Assembly (NCBI GenBank): GCA_022984795.1
Contig: JALIHJ010000017.1
Location: forward strand, 124,001 to 188,000
From: Fabrea salina
Lineage: Eukaryota; Ciliophora; Heterotrichea; Heterotrichida; Fabreidae
Length of the DNA stretch: 64,000 bases
Direction: 5' to 3'
Positions 1-64,000 of the stretch are shown here, piece after piece. Position 1 is the first letter of the stretch, and the number at the start of each line of letters is the position of its first letter. The translations under genes and the position numbers were made by a program. The notes beneath the pieces are model-generated. The model saw only the letters and a list, made by a program, of their open reading frames with translations, had not been told where the DNA came from and did no database searches.

Positions 1-159
1 AACTGGATTCTTGAAAACACTTCAGTTCCCCTACGGCTGCACCAAGCACTGTTCACGTCTGCCCCTTCTGTTAAGTCTATGAACAAACAAGCTAGGAAGA
101 ACCTCCAGTCCACCATTGATAACCACTATAGGGACTTAGTGAGTCAACTGACTAATTAA
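1..159 (+). CDS. C-terminal end of an unidentified protein (partial)
   Basis: An open frame enters from the left edge and ends at a TAA at 157-159, giving the last 52 residues of a protein. The tail is hydrophilic and helical-looking, with a basic stretch (KQARKN) and the ending SQLTN. It stops 17 bases before the convergent stop codon of the HP1-like gene, the spacing usual in this window, which supports it as a real gene end. No domain can be recognised from so short a piece, and the opposite strand is also open here, so the call rests on position and composition. Confidence 0.5.
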   Translation, partial: NWILENTSVPLRLHQALFTSAPSVKSMNKQARKNLQSTIDNHYRDLVSQLTN

Positions 160-176
160 CTTTGTTTTATATTCAC

Positions 177-701
177 TTAGTCTAGTAACTCAGGAGCTAT
201 GTTTACCAATTCCTTCTCTGGAATTGACTTTGCCAAAGGAACTTCTCTGCTTGAATTGTGGAACAAAACTAAGTAGGTCAGGTCTCCGTTAATCACTTGG
301 TGACCTAGTATCTTAACAGGGGTGTCTTTCTGCAAGTCTGCTTGTCTTACTTTTAATTTCGAAAAAAGTTTGGAGTTCTTGTGTGGGGGGTTTTGGTTGT
401 AAACTTGAGTTCTAGCTTCTAGCATTTTTGTTTCTAAAGTTCTAGCTAGTGTTTCTCTGCACTGTTCTTCGAGCTGGGTGTTGAAGTTTTCTACTAAGTT
501 TTTATCAAGTTCTTCCTCAAAAATCCACTTGTGTTTGGTGCTGCTTTCTGTGGAGACAAGGTACCTGACTCTTCCTTTAAGGTACCCGCGTGAATAGACT
601 CCTGTGATTTCAGGTGCTTCGTCGGAACTTTGGGAGTCTTCACTAGACACCTCTATTGTGTCTACTTCGCCTTCAGTAACCTTCTTACGCCCTTTTGGCA
701 T
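177..701 (-). CDS. HP1-like chromodomain / chromo-shadow protein
   Basis: Small (174 aa) nuclear protein with the two-domain layout of heterochromatin protein 1. After an acidic N-terminus with a basic start (MPKGRKK), residues about 33-80 read as a chromodomain (RGYLKGRVRYLV, then KWIFEEELDKNLVENF). Residues about 127-174 read as a chromo-shadow domain (KILGHQVINGDLTYLVLF, then EVPLAK). HP1 proteins bind methylated H3K9 through an aromatic cage and dimerise through the shadow domain. Here the usual K-W-x-G-Y segment after the YLV strand is replaced by a serine/threonine stretch two residues shorter, so the cage looks incomplete. The shadow domain ends at PELLD, before most of its last helix. 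Divergent from the bZIP gene. The family call is fairly firm; histone binding is uncertain. Confidence 0.75.
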   Translation of the reverse strand: MPKGRKKVTEGEVDTIEVSSEDSQSSDEAPEITGVYSRGYLKGRVRYLVSTESSTKHKWIFEEELDKNLVENFNTQLEEQCRETLARTLETKMLEARTQVYNQNPPHKNSKLFSKLKVRQADLQKDTPVKILGHQVINGDLTYLVLFHNSSREVPLAKSIPEKELVNIAPELLD

Positions 702-890
702 TTTTAAGCTTTCCCATTAAGTTCTGGATTAACAGTAAGTTACAAAATGTTATTTATAGTTTGAGTAACTTCATTAGTGACTGCTTGGCTAAGTAGTAAA
801 CTACAAAACTTAGGCTAAGGAAGAGTTGAGCACAGGTAGTTAGTTGGAGGCTACTTAAAATGTTTCAGTATCACCAACAAAGTCACTACC
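702..890. promoter_or_regulatory. Shared upstream region of the HP1-like and bZIP genes
   Basis: This AT-rich stretch lies between two divergent start codons and is the longest intergenic space in the window. It holds an imperfect direct repeat, AGTAAGTTACAAAA near 735 and AGTAAACTACAAAA near 795. It also has two AP-1-like half sites, TGAGTAA near 764 and AGTGACT near 776, of the kind bZIP dimers bind. No clear TATA box was seen. The right edge depends on which bZIP start is used (860 or 891). Regulation of the bZIP gene by its own product is only a guess. Confidence 0.3.
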
Positions 891-1763
891 ATGTTTATAA
901 GCAGTTCCCTAAAGCTGGAGATAACAGTAAATTTAATGAACCCATCATGGAAGCTTGAATGCGACATAGGCAGTGAACTACTGGAAGAAGACTTGCTTTC
1001 ATCATACTTGAACTCCCACGAACCACTGTAAGTTCTACTCAGTGACTTAGAAATTCCGAAACAAGACGAAGACACCAAACGTTGCAAAAGACTAGCTAAA
1101 AACAGAGTCTCAGCAAGAAACACCCGCAAAAAGAAAAAAGCTCATTTAGAAACCCTTGAAAACAGAGTAAAGGTGCTCACTGAAGAAATAGAAGCACTTC
1201 GCCAAGAAGTAGCTGAAGAAAGCACCTTTCCTCAGCACTTTTCAGAGCAGTACAAAACTGATAAACAAGTCTTATTTGACGCTTTAAAAGACAACTTGGA
1301 TAATGGAAACACAGTTGAAGAAATTCTAGAAACACTCAAAGTCAGAATGGGAGCAAACGGAGTAGAAAGACAAGGGTACATTGAGTACTTACTAAACCAG
1401 ATTTCAGACCTAGCACTTCCATCGCACATCAGGAGCTTAATAAACGACTTTTCGAACCAAAAAAGCAACAACTCGCTCTTCTGTGAACAGTTACTAGAAA
1501 ACAACGAACTTACTCCAGAACAAAAAGCTGCTTTCGACAAACAGTGTTTTGACTTCCAACAAAAAAAGAAACAGTACGAAAAGTTAATGCTGAAGATGAA
1601 AAGAATCAGAAAGTGCTTGTTGAGACGGACAGGCCACTTGCAAAACGTCATAGACTACGTCTCCACACTGATTCCCCCTCAACAAGTAGCAGCTTTACTA
1701 CTGAGGCTCAACAACTCTTCTGAAGAAATAAAACCCTGGCAAAGCTTTAAACAAGAGTTTTAA
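891..1763 (+). CDS. bZIP transcription factor
   Basis: Predicted nuclear DNA-binding protein of about 285 aa after removal of one 15-base intron at 1028-1042, which otherwise puts a TAA in frame. An acidic N-terminus (SELLEEDLLSSYL) is followed by a basic region with the N-x7-R signature (NRVSARNTR) and KKKK. A leucine zipper follows (heptad positions in LETLENRVKVLTEEIEALR). The C-terminal 150 residues are helical, with a pattern recalling stretches found downstream of some plant and protist bZIPs (LTPEQ, then IPPQQVAALLLRL). ATG 891 is the first ATG in frame after a stop at 837. However, ATG 860, in a good AAAATG context, opens a glutamine- and histidine-rich peptide in another frame, so the true N-terminus is unsettled. 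Dimer partner and targets are unknown. Confidence 0.85.
1028..1042 (+). other. 15-base intron in the bZIP gene
   Basis: The sequence GTAAGTTCTACTCAG splits a CTT leucine codon (CT|T). Left in place it would read TAA directly after CTG. Removing it joins the acidic N-terminal exon to the basic region without changing frame, because 15 is a multiple of three. Confidence 0.85.
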
Positions 1764-1773
1764 TGTATTAATT

Positions 1774-2130
1774 ATGGACTTCTTAGACGAAGTACTCACC
1801 TTTGACGAAAAGGCTTTTCAAGAAGGCTACAAAAGAGGAAGGCAAATCGCCCAAGAAGTCATCAGCAAAGAAAGCTTCGACGAAGGCTTCAAAAACGGAA
1901 AAAACATTGCTAAAGAAGTCAGTATGATCAAAAGCTTCTCTAGCAACCTCCAAAGCACCAACCAAAGAGTCCAAAAAGTCCAGCAAGAAATAGCCCAACT
2001 AGAAGTTAACTCCCAACAGTCTCCTGAAGCCATTAAAGAAGCAGTGTACAAGCTGCGTTCTCTTTACAAGCACTTAGTTTCTTTGCTCAAAGTCCACACA
2101 ACCATAGTCACTGACCCTGAGCTATATTAA
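1774..2130 (+). CDS. LTO1/Yae1-like protein (Fe-S adaptor family)
   Basis: A 118-aa protein starting 10 bases after the bZIP stop. The N-terminal half repeats a glycine-spaced pattern (F-x2-GYKRGRQIAQEV, then FDEGFKNGKNIAKEV), as in the Yae1_N domain of LTO1 (ORAOV1) and YAE1. The C-terminal half is helical with KLRSLYKHLVSLL, matching the place of the conserved C-terminal helix of LTO1. In yeast and humans LTO1 and YAE1 act as an adaptor that brings the ribosome-recycling ATPase ABCE1/Rli1 to the cytosolic iron-sulfur assembly machinery. LTO1 proteins usually end in a tryptophan needed for docking, but this one ends in ELY, so either the recognition differs or this is another Yae1-domain protein. 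Same strand as its neighbours, but no evidence of co-transcription. Confidence 0.6.
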   Translation: MDFLDEVLTFDEKAFQEGYKRGRQIAQEVISKESFDEGFKNGKNIAKEVSMIKSFSSNLQSTNQRVQKVQQEIAQLEVNSQQSPEAIKEAVYKLRSLYKHLVSLLKVHTTIVTDPELY

Positions 2131-2177
2131 CTCTTAAACGTTAAATGCTAAGCCTAAATTTTAAACGATAAAAAGAA

Positions 2178-3362
2178 ATGTTAAGTTTGAATATACAAGA
2201 ATCCGAAACGGAACCCAACAAAGAAAACTGCTCAAAACCAGAACCCAAAAACCAATCCTTACACCCCTTAACACTCCAAACACTCATATCTCCCAGAGGA
2301 ATAGCCCCCCAAACCACAAGAAACTGCCAAACCAACCCAAGCACAACCCACGAAAAGAATTACAAACCCTTAACTGTGCGTAACACTCCAAAGCAGTTTT
2401 TCGAACACGGAGGAAAACACGAACCCACCAAGTGTTCCGTCAAAGAAAACGGAATAGTTAAAGCTTACGCAGCCTGCACGAACCAAGGCTTAGTGAGGAA
2501 CTTCAATGAAGACAGAGTCAGTATTGTGCTCAACATCTCCAAACCTGCTTCTTTCAAAGACAGGAACTGGCCCAAGTGCTCCTTTTTCGGAGTTTACGAC
2601 GGGCACGGAGGCTCAGCTTGTGCTGACTACTTGCGAGACAACCTCCACAAACACGTGATACACAGCATGTACTTCCCAGGCAACCCCAAAGAAGCCCTTA
2701 AAGAAGGCTTCCAAGCTGCAGAACGTGCTTTTTTAGAAAAAGCCCAAAAAACCGGAGAAAAGTCTGGAAGTTGCGCAATAGTGCTTCTGGTTATAGGGAA
2801 ATACTGTTACGTCGCCAACGTAGGGGATTCCCGCGCTATCATGAGTGCTGACAATGGCAGCAAAGTTTACTTACTTTCAAAGGACCACAAACCTTCAGAC
2901 ACCCAAGAACGCACAAGGATCGAGCAGAACGGAGGCCGAGTATACCAAAGCGTAGCTACTAGTCAAAACAACAAGCAAGTCCTTGGACCCCAAAGAGTGC
3001 TTCCTGGCCGGCTGTCTGTAAGTCGGACTTTTGGAGACATAGAAGCCAAGAACCCATCTTCTGGAGGCAACCCCAAAGTCCTTGTGTGCGAGCCAGAAAT
3101 CAAGGCTTTTAAGTTGTCTTCAGGCTTCGACTTCGTGGTTATGGCTAGCGACGGGATCTTCGACAAACTCACCAACAGGGAAGTAGTGCAGAGTGCATGG
3201 TCAAGTGCTTTTGACCAGAAAGCTAAAGACCTCCACAGACAGTGCGCTGCTTCAACTGAAAGCATTATGAGGAGTGCTCTGAACAAAAGGACCCTAGACA
3301 ACATCACAGTGGTGATGGTGGCATTCGAGAACTTCCAGCAAAAGCACGGAGAACTGCCTTAA
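2178..3362 (+). CDS. PP2C-type serine/threonine phosphatase (PPM family)
   Basis: Metal-dependent protein phosphatase of 394 aa. About 85 polar N-terminal residues precede a full PPM domain: RNFNEDR (motif 1), YDGHGG with its metal-binding aspartate, GSCAIVLLV, NVGDSRAI, LSKDHKPS, GRLSVSRTFGD, VMASDGIFD and DNITVVMV at the end. The aspartates of the two-metal centre (DGHGG, ASDG, DNIT) are all present, so it should be active. Length and layout fit ciliate and plant PP2Cs with regulatory N-terminal tails. It ends 15 bases before the convergent Rab stop codon. Substrate unknown. Confidence 0.93.
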   Translation: MLSLNIQESETEPNKENCSKPEPKNQSLHPLTLQTLISPRGIAPQTTRNCQTNPSTTHEKNYKPLTVRNTPKQFFEHGGKHEPTKCSVKENGIVKAYAACTNQGLVRNFNEDRVSIVLNISKPASFKDRNWPKCSFFGVYDGHGGSACADYLRDNLHKHVIHSMYFPGNPKEALKEGFQAAERAFLEKAQKTGEKSGSCAIVLLVIGKYCYVANVGDSRAIMSADNGSKVYLLSKDHKPSDTQERTRIEQNGGRVYQSVATSQNNKQVLGPQRVLPGRLSVSRTFGDIEAKNPSSGGNPKVLVCEPEIKAFKLSSGFDFVVMASDGIFDKLTNREVVQSAWSSAFDQKAKDLHRQCAASTESIMRSALNKRTLDNITVVMVAFENFQQKHGELP

Positions 3363-3377
3363 GTCTAATTTATTGTA

Positions 3378-3971
3378 TTAACAGCACTTTTTCTTTTGGG
3401 AAGCAAAAGAAGTGTCTAAGTTAATTCCTGATTCGTTTATGTGTTTGTAAACTTCCTTGTCCTTGATTTCTCTGGCTAAGTGTTCAAACACTTTTTCTAC
3501 GTTTTCGCCTGTTTTAGCACTGGTTTCGAAGAACCCAATCTCCATGTCTCTGGCTAGTTTCAAGCCTTCTTCTTTAGAAACTTCTTTGTTTTCACAGTCG
3601 TTTTTGTTACTAATTAGCACCTTTACAGTGTGGGGGTTCGTGCAGTGCTCAAACTGGGCTGCCCAGTTAGTAACGTTAGCAAAGCTTTCCCGACTTGTGC
3701 AGTCGTAAGCCAGAACTATCCCCATTGCTCCTCGGAAGTAAGTCTTCGTGATGGTTTTGAACCTTTCTTGTCCAGCTGAGTCCCAAATTTGCAACTTGAT
3801 TTTCTGGTCGTCGAGTTCTATTATCTTGACTTTGAAGTCAATCCCAATTGTGGCCAAGTGGAACTCTGAAAACTCGTTTTCGACGTACCTCATCAGCAAG
3901 CAGGACTTGCCTACTCCTGAGTCGCCTATAATCAACAACTTAAACACGTAGTCGTAATTAGGACTTTCCAT
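3378..3971 (-). CDS. Rab family small GTPase (Rab1/Rab8-like)
   Basis: Membrane-traffic GTPase of 197 aa. It shows the P-loop GDSGVGKS, switch I ending in ATIGIDFK, WDSAGQERF with the catalytic glutamine, NKND for base recognition and ETSAK. The tail KKKCC is a double-cysteine geranylgeranylation signal. The start chosen is the ATG at 3971, which gives MESPNYDYVFKLL; the frame stays open further upstream only because it runs over the opposite strand of CCT6. Just 37 bases separate this start from the CCT6 ATG. The effector-region sequence fits the Rab1/8/35 group, but the subfamily cannot be fixed by eye. Confidence 0.92.
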   Translation of the reverse strand: MESPNYDYVFKLLIIGDSGVGKSCLLMRYVENEFSEFHLATIGIDFKVKIIELDDQKIKLQIWDSAGQERFKTITKTYFRGAMGIVLAYDCTSRESFANVTNWAAQFEHCTNPHTVKVLISNKNDCENKEVSKEEGLKLARDMEIGFFETSAKTGENVEKVFEHLAREIKDKEVYKHINESGINLDTSFASQKKKCC

Positions 3972-4008
3972 TATTTGTTTCAGAGAGTCGAGGACCCACA
4001 GATTATAA
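3972..4008. promoter_or_regulatory. 37-base divergent spacer between Rab and CCT6
   Basis: The whole space between two start codons facing opposite ways is 37 bases. It ends in GATTATAA directly before the CCT6 ATG. Any promoter elements for both genes must lie here or inside the coding sequences. Confidence 0.35.
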
Positions 4009-5604
4009 ATGGCATCACTCCAGTACCTGAACCAAAAGGCTGAACTAGTTAGGAAAGCACAAGCTCTTTCGTTCAACATTGCAGCTTCCAAAGGACTACA
4101 GGAAGTCCTCAAAACCAACCTTGGTCCCAAAGGAACCCTTAAAATGCTCGTAGGCGGCGCGGGACAAATCAAGCTCACCAAGGACGGAAATGTACTTCTC
4201 AAAGAAATGCAAATCCAGCACCCCACTGCAGCTATGATAGCTCGGGCTTCAACTGCCCAAGACGACATTGTGGGTGACGGAACCACTTCTAATGTGCTTT
4301 TCACTGGAGAGCTTCTGCGTCAAGCCGAAAGGTTCCTGGGCGAAGGAGTCCACCCCCGAGTAATTGTAGACGGGTACGACGAAGGAAGGACCTTAGCTCT
4401 CAAAGTACTTGAAGAGATGAAAATTGACTGGGAAGCAGACCGGGAAATGCTAATTAGTGTAGCCAGAACTAGCCTTTACACCAAGCTCCAGCCTGAACTA
4501 GCTGAAAAACTCACTGAAATAGTAACTGACGCAGTGCTTGCAGTCAGGAAAGAAGACAAACCTGTTGATTTGCACATGGTGGAAATAATGCACATGTCCC
4601 ATAAAATGGCTGCTGAAACCAAGCTAGTGAAAGGACTAGTGCTAGACCACGGAGCTAGACACCCAGACATGCCTGACTACCTCAAGAACTGCTACATCCT
4701 GACATGCAACGTGAACCTTGAATACGAAAAAACCGAAGTGAACTCCCAGTTCTTCTACAGCAATGCTGGCCAAAGAGAAGCACTTCAGAAGTCCGAAAGA
4801 AAACTTGTTGACGAACGAGTGGAACAAATCATCCAACTCAAAAGAAAAGTTTGCGAAGGAACAGACAAGAACTTCGTAGTAGTCAACCAAAAAGGCATCG
4901 ACCCTGTTTCTTTGGACATGCTTGCAAAGGAAAACATCATTGGACTCCGCAGGGCAAAAAGACGTAACATGGAAAGGATCCCTTTGGCGTGCGGAGGAAC
5001 AGCTGTGAACTCCACTGACGACTTGACTGAAGAAGACTTAGGCTGGGCTGAAGAAGTTTACCAACACACTTTAGGAGACGAGAAGTACACCTTCATAGAA
5101 GGAGTTCCTAACACCTTTTCCTGCACTATCTTGATCAAAGGCCAAAACGACCAAACGATTGCCCAAATCAAAGAAGCTACAAGGGACGGCCTCAGAGCAG
5201 TGGCCAACACCATCCACGACAAAGCTTTGATTCCGGGAGCAGGTGCTTTTGAAATAGCAGCTAGTGTAAAACTCAAGGAACACGCCAAGTCAATTTCTTC
5301 GAAGTCAAGGTTAGGAGTTGAAGCCTTTGCAGAGGCTTTGTTGGTGATTCCACGCACCTTAGCTGAGAACTCAGGTTTAGACAGCCAAGAAACCATGCTG
5401 AAGTGCATCCATGAGTACGAAACCAACGGGCAGCCTGTAGGACTTGACTTAACTACTGGGAACCCCACTAGTCCTGCTGTAGAAGGAATCTACGACAACT
5501 TCTGTGTGAAAAGGCACTTTTTGCAACTAGGCCCTGTACTCGCACAGCAGCTTCTACTTGTTGATGAAGTTATGAAAGCCGGTAAACAAATGGGAGGACA
5601 GTAA
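4009..5604 (+). CDS. CCT6: Chaperonin CCT/TRiC subunit zeta
   Basis: Subunit of the cytosolic group II chaperonin that folds tubulin and actin. The 531-aa length is typical for CCT subunits. ATP-binding motifs are intact: NLGPKGT, the nucleotide loop GDGTTS (residues about 90-95), and the late GAGAFEIA and GLDL segments. The opening ([25 protein letters not shown]) and the apical/intermediate sequence [11 protein letters not shown] identify the zeta subunit rather than the other seven. Divergent from a Rab gene and convergent, 8 bases away, with a membrane protein gene. A strongly expressed gene of this type is in keeping with a heavily ciliated cell that needs tubulin folding. Confidence 0.93.
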
Positions 5605-5612
5605 TAATTTAT

Positions 5613-6356
5613 TTACACTTCGTAAAATGGAGTTTCTTTAGAGTTCCTGTTGTTCCACACCACTGCAGTTACTAAAATAAGGTTTCCAAACAACACACTC
5701 CAAAAACTGCCAAGTAACTGGCCTCCCCATATTAAGCAATTTGAAACAAATCCTAAAAGAAAGGGTTTGTACATAAACGAACCTCCTGAAGAGTATAAGG
5801 ACACCAAAGAAATACCCATGAGTACATAAGTAACAGGGTGCAGTAAGGCTACTAAGTCCGTGAGAGTAGTTCCGAAACCACTCAGCACTGAAGAAACCAA
5901 AGAAAAACCAGTGGAACTGCAGGTGCCGTTTATAGAGCACACTGAAAGTGTAGGAGATACCAAGTTGAAAAAAGGCATTAAAGCAGGAGGAGGGTTTTCT
6001 ATGCCTTTGCACACAAGGTGCACCACTAGAATCAAGAACAAAGGAACAAACCCTGCAAGGTAGGACTCAAACCCGTAGTCTATAGTTTCTGCAAACAGAA
6101 ACAAAGAGCTCAAAGCCAAACAATGAGTGCTAAGCTGCACTAACTGCTTCAAACCCTCCGAGTAAGAAGGGTCCTGGTGCTTCAAAATGAGTTTGATGCA
6201 GAGAAGCACTTCTGTGCTTAGGTAAGCCATACCTGGCAGAAGCACTACTGCACAGCTTAGTTCTGGAAGGAAACTGAGTTTGGCTAAAGCCAAAGACAAC
6301 TGCAGAATTCCCAAAATGCAGAACCTCCAGGAGTAATAATCTGTACTTCCTTTCAT
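5613..6356 (-). CDS. Polytopic membrane protein, unknown function
   Basis: A 247-aa protein with about six or seven hydrophobic segments, including ILGILQLSLALAKL, ALSSLFLFAE, LAGFVPLFLILVVHLVC, VTYVLMGISLVSLY, LLGFVSNCLIWGG and LFGNLILVTAVVW. No charged catalytic motif, signal sequence or known family signature is apparent. A loop with a few cysteines (SVCSINGTCSSTG) contains an NGT glycosylation site, which suggests it faces the lumen or outside. Divergent from the intron-bearing Rab gene, with 22 bases between the start codons. Confidence 0.65.
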   Translation of the reverse strand: MKGSTDYYSWRFCILGILQLSLALAKLSFLPELSCAVVLLPGMAYLSTEVLLCIKLILKHQDPSYSEGLKQLVQLSTHCLALSSLFLFAETIDYGFESYLAGFVPLFLILVVHLVCKGIENPPPALMPFFNLVSPTLSVCSINGTCSSTGFSLVSSVLSGFGTTLTDLVALLHPVTYVLMGISLVSLYSSGGSFMYKPFLLGFVSNCLIWGGQLLGSFWSVLFGNLILVTAVVWNNRNSKETPFYEV

Positions 6357-6378
6357 TATTGTTGGAATTATAAGTAAA
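6357..6378. promoter_or_regulatory. 22-base divergent spacer between membrane protein and Rab
   Basis: Only 22 bases of AT-rich sequence separate the two opposite start codons. The sequence is TATTGTTGGAATTA followed by TAAGTAAA, with no obvious box. Confidence 0.3.
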
Positions 6379-7011
6379 ATGGTAGATAAAAGAGAATAGT
6401 AAAGTCTAAACAGCGACTACTTGTTTAAAATAGTTCTCATAGGAGACTCTGGAGTAGGCAAGTCTTGTCTACTAATTCGTTTTGCGGATGAAACTTTTGT
6501 TGAAAACTACTTGACAACTATAGGTGTAGATTTCCGATTTCGGACTCTCAAAATAAACAACACCGAAATAAAACTCCAAATAGTAAAAGTTACTCAGTGG
6601 GACACGGCAGGCCAGGAAAGATTTAGAACTATCACTAGTTCTTACTACCGAGGAGCAGATGGAATCCTGGTTGTCTTCGACAAAACCAACAAGCAAAGCT
6701 TCGAGCACATTGATGACTGGATGGAAGAAGTCAACAAGTATGCTCACACCAACTCAGTTAAACTACTCATAGGCAACAAATGTGACATGAAAGAAGCAGT
6801 TGACTCCAAAACAGCTCTGAAAAAGGCCCAAAAACACGGAGTTCCGTACATAGAAACTAGTGCCAAAACTTCTTCAGAAGTAGACCAAGCTTTCCAGAAG
6901 ATCGCAGAAAAGCTGCTAGAAAGACGCTTGGAACAAAGTTCACGCAGCCCAAGCACAGTCAGAATAGACTTGCGTCCTAAACAACAAACTCAAAGCAACT
7001 GCTGTTCTTAA
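6379..7011 (+). CDS. Rab family small GTPase (Rab1-like), two 15-base introns
   Basis: Vesicle-traffic GTPase of 200 aa after splicing. Exon 1 (MVDKREY) joins at 6399-6413 to the rest, giving REYDYLFKIVLIGDSGVGKS, a standard Rab opening. A second intron at 6583-6597 stays open in frame and, if not removed, would insert five residues (VKVTQ) just before WDTAGQERF. Other Rabs have no insertion here, so it is surely spliced. The motifs TTIGVDF, WDTAGQERF, GNKCDM and ETSAK are intact, and the tail NCCS carries prenylatable cysteines. DYLFKIVLIGDSGVGKSCLL and the switch regions are close to Rab1, which acts in ER-to-Golgi traffic, but subfamily is inferred only. Confidence 0.92.
6399..6413 (+). 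other. 15-base intron 1 in the Rab gene
   Basis: GTAAAGTCTAAACAG splits a TAC tyrosine codon (TA|C). Unspliced, the reading frame meets TAG and TAA at once, so the upstream seven-codon exon can be used only if this piece is removed. Confidence 0.85.
6583..6597 (+). other. 15-base in-frame intron 2 in the Rab gene
   Basis: GTAAAAGTTACTCAG lies between an ATA codon and TGG of the WDTAGQ motif. It contains no stop and does not shift the frame, so it shows up only as a five-residue insertion in an invariant place of the Rab fold. Confidence 0.88.
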
Positions 7012-7023
7012 TAATCAGTTAAC

Positions 7024-9303
7024 ATGGCCTCTTACTCTTTTACTTCAGAACCCCGTGTGGTTTCTCAGCGCAGCCAAAACTACAATACTGAAGACAGAAT
7101 GAACATGAACCTAATGTACGATAAACGAGTCTTCCGCGGCCATGTCCACAACGCCCATAACATCCGCCAGGTTTTAAGTCCTCAAGAACAAGAAGAACTC
7201 AACATCCAGAAAGAAAAAGAAAGGCGCCAGAACGAAATGATGAGCGCCCAACTAGAAGCTTTCAAAAAAAGCAAAGTCAAACAAACTCCCTACGACATTC
7301 GCCCTGCGCCCGCTTCAAGGATTGAAGTGGACCTTAACTACTTCCTCACAGACCAAAACGACTACCGACCCAGCGAAACAACCACTGACACGCAGACAGA
7401 CGAGTTCTTGCCCAAGCCTCCTTCGCCTAAGTACGTGCCTAAAAAAACTGGAATGGACGCAACTACCCAAATATGGGATGGGGACTTGTTTGTGTTCGAC
7501 GAAGAAGTCCAGCCTATTCTGAACGTGCTTACTTTTAAAACTCTAGAGCAGTCACTGTTAGAAGTCGAAGAAGAAGCTGAGTTTGAAGCTATGCAGAACT
7601 ACAAAAGCGAGTACAACTTTAGAAAGCAAAAAGAAAAACACGATTACGAAGAAGAGTTGAAAAGGGAAATTGAACTCATCAAAGAACAAAAAGCCCACTT
7701 GCAAGCTAGGAGGACTCGTTATGTGAAAACTCAAAACTTAGTTTACAAGTTCATGAATTTGAACTTGGCTAAAAACTATACAAGCAAACTCATACCTAAC
7801 ACTCTTGCAAAGCTTAAACAAGAAAACCTCCACCCTGACTACTTCCCCCACTTACTCCACACTCAGTATATGCCTTGGCTTGTCCAAAACGCAGAAAACT
7901 ACTTAGAAACTAAACAACAGTTTGAAGGGTTCAAAGACCAAGTGCTTCAAGAAGTAGTTTCTGACTTAAAGACTTCCAGGACAGAAATTATCTACCAGCA
8001 CAAACAAAAACTCTCCAAACTCAAAAGGAAAATGATTAACTACTCAGACTCCCAACGCTTGATTAGGTTTTTGTACAGCAACCCTAGCTTTTCTGTGAAG
8101 TCCGAATTCACAGCAAGAATCGACACCAAAATCAAAGGCGAAGAATACTCACCTCCAGAAGAAGACATAGCTTTGCTGCAAGACTTAGAAGAACCCATCA
8201 ACGCTGAATCCGAAGACCCTTCACAAAGCTTTTCTCAAGAAGCCAAGCCTAACCCTCCTAAGTTCTTCACTATGATTCTAGAAAACTTCAACAAAGTCAC
8301 CTTTGGAGTAGCTAACCACCCCACCCAAGACACTCCCAGAGACAAAAGGATGTATGCTATCACTGTTGAATTTTACTCTGCTTCTGGAGACCTTTTGGGA
8401 ACTGCAGGCGAAAAAGGAGAGTTTGCTGGTGCAAAGTTCCAAGCAAACTCCAGAGACTTAACACTTCCCACTTCTGAAGACGAAACAATAACACTTAACC
8501 TTTCCAAACTGCCTTCAGAAGTACTCCACATTGTTTTTTACGTGAGAACCAAAACCCCAGGCAACTTTCCCTACGCGCGTTACTTACTCAAAGACTACGA
8601 ATCCTCCCAAACAATCGATACTAAAAAGATTAAAACTGAAGAGTTTCCAGAAGAAAACGAAGCCCCTCTTTACTTGGCTTACAGAATTTCCAAGCAAGAA
8701 AAAGACCCTAGAGGCCTAGCAGTTAGTTTGGGAGACGCAAACACTTCTACTGTGGTGGAGTTCCCTCCTTCATTTGACAACTGGATTCTGGAAGTTTACA
8801 ACTTGCCAGCCAACAAAACTTTGGAACAACTCTCAGAAACAGTCCAGTCCACGATCAAAGAAGGAAAAGAGTACCTTGAAAAGTTCACTCAAGACCTCAT
8901 AGACTACCGCTCTAAAAAAGTTAAAGAAATCCACAAGTACCAAACTGAACTTGAAGAAGCTGAAAAAAGGTCTAAGAAAAAGAAGTCCAAAAAGCGAAAC
9001 ACCAAACCTTCCGTTCCTCCTATGAAAATGCCTGAGTACAAAATTCCAGACCCAGGGTACCCAACTAAGTCTTTTGGACCTTTGTTTATTGATACAAAAG
9101 AGGACTCACTTGAACAAGTCAAAGAAAAAATAAAGGAAGCTGTGGACCCTGAACTCTACTACAGAGTTCTTGAACAAGAAGTCCTTATTAGTGTGCGCAA
9201 TAAAGAACTAACTCAACTCCAGATGCTACTTAAAGGCTCCTCTTTGAAAGACTACACCTTAGCTAAGAAGCTTCCAGCAGAACAACCCCAAGAAACCTCT
9301 TAA
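7024..9303 (+). CDS. RSPH3: Radial spoke protein 3 with extra C-terminal TerD/C2-like domain
   Basis: Axonemal protein of 759 aa that anchors radial spokes to outer doublets. The N-terminus holds the family mark NLMYDKRVFRG (residues about 29-39) and TTDTQTDEFL. The conserved core spans residues about 140-320: TGMDATTQIWDGDLFVFDEEVQPIL, then LTFKTLEQSLLEVEEE, a charged coiled coil with an RRTR turn, and HTQYMPWLVQN. RSP3 dimers scaffold the spoke and bind protein kinase A-like RII domains through amphipathic helices. From about residue 412 to 600 this copy adds a beta-rich domain in which ITLNLSKLPSEVLHIVFYV closely follows the pattern of TerD/C2-like domains, then a lysine-rich coiled coil. 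Such a tail is not part of classical RSP3. It ends 20 bases from the convergent RPA2 gene. Confidence 0.92.
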   Translation: MASYSFTSEPRVVSQRSQNYNTEDRMNMNLMYDKRVFRGHVHNAHNIRQVLSPQEQEELNIQKEKERRQNEMMSAQLEAFKKSKVKQTPYDIRPAPASRIEVDLNYFLTDQNDYRPSETTTDTQTDEFLPKPPSPKYVPKKTGMDATTQIWDGDLFVFDEEVQPILNVLTFKTLEQSLLEVEEEAEFEAMQNYKSEYNFRKQKEKHDYEEELKREIELIKEQKAHLQARRTRYVKTQNLVYKFMNLNLAKNYTSKLIPNTLAKLKQENLHPDYFPHLLHTQYMPWLVQNAENYLETKQQFEGFKDQVLQEVVSDLKTSRTEIIYQHKQKLSKLKRKMINYSDSQRLIRFLYSNPSFSVKSEFTARIDTKIKGEEYSPPEEDIALLQDLEEPINAESEDPSQSFSQEAKPNPPKFFTMILENFNKVTFGVANHPTQDTPRDKRMYAITVEFYSASGDLLGTAGEKGEFAGAKFQANSRDLTLPTSEDETITLNLSKLPSEVLHIVFYVRTKTPGNFPYARYLLKDYESSQTIDTKKIKTEEFPEENEAPLYLAYRISKQEKDPRGLAVSLGDANTSTVVEFPPSFDNWILEVYNLPANKTLEQLSETVQSTIKEGKEYLEKFTQDLIDYRSKKVKEIHKYQTELEEAEKRSKKKKSKKRNTKPSVPPMKMPEYKIPDPGYPTKSFGPLFIDTKEDSLEQVKEKIKEAVDPELYYRVLEQEVLISVRNKELTQLQMLLKGSSLKDYTLAKKLPAEQPQETS

Positions 9304-9323
9304 TGTTTTAAAGTTACTTTAAA

Positions 9324-9968
9324 CTAAGGAAGACAGTAGTGGTCCCAGTCACTTCCTTGAATGAGTTCTCCGTTAATTAGCATTTCTTGCAGTGCGGCTT
9401 CGACGTCTCGTTTGTCTGCAGTGTTATTAATTCCTATCATAATGTTGTCAATGTGGACTCCTGAAGGGTCGTTTACTGCGTTCATTTTTCTGATGCTCTC
9501 TACAATGTCTTTTTCGAGGTTTTTAGCCTCTGTTTTTTTGCTGGAGTTGAGTTTACTGTGGGCCCAAAGCACTTTGGCTCTAAGCATGTCTAATTTGACT
9601 GCGCTTTTTATGTTTTCCATGTTAATGATGACTATACTGGAAGCGTCTGCGAACTTTCTGATGTTTCCTACAATGTGCACGTAGCCTTGGGGCTCGTAGA
9701 CGTACTTCTGCATTATTTGTTCAGCTTTGGTTCCGCTGTAGAGCATAGCTGAAAAGGTTCCTGTGTGGTCTTGGAGCTTAAACTCGTATCTAAGAGCAGT
9801 CTCTGTGAACTCAATCACCCGAGCCACTACTTCTACCATGTCTACTCCCTGTCCTCCGTAATTAAAGTTCTCGCTTTCCCCCCTTACAATTCTGTTTAGC
9901 ATTCCAATTGTACAGGGCATTATTCCTTGGGGCTTCATTGGGCGGTCAAATTTAGGCGGGTTTTCCAT
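9324..9968 (-). CDS. RPA2: Replication protein A 32-kDa subunit
   Basis: Middle subunit of the single-stranded-DNA-binding complex RPA used in replication, repair and recombination. The 214 aa contain the OB fold (VDMVEVVARVIEFTE, DHTGTFSAMLY, YVHIVGNIRKFADASSIVIINMENI) at residues about 50-130. A C-terminal winged helix follows at about 150-214 (VHIDNIMIGI, then DKRDVEAALQEMLINGELIQ) and ends in the usual tyrosine-containing tail. The serine/glycine-rich, phosphorylated N-terminus of animal RPA2 is nearly absent: only about 15 residues precede the motif that contacts the OB fold. The large subunit RPA1 lies in the same window near 50 kb. Seven bases separate this start from the stop of the upstream gene on the same strand. 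Confidence 0.93.
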   Translation of the reverse strand: MENPPKFDRPMKPQGIMPCTIGMLNRIVRGESENFNYGGQGVDMVEVVARVIEFTETALRYEFKLQDHTGTFSAMLYSGTKAEQIMQKYVYEPQGYVHIVGNIRKFADASSIVIINMENIKSAVKLDMLRAKVLWAHSKLNSSKKTEAKNLEKDIVESIRKMNAVNDPSGVHIDNIMIGINNTADKRDVEAALQEMLINGELIQGSDWDHYCLP

Positions 9969-9975
9969 ATTATTA

Positions 9976-11301
9976 TTAAATACAGCTGTCTTGGTGGGTT
10001 ATTTTGGCAACATAGTCCTCAGATAAGTAAATGAACTTTTGGTAAGGAAGAACTTTGTCCCACAAAGCTAGGTGTTTAAATAGTGCTTTGTTGAGTTTTT
10101 TAAGTTCAGGTTTCAAGGAATCCAGGAACTCCTGGTTGTCGTAACCTTGAGTTAAGCTACTCATGATGAGTTTTTCTCTTTCGTGCACAAGTTTTAAAAT
10201 GTCTACAGTCAGTTTCCAGCCCTGCAGTAAGTTTTTGCACTCCTTAACTACTTCAGAGTGGTTCTGGCAACTGTAGAACTCCTTGATCAGCAATTCTTGT
10301 TTTAGTCTTTCTAAGGTGTTTTTAGCCTTTTTCTGGACTTCTGGATTTTGGGTTCTTTTTTTGAGTTTGAGTATTTCTTCTTCGGTGAAGAAGTTAGGGT
10401 CTTTGAGGAAGTTAAAACAAAGTTCTCCTTTGTTCACGTACTTGTCTAGCTCAGAGTTGTGCCAGTCAGGACCTATTGGTTTCTCCGGTCCAGAGAGACT
10501 GCGCACTTTTTGGTAGGCTGAACAAGACTTGGGTCTGTCGATGCTTGGAAAAATAGAGTTGTTTTCGTAAGTTGTATTGGTTTCTTTTTTAATCAGTTTA
10601 ATTCGGTTAGGAGGTTTGTTTTTGGAGTCAACTGTTTTAGTAAGGCGTTTAGGTCTGGACACAAACCCAGCGGAGTTTCTTTTTTTAAACGGGGAAGTAG
10701 AGGACCCGTCTTTGTGGGTAACTGGACTAGACTTTTTCCTTACTTGACTTTTAGTGACTGGAGCCTCTGCTTTTTGCCTTAAGTCTTTTAGCAAGCCAAT
10801 CCAGTTTTCTTTTTTGTGGAAAGGAGGCTTTAAGGGCGACTCTTTGCTTTGGGGTTTACTTCGCACTTCGTCAGCTGAAGTGGACTTTTTGGAACTGTCT
10901 TGGGAACGGTGGGTCGACTTTTTATTGCTCGAAGGAGGTTTGGAGTCTAGGTCTTCAGAACTGTCGTCTTCAATCATAATGCTGCTAGTGCTTTGGACTT
11001 CGAACAGGTCTTTGTCAGTTTTTTGAGGAGGGTTGGACTGCTCTAGTAGCTTTTTAAGGTTTTGAACTTCTTGGGAAAGTTGTTGTATAAGTAGGTCTTT
11101 TCCGTCGTCCAGAGTCTGAGTGCTTACGGAACAGAATGCTTTGCCAGGCAGAATGAAAGAAACATTAGGAGTTTCTTGGAGTCTGAAAGAAGGGGACTCT
11201 CTGTTAACAGACTCAACGTGTGCTAGGTCACCTGTTCTGCAAGTGTACTCAGTTGAAGAAAAAGACTCTTCTATCTCCTGTATTGAATTTTCACTGTCCA
11301 T
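9976..11301 (-). CDS. Unknown charged protein, low-complexity N-terminus and helical C-terminus
   Basis: A 441-aa protein with no family that could be named. Residues 1-110 are acidic and serine-rich with a predicted short coiled coil (LLIQQLSQEVQNLKKLLEQS). Residues 110-260 are basic and low in complexity (many K, S, P), typical of a disordered or microtubule-binding linker. Residues about 290-441 form an ordered helical region (FLKDPNFFTEEEILKLKKR, then ERLKQELLIKEFY and LALWDKVLPYQKFIYLSEDYVAKI). The layout resembles cytoskeletal or basal-body proteins, but that is inference only. Start ATG lies 44 bases from the divergent FAM135-like gene. Confidence 0.7.
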   Translation of the reverse strand: MDSENSIQEIEESFSSTEYTCRTGDLAHVESVNRESPSFRLQETPNVSFILPGKAFCSVSTQTLDDGKDLLIQQLSQEVQNLKKLLEQSNPPQKTDKDLFEVQSTSSIMIEDDSSEDLDSKPPSSNKKSTHRSQDSSKKSTSADEVRSKPQSKESPLKPPFHKKENWIGLLKDLRQKAEAPVTKSQVRKKSSPVTHKDGSSTSPFKKRNSAGFVSRPKRLTKTVDSKNKPPNRIKLIKKETNTTYENNSIFPSIDRPKSCSAYQKVRSLSGPEKPIGPDWHNSELDKYVNKGELCFNFLKDPNFFTEEEILKLKKRTQNPEVQKKAKNTLERLKQELLIKEFYSCQNHSEVVKECKNLLQGWKLTVDILKLVHEREKLIMSSLTQGYDNQEFLDSLKPELKKLNKALFKHLALWDKVLPYQKFIYLSEDYVAKITHQDSCI

Positions 11302-11345
11302 TTAGTTAATTACTTAACTGATTCTTAACTTAGATCAATATTTAA
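11302..11345. promoter_or_regulatory. 44-base divergent spacer before the FAM135-like gene
   Basis: AT-rich spacer with AACTGATTCTTAACTT and ending in ATCAATATTTAA directly before the plus-strand ATG. An AATATTTA-type string next to the start codon recurs at several genes here, such as HYDIN, RPA1 and the PA14 protein. Confidence 0.35.
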
Positions 11346-13424
11346 ATGTCTCTCCGAGCAATATTTGACATAGTGATCCACCTAGACAGTTTCCGGAACA
11401 TAGACTTGTTCCAACAAGGCATCTACTACCTTAACTTCCAGGTCTACCACCAACAAGGCGAACAAGTATTTTACGCAGCTCCTTACAACATACTGTGCAA
11501 AGAGCCCACAAATTCCAAAGACGTTCACTTAATCAGCCCTGCTCAGCCCGAAGAGTTAGGCTTTTCTTCAAGGTCTTTTTTGATTAAATACTGCGACGAA
11601 GAAATAGACATCAACGAGATTGGAGTGTTCCGGTGCGAAGTTGAATTAAGCCAAGATTTTGAAATCATTCCTATCACTGTAGAGGTTAACTTGATGTTCC
11701 ACGACTTCGTCGGAAGGATTGACCAAACTACTTTAGACAACTTCAGAAACTCCCCTCCTGGGTTTGTGTGTGCAAGTTCAACCCAAGTCCACCTTTGGAA
11801 CATTATGGAAGGAATCAACCAGTTCTGGCCGATTAACTTTGACGAGCTCCACACTTGTTTAGTGAACACTAGTTTCCACGGAGTCTTGATTGACTTTAGG
11901 TTCAGACCTAAGCCGCAGTTAAGTTTCGGACAAGAACAACTCCAAAGCTTAAAGCACACTTCTAAACCCCAGGAGTTAGACATATCAGAGTGCCTGGCAG
12001 AGTACTTGTTCCACCAAAAAAAAGAAGCTTCTACCCAAGAAATTGATTCGGTTTACAACTCCTACATCAAAAGAATGCTATTCATTCACAAAAAAAACAA
12101 ACAACTGATGGAGACTTGGACTCAAAAGTGCCCTAAAGTGCCTGGGTCTCCTAATGAAAAAACAAGTTTGCTTAGTGATAAGGTTGAAATTAGGGACACT
12201 AAAGTAGTTGCTGAGTTGATTCTGCAAGAAATCCAAGAAGTAGCTGTTTTGATGCACAAGTTCGTGGCAACTTTCATAGACTTCATTTACAACTCACACA
12301 AAATAGTGAATGCTCACTTGCAAGCAGAGTTTAACGAAACACTCAAAGACAAACTAGGAGAAAGTATATTCAGAGACGTTAAGTCTGTTAAAGAGTTCGC
12401 ACTGACTTCTGACAGCGAAATAGGCAACAGGCACAGAGTTGTTTCTAGAACTGTAAGGAAAAACCCTTACTACAAAAACATAACCCCCATGCCTGCCATG
12501 CAAGTAAACTACTTCCCTGAACGCAAGGAGCATCCGATTTTGTTCCACGACGTAGTGACCAAGAACTCTGATACTAGTTTGTCTCTGACTTGGGACCCTA
12601 AGTGTTTCAGTTACATACAAAACAACACTGGAGGAAAGCACCTGTACGTTCTAGTCCACGGTTTCCAAGGAAACGCTTTTGACATGCGGATGATGCGCAA
12701 CTCGATTCTGATGCTCAAGCCTAACGCTTTGATTCTATGCTCACACATGAACGAAGGGGAAACTGACGGAGACATCAGAGAAATGGGAATAACACTTTCC
12801 CAAGAGGTAACTAACTACATCCTGGACTTTTGTCCTAGAGACCTAAAAAAGATTTCTTTCATAGGGCATTCTTTAGGAGGCCTTATAATTAGAGCTGCAC
12901 TTCCTCACTTAGTGCAGTACTCAGACAAGATGCACACTTTCATGACTTTTAGTTCTCCACACTTAGGCTACATGTACAACTCTTCTAAGTTAGTAGACGC
13001 TGGAATGTGGTTCTTGAAGAAGTGGAAAAAAGTAAAGTCACTCAAACAACTCACGATGGCTGACAGTTCTGTGCTTGAGGAAACCTTTTTGTACCAGTTG
13101 AGTTCGTATCCAGGTTTGGAGTTCTTTAAGTACGTTGCTTTAGTGAGTTCTATGCAAGACAACTACTCACCTTTTGAGTCTTCAAGAATAGAAGTAGGAC
13201 CTAAAGCGTCAACTGACCCCAACAAAGGAAGACTGTACATAAAGATGGCTACTAACATCCTTTCAAGTCTTGCAGTTAATAAACTTTACAGACTGGATGT
13301 TAATTTTAAGATCCAAAAAAAGAACTTCGATAACTGGATAGGAAGAGCTGCGCACATAAAGATGCTTGAATGCGAAACTACTATGAAAATGATAATGTAC
13401 GCCTGTCCTGAGTTAATTGAGTAA
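11346..13424 (+). CDS. FAM135-like alpha/beta-hydrolase
   Basis: A 692-aa protein with the two-part build of FAM135A/B. The N-terminus (residues 1-190) is beta-rich and begins IVIHLDSFRNIDLFQQGIYYLNFQVY, as in the conserved N-terminal domain of that family. The C-terminal lipase-type hydrolase (residues about 430-690) starts LYVLVHGFQGNAFDMR, has the nucleophile elbow GHSLGG with the serine near residue 508, then FSSPHLGYMY and DNYSPFESSRIEV, which carries the late conserved acid. FAM135 proteins belong to the DUF676 putative serine esterases; substrate is unknown, with links to membrane traffic reported for FAM135B relatives only weakly. The catalytic serine, aspartate and histidine candidates all appear to be present. 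Five bases from the convergent next gene. Confidence 0.85.
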   Translation: MSLRAIFDIVIHLDSFRNIDLFQQGIYYLNFQVYHQQGEQVFYAAPYNILCKEPTNSKDVHLISPAQPEELGFSSRSFLIKYCDEEIDINEIGVFRCEVELSQDFEIIPITVEVNLMFHDFVGRIDQTTLDNFRNSPPGFVCASSTQVHLWNIMEGINQFWPINFDELHTCLVNTSFHGVLIDFRFRPKPQLSFGQEQLQSLKHTSKPQELDISECLAEYLFHQKKEASTQEIDSVYNSYIKRMLFIHKKNKQLMETWTQKCPKVPGSPNEKTSLLSDKVEIRDTKVVAELILQEIQEVAVLMHKFVATFIDFIYNSHKIVNAHLQAEFNETLKDKLGESIFRDVKSVKEFALTSDSEIGNRHRVVSRTVRKNPYYKNITPMPAMQVNYFPERKEHPILFHDVVTKNSDTSLSLTWDPKCFSYIQNNTGGKHLYVLVHGFQGNAFDMRMMRNSILMLKPNALILCSHMNEGETDGDIREMGITLSQEVTNYILDFCPRDLKKISFIGHSLGGLIIRAALPHLVQYSDKMHTFMTFSSPHLGYMYNSSKLVDAGMWFLKKWKKVKSLKQLTMADSSVLEETFLYQLSSYPGLEFFKYVALVSSMQDNYSPFESSRIEVGPKASTDPNKGRLYIKMATNILSSLAVNKLYRLDVNFKIQKKNFDNWIGRAAHIKMLECETTMKMIMYACPELIE

Positions 13425-13429
13425 TTTAA

Positions 13430-13978
13430 TTAGAGGTAGTCTTCTGAACTACTTGAATAGAATGACAGTCTTAAGTTTTGCTGAATGCCTACGTTGGCCT
13501 TTTTAGTCAGAACTGTTTTGCGTTTGTTGAAAGGCTCAGGCTTAGACAGGCTGGAAGCTTCATTTTTGTAAGGTTTTTTGTACATACACTTTTTGTTTCC
13601 AGAAATAGACACGTTCGTGGAAGGCGAAACAATTGACTTTGCTACTTCTGATAAGTAAAGGTTGTAGTGGTTCTTTTTGGGAGAGTCAACTGAGCGGTTC
13701 AGGGTGAGGTTGAGCTTTTTGTCTTCCAAAAAGTTTTCTGGAAACATAGAGTAACCATGGTTTTTGGGGAATTTGTTGGAGTAAAGTCTGGAGAGCTTGA
13801 ATTTGTAGTTAGGGTGCTCAAAAATGAACTTAGGAGTGTTAGATGTAAAAGCATCCTTTCTTTCTACAGAGAGTTTATTGCGGTGGTTTTTTGGGGTTCT
13901 TTTTTTATAAGCATTGACTTTAGGGGACTTGTTTGCTTTCTTAACGTGAGGAAGGAAGTAATTTTTCCCCGAACTCAT
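13430..13978 (-). CDS. Small basic protein, unknown
   Basis: A 182-aa protein very rich in lysine, asparagine and serine (for example KKRTPKNHRNKLSVERK, SLSKPEPFNKRKTVL), with few hydrophobic stretches and a C-terminal acidic-serine tail (SFYSSSSEDYL). It looks disordered and could bind nucleic acid or microtubules. No family was recognised. It is accepted as a gene because it starts with ATG, fills the gap between two genes exactly with a 5-base convergent spacing, and no better frame exists there. Confidence 0.5.
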   Translation of the reverse strand: MSSGKNYFLPHVKKANKSPKVNAYKKRTPKNHRNKLSVERKDAFTSNTPKFIFEHPNYKFKLSRLYSNKFPKNHGYSMFPENFLEDKKLNLTLNRSVDSPKKNHYNLYLSEVAKSIVSPSTNVSISGNKKCMYKKPYKNEASSLSKPEPFNKRKTVLTKKANVGIQQNLRLSFYSSSSEDYL

Positions 13979-14086
13979 TTTTATGCTAATTCAAACTGAA
14001 TCGAGTGTTCCAAAATGCTTAATGGAGCCCTAGTACCCTAGTTGTTGGAGTAAGCATTAGTTTCATCGTAACATTTAAGCGGTATA
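13979..14086. promoter_or_regulatory. 108-base divergent region before the RING/LRR gene
   Basis: Space between opposite start codons. It has the imperfect near-repeat CCCTAGTACCCTAG at about 14028-14041 and a TATA-like GGTATA directly before the plus-strand ATG. AATGCTTAATGG and AAGCATTAG near 14013 and 14052 form a loose inverted pair. Nothing firmer can be said. Confidence 0.3.
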
Positions 14087-15487
14087 ATGGATCTGGAAGA
14101 ACTCTGTTGTAACATATGCCAGGAAACCTTTGGGAACAAAAGAGAACCAAGAATGCTGCCGTGTGGTCATACTTACTGCTACGCGTGCTTAAGTGACCTT
14201 TTGTCCAGAGGGCCTTTGACCTGTCCTGAAGACAGATCTTCTATCAATGTCTCCACTGCAGATGAACTGCCTAAAAACTTTGCGCTTATGAAACTAATGG
14301 GCAAAACTCACCCTGAACCTGACTCTTCAGTGTGTTCTACTCACAAAAAGGCTTTGGAGTACGTGTGTATGGAAGACCAAGTTAAAGTGTGTGCGAAGTG
14401 CGCTCTTTTCGGAGGCCACAAAGGACATGACATCCGGCCTATAGAAGACATAATGAGCGAGATTGCTATGAAAGCTGATTGCCTCATAGACATGCTTCAG
14501 ATCATTGAAATCAGCCAGGACAACGTAATGGATGAAACTGTAAAAGTCAGACTGGACAAACTGTACGAAAAGTACAGAGCTAGAAAGCAAACCCTTGAAA
14601 GCGAACTCCGAGAAGGCTTTGCCAAACTAAAAGCAAAGATTTCCCAAGTAGAAAAAGAAACCCTGATTTCTTTGCAGAAGAACTTCGATTACATCGAAGG
14701 CAACATTGTGAACGTAAGGGACATTCCTAAACTCATTGACTCACAAGCTACTATGTGGAAAGAAAAAGTCCGCAAAAAACTCGATAAAGTAGCTAAACAA
14801 ACAGAGGACCCTAACTACTTTACTTTGGACATTTTGGACACTGCAAACGGAGACTTGTTCCAACTAGGGGAAAAACTCCTAATTGACTTAGAAGCTCTCA
14901 AAGACTTGCAAATAGGACCTTTGGAAAACTTAGTGGAGTCTTTAGGTGTGAGTTTTAACGAAGAGTCTCTTTACGAAGCCTGCAAAATAAACACGCTTCC
15001 CAAAATCACCCAACTAACCCAAGTAGAAGAGATCAGGTCTTCAATTACCCCTGAAGAGTCTCAAGAAACCCCAGACAAACCCCAGTTCAACGAAGAAGTC
15101 TTCAACCAAGCTTTAGACGTGCTGAAGTTCCACACTACTGACGTAGCTGATTTCTCAGGTGCTGGTGACTTAACTGAACACGCCAAAAAAATAGCTCCTT
15201 ACCTAGTAGGCAACTCTTACCTTAAGTCTTTGAAGCTTGTTAAAAACAACCTGACTGACCAAGATGCTTGTGAAATCTTTAAAGCCCTGCAAGAAAACTC
15301 TACTTTGCAGTCTCTGCACATGTCACAAAACACCTTAGGCACTGAAGCTTTGGACGAACTTATAGAGATGCTCAACATTAATACAACTCTAAGAGACGTT
15401 TACCTCACAGGCAACCCCAAGATTCCTTACGAATACAAGACTAAGTTCGCAAGCATGTCAAATAAATTTAGAAAAATTCATACTTAA
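14087..15487 (+). CDS. RING / B-box / coiled-coil / LRR protein (TRIM-like E3 ligase candidate)
   Basis: A 466-aa protein with a TRIM-style front: RING finger at residues 8-49 (C8, C11, C26, H28, C31, C34, C46, with D49 in place of the eighth cysteine, as in some active RINGs) and a B-box2 at about 85-120 (CSTHKKALEYVC, CAKC, GGHKGHD). A helical coiled coil runs to about residue 290. Instead of a SPRY or NHL domain, the C-terminus has about three ribonuclease-inhibitor-type leucine-rich repeats (LKSLKLVKNNLTDQDA, LQSLHMSQNTLGTEA, LRDVYLTGNPKIP). The likely role is ubiquitin transfer, with the LRRs choosing the partner. Function beyond that is unknown. Twelve bases from the convergent HYDIN stop codon. 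Confidence 0.85.
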   Translation: MDLEELCCNICQETFGNKREPRMLPCGHTYCYACLSDLLSRGPLTCPEDRSSINVSTADELPKNFALMKLMGKTHPEPDSSVCSTHKKALEYVCMEDQVKVCAKCALFGGHKGHDIRPIEDIMSEIAMKADCLIDMLQIIEISQDNVMDETVKVRLDKLYEKYRARKQTLESELREGFAKLKAKISQVEKETLISLQKNFDYIEGNIVNVRDIPKLIDSQATMWKEKVRKKLDKVAKQTEDPNYFTLDILDTANGDLFQLGEKLLIDLEALKDLQIGPLENLVESLGVSFNEESLYEACKINTLPKITQLTQVEEIRSSITPEESQETPDKPQFNEEVFNQALDVLKFHTTDVADFSGAGDLTEHAKKIAPYLVGNSYLKSLKLVKNNLTDQDACEIFKALQENSTLQSLHMSQNTLGTEALDELIEMLNINTTLRDVYLTGNPKIPYEYKTKFASMSNKFRKIHT

Positions 15488-15499
15488 TCATAGTTAAAG

Positions 15500-18400
15500 T
15501 TACTCGCCACTCAAGTAGTAAATCCAAGGAGGCAAGTCTCCAGCTGTTACAATGGCTCTTCCAGTGTTGGGTTTGCCTTCTAAAGGTTTGTAAACAACTT
15601 GGATAGAAAGGGACTTCTTTTGGTCTAGCTTAACAGGGGACTTTGTGGACACTGTGAAGGAGGGGTTGTCTAGTTTGATCGAGAACTCCATTGACTCAAA
15701 GAAAGGGTTTCTGAACTCTATTCCTACTCCTTTCCCACTCAAACACTTGTAAGGGCCTTGTGGAACAGGTGCTGAGGCGTGGCCGTAAAGCATGCAGGTA
15801 TACTCTCCTGCTTCTGGGTGCGAAAGGGTAATCATAGCTCTGCTTTCTACCAAAGAACTTGGCTCAAACCTTACAGGGATGCTTGCTTCTAGGCCTTCGT
15901 GGCTTTGTGCAGCTTGAACGTCTAGAGTTGGTTTTTCCACAGTGAAGTCAGGCGGAGAGTTGCCTCCAATACGTTCAATCTTAACCTGATACTGGACTTG
16001 CTTTTTCAAGAAGTGCTGGAACCTAAACACTTGGACAAGTTCTGCCCCCAAAGAGGCCGAAAAGTGCATGGATCTTTGGGAGGACCCTGAAAGTCCTTTT
16101 AAAACTAAAGAGTAAGAAAAGTCTCCCAGCACTGGAGACTTCACTGTAAGTTTAGCTTGTTGCTCTGCTACCACTAGTGGCCGGTAGCTTACTTCAATTC
16201 CTGACTCTGACCTAGCTGGAATTTCAAGGTACTCTGGAGAAGTTATGACGTACTCGTTGTCGCAAGTAATCATTTTAGAGTCTATTTGGACAGAAGTTTC
16301 TAGAGGGTTGTCCAGCATAATTACTTTTGAAGTGCTTTCTCTAATTGCACAAGCCAGTTCTACTTTTCCTTGAATGTCTTGGGACGAAGCTTTCATTTCT
16401 ACTAAGTAAAAGATGTACTCCTTTGAAGTTGGGTTAGTAAACTGGACTTTGAACTTCATGGTGCAGACTTTGTAAGTGAGGTAGTTGAGTTTGTAGTCTT
16501 TGGTAGAGCTTCCTGGAACGTCAATAGTAGACGCTCCTCTAATTAACACTGCAGGGTCGTGCTCACCTTCTATAGTCCACTCTACTTCGAATCTTTGTGA
16601 CTTAGGCAGCCAGTTCTTAACAGGCAGAGTTAGTTCTTGTGGAACCTTAGCTTTGATTTCTTTAACAATATTGTCGCAGGGTTTAGGAGGGTTGGAAACT
16701 CCAAACAAGTTGTAAACTTGAGCTGTTCCGTCAGGAAGAGGGAAGAAAAGTGTGCCTTGGTGCTCTAAGTCCCCTGTCATAGTTAGGGGCAAGTAAGTTA
16801 TTTCGTAGTCTACTGTTGCGTTAGGGCTGATTTCGAGAGCGTGGGGTCCAGTCCAGTAGTTTTTGGTTTTTTGCGAAGTGGTGCTGATGCTGGGCAGAAT
16901 CCTCCACTTCTGGCCAGTGGGGTTCTTAACTTGGACTTTTTGAACTTGGGACTCCCTAACAATGGTTTCGAACCTAAGGTCTTTGGTTTGCTCAGCAGGT
17001 GTAGGGATACTGTTGCCTTGCAAGGTGATGTAGAGGGGCTCAGATCCCTGAACAGAGCAAGTTACTTTAGGGATTTCAATGTTGTTAGTGGTGTTTCTTC
17101 CGTCACTAGGTGGGTGGAAAGCTATGTCGAAGTAAAGTTCAGTGTTGGCTTGGATGACTCCTGACTCTGGAGATATAGTAAAGAACTTTTTGTACTTAGA
17201 AGAGTCCCACTGGAACTGGCAAGGAATATCTCCAATGTTCAACAACTGCACTTGCTTGCTTTGGTGGCTTCCTTGAACAACTGCTCCGAAGCCCACTACT
17301 TCTTCCATAAGTTTAAGTTCTATTCCGTGACAAGCTCCACTGATGCCCAGAAGCCTTTTGGTTTCTCCATTGGTGAACTTAAGCAGTATTTCGTCTTCGA
17401 AGGGGTGGAGTCTTTGTTTAGGGCTAAAAGTGATTTCTATAGGCATAGTTTGTTTGGGTTTGATGAGTTGTTCTTCAGTTGGAGAAAACATCACGTAGTG
17501 AGCTTTCATTTCATTGACTCCAGACCCGTCGAGCAAAGAAAACCTCACAGGTCTTTTGGACTTGTTAGTAAGATGGACTGTTTTGGACTTTTCAGAACCC
17601 ACACGCACTACACCGAAGTCTACTATTTCTTCTTCACGTGAAGTCAACTCAAGCTTAACAGGGCACCCTTCGCCCTTGACCTTTACTTGGACAGAATGGA
17701 TGTCGTTGATGTTGAAGTTAATCGTTTCTTCGTAAGTAGTGGTTTCTCTTGGAGTAAACACTATCGGAACAACTAGTTTCTTCTTGTCTAGTTGTGGGTC
17801 GTCTTTTGAAGTTGGCAGCAAAACTTGTCCAGGAGCTAGTTGCACGTCCAAATAGGGCAGTTTTTGGAAGTCAGTTTCGACTGAAATGGCAGAGTCGTCG
17901 TAGTTGATCATTTCTAAGTAAGCAATTCTGGGCATAAGTGTGCGGAGTACAAAGCAAGGACCAAAGTCTTTTTCGTAAAAGCTAAAGTGGACTCCAGGAG
18001 TTCTTGCACTTCCTTTGCAGGCAAAGTTGTACTTAGGTCCACTTACAATGCCTAGTTGGAGTTTGGCTTTTTGCATCTTGTGCTCGGAAATAGGGAAGTA
18101 CTTAAGCTTGATGTTCACACTTTCACCGCATCTCACAGTGCCTTGTTCAGGCGAGATTGTTACAAACCTTAAAGAACTAGCTTTTTTCCAAGCGAAGTCA
18201 AAGTTAAACTTGCCTGAATTAACTATTTGCACAGTTCTTTCTTGGTGCTCGTTCACAAAAATGTCTCCAAAGTCAATGGGACAGACTTCGTCGGACAAAA
18301 GGCTTGAAGGGGAGTTTTCGTAGTGAACTGAGTGGTGTATGACATAGCCTACTCCTTTCACGTTAAGCACTAAAGGTTTGATTTTCCTTTTCACGTTACA

Positions 18401-21400
18401 TACTAAGTTGTAGTTGTACTTAGTGTCTTTTTTAGGCCGAAAAGTAACTTCAATAGGTAGGTTGCCTTGAGGAGGAACTACGCCTGTCATGGGAGAAACA
18501 ACTAAGGAGTCTCCGTAGGACTCTTCGCCTTTGACTGAGTCTGTGTCAAAACTAAACGAAAAAGGAATGTGCTCTTGGTTCATGATCTGAATAGTTTCTT
18601 TGGCCCGGCCTCCCAGTAACAGCTGGTTAAAGTCCACCATTCCTTTTTCAAGCACTATCATAGGCTCAACTACTTCCCCCACAACCATGAATTTCTGAGT
18701 TAGTTTTTCAGAAGGAATCTTGAACTTCCAGTAGGTTTCGTGGGACCCAAAGTACTCAGGAGTGTACTCAAAAACCATTTCGAACTTTTTTCCGGAAAGA
18801 ATAACTCCACGTGGAGTCATGCACCTAAACTGTTTCAGAGCAAAGTCGTTGCCTTCTTTTTCTTCGGGTTCCCACTCAAACTCGTAGCCTTGGTTGGTAG
18901 GGTTGACTACGTAGAAACGCTTGGTGTTTTTGACTTTGGTGCCTAAGCTCTGGAACTCCAAGATTTGGTAAGAAGAGTCTATAGGGACCATATCTTTAGC
19001 TTTCTTTTCTCTGTAGGAACTCTGAGGCAACTCAAAGTGGCAGAAAGGTCTTAAACTCTTTCCGTTGAGTTCAATTACTAAAGGTTCCAGTTCTGGGTCG
19101 AGGTTCTGGACTGAACACACCAAGAGTCTTGCGTTGGATTCGTCTACTTCGTTGGGTGAAAACTTAACTGTGACTAGTTCGTCGCAACCAGGTGAAACAC
19201 TTCCTTCTCTAGGAGAAACTGAAAAGGGCCCAGCGTCAAGTTTGCCTGTTTCTGCTGAGCAAACTTTGAACTTGTAAGGCATAGTTATTTTGGAGGTGTT
19301 TCTGATAGCAAACTTGAACGAGCGAGAAGCAAACATCAAAGTAGGAGAAAACTTGATTTCTCGGTACTCACAAGAGTACTTCATGTAGTCTGAAACAGCA
19401 AAGGCCTTTAAAGCTACTTGCTTTTGAGTCTTGTCGATTTCTTGGTAACTAGGTTCTTTGGCTACGTCTTGGATTTCAATGTTTGCTTCACCGTCGTCGT
19501 CTTCAGACTCTTCTAGTTCAAGCTTGGTTTCCTTTTTCTTCATTGTTGGCTTTTTGGCTGCTTTTTTGTTTACAGCTTCAGCTTCTTCTTTTCTGCGTTT
19601 TTCTTCTTCTTCTCTGCGTTTCTGCATTTTTTCAAATTGTTTTTGAGAGACCAACTTTGTTTCAACCATGCTGTTGTCCCAGTCTTCGAAAGGCTGGTTT
19701 TGCTCTATTTGGACTGTCTGAGCTACTAGTTCGAAAGGCTTGCACTCAATAGTTTCTTCAGACTTGTACTTAAGAGTTATTTCTTTGTAGCTGTTGGCAG
19801 CAATGTGCCCAGCACTAGGGCTGAAGAAAAAGTGGGGTTTTTCCATCCACTCGAACTTCACAGGGTTCTCGCAGTAGTTCTTCATAAAGAAGCTCACTGA
19901 CTTTTCTTCGCCAATTATGCAGTCGCCAAAGTGACACTCGTCTTCTTTGTCGTGAGGAAGGTTCTCAAACATAATGTCTTCTCTGTAACCTTCTCCTTCA
20001 ATAGCTATAGTTAAGCTTTCGTAGGGGTTACTTAAAGTGCTCATTTTGGCTTCGTGCACAAACTTGTCTATTTCTCCAGGCATAAACTCCAGCACAAAGC
20101 TAGTGTTGGTTTTGGGCTGCAGTGTTGCTGACATAGCGTCTTGGAACTTAAAGTTTTTGTGGTACTCCATGTCGAACTTAACTGTAGCCGGTATCAAGCC
20201 TCCGTTTGTTAGGGGAATCTCCAAAGAAGAAGTTTTGTTCACTCTTGTTCTGGGGAACTTCAAGTGCAGCTTCCCGTCGTCTCCAATTTGACTTGAAACC
20301 AAAGAAACGGTAGGCAGCGTCCCTTCTCCTCTGAGTTCAAAAGACAGTTTGTGGGTTTTGGGGTTAGGCTCTCCTCCCTCTACCAAGGCTTCAAATACCC
20401 CTCCGTAACTCATGATGTCTTGGGGCTTAAACACTACTTTTACGTACTCGTAGGCATGCGGTTGGATGTAAGCCTTTTGCGGAACAACTTCAAAAGCAAA
20501 GCCTTCGGACTTAGAAGTAGTTCTGGGTTTGACTGAAAACACTACGTTTGCAGGTACTTTGGTGGAGTTCATGATTTTGAACCTTTCAACTACGCCTTCG
20601 TGGGTTTTAGAAGCTACTTGAGTTCCGTACAAAAACACGTTTTCTTCTTGAGCAAAAACTTTGGAGGAAACTATTTGTTGGGACCGAGTGAGGTCAAGAG
20701 AAGGCACTACCATTTGTTCTTCAAAGATCATGTCGAAGTCACTAGTGTTGATTCCAGGAATGCAAGACTCTCCTGCAAGGTCATAAGGAATCCCTTCAGG
20801 ATGGTCAGAGGGGTTGCGGTTGGTTATGTCGATTCCCAAAGTTTTTTGGTAGAGTCTAGCTCCTTCAGCGTTAAAAGTTACGTTGATAACTGCAGAACTG
20901 GCCCTTGGCACTACTCCACTGCTGGGAGATATTGTGTACTGGGAAATTTCAATAGAAGAAACTTCTTTGGCTTTGGCTGGTTTTTTCTCAGGTTGCTTTT
21001 TGCTGTCTCTGCGGGTTTTGGACTCTTCTTTGGGAGGAGTGTTTTTGCGAGTGCGTTCAAGGATCTTTTGTCGTTCGTCAATTATTTCGAAAACGTTGAA
21101 TTCAAAGTCAAATATTCCTTCGTTTTTGATTTCGAAAGATCTGTTTCTGCTTTCGCCGTACTGCAGAGGACCGAAGTTCATGTTTCTCGGAGGGTATACG
21201 CTGTATTTGCTGAACACTGCGTTTGTAGCTACTATGATAGGGATTTCATTGCACTTTTCGCCACTGTTGCCTTCAGTTATTTGGAGTTTGATGTCAGAGG
21301 TTTGTTTGCTAGGGTCGATTTTAACTTCTTTCTCAGTTTTAAAAGTAATTTGGATTTGTTGGCTTTGGTTGGGGTTCAGCACTCCTTCACTAGGTTGGCA

Positions 21401-24400
21401 ACTGAACATGTCCCTGGTAGCTTTTTTCTTCATCAAAAAGTTGAAGTTGACATCGTAGATTCCTTGGTTGGTGATGGTGAGGTTTTGGGTTGCTTCATCA
21501 AAGACCTTAACGTCTCCGAAGTCCACTAGGTTCTTTTCGTTCCCAAAGTTAACGTCTACTTTAACGTCAAACGCTTCAGCTTCAATAGCAATTGTTTTGG
21601 TGTCGTGTTTTCCGCCTTCTGAGTCTTCTACTTCGAGTTGGAGTTTTTCTGAGAACTTTTGTTGCTTCACTGAGTTAAAAGTAACAGTTACGTTTTTGGA
21701 CTCTTGAGGTTTAAGCAGGCCTTCTTTTATGTCAACTTCAAATTCTTGCGGAAGAGACCCTAGTAAGGTCCACTTCAAAGGAAGTTTACTTACGTTTTGG
21801 ACCACAAAGGTTTTGCTTAAGGTTTGATTCAGAAGTATTTTTTCAAACACAATCAGTTCGGGGTCGGACTGGGCGGTGGGTTTTTCTCCTTGACAAACAA
21901 CTGGGAAGATGCTTGGCTTAGGGTTTCCTTTGACCAAAGCCAAAACAGAGTCTTCAAAGACTCCAATTTCTTCAGGAAAAGCAAAAACTTCTAAGTCTTT
22001 CGTTTCGTCTACTTCTAACTGCATCTTTAAGGGCCGCAAAACAAACATTGGTTTGGAGTCTCCTAAACCTGACTTGAGTGCAAACTCTACTTCTAGTGGG
22101 TACTCTCCATTGTTAGTAATTCTGAACTTTTCTTTATTGGCACTTTTCACGTGTTGAGTTGACTCTTCGTCGAGTTGTGGAGTCTTTGTGACTAAAAGTG
22201 GTCCGAAGTCAAACTTCTTTTCAGATTCAAGGTAGTACTTCGACACAAAGCACTCTGGAACTGAAGTCGGTCTAGTTTTTTTCCTCCGCATAAACACGTT
22301 CCTGGGGTCTGAGTTGATTGTGGGGAACTTGCATTGGCAAGTAACTGGTAGTTGGAAGTTCTTGGAGTTGCCTACTACTTCGAACCTAAGTGGAGTTTCA
22401 AAGTTGCCTACTTCTTTAGAGAAGAACTTCACTAGAACCCAAACAAAAGAGTTGGGTTGGATGACCCACCTTGTTTTGGCTTCAAGGTTTTCAGGTTCCA
22501 AGCTAGGTCTTGGTTCCTGTTCTAGGGTTTCTTGTTCTTCTTCTTGTGCTTCTGAGTTTTCTTGTTCCACTGGAGTTTGGTCAATTGGCGTAAGCACTGA
22601 TAAGTAGTTAGGAAAGGTGCGTTTAGGTCTGGGGCGAGGCTTGTGAACTACTTGTAAAACTTCAGGAAGAGGCAAAGGCAAAGAGTCGGGATCTGGGAAA
22701 ACAGGGAAAGGAACTATTTCGTAAGCTGCTTCTAAAAGCTGTTGTTTACTGTTTGGAGAGGGAAGCTCGTTTACCATTCTTTTGCCGTAACTGTGGGTTT
22801 CTTCTTGGTCCTGGCTTGAAATAAGGTCTAAAAAGTACTGTTTGACTTCTTCTTTTTGTTCAGTGAACTTATTGAGTCTTTCAGGGTTTTCTTCTAAGAA
22901 CTCAAGTTTGTCTTCTTGGTCTTCTTGATCTTCCTGGTCTCTTTCGTCAGGTTCTTGGTCTTCTTCTATGACTAAGAGTTGCAAAGCTTGTTCTGCAAAC
23001 GCTTCTGAAATTAACTTAGCTCCTACTAAGTAAGACTCGTAGTACTGACTTTCCAAGTCATCCACAACTACTCCAGCGTTGCAGTCTCCGTGTTGGATTC
23101 TTTCTTTGATAGCTTCTAGGAGCAGTTCTTCTGGCAAATGGTTGTAAATCGACTCGTCTAGGGGTTCTTCTTGTTGTTTTTTGCGGCCTTTTTTGGTTTT
23201 TTCTCTTTCTTGAATAGCAGCTTCCTTTTTTTCCTGCATTTCTTGAAGGTAACTTTGGATTCTTTGCGAAATACCTGTGTTTTGGGAGTTATGCCACTCA
23301 ATTATGGATTCAACAGTCACAAGTACTCTGCTGTGTTTCTGAGACAAATGTTGTGCTAAAAAGCTTTTGCCCCTACCAGGTTTTCCCCACACAACTACAT
23401 TGTGTCTGTCTGGTTCAGGAATGTAAGGAGGGAACTTTTCTTGCATGTCGAGTTCGTCAGCTTCAGCTTCTCTCGACTTGAAGTAGTTTTCAGCTTCTTC
23501 TTTTTCTTCTTCTGTGCCTTGTTCGAGTTTGAGTTGCATTTCTTCGTCAAGTTTAGCTCTAGTAAGTCTGCGTTGCTTCCTTTCGTAGCTAGTCATCACT
23601 TCTTTCCAAAGCGGGGCTCCTGGTTTGCGTGGAGGCAAGTAAAGTGCTTTGGAGTCTTTTTTGTCCAAAGTAATTGAAAGGGTTTTCTGAGACAGTGTAG
23701 GTTCGTCCTGGCCTGTTTCAAAGGCTTCGTAGTTGCGCAGAATCTCTTCTTCTTGTTTGTATTGCTCGTCAAAGTCCACCGAGTATACTTCTAAGGGGTA
23801 CTCGCTGGTGTTTTTCATCTGGCACAGTGACCAGCAGTCTTTTTTGTAGGGAAGAACTGGGCCCATAGTAAGTGACTTAGGAGAGAACTCTAAGTTTTGT
23901 GTAGCTCCTGTGCCTTTTACCAACAAGTACTTGCTAGTTTGACTGTGAGTGATTTTAAACTCTAACTTTTGAGAAGTGGACTTTTCTTGGATGGGAGTGT
24001 ATATCACTTCAATAGTTATTCTTTGACCAGGATGCAAAATCCCTGAGTTAGGAACCACTGAGAACCTGTCTAGATCTTTGGACTGCCCAATGTTGCCTGT
24101 GGTGGTTTTGGGTGAGTAAGACCACTCGCAAGGAACTTCTCTGGTGTTTTCTAGTCTTAACTTAGCTATGCTGACAGTCCCTACCATTACCTTTCCAAAG
24201 TCTATGGATTCTGAACTCATAGTGAAGTCAGGAGTTGTCAAGTTAGCTTTGAAAACCAGTTGGTAGTTAAGTCCGTTCTTAATTGGAATCTTAGTTGAAC
24301 AACTAAATACTCCGTGCTCCATGGTTCTTTTGCTGCTTTGGAACTTAACTGTGAAGTTTTGGCTTTCCCCAGGTCCAACCCTAGCCTTAGAAGGGTCAAT

Positions 24401-27400
24401 GCTGATTCCATTGAACTTAAGAATCTTCAAGTCAAATGCAAAATTCAAAGGCAGGCTGCCGACGTTAGTGAGTCTGATTTGTTTGCTTTTGTCTTTTCCA
24501 AGCACCATGTTTCCAAAGTTGCACTCCCAAACTCCCGCTACTAAGTTTTCTTGGATTTCGTTTAAAACAAAACTAAGTGACTTGTTTTCTGAAGCCTTTG
24601 CGTAGTAGTTGTCAATAGCTCTAGTAAGCTCTCCGCAAACGTAAAGACGGTCAGCTTCAGACTCAACTTCTACCAACTCTGTGCCCATTTTCACAGCTCT
24701 TCCCAGCTTGCTTTCGTTTTTGGAGTTTTGGTAAGACTCAAAAGAAGTCAGTATGTTTTTTCTGGTTTTAAGAGTTTCAATGAGTTCTGTGTGTCTAGGT
24801 CTTTGGGGACGCGGCAAGTGGAAAAGCAAAGCAGGGTATATGCCTTGGGCCTTCACTGGGAATATAATGGGTTCGAAGTGGGCTACTTCTACAAGGATGC
24901 TTTCAGAAATCGTTTCAGGTATCCCTGGAATAACTTTAACAGTCACTTTAGCCTTTTCACCAGCTCCTACTTTTCCTTTGGCTGGAACTACTTCTATGAC
25001 TCCTGGCCGAGTGAGTTTTTCAAGGCTTATGTTGAACTCATAAGGAACCTTTCCGTTGTTTTCAATGTGGAATTCTTGAGGTTGGGTTTCGTTAAAAGCA
25101 ACTTCTGAAAAGTCGATCGAGTACTTAGACAAAGTAAAGTTCACGTTGGAGCTTTCTCCCACCAAACTTATTTCATACTCAGGACCTCCTTCTACTGAGC
25201 ATACTGCCAAAGCAGTGTGTTTTTGGCGTGACTGAGAGTGGTAGATAAACTCCACTGTTTCGGACTCCCCTGGGGCAAGGTGGCCCGACACAGGCAAGAT
25301 GTCAAAGAACTGGTTAATGTTTGTTGCAGGGGTTTCTGGGCGGTCGAATTCTCTAGGAGAGTGTTCGTCTACAAAGACTTCTTCTACAAAAGACCACTCG
25401 TAGTTCACGTCTAAAATGCTTGTGTTAGTCATCTGAACATATATCTTTTTAGAGGTGTCATTGAGAATGCACCCAAAGTCCACAACCGTAGTAGAGAACT
25501 TCAAGTTGGGGAAGCAAACTTCCCCCACCAAGTCAACAAAGTCTTTTTGAGGATGGTCTTGGTACACAAGTTGGAGTTTTTGGATGGCTTGTCCAGAGAC
25601 TCTGTCAAGTTTGTGGCCAGGGTCAAAGTCTACTTTGATCTTTTCAGACTGGTTAGGTTCTAGTTCAATTCTTTCTTTGTTAATTGAAAAAGGAGGAGAG
25701 CACTTAAGCATGAAGTTAGTAGACAGCATTGAGATACAAGTGATTTCTAGTTCTTTAGAAAGGGGTTCGATGGGTACATTCTTTTCCCAAACGTACTTGA
25801 AGTAGAGTTTTTCATCTGAAAACTTCACTGAGGGGTCGATGAACAGCCCGTGGAGGTCGCACTCGTAAATGGTTTTTTCTTGTCTTTCGTTTCCAACAAG
25901 AGTGGTGCATATGAGTTTTTCAGTAATGTCCCCTGCCACACCTGAGTTAGCAGTGAACTCAAAAGTCATTTGAGTCTTAGGCTGGAGTAACTGCATTACT
26001 GGGCTTACACTAAAAACAAAGCTTTCTGTTGCCTTTTCTTTAGAGCTCATGGTTGTGTTGGCAGTTTGGCCTCTAGGTTTACCTTCAACAAGAGGTGTAG
26101 GAAGTCCTTTTTGGTTGAGTCTGTTCCACTTAAGCTTTTGGGGTTTCCTGCCTCTGTTTTGAATAGTGAACTTTTTAACGTGGTTTCTAGAAGTGTAAGC
26201 AGCCCCGAAGTCAATAAGTTTGATGTCGGCTTCGCAGTAAGCAGTGGACCCTGTTCCTCTGGCTTTAAGCACCACGTCTACGTCTTCACCTTCTTTAACT
26301 ACGATGTGCAGCATTTCTGTGAAACTTATGCACTCGTCAGCACAGCATACCACAGTGATATCTCTTACTTCACCAGGCTGCAGAGTTCCTGCTTTTTCTA
26401 GGACTTTAAAAATGGAGTTGCGGTTTTTAGTGAAAGCAGTGTACTCAGCGTCAATGTCCGACTTGTTGTGCAGCGTTACTTGCAAAGAGTTCTTTTCCAA
26501 CACTTTGACTTTTCCGAAGTCGAGTTCTGGAGTAAGTACCTCTACAATAGGTCCAGTGCTGTTAGCTACTAAAGTAATCATGCTGGGTTGGGAATTTTCC
26601 CCAAGCACTTTCACGTACATAGGGATCCTGATGTACCCTGCTTTTTGAGGCACTAGTTGGATCAGAATTCTGGTCATGTCTTTTTTCTCAATGAGGCCTT
26701 CTTCTTTGTCAGGGATGAACTCAGCCACTATAGTGCTTTGCTCGTCTTGAGGGATGATTTCGAACTTAGCTTGGAGTTCACTTCTGTTTTTGAGGATGAG
26801 TTCTTTTTCGTAAGGGTGCCTCAGAAACACAGACCCAAAGTCAATGGACTCTGAAGGAATAATGTCTACTTTAGGGACAAAGCACTCAGCTTTTATAGGA
26901 AGAGTGTGCATGTCTTTGCCTACTCCTTCAATGTCCACTACCAAAACTAAGTCGTACTTCTTAACTGTCATAGGGACAAAGTGGATTTCTATGTTCTGGA
27001 CTTCTTTGGGGTTTAAAACTCCTTCAGTAGGAATGATTTCGAATTCTTTTTTAAGCGGAGAACTGTCGCCTGGGATCCTGATTTGGTACTTGAAAGCTAC
27101 GCGCGAAGTGTTTTGGATCCTTACTATTTCGTTTACAGGGAACTGGTAAGACACTCTTCCGAAGTCAATTTCTTTTTTGTCGAGGAACTCAAAAGAAGGA
27201 GGCATTACGTGTCCTTTAAGAGTAAGACTTAGTTGGTCTTGGGACCCTTCTAGTTCTATGTAAAAGGTTTCTGAAAACTCTCCCATTAAGTCACTGCAAA
27301 ACTTGATTTTAAGGGGTTGTTTTTTAGTGAACTCCGTAGTTCCAAGTTTTCCTTGATACTGCTCAAACCTAAACTTAGACCCAAAAGGCGTAGTGGAAGG

Positions 27401-28873
27401 CAAGATGTTGTAGTTGCACTCAATTTCACCTTGGTTTTCTATGTAAATATGCGGAACGCTTTTTTCATCGTTGACGAACACGTCTCCAATATCGTACTCA
27501 GTGGTGGACAAAGAAGCTTCAGGACCTATTCCTTCTGCTTCTAAAGTAAGCGGCAGTCTTTCTTCTGAACAAGTCACGCTGCAGTAAGCAGTGCACGCAT
27601 AGTGCAAAGCGTGTTTGGGACAAAAAGTCACAGTTATCTCCATTTCACTGTTAGGCCAGATCTTTCCTTCAATAGGTTCGATTTTAAACCTTTCGTCTTC
27701 AAAAAGCATAGAGTCGTCTTCAATGGCTTTTCTGATGCTGGCGTACTTCCTTTCAATGGCAGCAATTGCTCTTTGGAGTTTGCGTTCTTTTAAGTTTTGG
27801 AGTTCTGAGTGGTCGTAGGAGTCGTCGCTGTCCAAGGACTCAACTTCGTCTTCTTCTTCTACGTTTTCTTCAGCTAGCATCTTTTCTTCAGCTTCTTCTT
27901 GGTCAAGTCTGAGTCTGAGTTTGGTTTTGTTTTCTAGTTCTTCTTTTTCAGTTTTGGCTGCGCGCCACTGGAACTCTATGGGCACTTCACTTTTGTTGAT
28001 GATTTTAAGGGTTTCTTGTGAACTAAGACTGATGTAGGCTTTTCTGAGGTCCATGAAGGTTTTGCTTAGGTAAACGTTGGGGTCGTTCCTAGCTTCAGCT
28101 ACTACTTTGACGTAAGCTTCAAGGGCGTCGTAGGATAAAACTACTTCTTCTTCGTAAGACTTGCTTTCTTGGGGGTTAAAAGTAAGTACTACCTGGTCTA
28201 CTTCCCCTACTTCTAAGAACCCTTCAGTTTTGTTAGCTCCAAAAGGTTTGGGTAGCTTCAAAACCCACTTAGAAGCTTTTTCTCCCACGTTGCGAATTAC
28301 TAAAGGTTTTTCAGTTTCGTGCTTGACAGGACAGTTTCCAAAGTTCACAATGTCAGGGAAAGATATCATAGCCCGCAGCCCTAAGCACCTAATGGGGACC
28401 AAGAACTTTTCTCTTTCAGTCACTACAACTAAGTCGTAGGAATAGTCAATTTTGGCTTCAGGAGTGAACTGAATTACGAAGTCTATGACCATTCCAGGCG
28501 CAACTTTAGTGCCTGTTTCAACTGGAGCTTGGGCGTTTGTCCGGATAATGCTGAAAAGGCGGGAATCGGGAGGAATCAGCTTGACTCGCCTTGGAACTTT
28601 GTCTTTGTTCCTGAGGCGTAGCACCGCCTCTTTGGTGTCTAGAGGCTCGTAGTCAAAGAACTGGATTACTGTGGGCTCGGGGCGGAATAGCGGCTCTTCA
28701 AGGGGCACGTCTGTCTCGGGGTAAGTCGAGTAGTCTGATATGCGCAAAAACTGGATTATTTCAGGGTTGCGATGGATGTCGGAAAGAGACCGTCCTGTTA
28801 GTTGGTCTTCAACGAGTTTGGAAGGGGGCTTTTTGATGACAGCGCCGCTTCGAGACACTACGCTTGACTTCAT
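15500..28873 (-). CDS. HYDIN: HYDIN homologue, giant central-pair protein
   Basis: A protein of about 4,457 aa in one uninterrupted frame of 13.4 kb. It is built mostly of repeated ASH/MSP-type immunoglobulin-like domains of about 100-120 residues with recurring patterns such as SIDFGSVFL, DFGKVKVLEKN, and LEPNQSEKIKVDF. Near residue 1,830 lies a P-loop (GKPGRGKS) in an adenylate-kinase-like block followed by VVVDDLES, exactly the unusual insert that marks HYDIN. Near residue 3,000 is a lysine/glutamate-rich stretch. HYDIN builds the C2b projection of the ciliary central pair; loss stiffens cilia and causes hydrocephalus in mice. Human HYDIN has about 5,100 residues, so this copy is slightly shorter. 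The start chosen is ATG 28873, preceded by TTTAAATATG. An open extension to 28921 reads over AT-rich upstream sequence. Confidence 0.95.
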   Translation of the reverse strand: MKSSVVSRSGAVIKKPPSKLVEDQLTGRSLSDIHRNPEIIQFLRISDYSTYPETDVPLEEPLFRPEPTVIQFFDYEPLDTKEAVLRLRNKDKVPRRVKLIPPDSRLFSIIRTNAQAPVETGTKVAPGMVIDFVIQFTPEAKIDYSYDLVVVTEREKFLVPIRCLGLRAMISFPDIVNFGNCPVKHETEKPLVIRNVGEKASKWVLKLPKPFGANKTEGFLEVGEVDQVVLTFNPQESKSYEEEVVLSYDALEAYVKVVAEARNDPNVYLSKTFMDLRKAYISLSSQETLKIINKSEVPIEFQWRAAKTEKEELENKTKLRLRLDQEEAEEKMLAEENVEEEDEVESLDSDDSYDHSELQNLKERKLQRAIAAIERKYASIRKAIEDDSMLFEDERFKIEPIEGKIWPNSEMEITVTFCPKHALHYACTAYCSVTCSEERLPLTLEAEGIGPEASLSTTEYDIGDVFVNDEKSVPHIYIENQGEIECNYNILPSTTPFGSKFRFEQYQGKLGTTEFTKKQPLKIKFCSDLMGEFSETFYIELEGSQDQLSLTLKGHVMPPSFEFLDKKEIDFGRVSYQFPVNEIVRIQNTSRVAFKYQIRIPGDSSPLKKEFEIIPTEGVLNPKEVQNIEIHFVPMTVKKYDLVLVVDIEGVGKDMHTLPIKAECFVPKVDIIPSESIDFGSVFLRHPYEKELILKNRSELQAKFEIIPQDEQSTIVAEFIPDKEEGLIEKKDMTRILIQLVPQKAGYIRIPMYVKVLGENSQPSMITLVANSTGPIVEVLTPELDFGKVKVLEKNSLQVTLHNKSDIDAEYTAFTKNRNSIFKVLEKAGTLQPGEVRDITVVCCADECISFTEMLHIVVKEGEDVDVVLKARGTGSTAYCEADIKLIDFGAAYTSRNHVKKFTIQNRGRKPQKLKWNRLNQKGLPTPLVEGKPRGQTANTTMSSKEKATESFVFSVSPVMQLLQPKTQMTFEFTANSGVAGDITEKLICTTLVGNERQEKTIYECDLHGLFIDPSVKFSDEKLYFKYVWEKNVPIEPLSKELEITCISMLSTNFMLKCSPPFSINKERIELEPNQSEKIKVDFDPGHKLDRVSGQAIQKLQLVYQDHPQKDFVDLVGEVCFPNLKFSTTVVDFGCILNDTSKKIYVQMTNTSILDVNYEWSFVEEVFVDEHSPREFDRPETPATNINQFFDILPVSGHLAPGESETVEFIYHSQSRQKHTALAVCSVEGGPEYEISLVGESSNVNFTLSKYSIDFSEVAFNETQPQEFHIENNGKVPYEFNISLEKLTRPGVIEVVPAKGKVGAGEKAKVTVKVIPGIPETISESILVEVAHFEPIIFPVKAQGIYPALLFHLPRPQRPRHTELIETLKTRKNILTSFESYQNSKNESKLGRAVKMGTELVEVESEADRLYVCGELTRAIDNYYAKASENKSLSFVLNEIQENLVAGVWECNFGNMVLGKDKSKQIRLTNVGSLPLNFAFDLKILKFNGISIDPSKARVGPGESQNFTVKFQSSKRTMEHGVFSCSTKIPIKNGLNYQLVFKANLTTPDFTMSSESIDFGKVMVGTVSIAKLRLENTREVPCEWSYSPKTTTGNIGQSKDLDRFSVVPNSGILHPGQRITIEVIYTPIQEKSTSQKLEFKITHSQTSKYLLVKGTGATQNLEFSPKSLTMGPVLPYKKDCWSLCQMKNTSEYPLEVYSVDFDEQYKQEEEILRNYEAFETGQDEPTLSQKTLSITLDKKDSKALYLPPRKPGAPLWKEVMTSYERKQRRLTRAKLDEEMQLKLEQGTEEEKEEAENYFKSREAEADELDMQEKFPPYIPEPDRHNVVVWGKPGRGKSFLAQHLSQKHSRVLVTVESIIEWHNSQNTGISQRIQSYLQEMQEKKEAAIQEREKTKKGRKKQQEEPLDESIYNHLPEELLLEAIKERIQHGDCNAGVVVDDLESQYYESYLVGAKLISEAFAEQALQLLVIEEDQEPDERDQEDQEDQEDKLEFLEENPERLNKFTEQKEEVKQYFLDLISSQDQEETHSYGKRMVNELPSPNSKQQLLEAAYEIVPFPVFPDPDSLPLPLPEVLQVVHKPRPRPKRTFPNYLSVLTPIDQTPVEQENSEAQEEEQETLEQEPRPSLEPENLEAKTRWVIQPNSFVWVLVKFFSKEVGNFETPLRFEVVGNSKNFQLPVTCQCKFPTINSDPRNVFMRRKKTRPTSVPECFVSKYYLESEKKFDFGPLLVTKTPQLDEESTQHVKSANKEKFRITNNGEYPLEVEFALKSGLGDSKPMFVLRPLKMQLEVDETKDLEVFAFPEEIGVFEDSVLALVKGNPKPSIFPVVCQGEKPTAQSDPELIVFEKILLNQTLSKTFVVQNVSKLPLKWTLLGSLPQEFEVDIKEGLLKPQESKNVTVTFNSVKQQKFSEKLQLEVEDSEGGKHDTKTIAIEAEAFDVKVDVNFGNEKNLVDFGDVKVFDEATQNLTITNQGIYDVNFNFLMKKKATRDMFSCQPSEGVLNPNQSQQIQITFKTEKEVKIDPSKQTSDIKLQITEGNSGEKCNEIPIIVATNAVFSKYSVYPPRNMNFGPLQYGESRNRSFEIKNEGIFDFEFNVFEIIDERQKILERTRKNTPPKEESKTRRDSKKQPEKKPAKAKEVSSIEISQYTISPSSGVVPRASSAVINVTFNAEGARLYQKTLGIDITNRNPSDHPEGIPYDLAGESCIPGINTSDFDMIFEEQMVVPSLDLTRSQQIVSSKVFAQEENVFLYGTQVASKTHEGVVERFKIMNSTKVPANVVFSVKPRTTSKSEGFAFEVVPQKAYIQPHAYEYVKVVFKPQDIMSYGGVFEALVEGGEPNPKTHKLSFELRGEGTLPTVSLVSSQIGDDGKLHLKFPRTRVNKTSSLEIPLTNGGLIPATVKFDMEYHKNFKFQDAMSATLQPKTNTSFVLEFMPGEIDKFVHEAKMSTLSNPYESLTIAIEGEGYREDIMFENLPHDKEDECHFGDCIIGEEKSVSFFMKNYCENPVKFEWMEKPHFFFSPSAGHIAANSYKEITLKYKSEETIECKPFELVAQTVQIEQNQPFEDWDNSMVETKLVSQKQFEKMQKRREEEEKRRKEEAEAVNKKAAKKPTMKKKETKLELEESEDDDGEANIEIQDVAKEPSYQEIDKTQKQVALKAFAVSDYMKYSCEYREIKFSPTLMFASRSFKFAIRNTSKITMPYKFKVCSAETGKLDAGPFSVSPREGSVSPGCDELVTVKFSPNEVDESNARLLVCSVQNLDPELEPLVIELNGKSLRPFCHFELPQSSYREKKAKDMVPIDSSYQILEFQSLGTKVKNTKRFYVVNPTNQGYEFEWEPEEKEGNDFALKQFRCMTPRGVILSGKKFEMVFEYTPEYFGSHETYWKFKIPSEKLTQKFMVVGEVVEPMIVLEKGMVDFNQLLLGGRAKETIQIMNQEHIPFSFSFDTDSVKGEESYGDSLVVSPMTGVVPPQGNLPIEVTFRPKKDTKYNYNLVCNVKRKIKPLVLNVKGVGYVIHHSVHYENSPSSLLSDEVCPIDFGDIFVNEHQERTVQIVNSGKFNFDFAWKKASSLRFVTISPEQGTVRCGESVNIKLKYFPISEHKMQKAKLQLGIVSGPKYNFACKGSARTPGVHFSFYEKDFGPCFVLRTLMPRIAYLEMINYDDSAISVETDFQKLPYLDVQLAPGQVLLPTSKDDPQLDKKKLVVPIVFTPRETTTYEETINFNINDIHSVQVKVKGEGCPVKLELTSREEEIVDFGVVRVGSEKSKTVHLTNKSKRPVRFSLLDGSGVNEMKAHYVMFSPTEEQLIKPKQTMPIEITFSPKQRLHPFEDEILLKFTNGETKRLLGISGACHGIELKLMEEVVGFGAVVQGSHQSKQVQLLNIGDIPCQFQWDSSKYKKFFTISPESGVIQANTELYFDIAFHPPSDGRNTTNNIEIPKVTCSVQGSEPLYITLQGNSIPTPAEQTKDLRFETIVRESQVQKVQVKNPTGQKWRILPSISTTSQKTKNYWTGPHALEISPNATVDYEITYLPLTMTGDLEHQGTLFFPLPDGTAQVYNLFGVSNPPKPCDNIVKEIKAKVPQELTLPVKNWLPKSQRFEVEWTIEGEHDPAVLIRGASTIDVPGSSTKDYKLNYLTYKVCTMKFKVQFTNPTSKEYIFYLVEMKASSQDIQGKVELACAIRESTSKVIMLDNPLETSVQIDSKMITCDNEYVITSPEYLEIPARSESGIEVSYRPLVVAEQQAKLTVKSPVLGDFSYSLVLKGLSGSSQRSMHFSASLGAELVQVFRFQHFLKKQVQYQVKIERIGGNSPPDFTVEKPTLDVQAAQSHEGLEASIPVRFEPSSLVESRAMITLSHPEAGEYTCMLYGHASAPVPQGPYKCLSGKGVGIEFRNPFFESMEFSIKLDNPSFTVSTKSPVKLDQKKSLSIQVVYKPLEGKPNTGRAIVTAGDLPPWIYYLSGE
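22905..22970 (-). repeat. Short acidic repeat within HYDIN
   Basis: A run of 9-base units of the type TCTTCTTGG on the plus strand encodes repeated Asp-Gln-Glu (DQEDQEDQED) after the P-loop region. It is probably a slippage-prone linker. Confidence 0.6.
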
Positions 28874-29056
28874 ATTTAAATAACTGAAAGGCCAGCAATG
28901 AGTTGATTGCCTTAACTCCACCAGTTTCCAGAATAATTTAAGTGTCTTAACTGCTTGTGTAAGTAACTAAGTTGTTTCTTTTTAAGTTAATAAGTACTAG
29001 GCTGGAGTGTTCTGCAAATTTCTTAATATACCGCGCGAGGCAACCACAAATAGAAA
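28874..29056. promoter_or_regulatory. 183-base divergent region between HYDIN and E2F genes
   Basis: One of the longest spacers in the window. Near the E2F start it contains ACCGCGCGAGG (about 29031-29041), a CpG-rich island in otherwise AT-rich sequence, whose CCGCGC core resembles the centre of the E2F consensus TTTSSCGC. On the HYDIN side it has ATTTAAATA directly before the ATG. Two TTAAGT/TTAACT-type strings lie in the middle. Control of the E2F gene by E2F itself is possible but untested. Confidence 0.4.
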
Positions 29057-29896
29057 ATGAAAACTTACTCTACTCGTCCCAGAAAGCCCAGGCCACAATT
29101 AAGCGAAGAGGAGTCAGAAGAATTTGAGACTCCTACAAGGGACCGTCCTCGCAGAGGGAACTTAAGCTCTACTGATTCAAAAGCTTCTAGGCAGGACAAC
29201 AGTTTGGGCGTCCTGACCAAAAGATTCATAGAACTGATTCAGTCTTCCCAAAACAAGTGCATTGACCTCAACGAAGCTGTAAAAGTAACTCTTACTTAGA
29301 ACCTCCAAGTTCAGAAGCGTCGCATTTATGACATCACAAATGTGCTAGAAGGAATTGGACTCATACAGAAAAGGCATAAAAATAAAATCCAGTGGATAGG
29401 GGGTTGCGAGAACAACGAAAACTCCAGCATGCAAGAGTCCTACTCGATTACAAGGGAACTAGAGTCACTGTCTCAAGAAGAAGAGAAAATAGACAAGTGG
29501 ACTAATCAAATCCAAGAATCCCTTAACCAGTTAACCAAGGACCCTAGTTACTCAGAGTTCGCCTACGTTACCCAGGAAGACATTTCCAGTTTGCCTAATT
29601 TAAACGAAACTGAAAACGAAACTCTACTGGTCATAAGAGCTCCCCTAGGGACGAGCTTAGAAGTAGTTGACCCTGAAACTTGTGCACCTGACGAAAAAGA
29701 AAAGTACCAAATTTTCCTACAGTCCCAAAATGGGGAAATCCTAGTTTACGTGGTCTCGAGTGAAAAGACTGAAGAAAAAATACTGAGCACTAACACTGCC
29801 AGACTTAGTTCTAGCGTTGCTGAAGAACTAAAAGCTTTCAGAAACAAAGAAGCTTCTAAAAACCAAGAAGGAATTGCAGATCTTTTCTCTTACTAA
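29057..29896 (+). CDS. E2F family transcription factor
   Basis: Cell-cycle transcription factor of 274 aa after removal of a 15-base intron at 29285-29299, which lies inside the DNA-binding domain. The winged helix runs from about residue 48 to 110: [10 protein letters not shown], then DLNEAVK joined to [25 protein letters not shown] and [20 protein letters not shown] is the E2F signature that contacts TTTSSCGC sites. A coiled-coil dimerisation segment and a marked-box-like region ([15 protein letters not shown], then [17 protein letters not shown]) follow, so it should pair with a DP protein. The extreme C-terminus, GIADLFSY, recalls the short acidic pocket-protein-binding motif ending of animal E2Fs (DLF). 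It would act on S-phase genes such as RPA, two of which lie in this window. Confidence 0.9.
29285..29299 (+). other. 15-base intron in the E2F gene
   Basis: GTAACTCTTACTTAG sits between AAA and AAC codons and ends in an in-frame TAG if kept. Its removal restores an unbroken E2F winged helix. Confidence 0.92.
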
Positions 29897-29927
29897 CTAT
29901 AACTGCAGTAATTTTCCAATTAATAAC

Positions 29928-32471
29928 TTAATGTTCTAAAAAGCTTTGAATGGAGTCGTCTGTAACAGGTTTGAGGATGAAGTGGTCCATGCCTGCTTCT
30001 TCGCATTTAGAAGCTGCATTTTCGTCGCCTGAAAGTCCGCATATAAAAGTTCTAGGGTAGTTTTTGTCCTTTTCAATTTGCCTTATTCTTTTTGTGGCTT
30101 TAAGTCCGTCTAGTCGAGGCATCATTATGTCCATAAAGATCACTCTGTACTTGTAGCCTTGTTTGGCGTACTCTTCAAATATCTTGATAGCTCCAAACCC
30201 ATCCTTGGCGTAGTCAGCATTTGAAGGTTTGGTGTTGTCTAAAATAGCTTTTAGGGCTTCTCTTTGCATGGCAACGTCGTCAACAATCAGAACCTTAAAA
30301 GTGTTTAGTTCAAAGCTCAAAATTCCGTTTTCTTTTGGGGAGTGTTTGAAGACTTTGGTTCTTTTAGAGTCTGTAGCTGAGTAGTCAATATTTTGGCAAG
30401 GGTTATTTTTGCTGCTTGGAGGTCTTTTTAGGTTTTTGAAAAACTTGTTTTTAACAGAGCGTGGGTTTTCTTTTATTTGAACTGTGAGGGAGTGGATGAG
30501 GAGTTCTGAGAGCGAATTCAAGTTTGTAGGCGACTCAGTTTCAAGCTCATTTATGAATTCCTCGTCTGAAGAGCAAATACTTACACTCTCAGAACTTAAA
30601 AGGTTCCTTTTGTCTACAAACACTGGACGCACCAGTCCGTTCATAAGAGACCTAACTGGACTGACCTTTTGGGAAAAAACGTTTTCAACTGAAAGAGTTT
30701 TGGGCTGTGGAACAGGAACTTTTTTCTGGGGCCTTAAGTCGTCTACTAAGGCTGGCTTCCATTTGATACTTAAAGGTGTTTCGTTGATGCATTCGTGGTT
30801 AAGTTTGATGAGTTTGGACTTAGATTGCTTTTCAGCCCTTGTGACAGGAAGAGACACTACAATAAGAACCTTCCCCTCGCCTGAGGTGGGGGCGTATATG
30901 TCTGAAATGAACCCTTTCAAAAGACACAAAGTAGTGTCGAACACTGCAAGTTCTATTCCGTACTTGTCAGTGATTTGCATGATTTGGTGCAAGTCTCTTC
31001 TTTTAGAGTTGTTTTTGCGGATTTGGAACAGAGTGTCTAGCATGCCTTGACTGACTCTGTAAGTAGTGAAACTGATTTTGTACAGGATGTTGAGTTCTTT
31101 GTCTACAGCTGAGTTTACTTCGACTACCAAAGAAATCTCAGTTTCTTTTTTGGCGTTGTTTACAGCAAAGCCCACTAAGGTGTGCACAACGTGGTTGTGC
31201 AGGGCTTTGTCGCTCTCTACTGATTTAGGGATTCCTTGGTCCCGGGTGTAGTTGATTCCTATATGTTTTACACTTGACTTGACAAACCAAATGTCTATTA
31301 CGTTCTGGACTTCAAGGTTGATGTCGAAGTAATTCTTCCTCAACTCAAACCTGCTTAAAAAGTGAGACTGCAGAAGAAGAATACTTAGCATTCTGTGAAA
31401 CATAAACTCGAAACTCATTATGTGTTCGGGCTCCATTGGTTGTTTGTACTCAAAGAGTTGTGAGTACTGTCTGCTTATTCCATGCACTGTTTCAAGTTGT
31501 TTTTTGTACTGGTCAGTTACCAAAAGCAGTCTTGAAATAAAGTTACTTACATCCATGCAAGTGCACTTTACACAGTGCTTGCCCATCCAATTGCAGATCT
31601 GAGCATTTAGCAAGCACCCTAAGTTAGAAGTTTCTTCTGGAAGCAGTGTAAGTGGTGGCTTTTTAAAGAATATTTCTTCTTCGCCTTTGATGCCTTTCAT
31701 AGCATTTGAAATCAAAGAGGTCAGTAAGTTTCTATGGGTTTCTTCAAAAAGCTCTTCGAACTTTCCTTGATTAAGGAGCTCAGCTGAGGACTTGAGAGTC
31801 AGCACTAAGTTTCTAGCTTGTTTGTTGTAGTGCAAGATTCTGTGGTCAGGGCTAACGATGAATATAGCATCCAAAGAGTTAGTAAATAGGTTTTTGTACA
31901 AAGAGTCTGATTTCTTAAAGGAGTAGTACAGTTGCCACAGGTCCCTGTAATCCTTTTCAAAGCATGCCGAAAGCACAGTGTAAGTAAGAACTGCCAGAAT
32001 TATGCCTGTTAGTTCTAAGTCACACAAAAAGTACATACACAAGACCTCTACAGTTCCACTGACGAAGTAAATAATCCAGCTTTGTGAAAGGAAAAAGTTC
32101 AGCACAAATCCTGGGAAGCAGGCTCCAAAGCACTCAAGTAAGTTGCCTTCTTCTAAGTTTGTCAGAATGAAAATGTTCAAACTGACTTCTGCTAAAATTC
32201 GCTGCAGGTGTTGGCTTCTGTCTCTAAAAATCAGCAAAATGATAATGCTAGGAATCACTACAGAAGCTACAACGTACTGGTTCTTCTCAAGCACCAAGTA
32301 AGCCGAACCCACTAAAAGAATCAGCAAGTAATAAAGACTCAAAGAAGTTTGGTGAAACCTAAAAGACTCCTTTTGATACTTAAGCTCTGTTATTCTGTCT
32401 AAGTAAAAAAGCAGTCTATGCTGAACAAAGCTTCTGTCACCTGTGAACAAGTTCACTCTACTTTTGGACAT
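29928..32471 (-). CDS. Hybrid sensor kinase-like membrane protein with receiver domain
   Basis: An 847-aa protein with the outline of a ciliate hybrid histidine kinase. About five or six membrane helices fill residues 35-180. A PAS-type sensor region follows (DAIFIVSPDHRILHYNKQAR) at about 195-320. The middle part, where the His-phosphotransfer and ATPase domains should lie, is degenerate. No H-box with the usual histidine was found, the N-box survives only as VGFAVNNAKKE, and the glycine loops are missing. The C-terminal receiver (residues about 728-846) is complete: VLIVDDVAMQ, phospho-acceptor aspartate in FMDIMMPRLDG, GLSGD and lysine in ILKPV. It may have lost autokinase activity and serve as a membrane sensor-receiver. 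ATG 32471 (MSKSRVNLF) is preferred over an ATG that overlaps the divergent ABC gene. Confidence 0.8.
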   Translation of the reverse strand: MSKSRVNLFTGDRSFVQHRLLFYLDRITELKYQKESFRFHQTSLSLYYLLILLVGSAYLVLEKNQYVVASVVIPSIIILLIFRDRSQHLQRILAEVSLNIFILTNLEEGNLLECFGACFPGFVLNFFLSQSWIIYFVSGTVEVLCMYFLCDLELTGIILAVLTYTVLSACFEKDYRDLWQLYYSFKKSDSLYKNLFTNSLDAIFIVSPDHRILHYNKQARNLVLTLKSSAELLNQGKFEELFEETHRNLLTSLISNAMKGIKGEEEIFFKKPPLTLLPEETSNLGCLLNAQICNWMGKHCVKCTCMDVSNFISRLLLVTDQYKKQLETVHGISRQYSQLFEYKQPMEPEHIMSFEFMFHRMLSILLLQSHFLSRFELRKNYFDINLEVQNVIDIWFVKSSVKHIGINYTRDQGIPKSVESDKALHNHVVHTLVGFAVNNAKKETEISLVVEVNSAVDKELNILYKISFTTYRVSQGMLDTLFQIRKNNSKRRDLHQIMQITDKYGIELAVFDTTLCLLKGFISDIYAPTSGEGKVLIVVSLPVTRAEKQSKSKLIKLNHECINETPLSIKWKPALVDDLRPQKKVPVPQPKTLSVENVFSQKVSPVRSLMNGLVRPVFVDKRNLLSSESVSICSSDEEFINELETESPTNLNSLSELLIHSLTVQIKENPRSVKNKFFKNLKRPPSSKNNPCQNIDYSATDSKRTKVFKHSPKENGILSFELNTFKVLIVDDVAMQREALKAILDNTKPSNADYAKDGFGAIKIFEEYAKQGYKYRVIFMDIMMPRLDGLKATKRIRQIEKDKNYPRTFICGLSGDENAASKCEEAGMDHFILKPVTDDSIQSFLEH

Positions 32472-32486
32472 TTTATAATTACTAAG
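32472..32486. promoter_or_regulatory. 15-base divergent spacer between sensor kinase and ABCG genes
   Basis: TTTATAATTACTAAG is all that separates the two opposite start codons. A TATAATTA core is present, but there is no room for two ordinary promoters and leaders. Confidence 0.35.
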
Positions 32487-34265
32487 ATGGCTAGTCATGG
32501 AGTGGATTTAATCTGGAAGGACTTAAAAGTTCTGGCACCTCTTTCGAAAACTGAAAAAAAAGAAAGGAGAAAAGTAGGACAAAGTCTAGACCCCAAAGTC
32601 ATCCTTGAACCCACTTCTGGAGGGTTCAAAGCAGGAACTTTTACTTCGATCCTTGGACCTTCTGGAAGTGGAAAAACTACTTTTTTGAATTTCTTGTCCA
32701 ACAGAACCTTTTACATGAAGAGCTTAGAAGTTTCAGGCAGCATCTATATCAACGGAACTCCTCGTTCCGAAGTAGACTTCAACAGCATTACTGGGTACGT
32801 GATGCAAGATGACGTGATTCTAGAAAGTTTCACAGTAAGGGAAGCTCTTGAGTTTACTGCCAAACTCAGACTCCCTGAAGACAAGTGGGAGTCCAGAGTC
32901 AAACAAGTCATTTCTGACCTTGAACTCCATAACTGCGAAAACAGCTACGTAGGAGGAGTCTTCAGGAAAGGCATTTCAGGCGGCGAAAAAAAAAGAGTTT
33001 CCATAGCCATTGAGTTGCTTACTGACCCCACTGTACTGTTTCTTGACGAGCCAACAACAGGACTCGACTCCTACAACGCAGAACTCCTTGTAGCAAAACT
33101 CAAGGAACTCGCCCAGAATAACGGTGTCACTGTAATTGCAACAATTCATCAACCCAACTCTTTTATCTTCAGTCAATTCGATAAGTTGATTCTACTAGCT
33201 GGGCAAACTATACTTTTCCACGGAGATGCACACGACGCCCTGGACCACTTCGCAAACGTGGGTTACCCCAACCCCCAATTCAGCAACCCTGCAGAACACT
33301 TTTTGAAAATCATGAGTCCAACTGACAACAAGTTCTTAGAAAGAATAGAGGTTCTGAAAAATGCTGCTCCCAAAGAACAAACAAGTATAGAGCAAAAACC
33401 CCTCCCCGAAACCATCAAGCCCAAAGAAGCAGGGTTCTTTTTAGAGTTCAAGCAACTCGGAAAAAGGTCTTTGACCAATTTTATTCGCAACAAAATCTTG
33501 TTTTTAGCTAAACTAGCTGCAAATATTTGCTTTGTATTGGTAGTTTACATGGCCTTTTGGCAAATTGGCGATGACACAGATTCAACGTCAGTTACAGACA
33601 GAGCAGGGGTCATTTTCTTTGTGTTTGTGTACATTGCATTCTTGGCAGTCAACGCTTCAGGGGCTTACGCAGAAGAAAAACTAATGTTCATTCGAGAACA
33701 AGCCAGCAAAACTTACAGTCCTTTAGCTTACTACCTCAGCAAAATAGTTTTTGAGTTACCTATAGACTTACTGGTTTCAGCTATAGTGGCTGTGCTGGTC
33801 TACGCAGGAGCAGGTCTTAGTTTCGAAAACTCTGACCAAATCTTTATATTCATTCTGATCACTATGGTAGTGAACTTTTCAGCACGTGGATGGGGTAACT
33901 TCTTGATCATTACAATTCCTAACTTGCAGGCTGCCATTGCTGCAGCTCCTTTCTTTTTGATTGTGCAGTTGTTGTTTGCAGGGTTCTTCGTGAACTTTGA
34001 TAAGATCCCAGTGTACTTAATTTGGCTAGAGCACCTTTCGATCTTTAAGTACTCTTGGTCTGCAGCTATGCAAAACGAATTCGACACTTGGGACCAGTCA
34101 GAATGCTCAGAAAGTACTCCATCACCTTACTGCGACCCTATTGACTTCTACAACATCACCATAGGCATGTGGACTAACATTCTAATACTAGCTTGTTTGG
34201 CAGTTGGAGTGCATATGCTTTCATACCTAAGTTTATACCGTTTGGCAAGGAAGTTTAGGAACTAA
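32487..34265 (+). CDS. ABCG-type half ABC transporter
   Basis: Membrane exporter subunit of 592 aa with the reverse order (ATPase then membrane domain) of the White/BCRP subfamily. The ATPase contains Walker A GPSGSGKTT, Q-loop YVMQDD, signature ISGGEKKR, Walker B VLFLDEPTTGLDS and the switch histidine in ATIHQP. The ABC2-type membrane domain follows from about residue 315, with about six helices (ILFLAKLAANICFVLVVYMA, VIFFVFVYIAFLAV, PIDLLVSAIVAVLVYAG, IFIFILITMVVNF, AAAPFFLIVQLLFAGFFV, ILILACLAVGVHML). The cysteine-bearing loop before the last helix (ECSESTPSPYCD) matches the external loop of ABCG proteins. Half transporters work as dimers; substrate (lipid, sterol or pigment) is unknown. 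The start is ATG 32487 (MASHGVDLIWKDL). Confidence 0.93.
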   Translation: MASHGVDLIWKDLKVLAPLSKTEKKERRKVGQSLDPKVILEPTSGGFKAGTFTSILGPSGSGKTTFLNFLSNRTFYMKSLEVSGSIYINGTPRSEVDFNSITGYVMQDDVILESFTVREALEFTAKLRLPEDKWESRVKQVISDLELHNCENSYVGGVFRKGISGGEKKRVSIAIELLTDPTVLFLDEPTTGLDSYNAELLVAKLKELAQNNGVTVIATIHQPNSFIFSQFDKLILLAGQTILFHGDAHDALDHFANVGYPNPQFSNPAEHFLKIMSPTDNKFLERIEVLKNAAPKEQTSIEQKPLPETIKPKEAGFFLEFKQLGKRSLTNFIRNKILFLAKLAANICFVLVVYMAFWQIGDDTDSTSVTDRAGVIFFVFVYIAFLAVNASGAYAEEKLMFIREQASKTYSPLAYYLSKIVFELPIDLLVSAIVAVLVYAGAGLSFENSDQIFIFILITMVVNFSARGWGNFLIITIPNLQAAIAAAPFFLIVQLLFAGFFVNFDKIPVYLIWLEHLSIFKYSWSAAMQNEFDTWDQSECSESTPSPYCDPIDFYNITIGMWTNILILACLAVGVHMLSYLSLYRLARKFRN

Positions 34266-34293
34266 TTTTAGTTATAACCTTAATTTACTTTGA

Positions 34294-35445
34294 CTAGTGT
34301 TTAGAACTCCGATTATTAGCTTTAGGTAAAGGTAACTTTGTAGGCGAGAGCGAAAGCAGTTCGTTCCTTTTTCGAGACATTTCGTGGTGTGCTAAGTCAT
34401 AAAAGGAAGCTTTGGGATAATCTTCCTCTTCAGTGAAAGTGTCAAATAAGTACTTAGCCATCAAGTCTGCTTTTTCGTCAAGAGACATTTCAGTAGTTTT
34501 GACTCTTTCCTCATACGAGCCAATTTCGTCTTCTAAAGTGAACTTAGTGGATTGTTGGTTATCAGGAATAATGCTTTTTTCGGAGTCAGGAAAGTCAAAG
34601 AGATTACCCTGGCGAGTTTCCAAGGTTTCAATGTTTTTTCGGACGGCTTTTAGCTGCTTAGAAAGCAAAGCAACTTCATTCTGGGCAAGGGCAACTCTTT
34701 CTTCGTCAGAAGAGTACTGTTTCTGGAGTTCTTTTATTCTTTGCTTTGCAGTGTTGTTTTTCTTACGTTGTTTTTCTAACAATTCTTGGTACCGTCCATA
34801 GTTGTGCTTGAATTTGGAGTGTTTTGAGTTTTCAATGTCAAAGTTAAGGTGCTTAAGTTTGAGCTGCAAGTTTTCTTTAACTTTAAGGAACTCTTTGTGT
34901 TCTTGGGTGAGTTCTTTGAGTTGCTTGTGTAGCTTGAGTTCTTTAAATTGGATTTCAGTTCTTTTCTTTATCTCGTCTTTTGAGGACTTATCGTTGGCAA
35001 TGAGTTCTTTGAGTTTTTCTACTTCAGTTCTTTTGTTGGATAAGTCTCTTTTTAGTTTCTGGACTTCTAGTTCTTTTTGGAAGATTTTAGTTTCTTGGAT
35101 TTCTAGGTATCTCTGGTCTTCTGAGTAACGAGATCTTGATTTTTCGAGTTGTTCTAGTTTTTTGATGGTTTGTCGGAGGTGTTTGTAAGCTTGGGCTTTT
35201 CTCTTTTCTAAGTCGTAAGCTTGACTTAAGAACTTTTCACACCTGAGGTTAACTTGGGAGACTTTGGAGTCTAGGTTCTTGTGAAGCAGCATTATTTGGG
35301 ACTCGTAGATTTGAATGCAGGATTTACTCCTGGATTTTACTGGCGATACATATATTGAGTTCCCTGGGGAATAAGCAGTACTTGGAGTCGGAAGCATTTT
35401 TGAGAAGCATTCTGGTGATTCGTTTCGTGAATGTGCTTTTCTCAT
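34294..35445 (-). CDS. Long coiled-coil protein, unknown
   Basis: A 383-aa protein that is nearly all heptad-rich coiled coil from about residue 45 to 290, rich in K, E, L and Q. Typical pieces are LRQTIKKLEQLEKS and FQKELEVQKLKRDLS. The N-terminus is polar with serine/proline (TPSTAYSPGNSIYVSPVKS), and the C-terminus has a charged tail. It fits a filament or basal-body scaffold, but no specific family could be named. ATG 35445 (MRKAHSRNES), preceded by an AATATTT string, is the preferred start; an in-frame ATG at 35514 would add 23 residues coded by AT-rich sequence. Confidence 0.7.
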   Translation of the reverse strand: MRKAHSRNESPECFSKMLPTPSTAYSPGNSIYVSPVKSRSKSCIQIYESQIMLLHKNLDSKVSQVNLRCEKFLSQAYDLEKRKAQAYKHLRQTIKKLEQLEKSRSRYSEDQRYLEIQETKIFQKELEVQKLKRDLSNKRTEVEKLKELIANDKSSKDEIKKRTEIQFKELKLHKQLKELTQEHKEFLKVKENLQLKLKHLNFDIENSKHSKFKHNYGRYQELLEKQRKKNNTAKQRIKELQKQYSSDEERVALAQNEVALLSKQLKAVRKNIETLETRQGNLFDFPDSEKSIIPDNQQSTKFTLEDEIGSYEERVKTTEMSLDEKADLMAKYLFDTFTEEEDYPKASFYDLAHHEMSRKRNELLSLSPTKLPLPKANNRSSKH

Positions 35446-35531
35446 AAATATTATGGATTTTAATCGGAAGTTATAGAGTAAGTAGTTAGTTAAGCAGTTG
35501 TTAGGGTTATCCATTTATACTTGGAGAGAAA
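35446..35531. promoter_or_regulatory. 86-base divergent spacer before the tetraspan pair
   Basis: AT-rich DNA between the coiled-coil gene and the first tetraspan copy. It carries TATGGATTTTAATCGG and CCATTTATAC; a string closely like the latter, CCATTTATAA, is also present upstream of the second tetraspan copy (36201-36210). This suggests the duplication included promoter DNA. Confidence 0.35.
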
Positions 35532-36147
35532 ATGGAATATTACGAAGAAATTGAACAAGGATCTCAGGTAAAGAAGGTAAATTTGGTTCTTTTGATAGAA
35601 CTAGGATTTTTTAGGGGCAGTGGCCATTTTCAACTTCTATCTTCCACTCTGGATTGCCCAAGGCGAATTTTGGCATGATTTAACTATGTATTCACTAGTT
35701 CATAGTTATTATGTCTCGGAATATCGTAGTGGCTACAATACCTTTTCTGATGCGAAGCTGTGTAAACATGGTTTTTCGGATTGGAATATTCTTGATATAT
35801 TCTACACGGGAAGCCAGGTTATGCTGGGTTTTTGGGTATGCTTCAGCTTGTTTGTTGTTCCTGGGAAGTATACTTTTGATTGTTGCTTACTGTAAAAACG
35901 GAATCTACGTTAGGTTTGTGCAGTTCCTTTACCTACTCCCTGGTGCTTTTTACTCTTTAGCATGATTGTTTTCCTTTCGGCCTTTGGTGAAATGAGGAAA
36001 AAAGTTCCTAGTGACGCAGAAGATAATTTCAAGCTAAGAAGTTCAGGCATCTTCAGCATATTCTTAGCTGCCTTGATGTTTGGCTATGGAGTTTTAATTG
36101 TCCTGTCGGCAAATAAACTCTTCAGGGGTAAAGTAAACTTAAAATAA
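35532..36147 (+). pseudogene. Broken tandem copy of a four-helix membrane protein
   Basis: Begins MEYYEEIEQGSQ, closely like the next gene, but three single-base length changes break the frame when compared with it: one extra base near 35606-35618 (T6AGGGG stretch), one extra G in the G run at 35826-35828, and one missing G at about 35960. Between them the protein is readable in three frames (for example FYLPLWIAQGEFWHDL, then YASACLLFLGSILLIVAYC, then FSIFLAALMFGYGVLIVLS). The ending FRGKVNLK matches the neighbour. Three independent indels argue for a dead copy rather than sequencing error, though two lie in short G runs and should be rechecked. Confidence 0.75.
35801..35990 (+). repeat. Near-identical tract shared by the two tetraspan copies
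   Basis: About 160-190 bases beginning TCTACACGGGAAGCC are almost identical to 36506-36695 apart from two single-base gaps and a few substitutions near the end. Sequence on both sides of the tract is much more diverged. This pattern indicates recent gene conversion between the tandem copies rather than uniform ageing. Confidence 0.7.
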
Positions 36148-36219
36148 CCTTAATTCCCAAAGCTTATATCAATTAACCAGTTAAATACATTAATGGTATC
36201 CATTTATAATTGCAAAGAA

Positions 36220-36849
36220 ATGGAGTTCTACCGGGAAATCGAGCCAAAAGGACCTCAAGTAAGTAAGATTCTGTTAGTTCTTTTGATAGAACTAGGGATC
36301 TTTATAGGCGGAGTAACTATTATCAATTTTTATGCCCCATTCTGGGTTACTTACGGCAACCTTGACAACCGAGGAACATTTCTGTCCTTGGTTCATACTT
36401 ACTACTGTGATATGGATTACAAGTACTGCGAGTTCAAAAATGCCTTTTCTAGTGCCGACTTTTGTAAAAGTGGATTCTCAGACTGTACTAACAGTATTAG
36501 TATACTCTACACGGGAAGCCAGGTTATGCTGGTTTTTGGGTATGCTTCAGCTTGTTTGTTGTTCCTGGGAAGTATACTTTTGATTGTTGCTTACTGTAAA
36601 AACGGAATCTACGTTAGGTTTGTGCAGTTCCTTTACCTACTCCCTGGTGCTTTTTACTCTTTAGGCATGATTGTTTTTTTTTCGGCCTTCGGTGAATCAA
36701 GGATGTACATGGATGCAGCAGAATATAATTTTGAACTAAGAAGCTCGTCCATATTCAGCATATTCCTAGTTATTTCGATGTTTGCTTACGGAGCTGTAAT
36801 CATCTTATCAATGAATAAGCTTTTCACAGGAAAAGTAAACTTAAAATAA
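36220..36849 (+). CDS. Four-helix (tetraspan/claudin-like) membrane protein
   Basis: A 209-aa protein with four hydrophobic helices: residues about 15-38 (ILLVLLIELGIFIGGVTII), 90-125 (ASACLLFLGSILLIVAYC), 130-155 (FLYLLPGAFYSLGMIVFF) and 180-200 (FSIFLVISMFAYGAVIIL). The first loop contains several cysteines (YYCDMDYKYCEF, FCKSGFSDC), as in PMP22/claudin-type proteins where a disulfide sits in loop 1. The start at 36220 (MEFYREIEPKG) aligns with the start of the broken copy upstream; an ATG 27 bases earlier is possible. The C-terminus FTGKVNLK is short and basic. Function unknown. One base separates its stop from the convergent polycystin stop codon. Confidence 0.75.
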   Translation: MEFYREIEPKGPQVSKILLVLLIELGIFIGGVTIINFYAPFWVTYGNLDNRGTFLSLVHTYYCDMDYKYCEFKNAFSSADFCKSGFSDCTNSISILYTGSQVMLVFGYASACLLFLGSILLIVAYCKNGIYVRFVQFLYLLPGAFYSLGMIVFFSAFGESRMYMDAAEYNFELRSSSIFSIFLVISMFAYGAVIILSMNKLFTGKVNLK

Positions 36850-36850
36850 C

Positions 36851-39800
36851 CTAATTACTTAAATCATCTTCGAGTTTCTTAACATGAGCAAGGAGTTCTT
36901 GGTTTTGGCTTTTGAGGAACTCAAGTTCTTGTTCTAAAGGTGCGACTTCATAGAGTTTTTGGTCTTTGGTTTGTTCAAGAACTTTGAATTCTTCATAGGT
37001 TTTAAAGTTCTGCTGCACTACCTGCTCAGTTTTACGCTTGATCTTTTGCTCGTGGGACTTGTAAGTCAAGTTGGCAAGCCTAAGGTAGTCCCAGTAGTCC
37101 AGACGTGCTTTAAACTCTTTAATCAGCTTTTTAGGGCTTTCAGTGCTCGGCACTCCTCTTTCGATTTCTTTTTGCATTCTTCTTTTAAAAACAGAGTCTA
37201 ATTGGTTCTTAAGTATGTTCCTTTTCGACCTTTCAAGCAGCACCTCCTCAGAAACTCTCAGTCCCCAAGTTTTAGGGTCGTCGCCTTCTTGGGTCCCAAC
37301 TTCTAGTCGGTTGAACACAGCTTGGGCTGTTTCTTTTTTGTCTTCTTCTTCAAAGCTGTTTTCGTCCTTAGAAATTCCTTGGATTTTCTTAACTAAAAAC
37401 ACAAACAAAGCTTCTAAGTAGTTTTTGCGCTCCATCTGGTCCCCCATGGTTTCCTTTACCTTGGTGTAGGCCCTTTCTAGAATAGCAATAAATATGTTCA
37501 GCAAAATGAACGTGAAAAACACCATGAATGTGAAGAAAAAGATAATACGCATCACCTTGTCAGCTTCTCCTATTTCTTCGTAGTCAAACTCACCAATTAT
37601 CATGTTGAAACACGTAGTCAGTGAGTTCCCTATAGTTTTGTAGTGGTCTAGAGTGTGCCCAAACGACAAGTAAGCCATAAAAGTAAACCCAAACAAAAGC
37701 ACCAACAACATCAGCAAAAAGTAAGCAATATCCTCCACTGACACTCTCAAAGTGTCTTGTAGGAAACTCAGCTCTTTGTTAATTGTCAAGTGCCCAATTA
37801 ACCGAATAAACATCAACAAAATGTTAATGCTTGACCAAAGCATATAGGCTTCAGAGGTACTTGCTTGAGTCGAAAACAAAGTTTGGAAGTTCTTTTCTCT
37901 TACTTTTAGCTCTAACCCAGTAACTTCGTTAGTTAAGTAACTTATCCAGTAAGCAATGCAGACTATTGAGCACAAGTACAGTGCCAGTTCTATAAGAATA
38001 GTCACAGTAAAGATGTTAGACATTTTTCTGAGCCACTCTGGCTTAGTCAGCAGTCGTTTTTGTTTCTGGGACTTAGTTAGGATCTCAAAAAACCTTGACT
38101 TCCAAGTTTCATACCCTCTGTACTCTAGGTATATTTGCTTGAAAGTAATTGCCATGTGGTAAGCCAAAAGCACAATAAACACAAACTCAAAAACTGCTCT
38201 TATTATGTCTGAAACTTCGTGGTACAGTTTAAACTTCATTGGGTATATGTAGTAGGAAACTCCAATGTTCCCACCTGAAGCAAACTCAGTCAGAAGCGCT
38301 ACGTAAGTGAAGTAGTTAATGTCTGGTTGGTACACTACAAAGTCGAAAACCATAGAGTTAATGCTTTCGTTTAAAAACTTGTCTTGGAAAAGCGTATTGA
38401 TTTGATTTTCATACTCTTTTTGGTTGCTAGATAAGTAAAAGACGTAGCCTCCTTTGTCCATAAACCCACCTTGGTCTTGGTAAGTCCACTCGCAACTTAA
38501 GTTGTAAGAAGCTTTGTAGTCTTTTTCTTGCCCATCAAATGGAGAAAAGTTTTCTTTCCTAGAGTAGTAAATAACGTCCTCAAAGTGCTCATTAGGATTA
38601 ACTCTATAGTCAAGCTTTCTGATAGTCATCCTTAAAGGCCCTTCTTTAGAGCACTCAGTTTGGGAGTCTAAATCCTGACCTACCAAGTAGTTCATTGAAA
38701 TTTGGTGGTAAGGAGAGCTCTCTATGAACCCTGGAACAGCTTCTTTCATCCACTTTTCAATCCCTGAAAAGCTGTTTACGTCATCTAGAGTATACTTATT
38801 TTCATAAAGGCTCCCTCCAATGGCGTTTTTCATGGTTCTGCTAAGTGAGTACTTAGTTTCGATTTCCTGTTGAAAAACAATCACGCACACATAAACAGTG
38901 GCAAAGACTAAAAAGATAATGGCTGACCACAGCCTTTTAGAAAGGTCTGTTGTGGACTGTGTGAGTTTAAGGTACTTTTCCTTGTCTGTAAGCACTTCAG
39001 TGTCAATTTTCCCGCCCCAGCGTTTTACTTGCTGGTACTCGATATCATGGTTTTCTACTTTTTTGATTTCGTCGTCCACCACCACTGCACTTTCGATTTC
39101 ACGGTGTTTGTACTTAGAAATAATAGCTTTCTTTTTGCTGAAAACACTTCTAAGTTTGTGCCAGGTGCCTTTTACTGAGTCAAGGACTCTATAGGTTATG
39201 TGCTTTTGGATTTTGGAGTTCAAACCTTTAAGTTGTTCTTTTGTTTCTTCTAAGTTTTCCAGTTCTTGACCGTAAGCACTTCCTATAATGGCAATAAACA
39301 TGTTCGCAAGTATAAAGTTAATGAACAAGGTAAACAGTATCAAAAACACAGCTGCTTTCAAAAAGCTTAAACTGAGTAGCTCTAGAATAATCCCTAAGTC
39401 AGCCAACAACACTATGAAGCATGAAGACACTGCACTCGACACTGAGGCAAACTCCTCACTGAAACTTCCAAAAGCCAAGTGTCCGTGTATTACAAAAGCA
39501 AAAAAGATGCTAATCAGTAGTATGGAGAAGTAAAATATTTCACTTTGGGCGTTTTGGAAGGTTTTCTGCAGCAAGCGCACTCTTTCAAACCGGCCTAAGT
39601 ACTTAATCATTCTGAAGAAGATCAGAAGAAAGTTCAGCGAGGTCAAAAAAATGTAAGTGTTCAGTTGATTAATGATTCCTTGCAGCCGGTCCATTGTTTC
39701 CAAGTCAAACTCAGACTCCTCAATAATGTCAAAAGCTACAATGAACCAAAGTATCACACACACGTACGAAACCCCTAAAGACAACCCATCTAGTATGTTC

Positions 39801-40786
39801 CAAAAGTCACTAAAGTGCTTTTTAAGCCCCATGTACAGAGTAAGCGGTAGTATTAGGTACCTATTGACTTCACTCCTTCTCAACTCGTCTAGCCCGTACC
39901 CAAAGTCAGTTTTCAGCTCAAAAAACTCTATGAAAGAGTAAAAAATGATTAGGAGGAAATAAGCGATTTCAAACAAAAGCCGCACAAAGTCAATAGTTTC
40001 TCTGTAGAATTCTGCTCTAATGCTTCTGATTTTAATGTCTGGGTTAACAATTCCACTTTCCAAAAACTCAAAAACTACTGAAACATAACTAAGCATGTCG
40101 TAGTGTCCGTTGTAACTCACAAAGTCTATTTCCATAGCAGCAGTGTACTCGTCTACCCAAGAGTTGTTTTTAAACACTCTTTCTGATGCGATTTTAGCGT
40201 CTACAGCCCTTCCAATAACTAGCTGAAATCCTCCAACTCCGTTTATGCCTGCCTGTTCATTGTAAACAAACATGTAGTTCCTTTCAGGATTTTCTGAGCT
40301 AGGTCCATAGCTTTTTTTGCTTTCTCCTTTTTGGTTTGCTTTGTACAAGTCTAAGCCTTTTTCTGCCCACCTTTCAGGAAACACTTTTTTAGCTCGTTCA
40401 AAGGGGTTTTCCTCAGTTTCTATTCGCTTTTGGAAAAAACGAATAGGAGAAATGACTTTGTTGAAAAAAGCTAGTTTCTGGTGGTCTTCAGGCAGAGACT
40501 TGTACTCTGAGTAGTACTGCTTGTCAGTCATAACAGGTATGAAGTCCTCTAGTATCCACTCAACTGTTTGGTCTTTGTTAGTTATTTCGTCAAAGTTGTC
40601 TCCTGAGACTGCCAAGGTGATTCCTTCAGTGATGTAGAAGGTTTTTTCAACTTGAAGTTGATTTAGCACCGCGACTACAAAAGTAAGCCCAAACAACAGA
40701 AACCGAACTACCTCTCCAAAAGACATTGAGTCTGTCTCTTCTAGGTTTTCTTTTTGAGCTTCTTGTTTGATTTCCTCAGAGTCCAT
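36851..40786 (-). CDS. Double polycystin (PKD2-like) cation channel
   Basis: A 1,311-aa membrane protein holding two complete polycystin units in one chain. Each unit has a first helix, a large extracellular TOP domain, and a six-helix channel. Unit 1: helix 1 near residue 30, TOP domain at about 50-260 with NNSWVDEYTAAMEIDFVSYN, and pore near 462 (CFIVLLADLG) followed by NFILANMFIAIIGSAY. Unit 2: helix 1 near 620, TOP domain at about 650-860 with MVFDFVVYQPDINYF, and pore near 1,065 (CFNMIIGEFDYEEI) followed by FTFILLNIFIAILERAYTKVKE, very close to human PKD2. The C-terminal 100 residues end in a coiled coil. PKD2 channels are tetramers, so two chains could form one pore, as in two-pore channels. 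The unit 1 filter lacks the G-[DE] pair. Fifteen bases from the next gene on this strand. Confidence 0.9.
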   Translation of the reverse strand: MDSEEIKQEAQKENLEETDSMSFGEVVRFLLFGLTFVVAVLNQLQVEKTFYITEGITLAVSGDNFDEITNKDQTVEWILEDFIPVMTDKQYYSEYKSLPEDHQKLAFFNKVISPIRFFQKRIETEENPFERAKKVFPERWAEKGLDLYKANQKGESKKSYGPSSENPERNYMFVYNEQAGINGVGGFQLVIGRAVDAKIASERVFKNNSWVDEYTAAMEIDFVSYNGHYDMLSYVSVVFEFLESGIVNPDIKIRSIRAEFYRETIDFVRLLFEIAYFLLIIFYSFIEFFELKTDFGYGLDELRRSEVNRYLILPLTLYMGLKKHFSDFWNILDGLSLGVSYVCVILWFIVAFDIIEESEFDLETMDRLQGIINQLNTYIFLTSLNFLLIFFRMIKYLGRFERVRLLQKTFQNAQSEIFYFSILLISIFFAFVIHGHLAFGSFSEEFASVSSAVSSCFIVLLADLGIILELLSLSFLKAAVFLILFTLFINFILANMFIAIIGSAYGQELENLEETKEQLKGLNSKIQKHITYRVLDSVKGTWHKLRSVFSKKKAIISKYKHREIESAVVVDDEIKKVENHDIEYQQVKRWGGKIDTEVLTDKEKYLKLTQSTTDLSKRLWSAIIFLVFATVYVCVIVFQQEIETKYSLSRTMKNAIGGSLYENKYTLDDVNSFSGIEKWMKEAVPGFIESSPYHQISMNYLVGQDLDSQTECSKEGPLRMTIRKLDYRVNPNEHFEDVIYYSRKENFSPFDGQEKDYKASYNLSCEWTYQDQGGFMDKGGYVFYLSSNQKEYENQINTLFQDKFLNESINSMVFDFVVYQPDINYFTYVALLTEFASGGNIGVSYYIYPMKFKLYHEVSDIIRAVFEFVFIVLLAYHMAITFKQIYLEYRGYETWKSRFFEILTKSQKQKRLLTKPEWLRKMSNIFTVTILIELALYLCSIVCIAYWISYLTNEVTGLELKVREKNFQTLFSTQASTSEAYMLWSSINILLMFIRLIGHLTINKELSFLQDTLRVSVEDIAYFLLMLLVLLFGFTFMAYLSFGHTLDHYKTIGNSLTTCFNMIIGEFDYEEIGEADKVMRIIFFFTFMVFFTFILLNIFIAILERAYTKVKETMGDQMERKNYLEALFVFLVKKIQGISKDENSFEEEDKKETAQAVFNRLEVGTQEGDDPKTWGLRVSEEVLLERSKRNILKNQLDSVFKRRMQKEIERGVPSTESPKKLIKEFKARLDYWDYLRLANLTYKSHEQKIKRKTEQVVQQNFKTYEEFKVLEQTKDQKLYEVAPLEQELEFLKSQNQELLAHVKKLEDDLSN

Positions 40787-40801
40787 TTATAATGAAACGA
40801 A

Positions 40802-41878
40802 TTATTTATCTTTTTTCTGGTCTTCGTCGTCTTCGTCATCTTCGATGTTTTCGATGTTGGACTTCAAAGCGTTCATTTTGTTGAGCATCTTCATTCCTCC
40901 TTTGCTGGTTTTAAGAAACAGCTCTGGGTTAAGTGACTTCATAATCTTGTTAAACCCGTTGATAAGGGGACCTAAGTAAGCTTTCATGGAGCTTTTTTCA
41001 ACAAACTGAATTAAACTGTCACTTAGCTTCACTAAGTACTTAGCTACTTTTGCATACCTTTCGCTGAAGTATTCAATCTGCATAAGAATCAAGACAACCT
41101 CTGTCCTCAGCCAGTTCCAAAGACTCTCTACTAAAAACAACGAGTACTCCACAGTGTGGACTATAAAGGCCAAAGGTCTGATACCAGTGACATACCCGTC
41201 TATAATATCTAGAGTTTCAAAGGTGTTCCAAATCACGTACCTCAAAAACAAGTCTTTCTGAACAACTCCAATAACTGTTTTCACAGCTTTGCCTGCAAAC
41301 AAAGAAGTGGCAAACACCATTGGAACTAGTATAACAACTACGGGGTAAAGGATCTGGTCCATAAACCTCAAAGCGTTTCTTAGTTTGTGACTGTTGTAGA
41401 CTTGTGGAGGAGTGAATGCGTAAAGCAACTGTTCAAAGTAAACATTTACTACAAAGCCCCTTTTGAGGAGTTTTTTGCCTCTAGCTGAGTTGAACACTTG
41501 CTGCTGCAGAGTTACAAAAGCCACTGGGTCTGAAAAGTAGTAAACTTTGACTCCTTTCTGATAGGTGGTTTTATAAAGTTGCCAGTATTTAGGCACTAAG
41601 TACTTGAAGAACATGTAAGCTTCTAACAAAAAAAGCAAAATAGAGTACTGGGCTACGTAAAGCCCTAAAGGAACTCCTAAACAAACTACAACAAAGAAGT
41701 AAGCGAATTTGTAGTACACGTTGGTGTTTTCTTGCTTCTTTTTGAGAGAAAAAGTCAGACTAGAGGGGTACTCTAGATGCATAACAGCTTTCATGCTTAA
41801 AACGTCATTGAGGGCGTAAGAGACTCCTTCTGGGTCTATTAGAATTTCATTTTGGAAGCCAAGCGGACTTTCAGCCAT
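40802..41878 (-). CDS. Multi-helix membrane protein, unknown
   Basis: A 358-aa protein with a polar N-terminus and hydrophobic helices near residues 55-110 (FAYFFVVVCLGVPLGLYVA, ILLFLLEAYMFFKYLV) and 175-205 (ILYPVVVILVPMVFATSLFAG). Further amphipathic helices (RPLAFIVHTVEYSLFLVESLW) lead to a highly acidic tail (ENIEDDEDDEDQKKDK). No family was recognised. It lies just upstream of the polycystin channel on the same strand, 15 bases away, which allows but does not show a shared role. Its start codon is only 5 bases from the start codon of the divergent coiled-coil gene. Confidence 0.7.
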   Translation of the reverse strand: MAESPLGFQNEILIDPEGVSYALNDVLSMKAVMHLEYPSSLTFSLKKKQENTNVYYKFAYFFVVVCLGVPLGLYVAQYSILLFLLEAYMFFKYLVPKYWQLYKTTYQKGVKVYYFSDPVAFVTLQQQVFNSARGKKLLKRGFVVNVYFEQLLYAFTPPQVYNSHKLRNALRFMDQILYPVVVILVPMVFATSLFAGKAVKTVIGVVQKDLFLRYVIWNTFETLDIIDGYVTGIRPLAFIVHTVEYSLFLVESLWNWLRTEVVLILMQIEYFSERYAKVAKYLVKLSDSLIQFVEKSSMKAYLGPLINGFNKIMKSLNPELFLKTSKGGMKMLNKMNALKSNIENIEDDEDDEDQKKDK

Positions 41879-41883
41879 TTAAT
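41879..41883. promoter_or_regulatory. 5-base gap between two divergent start codons
   Basis: The sequence TTAAT is all that separates the ATG of the membrane-protein gene (minus) from the ATG of the coiled-coil gene (plus). Both leaders and both promoters must overlap the other gene's coding sequence, unless one true start lies further in. Confidence 0.5.
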
Positions 41884-43135
41884 ATGGAAGAGTCTTACTT
41901 AGAAAAGCTTGAAAACCAACTAGAAGTTGCTAAGTCGAAAGAAGAAGTATCTAGATACCTCTTCCAAAACCTAATCAAGTACCTTGAGAACCAGTCCTCA
42001 GAACAGTTTTTTGTAATTGCAAACTAGGCAGTCCCTAGATGACCTTAAAGTTCAGTTCCAAACAAGCTTTGACAAAGCTAGAGAAGTCTACGAAACCCAA
42101 CTCAAAGAACTCAAGAACCAACTAAACGAGTTCAAAAGTTCCAGTGAAGAAGCTAAACTACGCCTGAAAGAACAAGACCTTTACTCTGAGTTTGAAGTTT
42201 CAAAAAACAAACAAAAGATTAAAACCCTAAAAGAAAAAGTAGCTTTGCTGGAAGACAAAATTAAGTTTTACGACACCGAAATTCTGTAAGATTTAATCAG
42301 ACACAAAAAAGACTCCCAAATCAGAAAACTCAAACAAAAAAACCAAGGTTTAAAAGACAGAATTGAAAGCATAAAAGAAGACTGGGACTCCCAAGTAAGT
42401 GAAATCAGGAACCAAACTGAGTCAACTATTGAAGAACTCAAAAGAATCCACAAAGAAGAGGTTGAGTACCTAAAGTCACTACTAGACACCCAACTTCCAA
42501 TCCCAGACTACGAGTTCCAGGTTGAAGACAAAATCACCAAACTAAAAACAGAATTTGAAAACTTAAAAAACCACCTGTTTTGCAGTGACAGGAAAATAGA
42601 ACGCGTTAGAAGAGACAGAAGGATGCTAGAAGTTGCTGGGCTTACTAAAGAAAAACTCAGAACTCTTGTAAAGGAAATAAACAACTTAAAAGAAGCACTC
42701 CAAGCTAAGCAAAAAGACATTGACTACTACAAGAACTTAGTGAAGCCAGAGAACCTTGATATCTCAACAGAAAGCAAAATAAAAATATTCACCCCCACCA
42801 CGGACTCCTCTAACATCTGCAGTTCTCGGAAAAGTGTCAGCTTTCTAGAAACTTCTTTTGAAGACTCTTTGTTGTGCAGAAACCTCAACTGTTCTTCTAA
42901 GCTCAAAAACTTACAAGCTGAAAACGAAGAGCTGCTCGATAAGATTTGCAGGGTGGATGAAGAAAGGTGCGTTGCTAAGCATTCTGAAAAAGTCATTCTA
43001 AGCGAACTTAAGCAAACCAAGTTCAAACTAGGAATAGTTGAACAAGAAAAAAGAGAACTTTTAACTCAGCTGCAAGAGTTGGCTGGGAAAAAAAACCTTG
43101 CAAGTCTTAAAGGACTTAAGCTATGTAAATGGTAA
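41884..43135 (+). CDS. Coiled-coil protein with two or more mini-introns
   Basis: A protein of about 405 aa, almost wholly coiled coil (K/E/L/Q-rich heptads such as YETQLKELKNQLNEF and IKTLKEKVALLEDKIKF), with an interruption near residues 285-320 that is serine-rich. Exon 1 (MEESYLEKLENQLEVAKSKEE) ends at 42012. The next join needs either a 19-base intron (42013-42031) or a 15-base intron (42013-42027) plus a one-base error, because only lengths of 1 mod 3 keep the frame. A clean 15-base intron at 42286-42300 follows, splitting a leucine codon. A cysteine-containing coil closes the protein. It could be a centriolar or cortical scaffold; no family was recognised. Confidence 0.75.
42013..42031 (+). 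other. Probable intron of atypical length (15 or 19 bases)
   Basis: A canonical-looking 15-mer GTAATTGCAAACTAG is followed by GCAG. Splicing at the first AG leaves the downstream frame off by one, while splicing at the second AG (19 bases in all) joins QFF to SLDDLKVQF in frame. Either the intron is 19 bases long or the assembly has one extra base here. Confidence 0.6.
42286..42300 (+). other. 15-base intron in the coiled-coil gene
   Basis: GTAAGATTTAATCAG splits a CTA leucine codon and contains an in-frame TAA if kept. Removal joins two coiled-coil segments in the same frame. Confidence 0.88.
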
Positions 43136-43239
43136 TATAAAAATGAGCGGATGTGATGAAGCATGTATTAAGGCTTTACATGAGCCGAAGCTGATAGAAC
43201 TGATTAGTGTTTAGTTTAAATTAGAAACTTATTATGCAT
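43136..43239. other. 104-base gap between convergent genes; weak small-RNA candidate
   Basis: Convergent gene ends in this window are usually 1-20 bases apart, so this gap is long. On the plus strand it holds GTGATGA, a match to the C box of C/D snoRNAs, followed 31 and 40 bases later by two CTGA strings like D boxes. No closing stem was found and the box spacing is short. A 23-codon frame beginning ATGAGCGGATG also fills most of it. Neither reading is convincing. Confidence 0.2.
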
Positions 43240-44223
43240 CTATTTAGTTTCTGAGTAATCAGCGTTAAGCTGTCTTTTAACTGCGATCCTTCGAGAATTA
43301 AACAGGTTGGGAACCTGATTCTTCCTCAAGTACAAATTATTGCTTTCGGTCTTAAAGTCATTAATAAGCGATAAGATATCTTTGACACCGCCTTCTTGGG
43401 CTTTGCGTTTCCTATTGTACTTCATAGCTCTTATAGGGTTACCCGAAAAGACTTGTTCTGTCAACTGACTGTAAGAGTTGTCTAAGGAGGCACTCTGGGG
43501 TCTTTTGTCAAAACTTTTCCTTTTGGAGCGGACTGAGTCCCTGACGCTGGTGTTGACTATTTCGAGTTCGTCTGGTTCAACCAGTTCTGGCAGCTGGAAT
43601 GAGTCTTGTTGTGGAGAGGACCTTGGAGTTTCGTCGAATATTTCGATTTGTTTGAGTAGGTTTAAGCAGTTGTCTCTGTAGTTTTGGTTTCTTGCAATTG
43701 GGTTTCCTTCTAGAGTTAAAGACCAAAGGTTGTCGCACGACCTTAGGTTGTCAATTTCTTCTAAGTTTTCGATTTCGTTGCCTTCTAGGTCCAGCACTTC
43801 TAGAGTTTCATTAAACATCAAGTCGTAAAGTCCTTTAACTGAGTTAAAAGCTGCGTAAATTTCTTTGATTGAAGGAAAAGAAGAGATGCCTTCGAAACTG
43901 GTCAACCCACATCTAGCAACCCAGATTATTTCTACACGCTGCCAGCCAGTGCCTAGGTCCCTGAAGGTTTCTAGATGGCTTCCGTTGAGTTTAAGTTCCT
44001 TTACACAAGGGCATAAGTCTCCGAATTTGTGAAGCGGGATTTCTTCGCAGTCTACCGTGAGTTCTAACTTCTGGAGTCTTTCAAGACTTGACTCTATTTG
44101 TCCTGTTAACTTGGTTAGAATTAAGCGTGGAGAATAGTTTTCTTCTTCGTTTTCTCGTCGCATTTGCTCTATGTGCTTAGGAGTGAATGGCCTTACTCTA
44201 ACAGCAGGTTTGCGCTGTTCCAT
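43240..44223 (-). CDS. LRRC56: LRRC56/ODA8 homologue, outer dynein arm transport factor
   Basis: A 327-aa leucine-rich-repeat protein. Residues about 65-200 carry the LRRs, with sequence typical of LRRC56: KELKLNGSHLETFRDLGTGW, WVARCGLTSFEGISSFPSIKEIY, LEVLDLEGNEIENL and LTLEGNPIA. The C-terminal third is polar and basic. In Chlamydomonas ODA8 acts with ODA5 and ODA10 in getting outer dynein arms ready and transporting them to the axoneme, and human LRRC56 mutations impair cilia. Human LRRC56 is longer (about 540 aa), so this copy has a shorter tail. Cytoplasmic and ciliary location expected. Confidence 0.88.
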   Translation of the reverse strand: MEQRKPAVRVRPFTPKHIEQMRRENEEENYSPRLILTKLTGQIESSLERLQKLELTVDCEEIPLHKFGDLCPCVKELKLNGSHLETFRDLGTGWQRVEIIWVARCGLTSFEGISSFPSIKEIYAAFNSVKGLYDLMFNETLEVLDLEGNEIENLEEIDNLRSCDNLWSLTLEGNPIARNQNYRDNCLNLLKQIEIFDETPRSSPQQDSFQLPELVEPDELEIVNTSVRDSVRSKRKSFDKRPQSASLDNSYSQLTEQVFSGNPIRAMKYNRKRKAQEGGVKDILSLINDFKTESNNLYLRKNQVPNLFNSRRIAVKRQLNADYSETK

Positions 44224-44279
44224 TTTGTTAGTTAATTACTTATTTGTTCAGTCTAAGTAACTTATAAACTTTTAGAAAG
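44224..44279. promoter_or_regulatory. 56-base divergent spacer between LRRC56 and ArfGAP
   Basis: AT-rich spacer containing GTTAGTTAATTACTTATTTG and CTTATAAACTTTTAG shortly before the ArfGAP start. The TATAAA string at about 44262 is a possible TATA element. Confidence 0.35.
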
Positions 44280-45104
44280 ATGGACGCTCAAAAGAAATTG
44301 AATGAAATACTCAATAAACCGGGTAACCGCGTTTGTGCTGACTGCGATACTAGGAATCCAAGATGGGCAAGCATCAATCTTGGAGTGTTTATTTGCATCC
44401 GGTGCTCTGGCCACCACCGCAACTTAGGTGTCCACATTTCTAAGATCAAGTCAGTAACCCTTGACAAGTGGACTCCTGAGATGCTAAACATCTTTGATAA
44501 ACTTGACAACGAAAAAGCCAACGCTTACTGGGAGTCGAAAAAACCCTCTAATGTGCAAAAGCCATCTGAAAGCACTCCTTCGTACTCAATAGAAAGGTTC
44601 CTTAGAGAGAAGTACGAAAGGAAAAGCTGGGCGCCCCAAGGAGTCACTGACCCCGTCCAAAAGATTTTGAAGGGTGAAACCGAACCTAAGCCCTCCCCGC
44701 CTGTTAAAAAAGTAGAGCCTAAAGCTCCAGAAGTTAACTTACTAGACATGGACTTTGAGGCTCCTTCACTTGCCTTTGCTAGTTCTAACTCTACCAGTAA
44801 CACTTCTCAGTTAACTAGCCCTCCTCAATTCACCAGTCCACAGTTCACTAACCCCCAGTTCGTCAGTCCACCCCAACCCCCAGCAGTAGACTTTCCTCCT
44901 ATCAACACCCAACCAGAAGTTAAGCAAGAGGACGAACGCCAAAAAAAGATCCAACAAGTCATGGCTATGTACAATCAGCCCCAACAGTTTATGCAGCAGC
45001 CTCCAACTCAACAGTTCCAGCCCTTAGGAGCAGTGGCTGCGCAGAATTTTTTTGCAAGTAGGCAAAACCCTCCATACCAGCAAGGTTATTGGCCGACCTT
45101 TTAG
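44280..45104 (+). CDS. ArfGAP of the SMAP/AGFG type
   Basis: GTPase-activating protein for Arf, 274 aa. The zinc finger is at residues 19-42 (C19, C22, C39, C42, with 16 residues between pairs) followed by the catalytic arginine finger R47 in GHHRNLGVHISKIKS. The ArfGAP domain ends near residue 118. The tail is disordered, proline/glutamine-rich, with NLLDMDFEAPS, a clathrin-box-like acidic-hydrophobic motif as in SMAP proteins. Repeated QFTSPQFTNPQF units and a Q/P-rich end complete it. Expected role: Arf1/Arf6 control in clathrin-coated vesicle formation. Confidence 0.92.
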   Translation: MDAQKKLNEILNKPGNRVCADCDTRNPRWASINLGVFICIRCSGHHRNLGVHISKIKSVTLDKWTPEMLNIFDKLDNEKANAYWESKKPSNVQKPSESTPSYSIERFLREKYERKSWAPQGVTDPVQKILKGETEPKPSPPVKKVEPKAPEVNLLDMDFEAPSLAFASSNSTSNTSQLTSPPQFTSPQFTNPQFVSPPQPPAVDFPPINTQPEVKQEDERQKKIQQVMAMYNQPQQFMQQPPTQQFQPLGAVAAQNFFASRQNPPYQQGYWPTF

Positions 45105-45138
45105 GTAGTGATAAATAATGACCTATCAAGTTATATAA

Positions 45139-46788
45139 ATGTCTCAAGCTAAACCGCGTAGTTCTTTGACAAACATTGAAAAGAAAATCAAAAACAAAAC
45201 CTTTGTGGCCAACTCTAACTTTGCGCTTTTCCTAACTTCAAATACTAACGAAAGCCAAGACTCAGTAAGGTTATCGTTTTTAACGGGTGAAGGAGCTTCA
45301 GAGCACTCGTTTACTTCCAAAGAGTTTTCCGAGAACTTGGTGTACAACTGTGCAAGCGACACTTCTTTTTCCATCATGAGTTTAATTCACAGTGCTTCAG
45401 AAAATTCAGTAATTGAACTCCCAGCTTCCCATGTAGTACTTGAAAGACTTAACCTAAACAGACCAATTACACTAAAAGGATTCCCAGGCACCTTACTAGA
45501 GATCCGAAATGGGTCGATAAACATAAACTTGGGCCACAACCACAAAAAGCAAAGAGTAGTTATTTGCGAAACAAACGTTGTGTTCACTTCTAGTGGTCTT
45601 CCTGAAAGCACTGCTTTATTTAACTTCCAAGGCCAAAAAGACGTACTGGAAGTCAGGGACTGCCAAATCAAAAGCCAAAACAACTCTTTTAATCCCAACC
45701 AACACTGCGAGATCCAAGATGTGTGTTTCTGGCTTAAACAGGAACATTCAACCCTTTACTTAGACTCCTGCAGAGTTTCTAACTTCTTCAAAGGCTTAAT
45801 TGCTGGACCTAACTCTAGCATTAGGGTTGAAAGGTCGCACTTCCAAGACCTTAAAAGCAGTGCTTTTTTTGTTGAGAGTCCCAAAAACTTTCTGTGCAGC
45901 TTCTCTAATTTCAGTAGATGCGGAGGCACTTCAATTGAACTTAAGTTAGTTAAGAGTTCCAATTCTGAAGGCAAGTCTAATTCCTGTTCTAATTCATCCG
46001 ACTCTACTTTCCACCAAAACTCAAACCAAGTCACCTTAGAAAACTGCAACTTCAAGTCTAGTGGAGCTTATGGAGTTTATATGCATGGGGATTATAAAAC
46101 CTACTTTCCTTGCGAAATAAAGCTTGACTCTTGCGAGTTTTTTAACAGCAAAAAGGAAGGCTTAGCAATAAAGCACCTGAACACTACAAGTGTAAGCATT
46201 CAAGGTAGCACTTTTAAGCAAAACCTTAAATCGGGGTGCTGGTTGCAAAAGGTGAACTGCCGAGTAAAATTAACCCAAAATCAAACCCATGAGTCTCAAA
46301 AAGGTTATGGAGTGTTTTTGTATGATGTATCAGCAAACATATCATACTTAGAGAGTTACCGAAACGCTTTGGGAGGGGTCATGGTAGTAGGTAGCAAAAC
46401 TAGTTCCTCCAACCAAGTAACTCTAACGAAATCTAGTTTGCAAAACAACCGCGAAAACGCTTTAAGTATCTTAAACTTCACTCAAGGCTCTGTAAAGGTT
46501 TCCAAAACTCAAATTAACCGTAACACTGGCAACGGAGTGTACATTACAGACTGTGAAAAGGCTTGTCTGCACTTTAAAAACTGTTTTCTAAGAAACAACT
46601 CTGGCTACGGAGCAGTGATTTCTAAAGCCAGAGGACTTATTTCTAACAGCGTTTTTGAAGGCAACTACTTAGGGCCTCTGTGCATGGATGAAACTGCCAA
46701 AAGAAGCTTCACAATAAAAAACAAAGACACCCACAACTCAATAGACACCAAAAAGTCCCCATGCAAGCCAAATTGCCTCATATTTTAA
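45139..46788 (+). CDS. Right-handed beta-helix repeat protein
   Basis: A 549-aa protein in which residues about 90-520 show repeated short units of the parallel beta-helix type. Recurring patterns are LENCNFKSSGAYGVYM, LDSCEFFNSKKEGLAI, SIQGSTFKQNLKSGCWL, and LTKSSLQNNRENALSI. Such helices occur in carbohydrate-processing enzymes and in FBXO11-type adaptor proteins. There is no signal peptide and no F-box, so it is probably cytosolic and may bind rather than cut. The C-terminus ends KSPCKPNCLIF, where a CLIF ending could be a CaaX prenylation box (C-L-I-F), which would tether it to membranes. Five bases from the convergent next gene. Confidence 0.75.
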   Translation: MSQAKPRSSLTNIEKKIKNKTFVANSNFALFLTSNTNESQDSVRLSFLTGEGASEHSFTSKEFSENLVYNCASDTSFSIMSLIHSASENSVIELPASHVVLERLNLNRPITLKGFPGTLLEIRNGSININLGHNHKKQRVVICETNVVFTSSGLPESTALFNFQGQKDVLEVRDCQIKSQNNSFNPNQHCEIQDVCFWLKQEHSTLYLDSCRVSNFFKGLIAGPNSSIRVERSHFQDLKSSAFFVESPKNFLCSFSNFSRCGGTSIELKLVKSSNSEGKSNSCSNSSDSTFHQNSNQVTLENCNFKSSGAYGVYMHGDYKTYFPCEIKLDSCEFFNSKKEGLAIKHLNTTSVSIQGSTFKQNLKSGCWLQKVNCRVKLTQNQTHESQKGYGVFLYDVSANISYLESYRNALGGVMVVGSKTSSSNQVTLTKSSLQNNRENALSILNFTQGSVKVSKTQINRNTGNGVYITDCEKACLHFKNCFLRNNSGYGAVISKARGLISNSVFEGNYLGPLCMDETAKRSFTIKNKDTHNSIDTKKSPCKPNCLIF

Positions 46789-46793
46789 TTTAT

Positions 46794-48236
46794 TTAATTA
46801 GGAGCTTGTTTAGACTTCGCAGGAAAATTGAACTGCGTAAAAGACTTTTTGTGCTTGGAACGGTAAAAATCTAAGTTCCCGATTTTATGAGTTTGGTTGC
46901 CGGACTCTTTCATGCCGCGTACGTGGATATTCACAAAGGGTTGTTTTTGGGTGCGGACTTTAGGTTTTTTCTTGACTAAGCCAATGAGCAACTTGAGTCT
47001 TTGGTTAGAAATTTTGGAACTAATAGGAGTGGACAAAGAAGTTTTGCGCTTAGCAGTGTAGTTGGACTTCGGAGACCTTGTAACTGAGAAATTGAAGCTT
47101 TTTTGCTTTGGAGGTGATAAACTTGAGTTGGGCTTTGCACTAAGAATTTCTAGGCTCAGTGGACTTTTTGAAGATGGCGTTGTGAGTTCTTGGAGTTGCT
47201 TTTGTTTGTTGAAAGTTGCTCTTCTGTAGTCAATTTTACTCATAATGCGGTTTTGAATGAATTCTTTTGCTTCTTCAGTTTTTAAAACCTGGTTTTTAAA
47301 GTTTTCTTTAGAAGTGACTAGAAGCACTCCAGTTTCAGATATGCACTGGCACGAGTAAATCCTTGAAATATTTCCCATGATGATATCTTCGTCTCCAATG
47401 AGTTCGTTAGTTACTAAGGTTGCAATGGGGTACTTTTTAGAAAAGCTCCTTGACTTGATTGAGTGAGGGGATGAAATTGTTGAGTTAAGCTTTACAGACT
47501 GCCACAACTGGAACTCGCCTTCTTGGATTATGTAAATGCAGTCAGCAAGGTCTCCTTCTTTGAATACGTAAGATTTTCTGGGGTATTTTTTAGTTTTAAA
47601 GTAAAAAGATAGGTTCCGAACTTGGTTGTTTGTGGGGTTTTTGTTAACTGAAAAGCTTTTAAGGAAAGTAGCTATGGTTTTAAACTTGGTTTGGAAAAAT
47701 TCATCGTAAGCTTCTAAGTAGTCCTGGTTCCTTATATAGGCTATGTGGCACTCGTTTAGACACTTTAAAGTTGAATCTTGAGTCATGTAAGTCTTTAAAG
47801 CTTTTTCGTCAATGCAGTCACCAGTTTCGAACGTTGTAATTACTTGGTTGGGTTTTTTAAAGCTTTTTTTGTATACTGTTACTTGGCCACTTAAAACTAC
47901 GTACTTCCTTTCGGACAGTTGTTTTTGAGGAATCAAAATAGGCCCGGGAGGGTAGAATTCGTAGAAGAAAAACTTTAGGCATTCTGAATGGAAGTCTTCG
48001 CTTGTTTCTTCTTCAAGGCTTTTAAAGAACTTTAAGTCTTTAGTGTAGCTATAGACAGAGCTAAGCAGACTGATAGTTCTTTCTCTGATTGGGAGTGACA
48101 AAATGCATCCGATTTTTTCTAACTGACTCAATTCACTGGAACTTTCTTTGTAAGGAGTGAGTCTGTTTCTGATTTCGGGCAACTTGCTTGGTGAAGGCAT
48201 AGTTAGTGTTAAAGGGGTCCCTGTATTTCTGCTCAT
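46794..48236 (-). CDS. Protein with two cyclic-nucleotide-binding-like domains
   Basis: A 480-aa protein. Two CNB-type beta rolls can be read: one at about residues 95-195 (YPPGPILIPQ, KYVVLSGQVTVYKKS, TFETGDCIDEKAL) and one at about 215-325 (YPRKSYVFKEGDLADCIYII, EGEFQLWQSV, ELIGDEDIIMGNISRIYSC). The phosphate-binding cassette of the second keeps G-D-E and an arginine (SRIYS) but lacks the F-G-E-x-A-L norm, and the first lacks it altogether, so binding of cAMP/cGMP is doubtful. The C-terminal 150 residues are basic and serine-rich. No kinase or channel domain is attached. Similar stand-alone CNB proteins are common in ciliates. Confidence 0.75.
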   Translation of the reverse strand: MSRNTGTPLTLTMPSPSKLPEIRNRLTPYKESSSELSQLEKIGCILSLPIRERTISLLSSVYSYTKDLKFFKSLEEETSEDFHSECLKFFFYEFYPPGPILIPQKQLSERKYVVLSGQVTVYKKSFKKPNQVITTFETGDCIDEKALKTYMTQDSTLKCLNECHIAYIRNQDYLEAYDEFFQTKFKTIATFLKSFSVNKNPTNNQVRNLSFYFKTKKYPRKSYVFKEGDLADCIYIIQEGEFQLWQSVKLNSTISSPHSIKSRSFSKKYPIATLVTNELIGDEDIIMGNISRIYSCQCISETGVLLVTSKENFKNQVLKTEEAKEFIQNRIMSKIDYRRATFNKQKQLQELTTPSSKSPLSLEILSAKPNSSLSPPKQKSFNFSVTRSPKSNYTAKRKTSLSTPISSKISNQRLKLLIGLVKKKPKVRTQKQPFVNIHVRGMKESGNQTHKIGNLDFYRSKHKKSFTQFNFPAKSKQAPN

Positions 48237-48270
48237 AATTATTGGCAGCTACTGAAATGGAAACTTTTAG
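48237..48270. promoter_or_regulatory. 34-base divergent spacer before the adenylate kinase gene
   Basis: Spacer between opposite start codons. It holds an out-of-frame ATG at 48257 followed by GAAACTTTTAG, so ribosomes would have to pass over it or start there and stop early. Confidence 0.3.
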
Positions 48271-48981
48271 ATGAAGTTTACTAGGTTGCTTATGATGGGT
48301 CCTCCGGGCGTAGGAAAGGGCACCTACGCAAGACTGTAAGTTCCATTCAGACTTTCGAAGGAACTCAAGATACCTTTAGTAGTTCTTGGGGATGAGATCC
48401 GCCAAATAGCTTCTCAGGAAAAAGTAAACCCAGTTTACGAAGACATTGCTCATCTAGTAGGCAAGGGGGCTCTTATAAACGACGGACTTGCCTGGGCAAT
48501 TCTTGCTAGGAAGATGCTTACAGTAGACACATCACAGGGATTCCTTATAGACGGGTACCCCAGAACCTTAGAAGAGGCTGAAATCATGGATTTGATGGGG
48601 TTCCCCTATGACCTCATGATAAGTCTAAGGCAAAAAGAAGAGGTGCTCGAAGAACTTGTACTGAAGAGAAGGTCTTGTTCGCAGTGCGGGGCTAGTTTTA
48701 ACTTAGCTCAAATCGAAGTAGAGGGATACAAGTTCCCAACTAAGTTTCCTAAAAAGAAAGGCATTTGCGACGACTGTGGAGGGAAGTTAGTTACTAGAAA
48801 CGATGACACTAAGCGCGTGTTTAAAAAACGACTTTTTGAGTTCAGAGTTAAAACAGAACCTTTAGAAGGCTTTTTTGAAGAGAAAAACAAACTGTTCACC
48901 TACGATATTTTTAAAGGAATTGATGACTTTCCTGAGTTTTTAGACAAACTTAAACAGAAGCTAACTAATGAACTTAATTAA
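48271..48981 (+). CDS. Adenylate kinase with Cys4 zinc LID
   Basis: Nucleoside monophosphate kinase (ATP + AMP to 2 ADP) of 231 aa after removal of a 15-base intron at 48336-48350. P-loop GPPGVGKGTYARL lies at residues 9-21, with the intron inside its last leucine codon. Then come GDEIRQIA (NMP-binding), GFLIDGYPRTLEEAE, LVLKRRSC and RNDDTKRVFKKRL. The LID carries four cysteines (CSQC and CDDC, about 33 residues apart), the zinc-binding form typical of Gram-positive bacteria and some protists and unlike the zinc-free LID of animal AK1/AK2. Length fits the long-LID class. ATG 48271 gives a normal start (MKFTRLLMMGPPG). It overlaps the ankyrin gene by 21 bases at the 3' end. Confidence 0.9.
48336..48350 (+). 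other. 15-base intron in the adenylate kinase gene
   Basis: GTAAGTTCCATTCAG splits a CTA leucine codon (CT|A). Unspliced reading gives a TAA inside the P-loop region; splicing restores TYARLLSKELKIPLVVLGDE. Confidence 0.92.
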
Positions 48982-49437
48982 CTCCCTCAGTAGGGTTCTA
49001 GGAAGTTTAAGCTTTTTACAAACTAGAGTAAAGGCTTTTCTTTGCTCCCAGTTGTGTTTAGGTATAATATAATCCTTTAAAAACTCCTTAACTTCTAGCT
49101 CGTTGTCGCCTTTGAAGTCTTTGAATGCTTCGAAAAAGTCACCCCAAGAAGCTTCAGCTTCTAGTAGTACTTTGAGACACCCAGTGTTTCCATACTCTAC
49201 TGCTATCATGAAAGCAGTTCTGTCAAGTCCGTCTTGTAAGTTTAAGTTTGCTTTTTTTGCAATTAGGTATTCTAGGAATTCAGTGTACCCATATCTGCAG
49301 ACTTCGTGCACTGCGTAACTTCCATGCAGCTCTTGGTTTACACTTATTCCTCTTTCTAGTAATTGTTTGTAGGAGTGTAGGTCGTTTCTAGATAGCATTT
49401 GGAGTAAAGAGTGCTTTAAAAGAACTTCGCAGTTCAT
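48961..49437 (-). CDS. Small ankyrin-repeat protein
   Basis: A 158-aa protein with about three ankyrin repeats at residues 15-100: LHSYKQLLERGISVNQ, GSYAVHEVCRYGYTEFLEYLIAKKANLN and GLDRTAFMIAVEYGNTGCLKVLLEAEA. The C-terminal 50 residues are helical and charged. With no other domain it is likely a protein-binding adaptor. Its stop (TAG, 48961-48963) lies inside the last codons of the convergent adenylate kinase gene. The two coding regions overlap by 21 bases, so their 3' ends must be read from both strands. Confidence 0.8.
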   Translation of the reverse strand: MNCEVLLKHSLLQMLSRNDLHSYKQLLERGISVNQELHGSYAVHEVCRYGYTEFLEYLIAKKANLNLQDGLDRTAFMIAVEYGNTGCLKVLLEAEASWGDFFEAFKDFKGDNELEVKEFLKDYIIPKHNWEQRKAFTLVCKKLKLPRTLLRELIKFIS

Positions 49438-49597
49438 TTTATTAAGTTAAATGGTGGTGTTTCTGCTTCTTGCAAATTTATAGCCTCGAGAGTGCTAACA
49501 GAGCTTAAGATCCCGTGTCTAGACTCAACTTCATTCCATCATCTATGCCTGACATTTATTATCCTTTATCAGAGACACTTAATTTATGGATAACATA
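49438..49597. other. 160-base gap between ankyrin and RPA1 genes; unexplained GC-richer core
   Basis: Between two genes on the same strand lies a 160-base gap, long for this window. Its centre is less AT-rich than other spacers and contains three short palindromes in a row, CTCGAG, CTTAAG and GTCTAGAC, at about 49487-49519. No tRNA box pair, snoRNA box set or open frame could be supported. It may be the RPA2-like spacer with promoter elements of the ankyrin gene or hold a small RNA. Confidence 0.25.
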
Positions 49598-51268
49598 CTA
49601 AAACAACTTTTCGAGTTCTTCCAAGTAGCCCTCCAGGGACTTTTTGGGCTCGCTTTCCAGAATGGCTATGAGGTTGCCTCTGGCTTTGCCGTCTTTGGCT
49701 TGCACTTTCAGGACTCCTTCTATTTCTCTGCCAATGGGGGCTGTTAGTATGTTGTTGAAGGACTCCATGTCAGTTTCGGAAAGGTGCTGCATGTAAGAGG
49801 CTGAGTGGCCTATGATCTTTTCGGCTGTGTTGTCGAAACACGTAACGAAAAAGGCCCCTGAGTGGTCTTGGAGTTTCAGAGAAGCCATGTAGCAGTAAGA
49901 ACACTCTGCAAAGCTGTCCTTGCACTTTTCGCACTTGTAGTACCCGTCAGCTTCTTTAACTACTTTGCGTTTGCAGGTTTCTGAGTTCTTGCAAGCGGTG
50001 TACCAGATGTTTGAGGGTTCTTCTTTCTTGATGTAGCCTATGAACCCTGAAACTCTCACTTGTTCTTCTTGGTCAGGACCGTCTTCGTAGGCGTCCCGGA
50101 TTTCCTGGAACGACTTGTAAGCGAACCTGTCTCCGTAGCTTTGCTTTTCGGTGATTTTGAGTGCTGACTCTGACTTGTAGCAGTTGTGGTACCAGTTGCA
50201 CAGAGCCATAACTTCTGGAATAGCTAAGTTGAACATGATCTTGGTGGTGTCCTTCATACTGCTTAGTGAGCAAGACTGGTAGTCACTTACCCTAACTCCC
50301 TTGGCAACCATTACACTTCCCACTGAAGCATCTAGCATTTCGTTTTCGGCGTCTTTGTTCCAAAGAGTGAGTTCAATTGACCTTAGGCTGTCGTCAGTCA
50401 GAGCGAGGTTCCTTTTTTTGAGTTGGTCTCCTTTTCTAGAGGTAATCTCAGCCACTTCTCCTGCAGAGGTAACTACTCCGCAAACGTCCACAACACTTCT
50501 GATCTTCTCGGGCAGGTCTTTGATCTTCACGAAACTGAACTTTTCCTTCTCGATCTCTCCTGAGTCTTCAGCTTGTGTGATTGAAGAGTGCTGGTCGAAG
50601 GTAAGAGCGTAGTCGCATTTGACCACTTGGAACCTTTGGTTGGCCATTTTGACCCTTCCGCCTTTGAACACGTAAACTTTGTCTTCTTCAAGAGTGTTGT
50701 AAAACATGTCTGCTGCTTCGTTGAAGAACGAGGCTTGGATTTCGTCACCTGAAGAGTCCAGCAGGTTGGCGTTAAACAACTTCCCAGAGCCTCTGTCGTT
50801 GTTCCAGTGCCTTATGTCTGACTTCTTGGTGACTCTGAGTTTCATGGCTAGGTCAAAGGTACTTGTGGTGAGTCCTCTGATGGGAACGTAGTTTGCAGAG
50901 TCCCTTTGGGCAGAGCGCTGAATGGACTCCAAATCCACTTTGTCAATGGATGTTGGGTTGCCTACTCTCTCGCCAAACTCTGCTCCAGGACTGTAAGCGT
51001 CTATGAACTTTGCTTTTTTGTCTCCGTAGTCAACCCACTCGTACTTCTGCACCAACACAAGTTGGTTTACCTTAAGTCTTGTTTCGGGGTTCAGACTGGG
51101 GTTCTGGGAACTAACTACGAACTGGTCGAAGTACTCTCCGTCTGACAAAACTACTCGGTGCCCGTCCTTCATGGGTTTGATGCCAATTACTTGGAGAGTG
51201 GGCTGCAAGTCGAAGTAAGACTTTCCGCGGGCTATTTCCGGAATTGCGCTTTTAGTTAAAAGTTCCAT
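49598..51268 (-). CDS. RPA1: Replication protein A 70-kDa subunit
   Basis: Large subunit of RPA, 556 aa. The N-terminal protein-interaction OB fold (residues 1-105: LQVIGIKPMKDGHRVVLSDGEYFDQFVVS) is followed by a short linker. DNA-binding domains A (about 125-235: YVPIRGLTTSTFDLAMKLRVTKKSDIRHW) and B (about 245-345: RSVVDVCGVVTSAGEVAEITSRKG) come next. Domain C (about 375-556) has the zinc ribbon with C-x5-C, KCEKC and then the helix-loop ending. Human RPA1 is about 616 aa; the shortening lies mostly in the flexible linker. The aromatic base-stacking residues in A and B look kept. Together with RPA2 (9.3 kb) this gives two of three RPA subunits in one window. Confidence 0.95.
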   Translation of the reverse strand: MELLTKSAIPEIARGKSYFDLQPTLQVIGIKPMKDGHRVVLSDGEYFDQFVVSSQNPSLNPETRLKVNQLVLVQKYEWVDYGDKKAKFIDAYSPGAEFGERVGNPTSIDKVDLESIQRSAQRDSANYVPIRGLTTSTFDLAMKLRVTKKSDIRHWNNDRGSGKLFNANLLDSSGDEIQASFFNEAADMFYNTLEEDKVYVFKGGRVKMANQRFQVVKCDYALTFDQHSSITQAEDSGEIEKEKFSFVKIKDLPEKIRSVVDVCGVVTSAGEVAEITSRKGDQLKKRNLALTDDSLRSIELTLWNKDAENEMLDASVGSVMVAKGVRVSDYQSCSLSSMKDTTKIMFNLAIPEVMALCNWYHNCYKSESALKITEKQSYGDRFAYKSFQEIRDAYEDGPDQEEQVRVSGFIGYIKKEEPSNIWYTACKNSETCKRKVVKEADGYYKCEKCKDSFAECSYCYMASLKLQDHSGAFFVTCFDNTAEKIIGHSASYMQHLSETDMESFNNILTAPIGREIEGVLKVQAKDGKARGNLIAILESEPKKSLEGYLEELEKLF

Positions 51269-51318
51269 ATTTATTAGCTCAGAGTTGTCTGGTGTTGGAT
51301 TCCAAATCCTTCAGAGTA
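51269..51318. promoter_or_regulatory. 50-base spacer between PA14-protein end and RPA1 start
   Basis: Short spacer upstream of RPA1 (minus strand), with TATTTATTAG directly before the start codon on that strand, a string also found before the PA14 protein gene. Confidence 0.3.
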
Positions 51319-54300
51319 TTAGTTATCAATATTAGGGTTTTGGGAGTCACATGCTTCTGGTGTGGACTTTGGACTGCTTTGTTGAACTACTGTTGTTTCT
51401 TGCTGGGTGCTTATGTCTTCTACTGGAGTTGTCTTTCTGCAGCAGGAGTAGAGTTTTGCAATCAGCCCTGCTACAGCTCCTAGGCACTGTATGATCATGA
51501 GGCTGTTTGAAATCCATAGTATGGCTGTTTCTAGAGTGCTCCCCCAGCCCTCTAAGTCTTCTTGTAGGTAGTAAAGTACTAGTCCAAAGATCAGAGTTAC
51601 TCCAGTTTCTACAATGAAGGATATTGCCTGAGTAACCTTGTCTTTGTAGGGTCTAACAACTACTAAGAATACCACAAACCCCAGCATCAGTAGTAAGTTA
51701 ACTACTCCCTGAACTAGTGGAAACTCACTTAGCAGTATGAGGCTAGCTGCAAACAGGAGTCTTTTGAGAGTGAAGACTGGGTAGGTGAGGGTCCTCATAG
51801 TTGTGTCACACTTGAACTCGTAAAATAAGCTTCCCCAAGTTTTGTAGAACTCAGAGTCAGTTGAGTTTGACTGCACTTGGTCTTTGTTGGAGTTAAGAAA
51901 GATAGCTAGAGTTAGTGGAGTAACTGCCAAGAGAATCAAGAACAAACACCCAACTAAGAAGCTTGAAACTATTTCTATCTTGACTTGGGGCAGTGAAATG
52001 AATTGGATGAGACAAGGAATAACCAAGTCAAGGTAAGTTTGAATCCAGAACCTAATAAGTATGCTGAATTTGAACTTACTCAGAACAAAGTTGGAACCTG
52101 TTTGAATGCATCTAACTCTGACCTTAGAAATGACCCAAACTAAGACCCATGATCCAAGCAGCCCTAGTAGAATAGTAATACTTCCACCTGCATTCAGCAC
52201 AAATAGGTTGGAGTCAAATCCGTATTCTCTTGAGTAGTAGTGATTATTTGGGCTGGTGCTGTCTGAACTGTAGTTGATGACTCTAGGAATCCTTTCTGAA
52301 AGACTCAGTCCTTTAAAGTGTCCTCTGAGAGTAGGAGTCAGTGGGTTGCTGCTGATGGGAATGTAGGTGAGGATTTGGACAGTGTTAGCTACTTGCCAAA
52401 CTCCTGAAGGGTTGAAACTCAGTAGTCCAGCTCCTCCTGAAATTCCTGTGGTTATAGAAGTTGTAGTTTTTGCAGTATCTTGAGCTTGTTGAGTGGTTTG
52501 GTCGTCTGGGTTGAAGAAACTGAGTTGAGTTTGCAGAGTTTGGGACTCAAGCAGGAAGCTAGACTCACTCAGTAGTTGGGACCTAAATTCCAGAAGTATG
52601 ACTTCTCCCTCTGTCACGTATGAGTTCAAGTCTAGGTTGAGTTCATACTTAGCAGTGTTTAGAGTATTCATGGTGAACTCAAACCCAATGGAGTTGTTCT
52701 GAGTGTAAAGGTCGAAGTCACTCAGTTTTAGAGTTTGGTTGAGATTCTCTGAGAATTCCAGTGTGAGAGTATTGTGTTTGTTGTTTAGATTGGCATAGAA
52801 TGTTCCTCTGGTGCAGAACCCTTGGTCTTCAATGTAGCCTCGGTTGCATTTACAAGTGCTATTATTAACTGATGCATTGTCTACACAACTACTACATTCT
52901 TCAAACTCACACTCAGTGCATAGATCATTTCCGCACAAACTGCAAGTAGAGTTGTTAATACACCCAAACTCACAGTTAGCTAAGCAGTCTTCGCATTGTT
53001 CTCCATCCCAGAACTGGTCCATATCACATACCGGCAAGCACTTGTTTGAGTTGTTTGCCGGACAGAAGCTGCAGCCTTGGCACCCAGAGTCTTGTAGTAG
53101 GACCTGCAGACTCACTACTAAGTTGTAGATTCTGACTTCCCAAATGAAGCCAGTGAAGAAGTTGCTGAAAGTGCTGGAAGAGTGCTTGGCCCCAATTGTG
53201 AAGTAGAAGTCAGTCTCTGAGTCTTTGAACCGGTTACTTCCTAGACTCCTCGACAGCACTTGAGTTGAGTTGTAGTAACCCTCTAACTTGAGTTGGTCTT
53301 GGTCAAAAGAAGTTTTAACCGTCACTAGACCCCAGAAGTTGTTTACCTTGTTTGGGGATTGGAAAGTCTGACTTATCTCCACATAGAGACTGTAGTCTGA
53401 CAGTCCAATCTCCAGAATACTGGTGTGGTTGGCATATTGTTTGGAGAGGAGAGTCCCTGAGGAGGAGAGTAACCGAATCCACATACTCACTGTGAACTCA
53501 GAAGCCAGCACAAGTAAAGGCTCTGAAACGTTGTTGTAGGGAGGCAGCTGCATAAGTGAAGTGCCCCTAAAGTAGTAACCTCTGTCTCTGGTGGGGTAAG
53601 GGTCAGTTTGGTCAAAGAAGGGGCAGAACTGGTTGTTGGTGCCTGTGAGTACTGGAACTGAACTTGCTGAGTCAGTAACTGTGTCTTGAAGGGTGTTGTT
53701 TAGTTGCAGGTGGAATCTCAGACAAGGGTAACCAGTAGGACACAAACTAATGCACACTCCTCGAAGTAAGTAGTAGCCACTTCTGCACTCTGCACAACTG
53801 AATTCAGAATAACAGGCCAAGCAGGTTGGGGAGCAAGAAAGAGAAACCTGGCAGTCTCCTCTGCACGTAGTGAGTCTGTTGTCGATCCAGACTCTGAGTT
53901 GGGGCTTGGTTTCGTAGGTCCTGAGAAAGTCAGAGGGGATCACAAACCAAAACTGGGAGTTTGTGGAGGCTTTTCGTAGGGTTTCTCCTTCTACTTCAGT
54001 GCCATTCTCCAGTTTGAACTTGAGGTCAGAGGGATTGGGATTCATGTAGCTTGGAAGAAGAGCATAGAGGTAGTTTTTGTGGCAGTAGACGTACAAGTTG
54101 AAGTAGTTTCTACTTATTTCGGATTGATAAACGTAGTTGTTTGAAGCGCAATCTTCAGGGTTGAATCTACCTTCACTTATTTTCTTGTTTTCTTGGTCCC
54201 AAACGAAGGAATAGTTAGTTTTAAGGCTATTCAAGTTCAAGTCCAATCTTTTGATCATTGGGAACCCGTTTCTCTGTCTGTTCCCAGGCATTTCAACCCC

Positions 54301-55506
54301 CAGAGAAAAGGAATTACGCCCTCCTGAGCTGTAGTGCTCTGCTTCTAAGTAGTAGGACTCTCCTGCTGTCAATGATACTGCCCCAGACTTGTTCTCTCCC
54401 CATATGAAGTAGCTGTGTTCGTCTGACTCCTGACTTGAGTTGATTATCTCTTGCTTATTGAGAGGATTGGAGTCAGTGCTTAGGTAGACTCTAACACTTC
54501 CTCTGAAAGAAGTGTAGAATACATAGTTTCCTGTTCTGGGTGGCTTGAAGAGTCCGTAGATGAGTGAATCGTAGTCATCCATAGTTGTAGGGATAGTTGC
54601 TGAAGGAATGACTGTTTTCTGGATTAACTCACTCTCAAGTCTAATGTTGCCTGGACTGTAGGTTTCTCTCACCAGTCCTGCACTCCCTTGGTAGTAGTCT
54701 CTGTTCTCCAAGTCGAAGTAAGCTTCACTACTGCACTTGATGGTGTTGAAGCTTGCCCTTGTGACTTGGCACTGGGACCCATCCACTTCTAGCCTGATTC
54801 TGGAAGTGTCGCTGGGGAAGGACTTGCCAGTGACTGTAGCTTGTATTCCGTTGCCTGAGTTAAGTGAGACAGACTCCACAGCACCTAGAGTTCTGAACCA
54901 GTATTGTTCTCCCTCTAGTGTGTAGGCTCCTGTCCAGTGGAGTCCTCTTATTCTGTCCCATAGCTTGTACTCCACAGTCTGGTCTCCATGGATGTTGCTG
55001 CCTACTACTCCATTCAGAATGTAAGGTCTGGAATCTTCGACATATTTGCTTCCAAATTCCACTTCTAGTTCCTCTATCTTCAAGTGGTTGATTCCTTCTT
55101 TATGGGTTTTCCAAGCAAGAAAATGCAGACCAATAGTGTCCCCAGCAACTCCTTCACTGGGCACTAAACTCATTATGGGACGGGACCACTCCCATTCAAG
55201 CACACTGTTCTGTAAGTGTATTTGCACAGAGTTGTGCAGTACTTGTAGGTTAGGGTTACTTGAATCATCCTCATCCCAAGGAGGAATGAGACACTCAATC
55301 TCATCTGCCTCCACAGACAGTATTTTGCAGTCCCTTCCACTTAGTTGCACTTGGTAGTTACTGGAATCCAAGTCATCCCAAAACTCTCCAAACAAGTAAA
55401 GGCTACTCAACCCATAGAAGCCTTGAGGGTTAGTAGTTCCCTTGTTGGGAGTGGCTATTTCACTCACACTCACAGCTTGACACAATCCTAGCAATACCAC
55501 AATCAT
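51319..55506 (-). CDS. Large secreted-front membrane receptor: TIG, PA14, Cys-rich, LamG, membrane domain
   Basis: A 1,395-aa protein with an N-terminal signal peptide (MIVVLLGLCQAVSV). Two IPT/TIG folds (MSLVPSEGVAGDTIGLHFLAW; SLNSGNGIQATVTGKSFPS) at about 100-270 precede a PA14-type domain (YGLFKPPRTGNYVFYTSFRG, YYLEAEHYSSGG) at about 310-440. A short cysteine-rich unit (CSPTCLACYSEFSCAECRSGYYLL) and a LamG/concanavalin-like fold (EFTVSMWIRLLSSSGTLLSKQ) follow at about 590-790. Furin/EGF-like cysteine repeats (CDMDQFWDGEQCEDC, CTECEFEECSSC) reach about residue 900. The last 350 residues hold about seven helices with the ciliate-typical block FYEFKCDTTMRTLTYPVF. It resembles a family of big surface proteins common in ciliates, perhaps for adhesion or sensing; ligand unknown. 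Confidence 0.8.
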   Translation of the reverse strand: MIVVLLGLCQAVSVSEIATPNKGTTNPQGFYGLSSLYLFGEFWDDLDSSNYQVQLSGRDCKILSVEADEIECLIPPWDEDDSSNPNLQVLHNSVQIHLQNSVLEWEWSRPIMSLVPSEGVAGDTIGLHFLAWKTHKEGINHLKIEELEVEFGSKYVEDSRPYILNGVVGSNIHGDQTVEYKLWDRIRGLHWTGAYTLEGEQYWFRTLGAVESVSLNSGNGIQATVTGKSFPSDTSRIRLEVDGSQCQVTRASFNTIKCSSEAYFDLENRDYYQGSAGLVRETYSPGNIRLESELIQKTVIPSATIPTTMDDYDSLIYGLFKPPRTGNYVFYTSFRGSVRVYLSTDSNPLNKQEIINSSQESDEHSYFIWGENKSGAVSLTAGESYYLEAEHYSSGGRNSFSLGVEMPGNRQRNGFPMIKRLDLNLNSLKTNYSFVWDQENKKISEGRFNPEDCASNNYVYQSEISRNYFNLYVYCHKNYLYALLPSYMNPNPSDLKFKLENGTEVEGETLRKASTNSQFWFVIPSDFLRTYETKPQLRVWIDNRLTTCRGDCQVSLSCSPTCLACYSEFSCAECRSGYYLLRGVCISLCPTGYPCLRFHLQLNNTLQDTVTDSASSVPVLTGTNNQFCPFFDQTDPYPTRDRGYYFRGTSLMQLPPYNNVSEPLLVLASEFTVSMWIRLLSSSGTLLSKQYANHTSILEIGLSDYSLYVEISQTFQSPNKVNNFWGLVTVKTSFDQDQLKLEGYYNSTQVLSRSLGSNRFKDSETDFYFTIGAKHSSSTFSNFFTGFIWEVRIYNLVVSLQVLLQDSGCQGCSFCPANNSNKCLPVCDMDQFWDGEQCEDCLANCEFGCINNSTCSLCGNDLCTECEFEECSSCVDNASVNNSTCKCNRGYIEDQGFCTRGTFYANLNNKHNTLTLEFSENLNQTLKLSDFDLYTQNNSIGFEFTMNTLNTAKYELNLDLNSYVTEGEVILLEFRSQLLSESSFLLESQTLQTQLSFFNPDDQTTQQAQDTAKTTTSITTGISGGAGLLSFNPSGVWQVANTVQILTYIPISSNPLTPTLRGHFKGLSLSERIPRVINYSSDSTSPNNHYYSREYGFDSNLFVLNAGGSITILLGLLGSWVLVWVISKVRVRCIQTGSNFVLSKFKFSILIRFWIQTYLDLVIPCLIQFISLPQVKIEIVSSFLVGCLFLILLAVTPLTLAIFLNSNKDQVQSNSTDSEFYKTWGSLFYEFKCDTTMRTLTYPVFTLKRLLFAASLILLSEFPLVQGVVNLLLMLGFVVFLVVVRPYKDKVTQAISFIVETGVTLIFGLVLYYLQEDLEGWGSTLETAILWISNSLMIIQCLGAVAGLIAKLYSCCRKTTPVEDISTQQETTVVQQSSPKSTPEACDSQNPNIDN

Positions 55507-55593
55507 ATTTATTAGTCACCTTACAACCAAATAGCCTAGAATTCCTTTTTGTGAGTAATTATAAACAGGGAAATTCCAGACTTTGCATATTTA

Positions 55594-56145
55594 TTAGCTG
55601 AGTGACTTTAAGTACTTGTCTAGTGTTGGAGAAGACTCAATGAAGCGGTGAACAAATCCAAGCAGTTTGGGGAACTGCTCCAAGGTCTCTGAGTCCGAAA
55701 CAAAGTGGTTGTAAAGCAACTCAAAAACTTCAAAGTCCGCCCTCGTCAAGCAGTTCCCCACAAACCACTCTGTGCCTTGTTTGTTTTGAGTCAGTCTGCT
55801 TTCAATCATTTTAAGTTTTGCAAGAATTTGGGGAGTTAATTGGTCTTTAGGAAAGTGCTCCAGCAACAGTTCTAAGTCAGCTTTCAAGTCACACACACTC
55901 TCAACTAAGTACACTTCCAATGGGTCAATTGCTGAGTACTCGAACCTGTCACAAACGTAACGAGCAATTGCAGTTCTTTTAGAAAGCTTGCGTGCGTCCA
56001 TCTCCAGAAAAGGCAACTCCACACCTGAAGCAGCTTTGTCTGGGTAAGTCTGGTCACTAAAAGGAGTTCCTCTATAGTGAAAGATCAACTTTACCAAGTC
56101 AACCTTAGTTGGGTTCTCTAGTGAATGCAACTTAATTTCTCTCAT
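55594..56145 (-). CDS. GST-fold protein with altered glutathione site
   Basis: A 183-aa protein with the two-domain glutathione S-transferase layout: thioredoxin-like N-terminus (ELPFLEMDARKLSKRTAIARYV at residues about 43-64) and helical C-terminus (TEWFVGNCLTRADFEVFELL). In sigma-class GSTs the catalytic tyrosine sits where this protein has Ser8, and the Q-S pair that grips glutathione just before the AIARY helix is Lys-Arg here. Sequence is therefore GST-like but probably not a usual sigma transferase. It is shorter than most GSTs (about 200-220 aa). Fifteen bases from the divergent WD40 gene. Confidence 0.75.
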   Translation of the reverse strand: MREIKLHSLENPTKVDLVKLIFHYRGTPFSDQTYPDKAASGVELPFLEMDARKLSKRTAIARYVCDRFEYSAIDPLEVYLVESVCDLKADLELLLEHFPKDQLTPQILAKLKMIESRLTQNKQGTEWFVGNCLTRADFEVFELLYNHFVSDSETLEQFPKLLGFVHRFIESSPTLDKYLKSLS

Positions 56146-56160
56146 CTAATTCAAACTAAT
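56146..56160. promoter_or_regulatory. 15-base divergent spacer between GST-like and WD40 genes
   Basis: Only CTAATTCAAACTAAT separates the two start codons. No promoter element can be assigned within it. Confidence 0.35.
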
Positions 56161-59100
56161 ATGGAAAAGTCGTTTGAAAGGATCGGGGACTCCTACGGAG
56201 TGAACGAGTCAGATATTTTCTCTAAGTTCGCTAAACTGTTCTCTAATAAGTCTGCCTTAAAAGCTTCTAACCACCTCTCACTGCTATCTCAAAACGACGA
56301 AGATGACTTAGAAGACATTGACCAGCCTGAATACTTCCAAAAAGAACCTCTGCAGCCTTCCAGTTTCGTTTCCAACAGTGCATTTGCCAAAAAAATCAAG
56401 CAAAACGTGTACAAACCAGAAACTCCTGAAGAAGAAGAAACCATTGAAATGCAAATGCAGTCTAGTCTCCAAAAGTTAGACTTAAACCAAATCATAAACT
56501 CAGGCAGACTCATGAGACTCAAACTAGACATGGAAAAGTTCCCTGACCAAGAACTCGGACTGGAGGACTTCATCATAGTGATGAAAGAATGCATCAACGG
56601 AAAGATTCAAATAGACGAAGAAGTCCTTATTTCGGACCTCGTGGACCAGTTCCACAGAATCGACATCCACGGCACTGGGAAGATTAACTTCGACATGTTC
56701 AGTTCCTTTTTGATAGAACAAGAAATCATGGCTGAAATGGGCAACGAAAGGGCACTTCTCTACAAACCTAGTGAATTAACTGACAACTCACGCCACGACA
56801 ACTACATTGACAAGATGTTTTACTACCCTGCTATTGACAAACTAGGAGTTATGGAACAAAACATGCGTGCACTCAAAATCTACAACCCCAGTACGCTTAA
56901 ACTCGAGAACTGCTTGTTCGTTAAGAACGGAATTGCAATAGCTTCTGAATATATTCCTGAGTATGAAAAGCTCATCTTAACTTCTTCAGACAAGTCTATG
57001 CTGGTGTTCGACTTGGGTTCTTTTGCTCTCGAAAAAAGGATAGTTACTCCTGAGTCTCAGCACACCATGCACTGGTCCCACTCGCACCAAGTTTTGTTTT
57101 CAGCAGGGATGGATGGCAAGATTTACGGATGGCTCATTCAGAAACTTTTAAATTACAAAGAACAAGAAGTACCCTACTCAGAAGTACTTGCTAAAGGCAT
57201 GCCTTGGTCTGAAAGAACTGAGTGTATATTTTACATCGTGGAACTCACGGGTATGGAGCAAATTGCAGCAGCCAGTGCTGACCAAAAGATAAGACTTTGG
57301 GACATAAAGTGGGAGGGTAACAGAAAACCCAAAAAGGTTTTATGCGGGCACACTAAAGCTGTGAGGTACTTGGCTTACTCCCAAAGGTATAACTTGTTGG
57401 TTTCTTGTGGGTTTGAGTTCGACGCTTTGGTTTGGAACCCTTATGTGTCTATTCCTATTTGCCAGTTAAAAGGCCACGAAGCACCCCTGTGTGGAATAGA
57501 GTGCCCAGAAGCCAATCCAACTATCATAACGGCAGACTCAAAAGGAATCGTAAAGGTTTGGAATATAAAAGACTACTCTTTGCTGCAAACTTTTTACGTG
57601 TCTAACTTTGTGCACCTAAAAGCTATTAAATGCATTCCTAAGCACAGAAAGCTCTTAGCAGCTTCGAGAAGACTCCAGGTTTACGAGTATGACAAACCCT
57701 TTGTGCCGGAGTTAAGTGACGACTCGCCTATATTTTGTGCTAGGTACAGTCCGCAGCAGTTCCAAGTCTTCATAGCTGGCCAGCACTCTATAAAGGTTTG
57801 GAACGCACTTACCGGGCGTCCCATGAAGTTTATAGCAGACATTTTTTCGAGTGAAATAACTTGTATGATCCTTGACGAAACTGAACGTAAAATAGTAGTG
57901 GGTGACCACAGCGGAAGGATTCTTATGATAGACTCACTTACAGGAGTAGTGCTGAAGGAGTTCTGCAGCCACAATGCAGAAGTTACAGGCTTGATCTACG
58001 TAGAAAAAGACAGGACCTTGATTTCTTGTTCCTGGGACAAAAAAGTGCTCATCCACAACGACAACCTTAAAGAAGGCAAAGAAGAAAAGAGAAGCGGAGT
58101 CGTTAGAACAGTAGCAAATGCACACACTTCAGACATCATTTGTGTGGACTACTCTGGGGAACTGGACATGTTTGTAACTGGGTCTAGTGACTGCTCTGCA
58201 AAGGTTTGGGACTACGAAACTTGCAAGCTAGAAGGAGTTTTGCTAGGCCACAAGTCTGATATTTTAGTGGCTAAGTTTCTGCGGCCTTTTCCTTTGCTGC
58301 TTTTGAGTGACCAAAGTGGCAACCTAAGCATTTGGGGTGTGAATTGCAGGGGTTTAGCTAAGTTTCAGTGCTTAGTGAAGTGGAAAAACATGCACACTCT
58401 TGAAAAAACAGCTACAATCACCTCTGCTTCTTACGTTTACCAAAAAGACACTCTCCAACTCGTTTTGGGTGACGAAAAAGGAACTGTCAGGGTGTTAGAC
58501 TTAACTGAACTAGTGCTGGAACTAGAGTTAACTATTGAAGCAAGCACTCCTCGCAACGCTGAACACAGAAACCCCACTCGGTTAGTAGACGTAGACATGG
58601 CAGAAATAACTACTAAGCACACTCACGACCGCAGGAACTCCCTAAGTTCTATCAACTCAGGTGAGCCCAAGTCCTCTAACGAAGTTGAGTTTGAATCTAA
58701 ACCCTTGAAAGAAGACTTTTACGTGAAACAAAAAGTCCAGTGGAAAGCCCACTCAGACTCAATCAAGTACATTGCTGTAGTTCAAGAACTAGAAAACCTA
58801 GCTTTGTTTTCAACAGGCCTCGACAAAATGGCTTACTTGTGGTCTTTCGAAGGACAACTCCTAGGAACACTTAAGCAGGGCAGCAGAGTTAACTCTGAGT
58901 GGAGCTTCCAAATAAGTGAAAGCACCCAAAGCAAAAAGAAACAAGAAGTAACTAGGTTCCAGAAAAAGCTCCAGAAAATAGGCCAGAAAAAAACATTTGG
59001 GTCAGGCATAATGGACGAAAGGAAAAGCGTGTTCCAGGACCTGATCACAAACTTGAATGACAAGAACCCCAAAGAACTAACAGCTTCAGAAATGATCGAA

Positions 59101-59202
59101 GACATCAACAAAATAGAAAAACTACTTCCTAAAGACCGACTCTACGAAACCATGAGGGACTCAAGGACCTTCAGACCTAAGAAGTCAAAGAAGCAATCTT
59201 AA
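56161..59202 (+). CDS. EF-hand / WD40 protein, CFAP337 (WDR49)-like
   Basis: A 1,013-aa protein. The N-terminus has helical EF-hand-like units at about residues 115-200 (LGLEDFIIVMKECING, then DLVDQFHRIDIHGTGKINFDMFSSFLIEQ, where the loop D-I-H-G-T-G-K-I-N-F-D lacks several calcium ligands). At least ten WD40 repeats follow (residues about 230-760, for example IRLWDIKWEGN, ALVWNPYVSIPICQLKGHE, AKVWDYETCK), then one more near 890 and a basic C-terminal coil. The order matches animal WDR49/WDR64 and the ciliate CFAP337, an axonemal protein found near the base of radial spoke 3. The start at 56161 (MEKSFERIGDSYG) is the first good ATG. Axonemal role inferred from family. Confidence 0.8.
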   Translation: MEKSFERIGDSYGVNESDIFSKFAKLFSNKSALKASNHLSLLSQNDEDDLEDIDQPEYFQKEPLQPSSFVSNSAFAKKIKQNVYKPETPEEEETIEMQMQSSLQKLDLNQIINSGRLMRLKLDMEKFPDQELGLEDFIIVMKECINGKIQIDEEVLISDLVDQFHRIDIHGTGKINFDMFSSFLIEQEIMAEMGNERALLYKPSELTDNSRHDNYIDKMFYYPAIDKLGVMEQNMRALKIYNPSTLKLENCLFVKNGIAIASEYIPEYEKLILTSSDKSMLVFDLGSFALEKRIVTPESQHTMHWSHSHQVLFSAGMDGKIYGWLIQKLLNYKEQEVPYSEVLAKGMPWSERTECIFYIVELTGMEQIAAASADQKIRLWDIKWEGNRKPKKVLCGHTKAVRYLAYSQRYNLLVSCGFEFDALVWNPYVSIPICQLKGHEAPLCGIECPEANPTIITADSKGIVKVWNIKDYSLLQTFYVSNFVHLKAIKCIPKHRKLLAASRRLQVYEYDKPFVPELSDDSPIFCARYSPQQFQVFIAGQHSIKVWNALTGRPMKFIADIFSSEITCMILDETERKIVVGDHSGRILMIDSLTGVVLKEFCSHNAEVTGLIYVEKDRTLISCSWDKKVLIHNDNLKEGKEEKRSGVVRTVANAHTSDIICVDYSGELDMFVTGSSDCSAKVWDYETCKLEGVLLGHKSDILVAKFLRPFPLLLLSDQSGNLSIWGVNCRGLAKFQCLVKWKNMHTLEKTATITSASYVYQKDTLQLVLGDEKGTVRVLDLTELVLELELTIEASTPRNAEHRNPTRLVDVDMAEITTKHTHDRRNSLSSINSGEPKSSNEVEFESKPLKEDFYVKQKVQWKAHSDSIKYIAVVQELENLALFSTGLDKMAYLWSFEGQLLGTLKQGSRVNSEWSFQISESTQSKKKQEVTRFQKKLQKIGQKKTFGSGIMDERKSVFQDLITNLNDKNPKELTASEMIEDINKIEKLLPKDRLYETMRDSRTFRPKKSKKQS

Positions 59203-59292
59203 CTATTTAACTAATAACTGAAATTTAAATAGTTATGAAACCCTTTAACAACTTCAAACTAACAACTTATATAGATTTAAATATTAACAAAA
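59203..59292. promoter_or_regulatory. 90-base AT-rich region upstream of the Kelch-phosphatase
   Basis: Very AT-rich spacer between two plus-strand genes. It contains two copies of the palindrome ATTTAAAT (about 59222 and 59275) and TATATAGATTTAAATATTAAC shortly before the ATG; it probably holds the promoter. Confidence 0.4.
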
Positions 59293-61650
59293 ATGCGTTC
59301 GAAAACATCTTCCATTAGAGACTTTCCAAAAATAGAAGTATCGGGCGACAACCCACTGCCGCGGTTCGGTCACACAATGACACCAATTAGTAAGACCAAA
59401 GTAATTTTATTTGGAGGAGCAACAGGAGACACTGGAAGATACTCGATTACAGGCGACACTTACAGCTACGACATGGGAACAAGGACTTGGAGCCGACTCG
59501 AAAACATATCTGGAATAGCTCCTTCTCCCAGAGCTGCACATGCGTCCTCTTCAGTTGAAGTGCTGCAGATGGTTGTCTACGGAGGTGCTACAGGAGGCGG
59601 GTCACTTGCTTCAGACGACTTGTACTTACTTGACATGCGTTCGGGAGAAGACCAAGCTTCTTGGATGATTGTTCCAGTTGTAGGCTCGACTCCTGGCAGG
59701 CGTTACGGGCACTCACTAGTATTTATCAAGCCTCACCTACTGGTTTTCGGAGGAAACACAGGAAGCGAGGCTGTCAACGACGTTTGGTGTTTGAATGTTG
59801 AAAGAGCGCCTTTTTCTTGGCAGAAACTCGAAATCACTGGCGAAGTGCCTAGAGTGCGAGTTTACCATTCTGCGTGTCTTTGTCAGACTGGCTCAGCAAT
59901 GGGAATGATGGTTATATACGGAGGAAGAACTAGTGACCAGTCGGCACTCAACGATACTTGGGGACTTAGAAGGCACAGGGACGGAAGGTGGGACTGGGTC
60001 AGAGCCCCTTACAAGCCTTCGGGAGAGCAGCCTGTAGCTCGTTACCAGCACAGTGCTTTGTTTATGGGTGCAACTATGCTTGTGATTGGTGGCAGAACCA
60101 ACCTTGTAGGAGAAACGGTGCCTATGGAAGCTTACGACACTGAGAACTCTGAGTGGTTTAAGTTCCCGGCAGTGCAGCGCTTCAGACACTCTTCTTGGAG
60201 TCTTGAGGCAGACGTTTACGTTCATGGAGGGTTTGAGCACGAAACTCCTAACATTCCAACTGACTCCATCCTTAGAGTTGACTGCCTCAAACTGTTCGGG
60301 AAGTTTGCCCAGTTACTTCCGAAGCACCTAGCAGAGCCACAAGTGCGAACCATTACTAGGCAAAACGCCCCAGAACACCCTAGACCCCTGCCTAAAGTTC
60401 CTCGGAACAACAACAAAACTCCAGAAATTCGTTTGGCTTCTCAGGTGTTCGTGAGTTGGGAAGGCGAGATGGGAGAAGACAAAGGAGAACTAGTGAGGAA
60501 CGTGTCTATAGACAGACTCCAAGAAGAAGGGAAAAGACTTGGAGTCAAAGCTTTGCCCCCCGGAATCTCCAAGAACCCAGCCCCAGTTAACACCGTTTCT
60601 TCTATTTTTTTCGCGCAACTTTTGAAACCTAGGGACTGGAGCAACCTTACTGACGCAAAGTTCAGGTTTGGCAAAGACATGGTCTTATCCCTAATTGAGG
60701 AGTGCTTGAAGATTGTGAAAAATGAACCAACCGTAATGCGCCTGCGAGCTCCTGTAAAAATATTTGGAAACTTAAACGGGCAGTACAAAGACCTAATGAG
60801 ATTTTTCGAAACCTGGGGAGAGCCTAGTGACAAACACGGAGTTGGAGACATCGAGTGCTTCGACTATGTATTTTTGGGAGACTACGTGGATAGGGGGACT
60901 CATTCCCTTGAAACTATCTGCCTTTTAATGGCTCTCAAGTCCAAGTACCCCGACCAAGTTGTGCTTCTGAGAGGACACCACGAAGAAAAGTCAATTAACC
61001 AGTTCTACGGCTTGGGTGAAGAGTGCGCAAGCAGACTTAACGAAGACATTACTGACCCTAACTCAGTGTTTGTGAAGCTTAACGAGTTCTTTGAGTACTT
61101 GTCTTTGGCAGCAATTGTCGAGGACAAAATACTGTGCCTGCACGGAGGAATTGGTCATGCACTAAGAAGCATTGACGACTTAGACGTCCTTGCAAAGCCT
61201 ATTGAAATCAACCATGACTCTACAGAGCACTCTCAGCAAGTAGCAGTTGACGCGCTTTTTTCAGATCCTTGTGAAAACGAAAGGGAAACTGGCTTTAAAC
61301 TCAACACTTTCAGGGACTCAGCCGGCAATGGAAACATTGTTAAGTTCGGAGTAGACAGGCTCCAGAAGTTTTTAACCGACAACCGGTTAAGTGTGCTGAT
61401 TAGGTCGCACGAGTGCGTTATAGAGGGCTACGACCGTTCGGCTTCTGGGGAGTTGATTACTATCTTTTCAGCAACTGACTACTGTGGCAAGTACAAAAAC
61501 TCAGGAGCTTTTCTTGTAGTTAAGCGGAACTTAGAAATGATTCCTAAGCCCATATACTCTTTGAATGACCCAAGTGGCTGGATAGACACTGAAGACACCC
61601 TTAAAAGACGCCCTGCTACTCCTCCAAGGTGGAAGTCCAGAGCTTCTTAA
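59293..61650 (+). CDS. Kelch-repeat serine/threonine phosphatase (PPKL/BSL family) with altered metal site
   Basis: A 785-aa protein of the PPKL family found in plants, apicomplexans and ciliates. About six Kelch repeats occupy residues 15-330 (LPRFGHTMTPIS, SPRAAHASSS, GRRYGHSLVF, RVRVYHSAC, VARYQHSAL), forming a beta-propeller. A PP1-like phosphatase domain follows at about 430-770. It has GDYVDRG, LCLHGGIG, RSHECV and SATDYCG, but two ligand motifs are changed: the usual GDxHG is GNLNG (Asp and His both Asn) and the usual RGNHE is RGHHE (Asn to His). Three metal-site residues are therefore altered while the catalytic histidine remains. It may be a pseudophosphatase or use metals differently. 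Plant BSL/BSU1 phosphatases act in brassinosteroid signalling; ciliate roles unknown. Confidence 0.9.
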   Translation: MRSKTSSIRDFPKIEVSGDNPLPRFGHTMTPISKTKVILFGGATGDTGRYSITGDTYSYDMGTRTWSRLENISGIAPSPRAAHASSSVEVLQMVVYGGATGGGSLASDDLYLLDMRSGEDQASWMIVPVVGSTPGRRYGHSLVFIKPHLLVFGGNTGSEAVNDVWCLNVERAPFSWQKLEITGEVPRVRVYHSACLCQTGSAMGMMVIYGGRTSDQSALNDTWGLRRHRDGRWDWVRAPYKPSGEQPVARYQHSALFMGATMLVIGGRTNLVGETVPMEAYDTENSEWFKFPAVQRFRHSSWSLEADVYVHGGFEHETPNIPTDSILRVDCLKLFGKFAQLLPKHLAEPQVRTITRQNAPEHPRPLPKVPRNNNKTPEIRLASQVFVSWEGEMGEDKGELVRNVSIDRLQEEGKRLGVKALPPGISKNPAPVNTVSSIFFAQLLKPRDWSNLTDAKFRFGKDMVLSLIEECLKIVKNEPTVMRLRAPVKIFGNLNGQYKDLMRFFETWGEPSDKHGVGDIECFDYVFLGDYVDRGTHSLETICLLMALKSKYPDQVVLLRGHHEEKSINQFYGLGEECASRLNEDITDPNSVFVKLNEFFEYLSLAAIVEDKILCLHGGIGHALRSIDDLDVLAKPIEINHDSTEHSQQVAVDALFSDPCENERETGFKLNTFRDSAGNGNIVKFGVDRLQKFLTDNRLSVLIRSHECVIEGYDRSASGELITIFSATDYCGKYKNSGAFLVVKRNLEMIPKPIYSLNDPSGWIDTEDTLKRRPATPPRWKSRAS

Positions 61651-61682
61651 TATAATACTGAATTGCTTAGCCTGGATAATAA

Positions 61683-62834
61683 ATGGTTAGACCTAGTTTG
61701 GACAGATGCTGGCCTTACTACACGAATTCTTGTTTGGTTTGGGTTTTCATCCTTGCAACTGAACTCTTTCATAAACCAATAGTGGGGTTCTGGTTAGTTT
61801 ATGCAGTGATACCAGTAATAGACCAAGTCATTGCATGGGACGACGTCAATCCCACCCCTGAAGAAGAAAAGGTTCTTAAGAACCAGTTAAGGTGGAAATT
61901 CCCTATTTTTGCGTATGTGTTTTCAGAGTGGTTTGCGGTCTTTTGGGCGATGCATTTGGTCAACAGGGAGGAGTTGGGATTGATCGACACTGTGGTTATG
62001 ATTCTTTTTGTAGCTCACACAAGTGCAATAGGGTTCCTTATAGCACACGAACTCTTCCATAAAAGAGACTGGCTTGGAAAGCTAGTGGGAACCCTAGACA
62101 TGCTCAAAAGCTTGTACATGCACTTTTACGATGAACACTTGTACGGGCATCATAAGTACGTAGCTACTCCCGAAGACCCTGCCACTGCTAAAAAGGGCCA
62201 ATCTTTGTATAATTTCATTCCTAATGCTATAAGAGCAAGCTTTTTGCACACTTGGGAAAGACAAGTTGCCAGTTTGCGTAAAGAAGGGAAGTCAGAGTGG
62301 AGCCTTCAAAACAGACTGATAATGTGCCTAAGCGTAGAAGTTGGATTTACTTTGTTGATTCTGGCAGTTCTAGGCTTAAGGTCCTTTTTGGTGTTTGTGG
62401 TGCAGGCTTTGTTGTCTGTGTTCCTTTTAGAGACTATCAACTATATCAGACACTACGGCTTGGCTAGAAAGGAAACTGAACCTGGAGTTTACGAAAAGGT
62501 GACTATCAAGCATTCTTGGAACGCTCCTCAGTATGTCCAGAACTTGTTTTTGCTCAAGCTACAAAGACACTCTGACCACCACGCTTACTCTTTTAAACCT
62601 TACCAAATTCTAAGTTCCTACGCCGAAAGTCCATGCCTGCCCTGTGGTTACGCCGTTTGTGTGATTGCTGCGCTGTTTCCTAAAACTTGGTTTGCTATGA
62701 TTGACCCTTTGGTGGACGCTACTAACGCGAATGGCAAGCCTTCTAAAGACCAAATGGAGCAGTCAACAAGTGTTTTGCATAGTTTCTTGTCCAAGCAAGC
62801 CTGCTTAATGACTGCTCTTTTAATTCTGGTTTAA
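61683..62834 (+). CDS. AlkB-type alkane hydroxylase / fatty-acid-desaturase-fold enzyme
   Basis: A 383-aa membrane diiron enzyme of the bacterial AlkB family, which uses dioxygen to hydroxylate the end carbon of alkanes. All histidine motifs can be seen: HELFH (HExxH, residues about 122-126), EHLYGHHKYVATPEDPA, NYIRHYGL and LQRHSDHHA. The family mark LPCGYAV before the last helix matches the P-[AS]-GYA segment of AlkB. Hydrophobic helices flank these, as in AlkB. In AlkB the NYxEHYGL motif has a glutamate, here Arg. Such genes are common in bacteria and rare in ciliates. The compact style and lack of introns fit the surrounding genome, so this is not obvious contamination. It overlaps the convergent PX gene by 15 bases. 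Confidence 0.88.
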   Translation: MVRPSLDRCWPYYTNSCLVWVFILATELFHKPIVGFWLVYAVIPVIDQVIAWDDVNPTPEEEKVLKNQLRWKFPIFAYVFSEWFAVFWAMHLVNREELGLIDTVVMILFVAHTSAIGFLIAHELFHKRDWLGKLVGTLDMLKSLYMHFYDEHLYGHHKYVATPEDPATAKKGQSLYNFIPNAIRASFLHTWERQVASLRKEGKSEWSLQNRLIMCLSVEVGFTLLILAVLGLRSFLVFVVQALLSVFLLETINYIRHYGLARKETEPGVYEKVTIKHSWNAPQYVQNLFLLKLQRHSDHHAYSFKPYQILSSYAESPCLPCGYAVCVIAALFPKTWFAMIDPLVDATNANGKPSKDQMEQSTSVLHSFLSKQACLMTALLILV

Positions 62835-64000
62835 GTTAAGAAAATCAATTAATTCTTGTTCTTGGGAGATTTGGGAGTTCTCAGTGATGAACTTTAAGAA
62901 CTGGTCTAGTTTGGTCATCCTTTCTTGCACAACTTTAGGGTCAACTGAAGAAACTCCGATGCCGTGGGCAGGGAATTCCCAGGCTTTAGGGTACTTTTTG
63001 GAAAGTTTGTCGCTTAGCTTTTTAAACTCTTTGAATCTATGAGCAACTAGTTTTTGCTGGTCGCCTTTTTTAACAGAGATTTCGTACATAGTATGTTTAG
63101 TGTACCCAGAGCCTGCTTCGTAGTTAGAAATCACAGTTACGCAAAGGGTATCTTCAGTGGTACTTGCTGGAGTGATTTCTTCAAAGGGTACTTCTTGTGG
63201 AGTGATTTCTTCAGAAGGTACTTCTTGTGGAGTGATTTCTTGCCGAGCAATCTCTTCTAGAGTTTTAGGGGCTTCCTCTGGAGTTTGCATAACGAACGAA
63301 GAAGTAAGGAACCCAGTGCCAGCCTTTCTTTTGCCGTAAAAATGAACTAGGGACTGGGGTTGCAGAAACTTGTCTAAGTTTTCAAAAGGAAGCTCTTCTT
63401 GGACTATAAAGTTGAGGAGGTCGTTAAAGGCTTCTTTGCGTTCTTCCATGACTTGTTCAGTGACTTGGTTTCTAAATGGAGTTTACTTAGTGTTCATTCT
63501 AGGAGGGAAGCTAGGAATAACTTCTTTAGGGAACTGTGCTCTCAACTCAGTGTACAAAGAGGCAAACTCCCTGTACCTCCTGCGAGTTTCTCTGAGTATG
63601 TTCCCTGTTCTGCCTTTGTATATTTTTATAATGTAGTAAACTACCGAGTCTTCTTCTTCGTCCACTACTTCGTACTCAGGCACTTCTATTTTCTTAATTT
63701 TCTGTTGGAGTTTTGCTTCTTCCTGTCTTTTTTGGATCTTTTCTTGCTTCTCTAAGTAGTTCACTTGCGAGAATCTGTCCCAGAGTTCCCTTTCTTGGAG
63801 TTCATTGGGTTCTTGTTGCTTTTTGTAAGCACTCAGCATGAATTCGTAGTAAGCTTCCATAGTGTTGCGCCTGTCTAAAGGCATGTCGCCCGAGCGTATG
63901 TAGCCTATAATAACTATTCCTCCTAGCAAAAACAAAAGCATCACGTACTCAGGTCTGATGTCTAAGAAAAAGTCTACCTTGGTGTCAAATATAGCTACAA
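62820..64000 (-). CDS. Tandem PX-domain membrane protein (partial at its 5' end)
   Basis: At least 388 aa, open at the right edge. An N-proximal hydrophobic helix (VMLLFLLGGIVIIGYI) is followed by a coiled, charged segment and then a PX domain (VVYYIIKIYKGRTG, RRRYREFASLYTELRAQFP, ending in EELPFENLDKFLQ). A 15-base intron at 63472-63486 interrupts it in RMNTK|NQVTEQ. A linker with 30-base repeats (EEITPQEVPS) leads to a second PX domain near the C-terminus (VISNYEAGSGYTKHTMYEISVKK, HRFKEFKKLSDKL). PX domains bind phosphoinositides, so this is probably an endosomal or related membrane protein of sorting-nexin type with a membrane anchor. The frame runs to 64000 without a clear start. Confidence 0.85.
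63171..63242 (-). repeat. 30-base tandem repeat in the PX gene linker
   Basis: Two full units and part of a third (63171-63200, 63201-63230, 63231-63242) with one or two differences encode the ten-residue unit EEITPQEVP plus one. The repeat is in frame and may vary in number between strains. Confidence 0.75.
63472..63486 (-). other. 15-base intron in the tandem-PX gene
   Basis: On the minus strand GTAAACTCCATTTAG splits a lysine codon (AA|A). If kept, it gives a TAA straight after NTK; removal joins the two halves of the first PX domain. This makes one gene of what otherwise look like two. Confidence 0.9.

Follow-up and report, generated by a model that had tools for sequence, protein, structure and literature searches.

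Divergent start codons 5 to 44 bp apart in a compact ciliate genome

Introduction

Two genes on opposite strands begin only 5 bp from one another near position 41,879 of the DNA described here, and the question is where the promoters and leaders of genes so arranged could be located. The stretch of DNA that was analysed (the window; 64 kb, C12:124001-188000) lies in a genome of 18,328,466 bases in 103 contigs, which on its sequence features is probably the macronucleus of the heterotrich ciliate Fabrea salina. The macronuclear genome of Fabrea salina, reportedly described by Zhang et al. in 2022, is said to measure 18.35 Mb and to have shrunken intergenic regions. If the DNA is from this species, the organism is free-living.

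Genome setting and gene prediction

Genes were predicted over the first 288 kb of the contig (C12:1-288000) with a Viterbi gene finder that used codon-pair scores trained on C12, allowed 15-nt introns and disallowed overlapping genes. A total of 187 genes were returned, 161 of which scored at least 30, and 92% of the DNA was genic. The preliminary description of this DNA, which had placed it in a compact ciliate genome, is supported in this respect. Predicted introns were 15 nt long in 29 of 42 cases, mostly of the form GTAA...AG. In the same stretch, 109 long non-overlapping ORFs spanned 76% of the sequence and were ended by all three standard stop codons (TAA 80, TAG 20, TGA 9). The left end of the contig consists of somewhat irregular CCCTAACA telomere repeats. 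A TBP gene encoding two TBP repeats is present in the genome; the protein appears to carry the usual motifs and is conventional-looking. Rfam at gathering scores and ARAGORN detected no structural RNA or tRNA in the 64-kb window.

Two observations concern individual ORFs of the window. Two listed convergent ORFs, 61683-62834 and 62820-63449, share 15 bp at their 3' ends; the gene finder, in which overlaps are forbidden, closed the former at 62664. At 15500-28873 a single ORF of 4457 codons was found with no predicted intron, and its product is HYDIN-like in appearance.

Seven divergent pairs in the window

The most closely spaced pair of start codons in the window consists of the following features.

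41879..41883: 5-bp spacer, TTAAT, separating the divergent start codons
40802..41878, minus strand: gene of 358 aa with its ATG at 41878 (gene finder, coding bias)
41884..43135, plus strand: gene that is coiled-coil-like by eye (gene finder score 164, coding bias)
41884-42012, plus strand: exon 1 of the coiled-coil-like gene
42013 (19 nt, doubtful) and 42286 (15 nt), plus strand: predicted introns of the coiled-coil-like gene

Coding bias starts at the first codon in both genes. The first 60 nt of the genes had coding scores of +10.2 and +15.8, compared with -9.6 and -6.4 for the 60 nt upstream of the starts. An in-frame TAA immediately precedes the minus-strand ATG at 41878, no in-frame ATG lies upstream of the plus-strand start at 41884, and the next Met codons are 84 and 705 nt inside the genes. 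Neither protein matched a Pfam family, the minus-strand protein having been scanned whole and the plus-strand protein over its first and third exons. Only the self-match was obtained when paralogues of the minus-strand protein were sought in its own genome.

The coiled-coil-like gene requires an intron of 19 nt at 42007-42031. Alternatively, the same interval can be read as an intron of the typical 15 nt, GTAATTGCAAACTAG, if the T6 run next to it differs in length by 1 nt, which is possibly an assembly error.

Six further pairs are arranged in the same way.

32472..32486: 15-bp spacer, TTTATAATTACTAAG, with TTATAA inside
29928..32471, minus strand: protein with a C-terminal response-regulator domain (PF00072 at residues 727-843)
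32487..34265, plus strand: ABC transporter, ABC domain at residues 42-191 (PF00005; exon 1 scanned)
33587, plus strand: predicted 15-nt intron of the ABC transporter (gene finder)
56146..56160: 15-bp spacer, CTAATTCAAACTAAT
55594..56145, minus strand: glutathione S-transferase-like gene (PF14497)
56161..59202, plus strand: WD40-repeat protein (PF00400 and others)
6357..6378: 22-bp spacer, TATTGTTGGAATTATAAGTAAA, with TTATAA inside
5613..6356, minus strand: gene of 247 aa, no Pfam match (gene finder)
6379..7011, plus strand: Rab1-like GTPase; first exon 20 nt, 15-nt intron at 6399-6413
48237..48270: 34-bp spacer (91 bp under the gene finder's starts)
46794..48236, minus strand: cyclic-nucleotide-binding protein (PF00027); start at 48236 weakly supported, alternative at 48200
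48271..48878, plus strand: presumed nucleoside-kinase-like gene with P-loop GPPGVGKGT; gene finder start at 48292
48336, plus strand: 15-nt intron of the nucleoside-kinase-like gene
3972..4008: 37-bp spacer with GATTATAA at its end, directly before the ATG
3378..3971, minus strand: Rab-family GTPase (PF00071)
4009..5604, plus strand: chaperonin CCT zeta subunit (structure-chain alignment)
11302..11345: 44-bp spacer with TTAATTACTTA inside
9976..11301, minus strand: gene of 441 aa, no Pfam match
11346..13424, plus strand: FAM135-like serine esterase (PF05057, PF12394)

The seven start-to-start gaps given in the preliminary description were all exact on recomputation from the sequence: 5 bp (41878 minus/41884 plus), 15 bp (32471/32487), 15 bp (56145/56161), 22 bp (6356/6379), 34 bp (48236/48271), 37 bp (3971/4009) and 44 bp (11301/11346). 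One feature expected of bidirectional promoters, two divergent genes whose starts lie close together, is found here.

The Rab1-like protein contains five residues, VKVTQ, before WDTAGQERF that are absent from Rab1. The insert corresponds to exactly 15 nt and is probably a second 15-nt intron that is in frame and free of stop codons. Introns of this kind escape gene finding based on ORFs.

Spacing between genes of different orientation

Gaps were compared among the 145 of 186 neighbour pairs that were kept after exclusion of the 26 of 187 calls scoring below 30. Divergent gaps had a median of 47 bp (37 pairs; bootstrap interval 22-63), tandem gaps a median of 27 bp (69 pairs; interval 15-42) and convergent gaps a median of 14 bp (39 pairs; interval 8-21), negative gaps being unable to come out of a gene finder that forbids overlaps. 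Divergent gaps were longer than convergent gaps (P = 1.8e-4) and longer than tandem gaps (P = 0.038). Therefore 5' ends cost more room than 3' ends, and the spacer holds part of what they need.

Within the divergent class, 13 of 37 gaps were 30 bp or less and four were 7 bp or less (3, 5, 6 and 7 bp). Gaps of 7 bp or less were found in 17 of 69 tandem and 13 of 39 convergent pairs; stop-to-ATG distances of this size are frequent in tandem pairs. The suggestion in the preliminary description that these divergent pairs are special is not supported, as the spacers of tandem and convergent pairs are even shorter. The medians are roughly additive, each 5' end accounting for about 20-24 bp and each 3' end for 7 bp, and divergent pairs therefore look no more compressed than other pairs; mean gaps, with values up to 400 bp included, fit additivity poorly (70.3, 37.5 and 31.1 bp for divergent, tandem and convergent pairs). 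To judge from this one contig, the tight divergent pairs most likely form the lower tail of a distribution of spacing that extends over the whole genome. Extrapolation from the 13 pairs in 288 kb of one contig gives about 830 divergent pairs of 30 bp or less in the genome.

Sequence signals upstream of start codons

Upstream of the 161 starts, the A/T fraction was 0.87-0.91 at positions -4 to -1, and A alone made up 0.69 at -2 and 0.66 at -1. A conserved AT-rich signal is therefore present directly at the start codon, where it may also be translation context. The hexamer TTATAA occurred within -30..-1 of 27 of the 161 starts, compared to a mean of 9.7 in column shuffles, and none of 500 shuffles reached 27. 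It was found at 18 of 82 divergent-class starts, where counts lack independence in that one palindrome between two genes is scored for each of them, and at 9 of 79 tandem-class starts (mean 5.4; 35 of 500 shuffles reached 9). The excess is not limited to the first 30 bp, as TTATAA was also found at -60..-31 of nine starts compared to 3.8 expected (11 of 500 shuffles reached 9).

Other AT-only hexamers were counted upstream of the same 161 starts. TAATTA was likewise in excess (18 vs 7.7), and TTTAAA was in excess only at -30..-9 (10 vs 4.0) and beyond (8 vs 3.6). No excess was seen for AATATT, ATATAT, TATATA, ATTAAT or AAATTT, the last of which was found at 4 of 161 starts compared to 6.6 in shuffles. 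Column shuffles do not preserve differences in AT content among upstream stretches; with TAATTA and TTTAAA also in excess, part of the TTATAA signal may reflect such differences.

TTATAA was present in 10 of 26 divergent spacers of 70 bp or less, compared to 2.2 in dinucleotide shuffles, an enrichment that we judge marginal after correction for all hexamers if it is regarded as an unbiased search. Per kb of spacer, it occurred 3.9 times in divergent, 2.4 times in tandem and 1.7 times in convergent pairs. Genome-wide, TTATAA flanked by CAT and ATG (CAT..TTATAA..ATG) was found 421 times, compared to 73 times with inverted flanks; for TTTAAA, a control of the same composition, the counts were 248 and 142. 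The genome contains 26 copies of the exact palindrome CATTTATAAATG. Four of these were inspected; by the gene finder, one is a real divergent pair, whereas in the other three a start was called on just one side. Among five pattern matches in C12, called starts were present at both ends in two and at one end in three. Since three of the four palindromes were one-sided, the genome-wide counts show nearness to starts more than they show pairs, and the case for TTATAA as a shared divergent element from these counts is weakened.

The real pair among the four, which was verified, has a 6-bp spacer consisting of TTATAA alone. Its genes encode an Arp3 homologue, whose alignment with Arp3 begins at residue 4 of both proteins, and a protein in which a PWWP domain spans residues 7-55. 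TTATAA is by no means general at starts (27 of 161) and is absent from the 5-bp spacer TTAAT and from the 3-bp spacer AAT. An in-frame TAA immediately before the ATG was found in 47 of 161 genes, compared to 30 expected from column frequencies, and CAT-TTA-TAA-ATG is the product of two such TAA-ATG contexts. The TTATAA excess may therefore partly reflect translation context.

Position of the promoters

Ordinary promoters plus leaders had been said not to fit such pairs, and this claim is sound: spacers of 3-22 bp are too small for two of them. Even the layout of Halteria nanochromosomes, with a TATA-like box some 17 bp upstream of the TSS and a 5' UTR of about 18 bp (PMC7858049), would not fit, as the distance from box to ATG is then about 35 bp and spacers here can be under 20 bp. 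Three ways out had been proposed. Near-leaderless transcripts and a single point serving both directions, here an AT-rich one, fit best, because A/T is strongest directly before the ATG and the palindromic TTATAA is in excess. The third, control signals in the coding region of the neighbour, is unsupported by a weak test of composition in 26 and 69 genes, described below.

The reading that we prefer, and to which we would give an even chance, is that minimal AT-rich or TATA-like promoters lie about 0-30 bp from the ATG, are followed by very short leaders, and overlap or are shared in divergent pairs. Each gene would carry its own minimal A/T-rich, often TATA-like promoter at roughly this distance, and transcription would begin a few bases from the start codon or at it. 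In a divergent pair, the two promoter stretches would overlap or be the same DNA, and a palindromic core such as TTATAA would read identically in both directions. The transcription machinery could cover the first codons of the neighbour physically, with no sequence signals needed there. The spacing is compatible with 5' UTRs of under about 20 nt.

Core promoters might instead lie within the coding region of the divergent neighbour, with transcription starting tens of bases inside it and antisense leaders through which the two mRNAs overlap head to head. In 4 of 37 pairs the spacer, at 3-7 bp, is too small for a box at a Halteria-like distance, and the persistence of the TTATAA excess at -60..-31 also points in this direction. 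However, signals in the first codons of the neighbour were sought by comparing codons 2-21 of 26 genes in divergent pairs of 30 bp or less with those of 69 tandem genes, and at the low power of this comparison the two sets were alike in AT, AT3 and codon score. The AT fraction was 0.591 in both (P = 0.86), and the codon score was 7.12 compared to 5.43 (P = 0.08), a difference opposite to that expected of distortion. In addition, the greater length of divergent than of tandem and convergent gaps would be needless if signals normally lay inside neighbours. Promoters inside the neighbour are a serious but less likely possibility; minimal promoters next to the ATG are preferred because the first codons are undistorted and divergent gaps are the longest.

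A stronger version of the minimal-promoter reading, which we regard as improbable, is that a spacer of 3-7 bp, sometimes TTATAA alone, is a complete bidirectional promoter, and that a conventional TBP on a symmetrical site gives rise to leaderless mRNAs both ways in several hundred pairs.

Reliability of the start codons

If the true start of a gene were an internal Met or lay in another exon, the real gaps would be larger in some pairs. The gene finder recovered six of the seven pairs of the window at identical starts. At the 34-bp pair it favours 48200/48292, a gap of 91 bp, and the minus-strand start at 48236 is weak, with a coding score of -2.3 as far as the next Met at +36. Upstream in-frame ATGs exist in three pairs (32472, both sides; 56146, plus strand; 3972, minus strand), but their use would make the genes overlap, and the stretches concerned score +0.8 or less. 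Among the 20 divergent pairs of 50 bp or less in C12:1-288000, the next Met is at least 60 nt inside both genes in 16; in the other four it is less than 60 nt inside one gene. In the 44-bp pair, an in-frame stop immediately precedes both ATGs and the next Met codons are 324 and 348 nt inside.

Homology reaches near the first residue in several products. CCT zeta residues 1-526 align with residues 1-526 of a solved CCT zeta chain, residue 5 of the Rab-family GTPase (3378..3971) with Rab8A residue 6, and the alignment of the Rab1-like GTPase begins at residue 5, equivalent to Rab1B residue 5; the Arp3 homologue described above behaves in the same way. In the best PDB rows for the glutathione S-transferase-like protein, residue 43 is matched with residues 53-54 of GST A1; a single row, 3fr3, matches residue 12 with residue 13. 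Pfam was also run on seven proteins of tight pairs beyond the window, four of them represented by residues 1-200. Three have a domain that starts no later than residue 25 (EF-hand at 7, kinesin at 11, Bax1-I at 24), in three others the domain starts deeper in the protein (EF-hand at 94, DHHC at 97, Ras at 57), and no domain was found in the seventh. Misassigned starts are on this evidence a very improbable explanation.

The least credible alternative, that unit-length mRNAs are cut from long primary transcripts (polycistronic, trans-spliced) so that local promoters are unneeded, draws on the operon-like spacing of the tandem genes 7 bp or less apart but was rejected on the mix of orientations, which is near random (40 ++, 29 --, 37 -+ and 39 +- pairs in C12:1-288000) with same-strand runs mostly of one or two genes (42 and 26 of 85 runs), and it leaves divergent starts unexplained.

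Comparison with other compact genomes

In the literature covered, which did not include the Fabrea and Stentor genome papers, nearly all work on bidirectional promoters of ciliates and on start sites in heterotrichs appears to concern other organisms. Among ciliates, Blepharisma stoltei is a heterotrich whose macronucleus likewise has short intergenic and untranslated regions, introns mainly of 15 and 16 bp and CCCTAACA telomere repeats; unlike the genome analysed here, it is 41 Mb in size and reads UGA as tryptophan (PMC9942806). A canonical genetic code is given for Fabrea salina (PMC10553269). The claim in the preliminary description that such tightness is extreme even among compact ciliate genomes was set against a single figure, for an oligohymenophorean ciliate, whose median intergenic distance of 156 bp and median 5' UTR of 65 bp (PMC10553269) are clearly looser. 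Short 5' UTRs in ciliates are a stated assumption of a paper on Loxodes (PMC11441545). Halteria is alike in being a ciliate with a TATA-like box and an extremely short 5' UTR; it differs in that most of its chromosomes carry one gene, with hardly any divergent neighbours (PMC7858049).

The closest precedents are found outside the ciliates. In Encephalitozoon cuniculi, 5' UTRs are under 7 nt, a promoter signal lies directly before the ATG, and for the head-to-head genes S16 and L13, with a spacer of 35 bp, a palindromic AAATTT has been put forward as acting on both (PMC2803860). It differs in being a parasite, in its motif (AAATTT plus a CCC-like element) and in a spacer larger than the 3-22 bp seen here (PMC2803860); AAATTT is not in excess here (4/161 vs 6.6). 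In Giardia, initiation sites are AT-rich and somewhat symmetrical, 5' UTRs go down to 1 nt, and mapping by TSS-seq has shown that transcription can, in some cases, begin in both directions from a single nucleotide between neighbouring genes (PMC3792122). Two-way transcription in Giardia was unrelated to the symmetry of the initiation consensus, and the authors suggest that much two-way activity may be unidirectional (PMC3792122). The TBP of Giardia lacks key phenylalanines (PMC12209930), whereas the TBP encoded here looks conventional.

The spacing in the window is a further, rather tight case of the compaction known from Giardia and E. cuniculi, and work on microsporidia and Giardia has already established the greater part of the idea. 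What it would add is a eukaryote that has introns and whose TBP looks conventional, with hundreds of divergent pairs to bound the size of the promoter. The preliminary description had proposed these loci as a system for learning how minimal a eukaryotic promoter can be. They are useful in so far as both the minimum size of such a promoter and the ability of a symmetrical TATA-like site to serve two genes become measurable, but E. cuniculi and Giardia already serve as model systems.

Codon usage

Codons of the form NAT (TAT, CAT, AAT, GAT) are strongly avoided in favour of NAC in C12:1-288000. The four boxes concerned are exactly those read by queuosine tRNAs.
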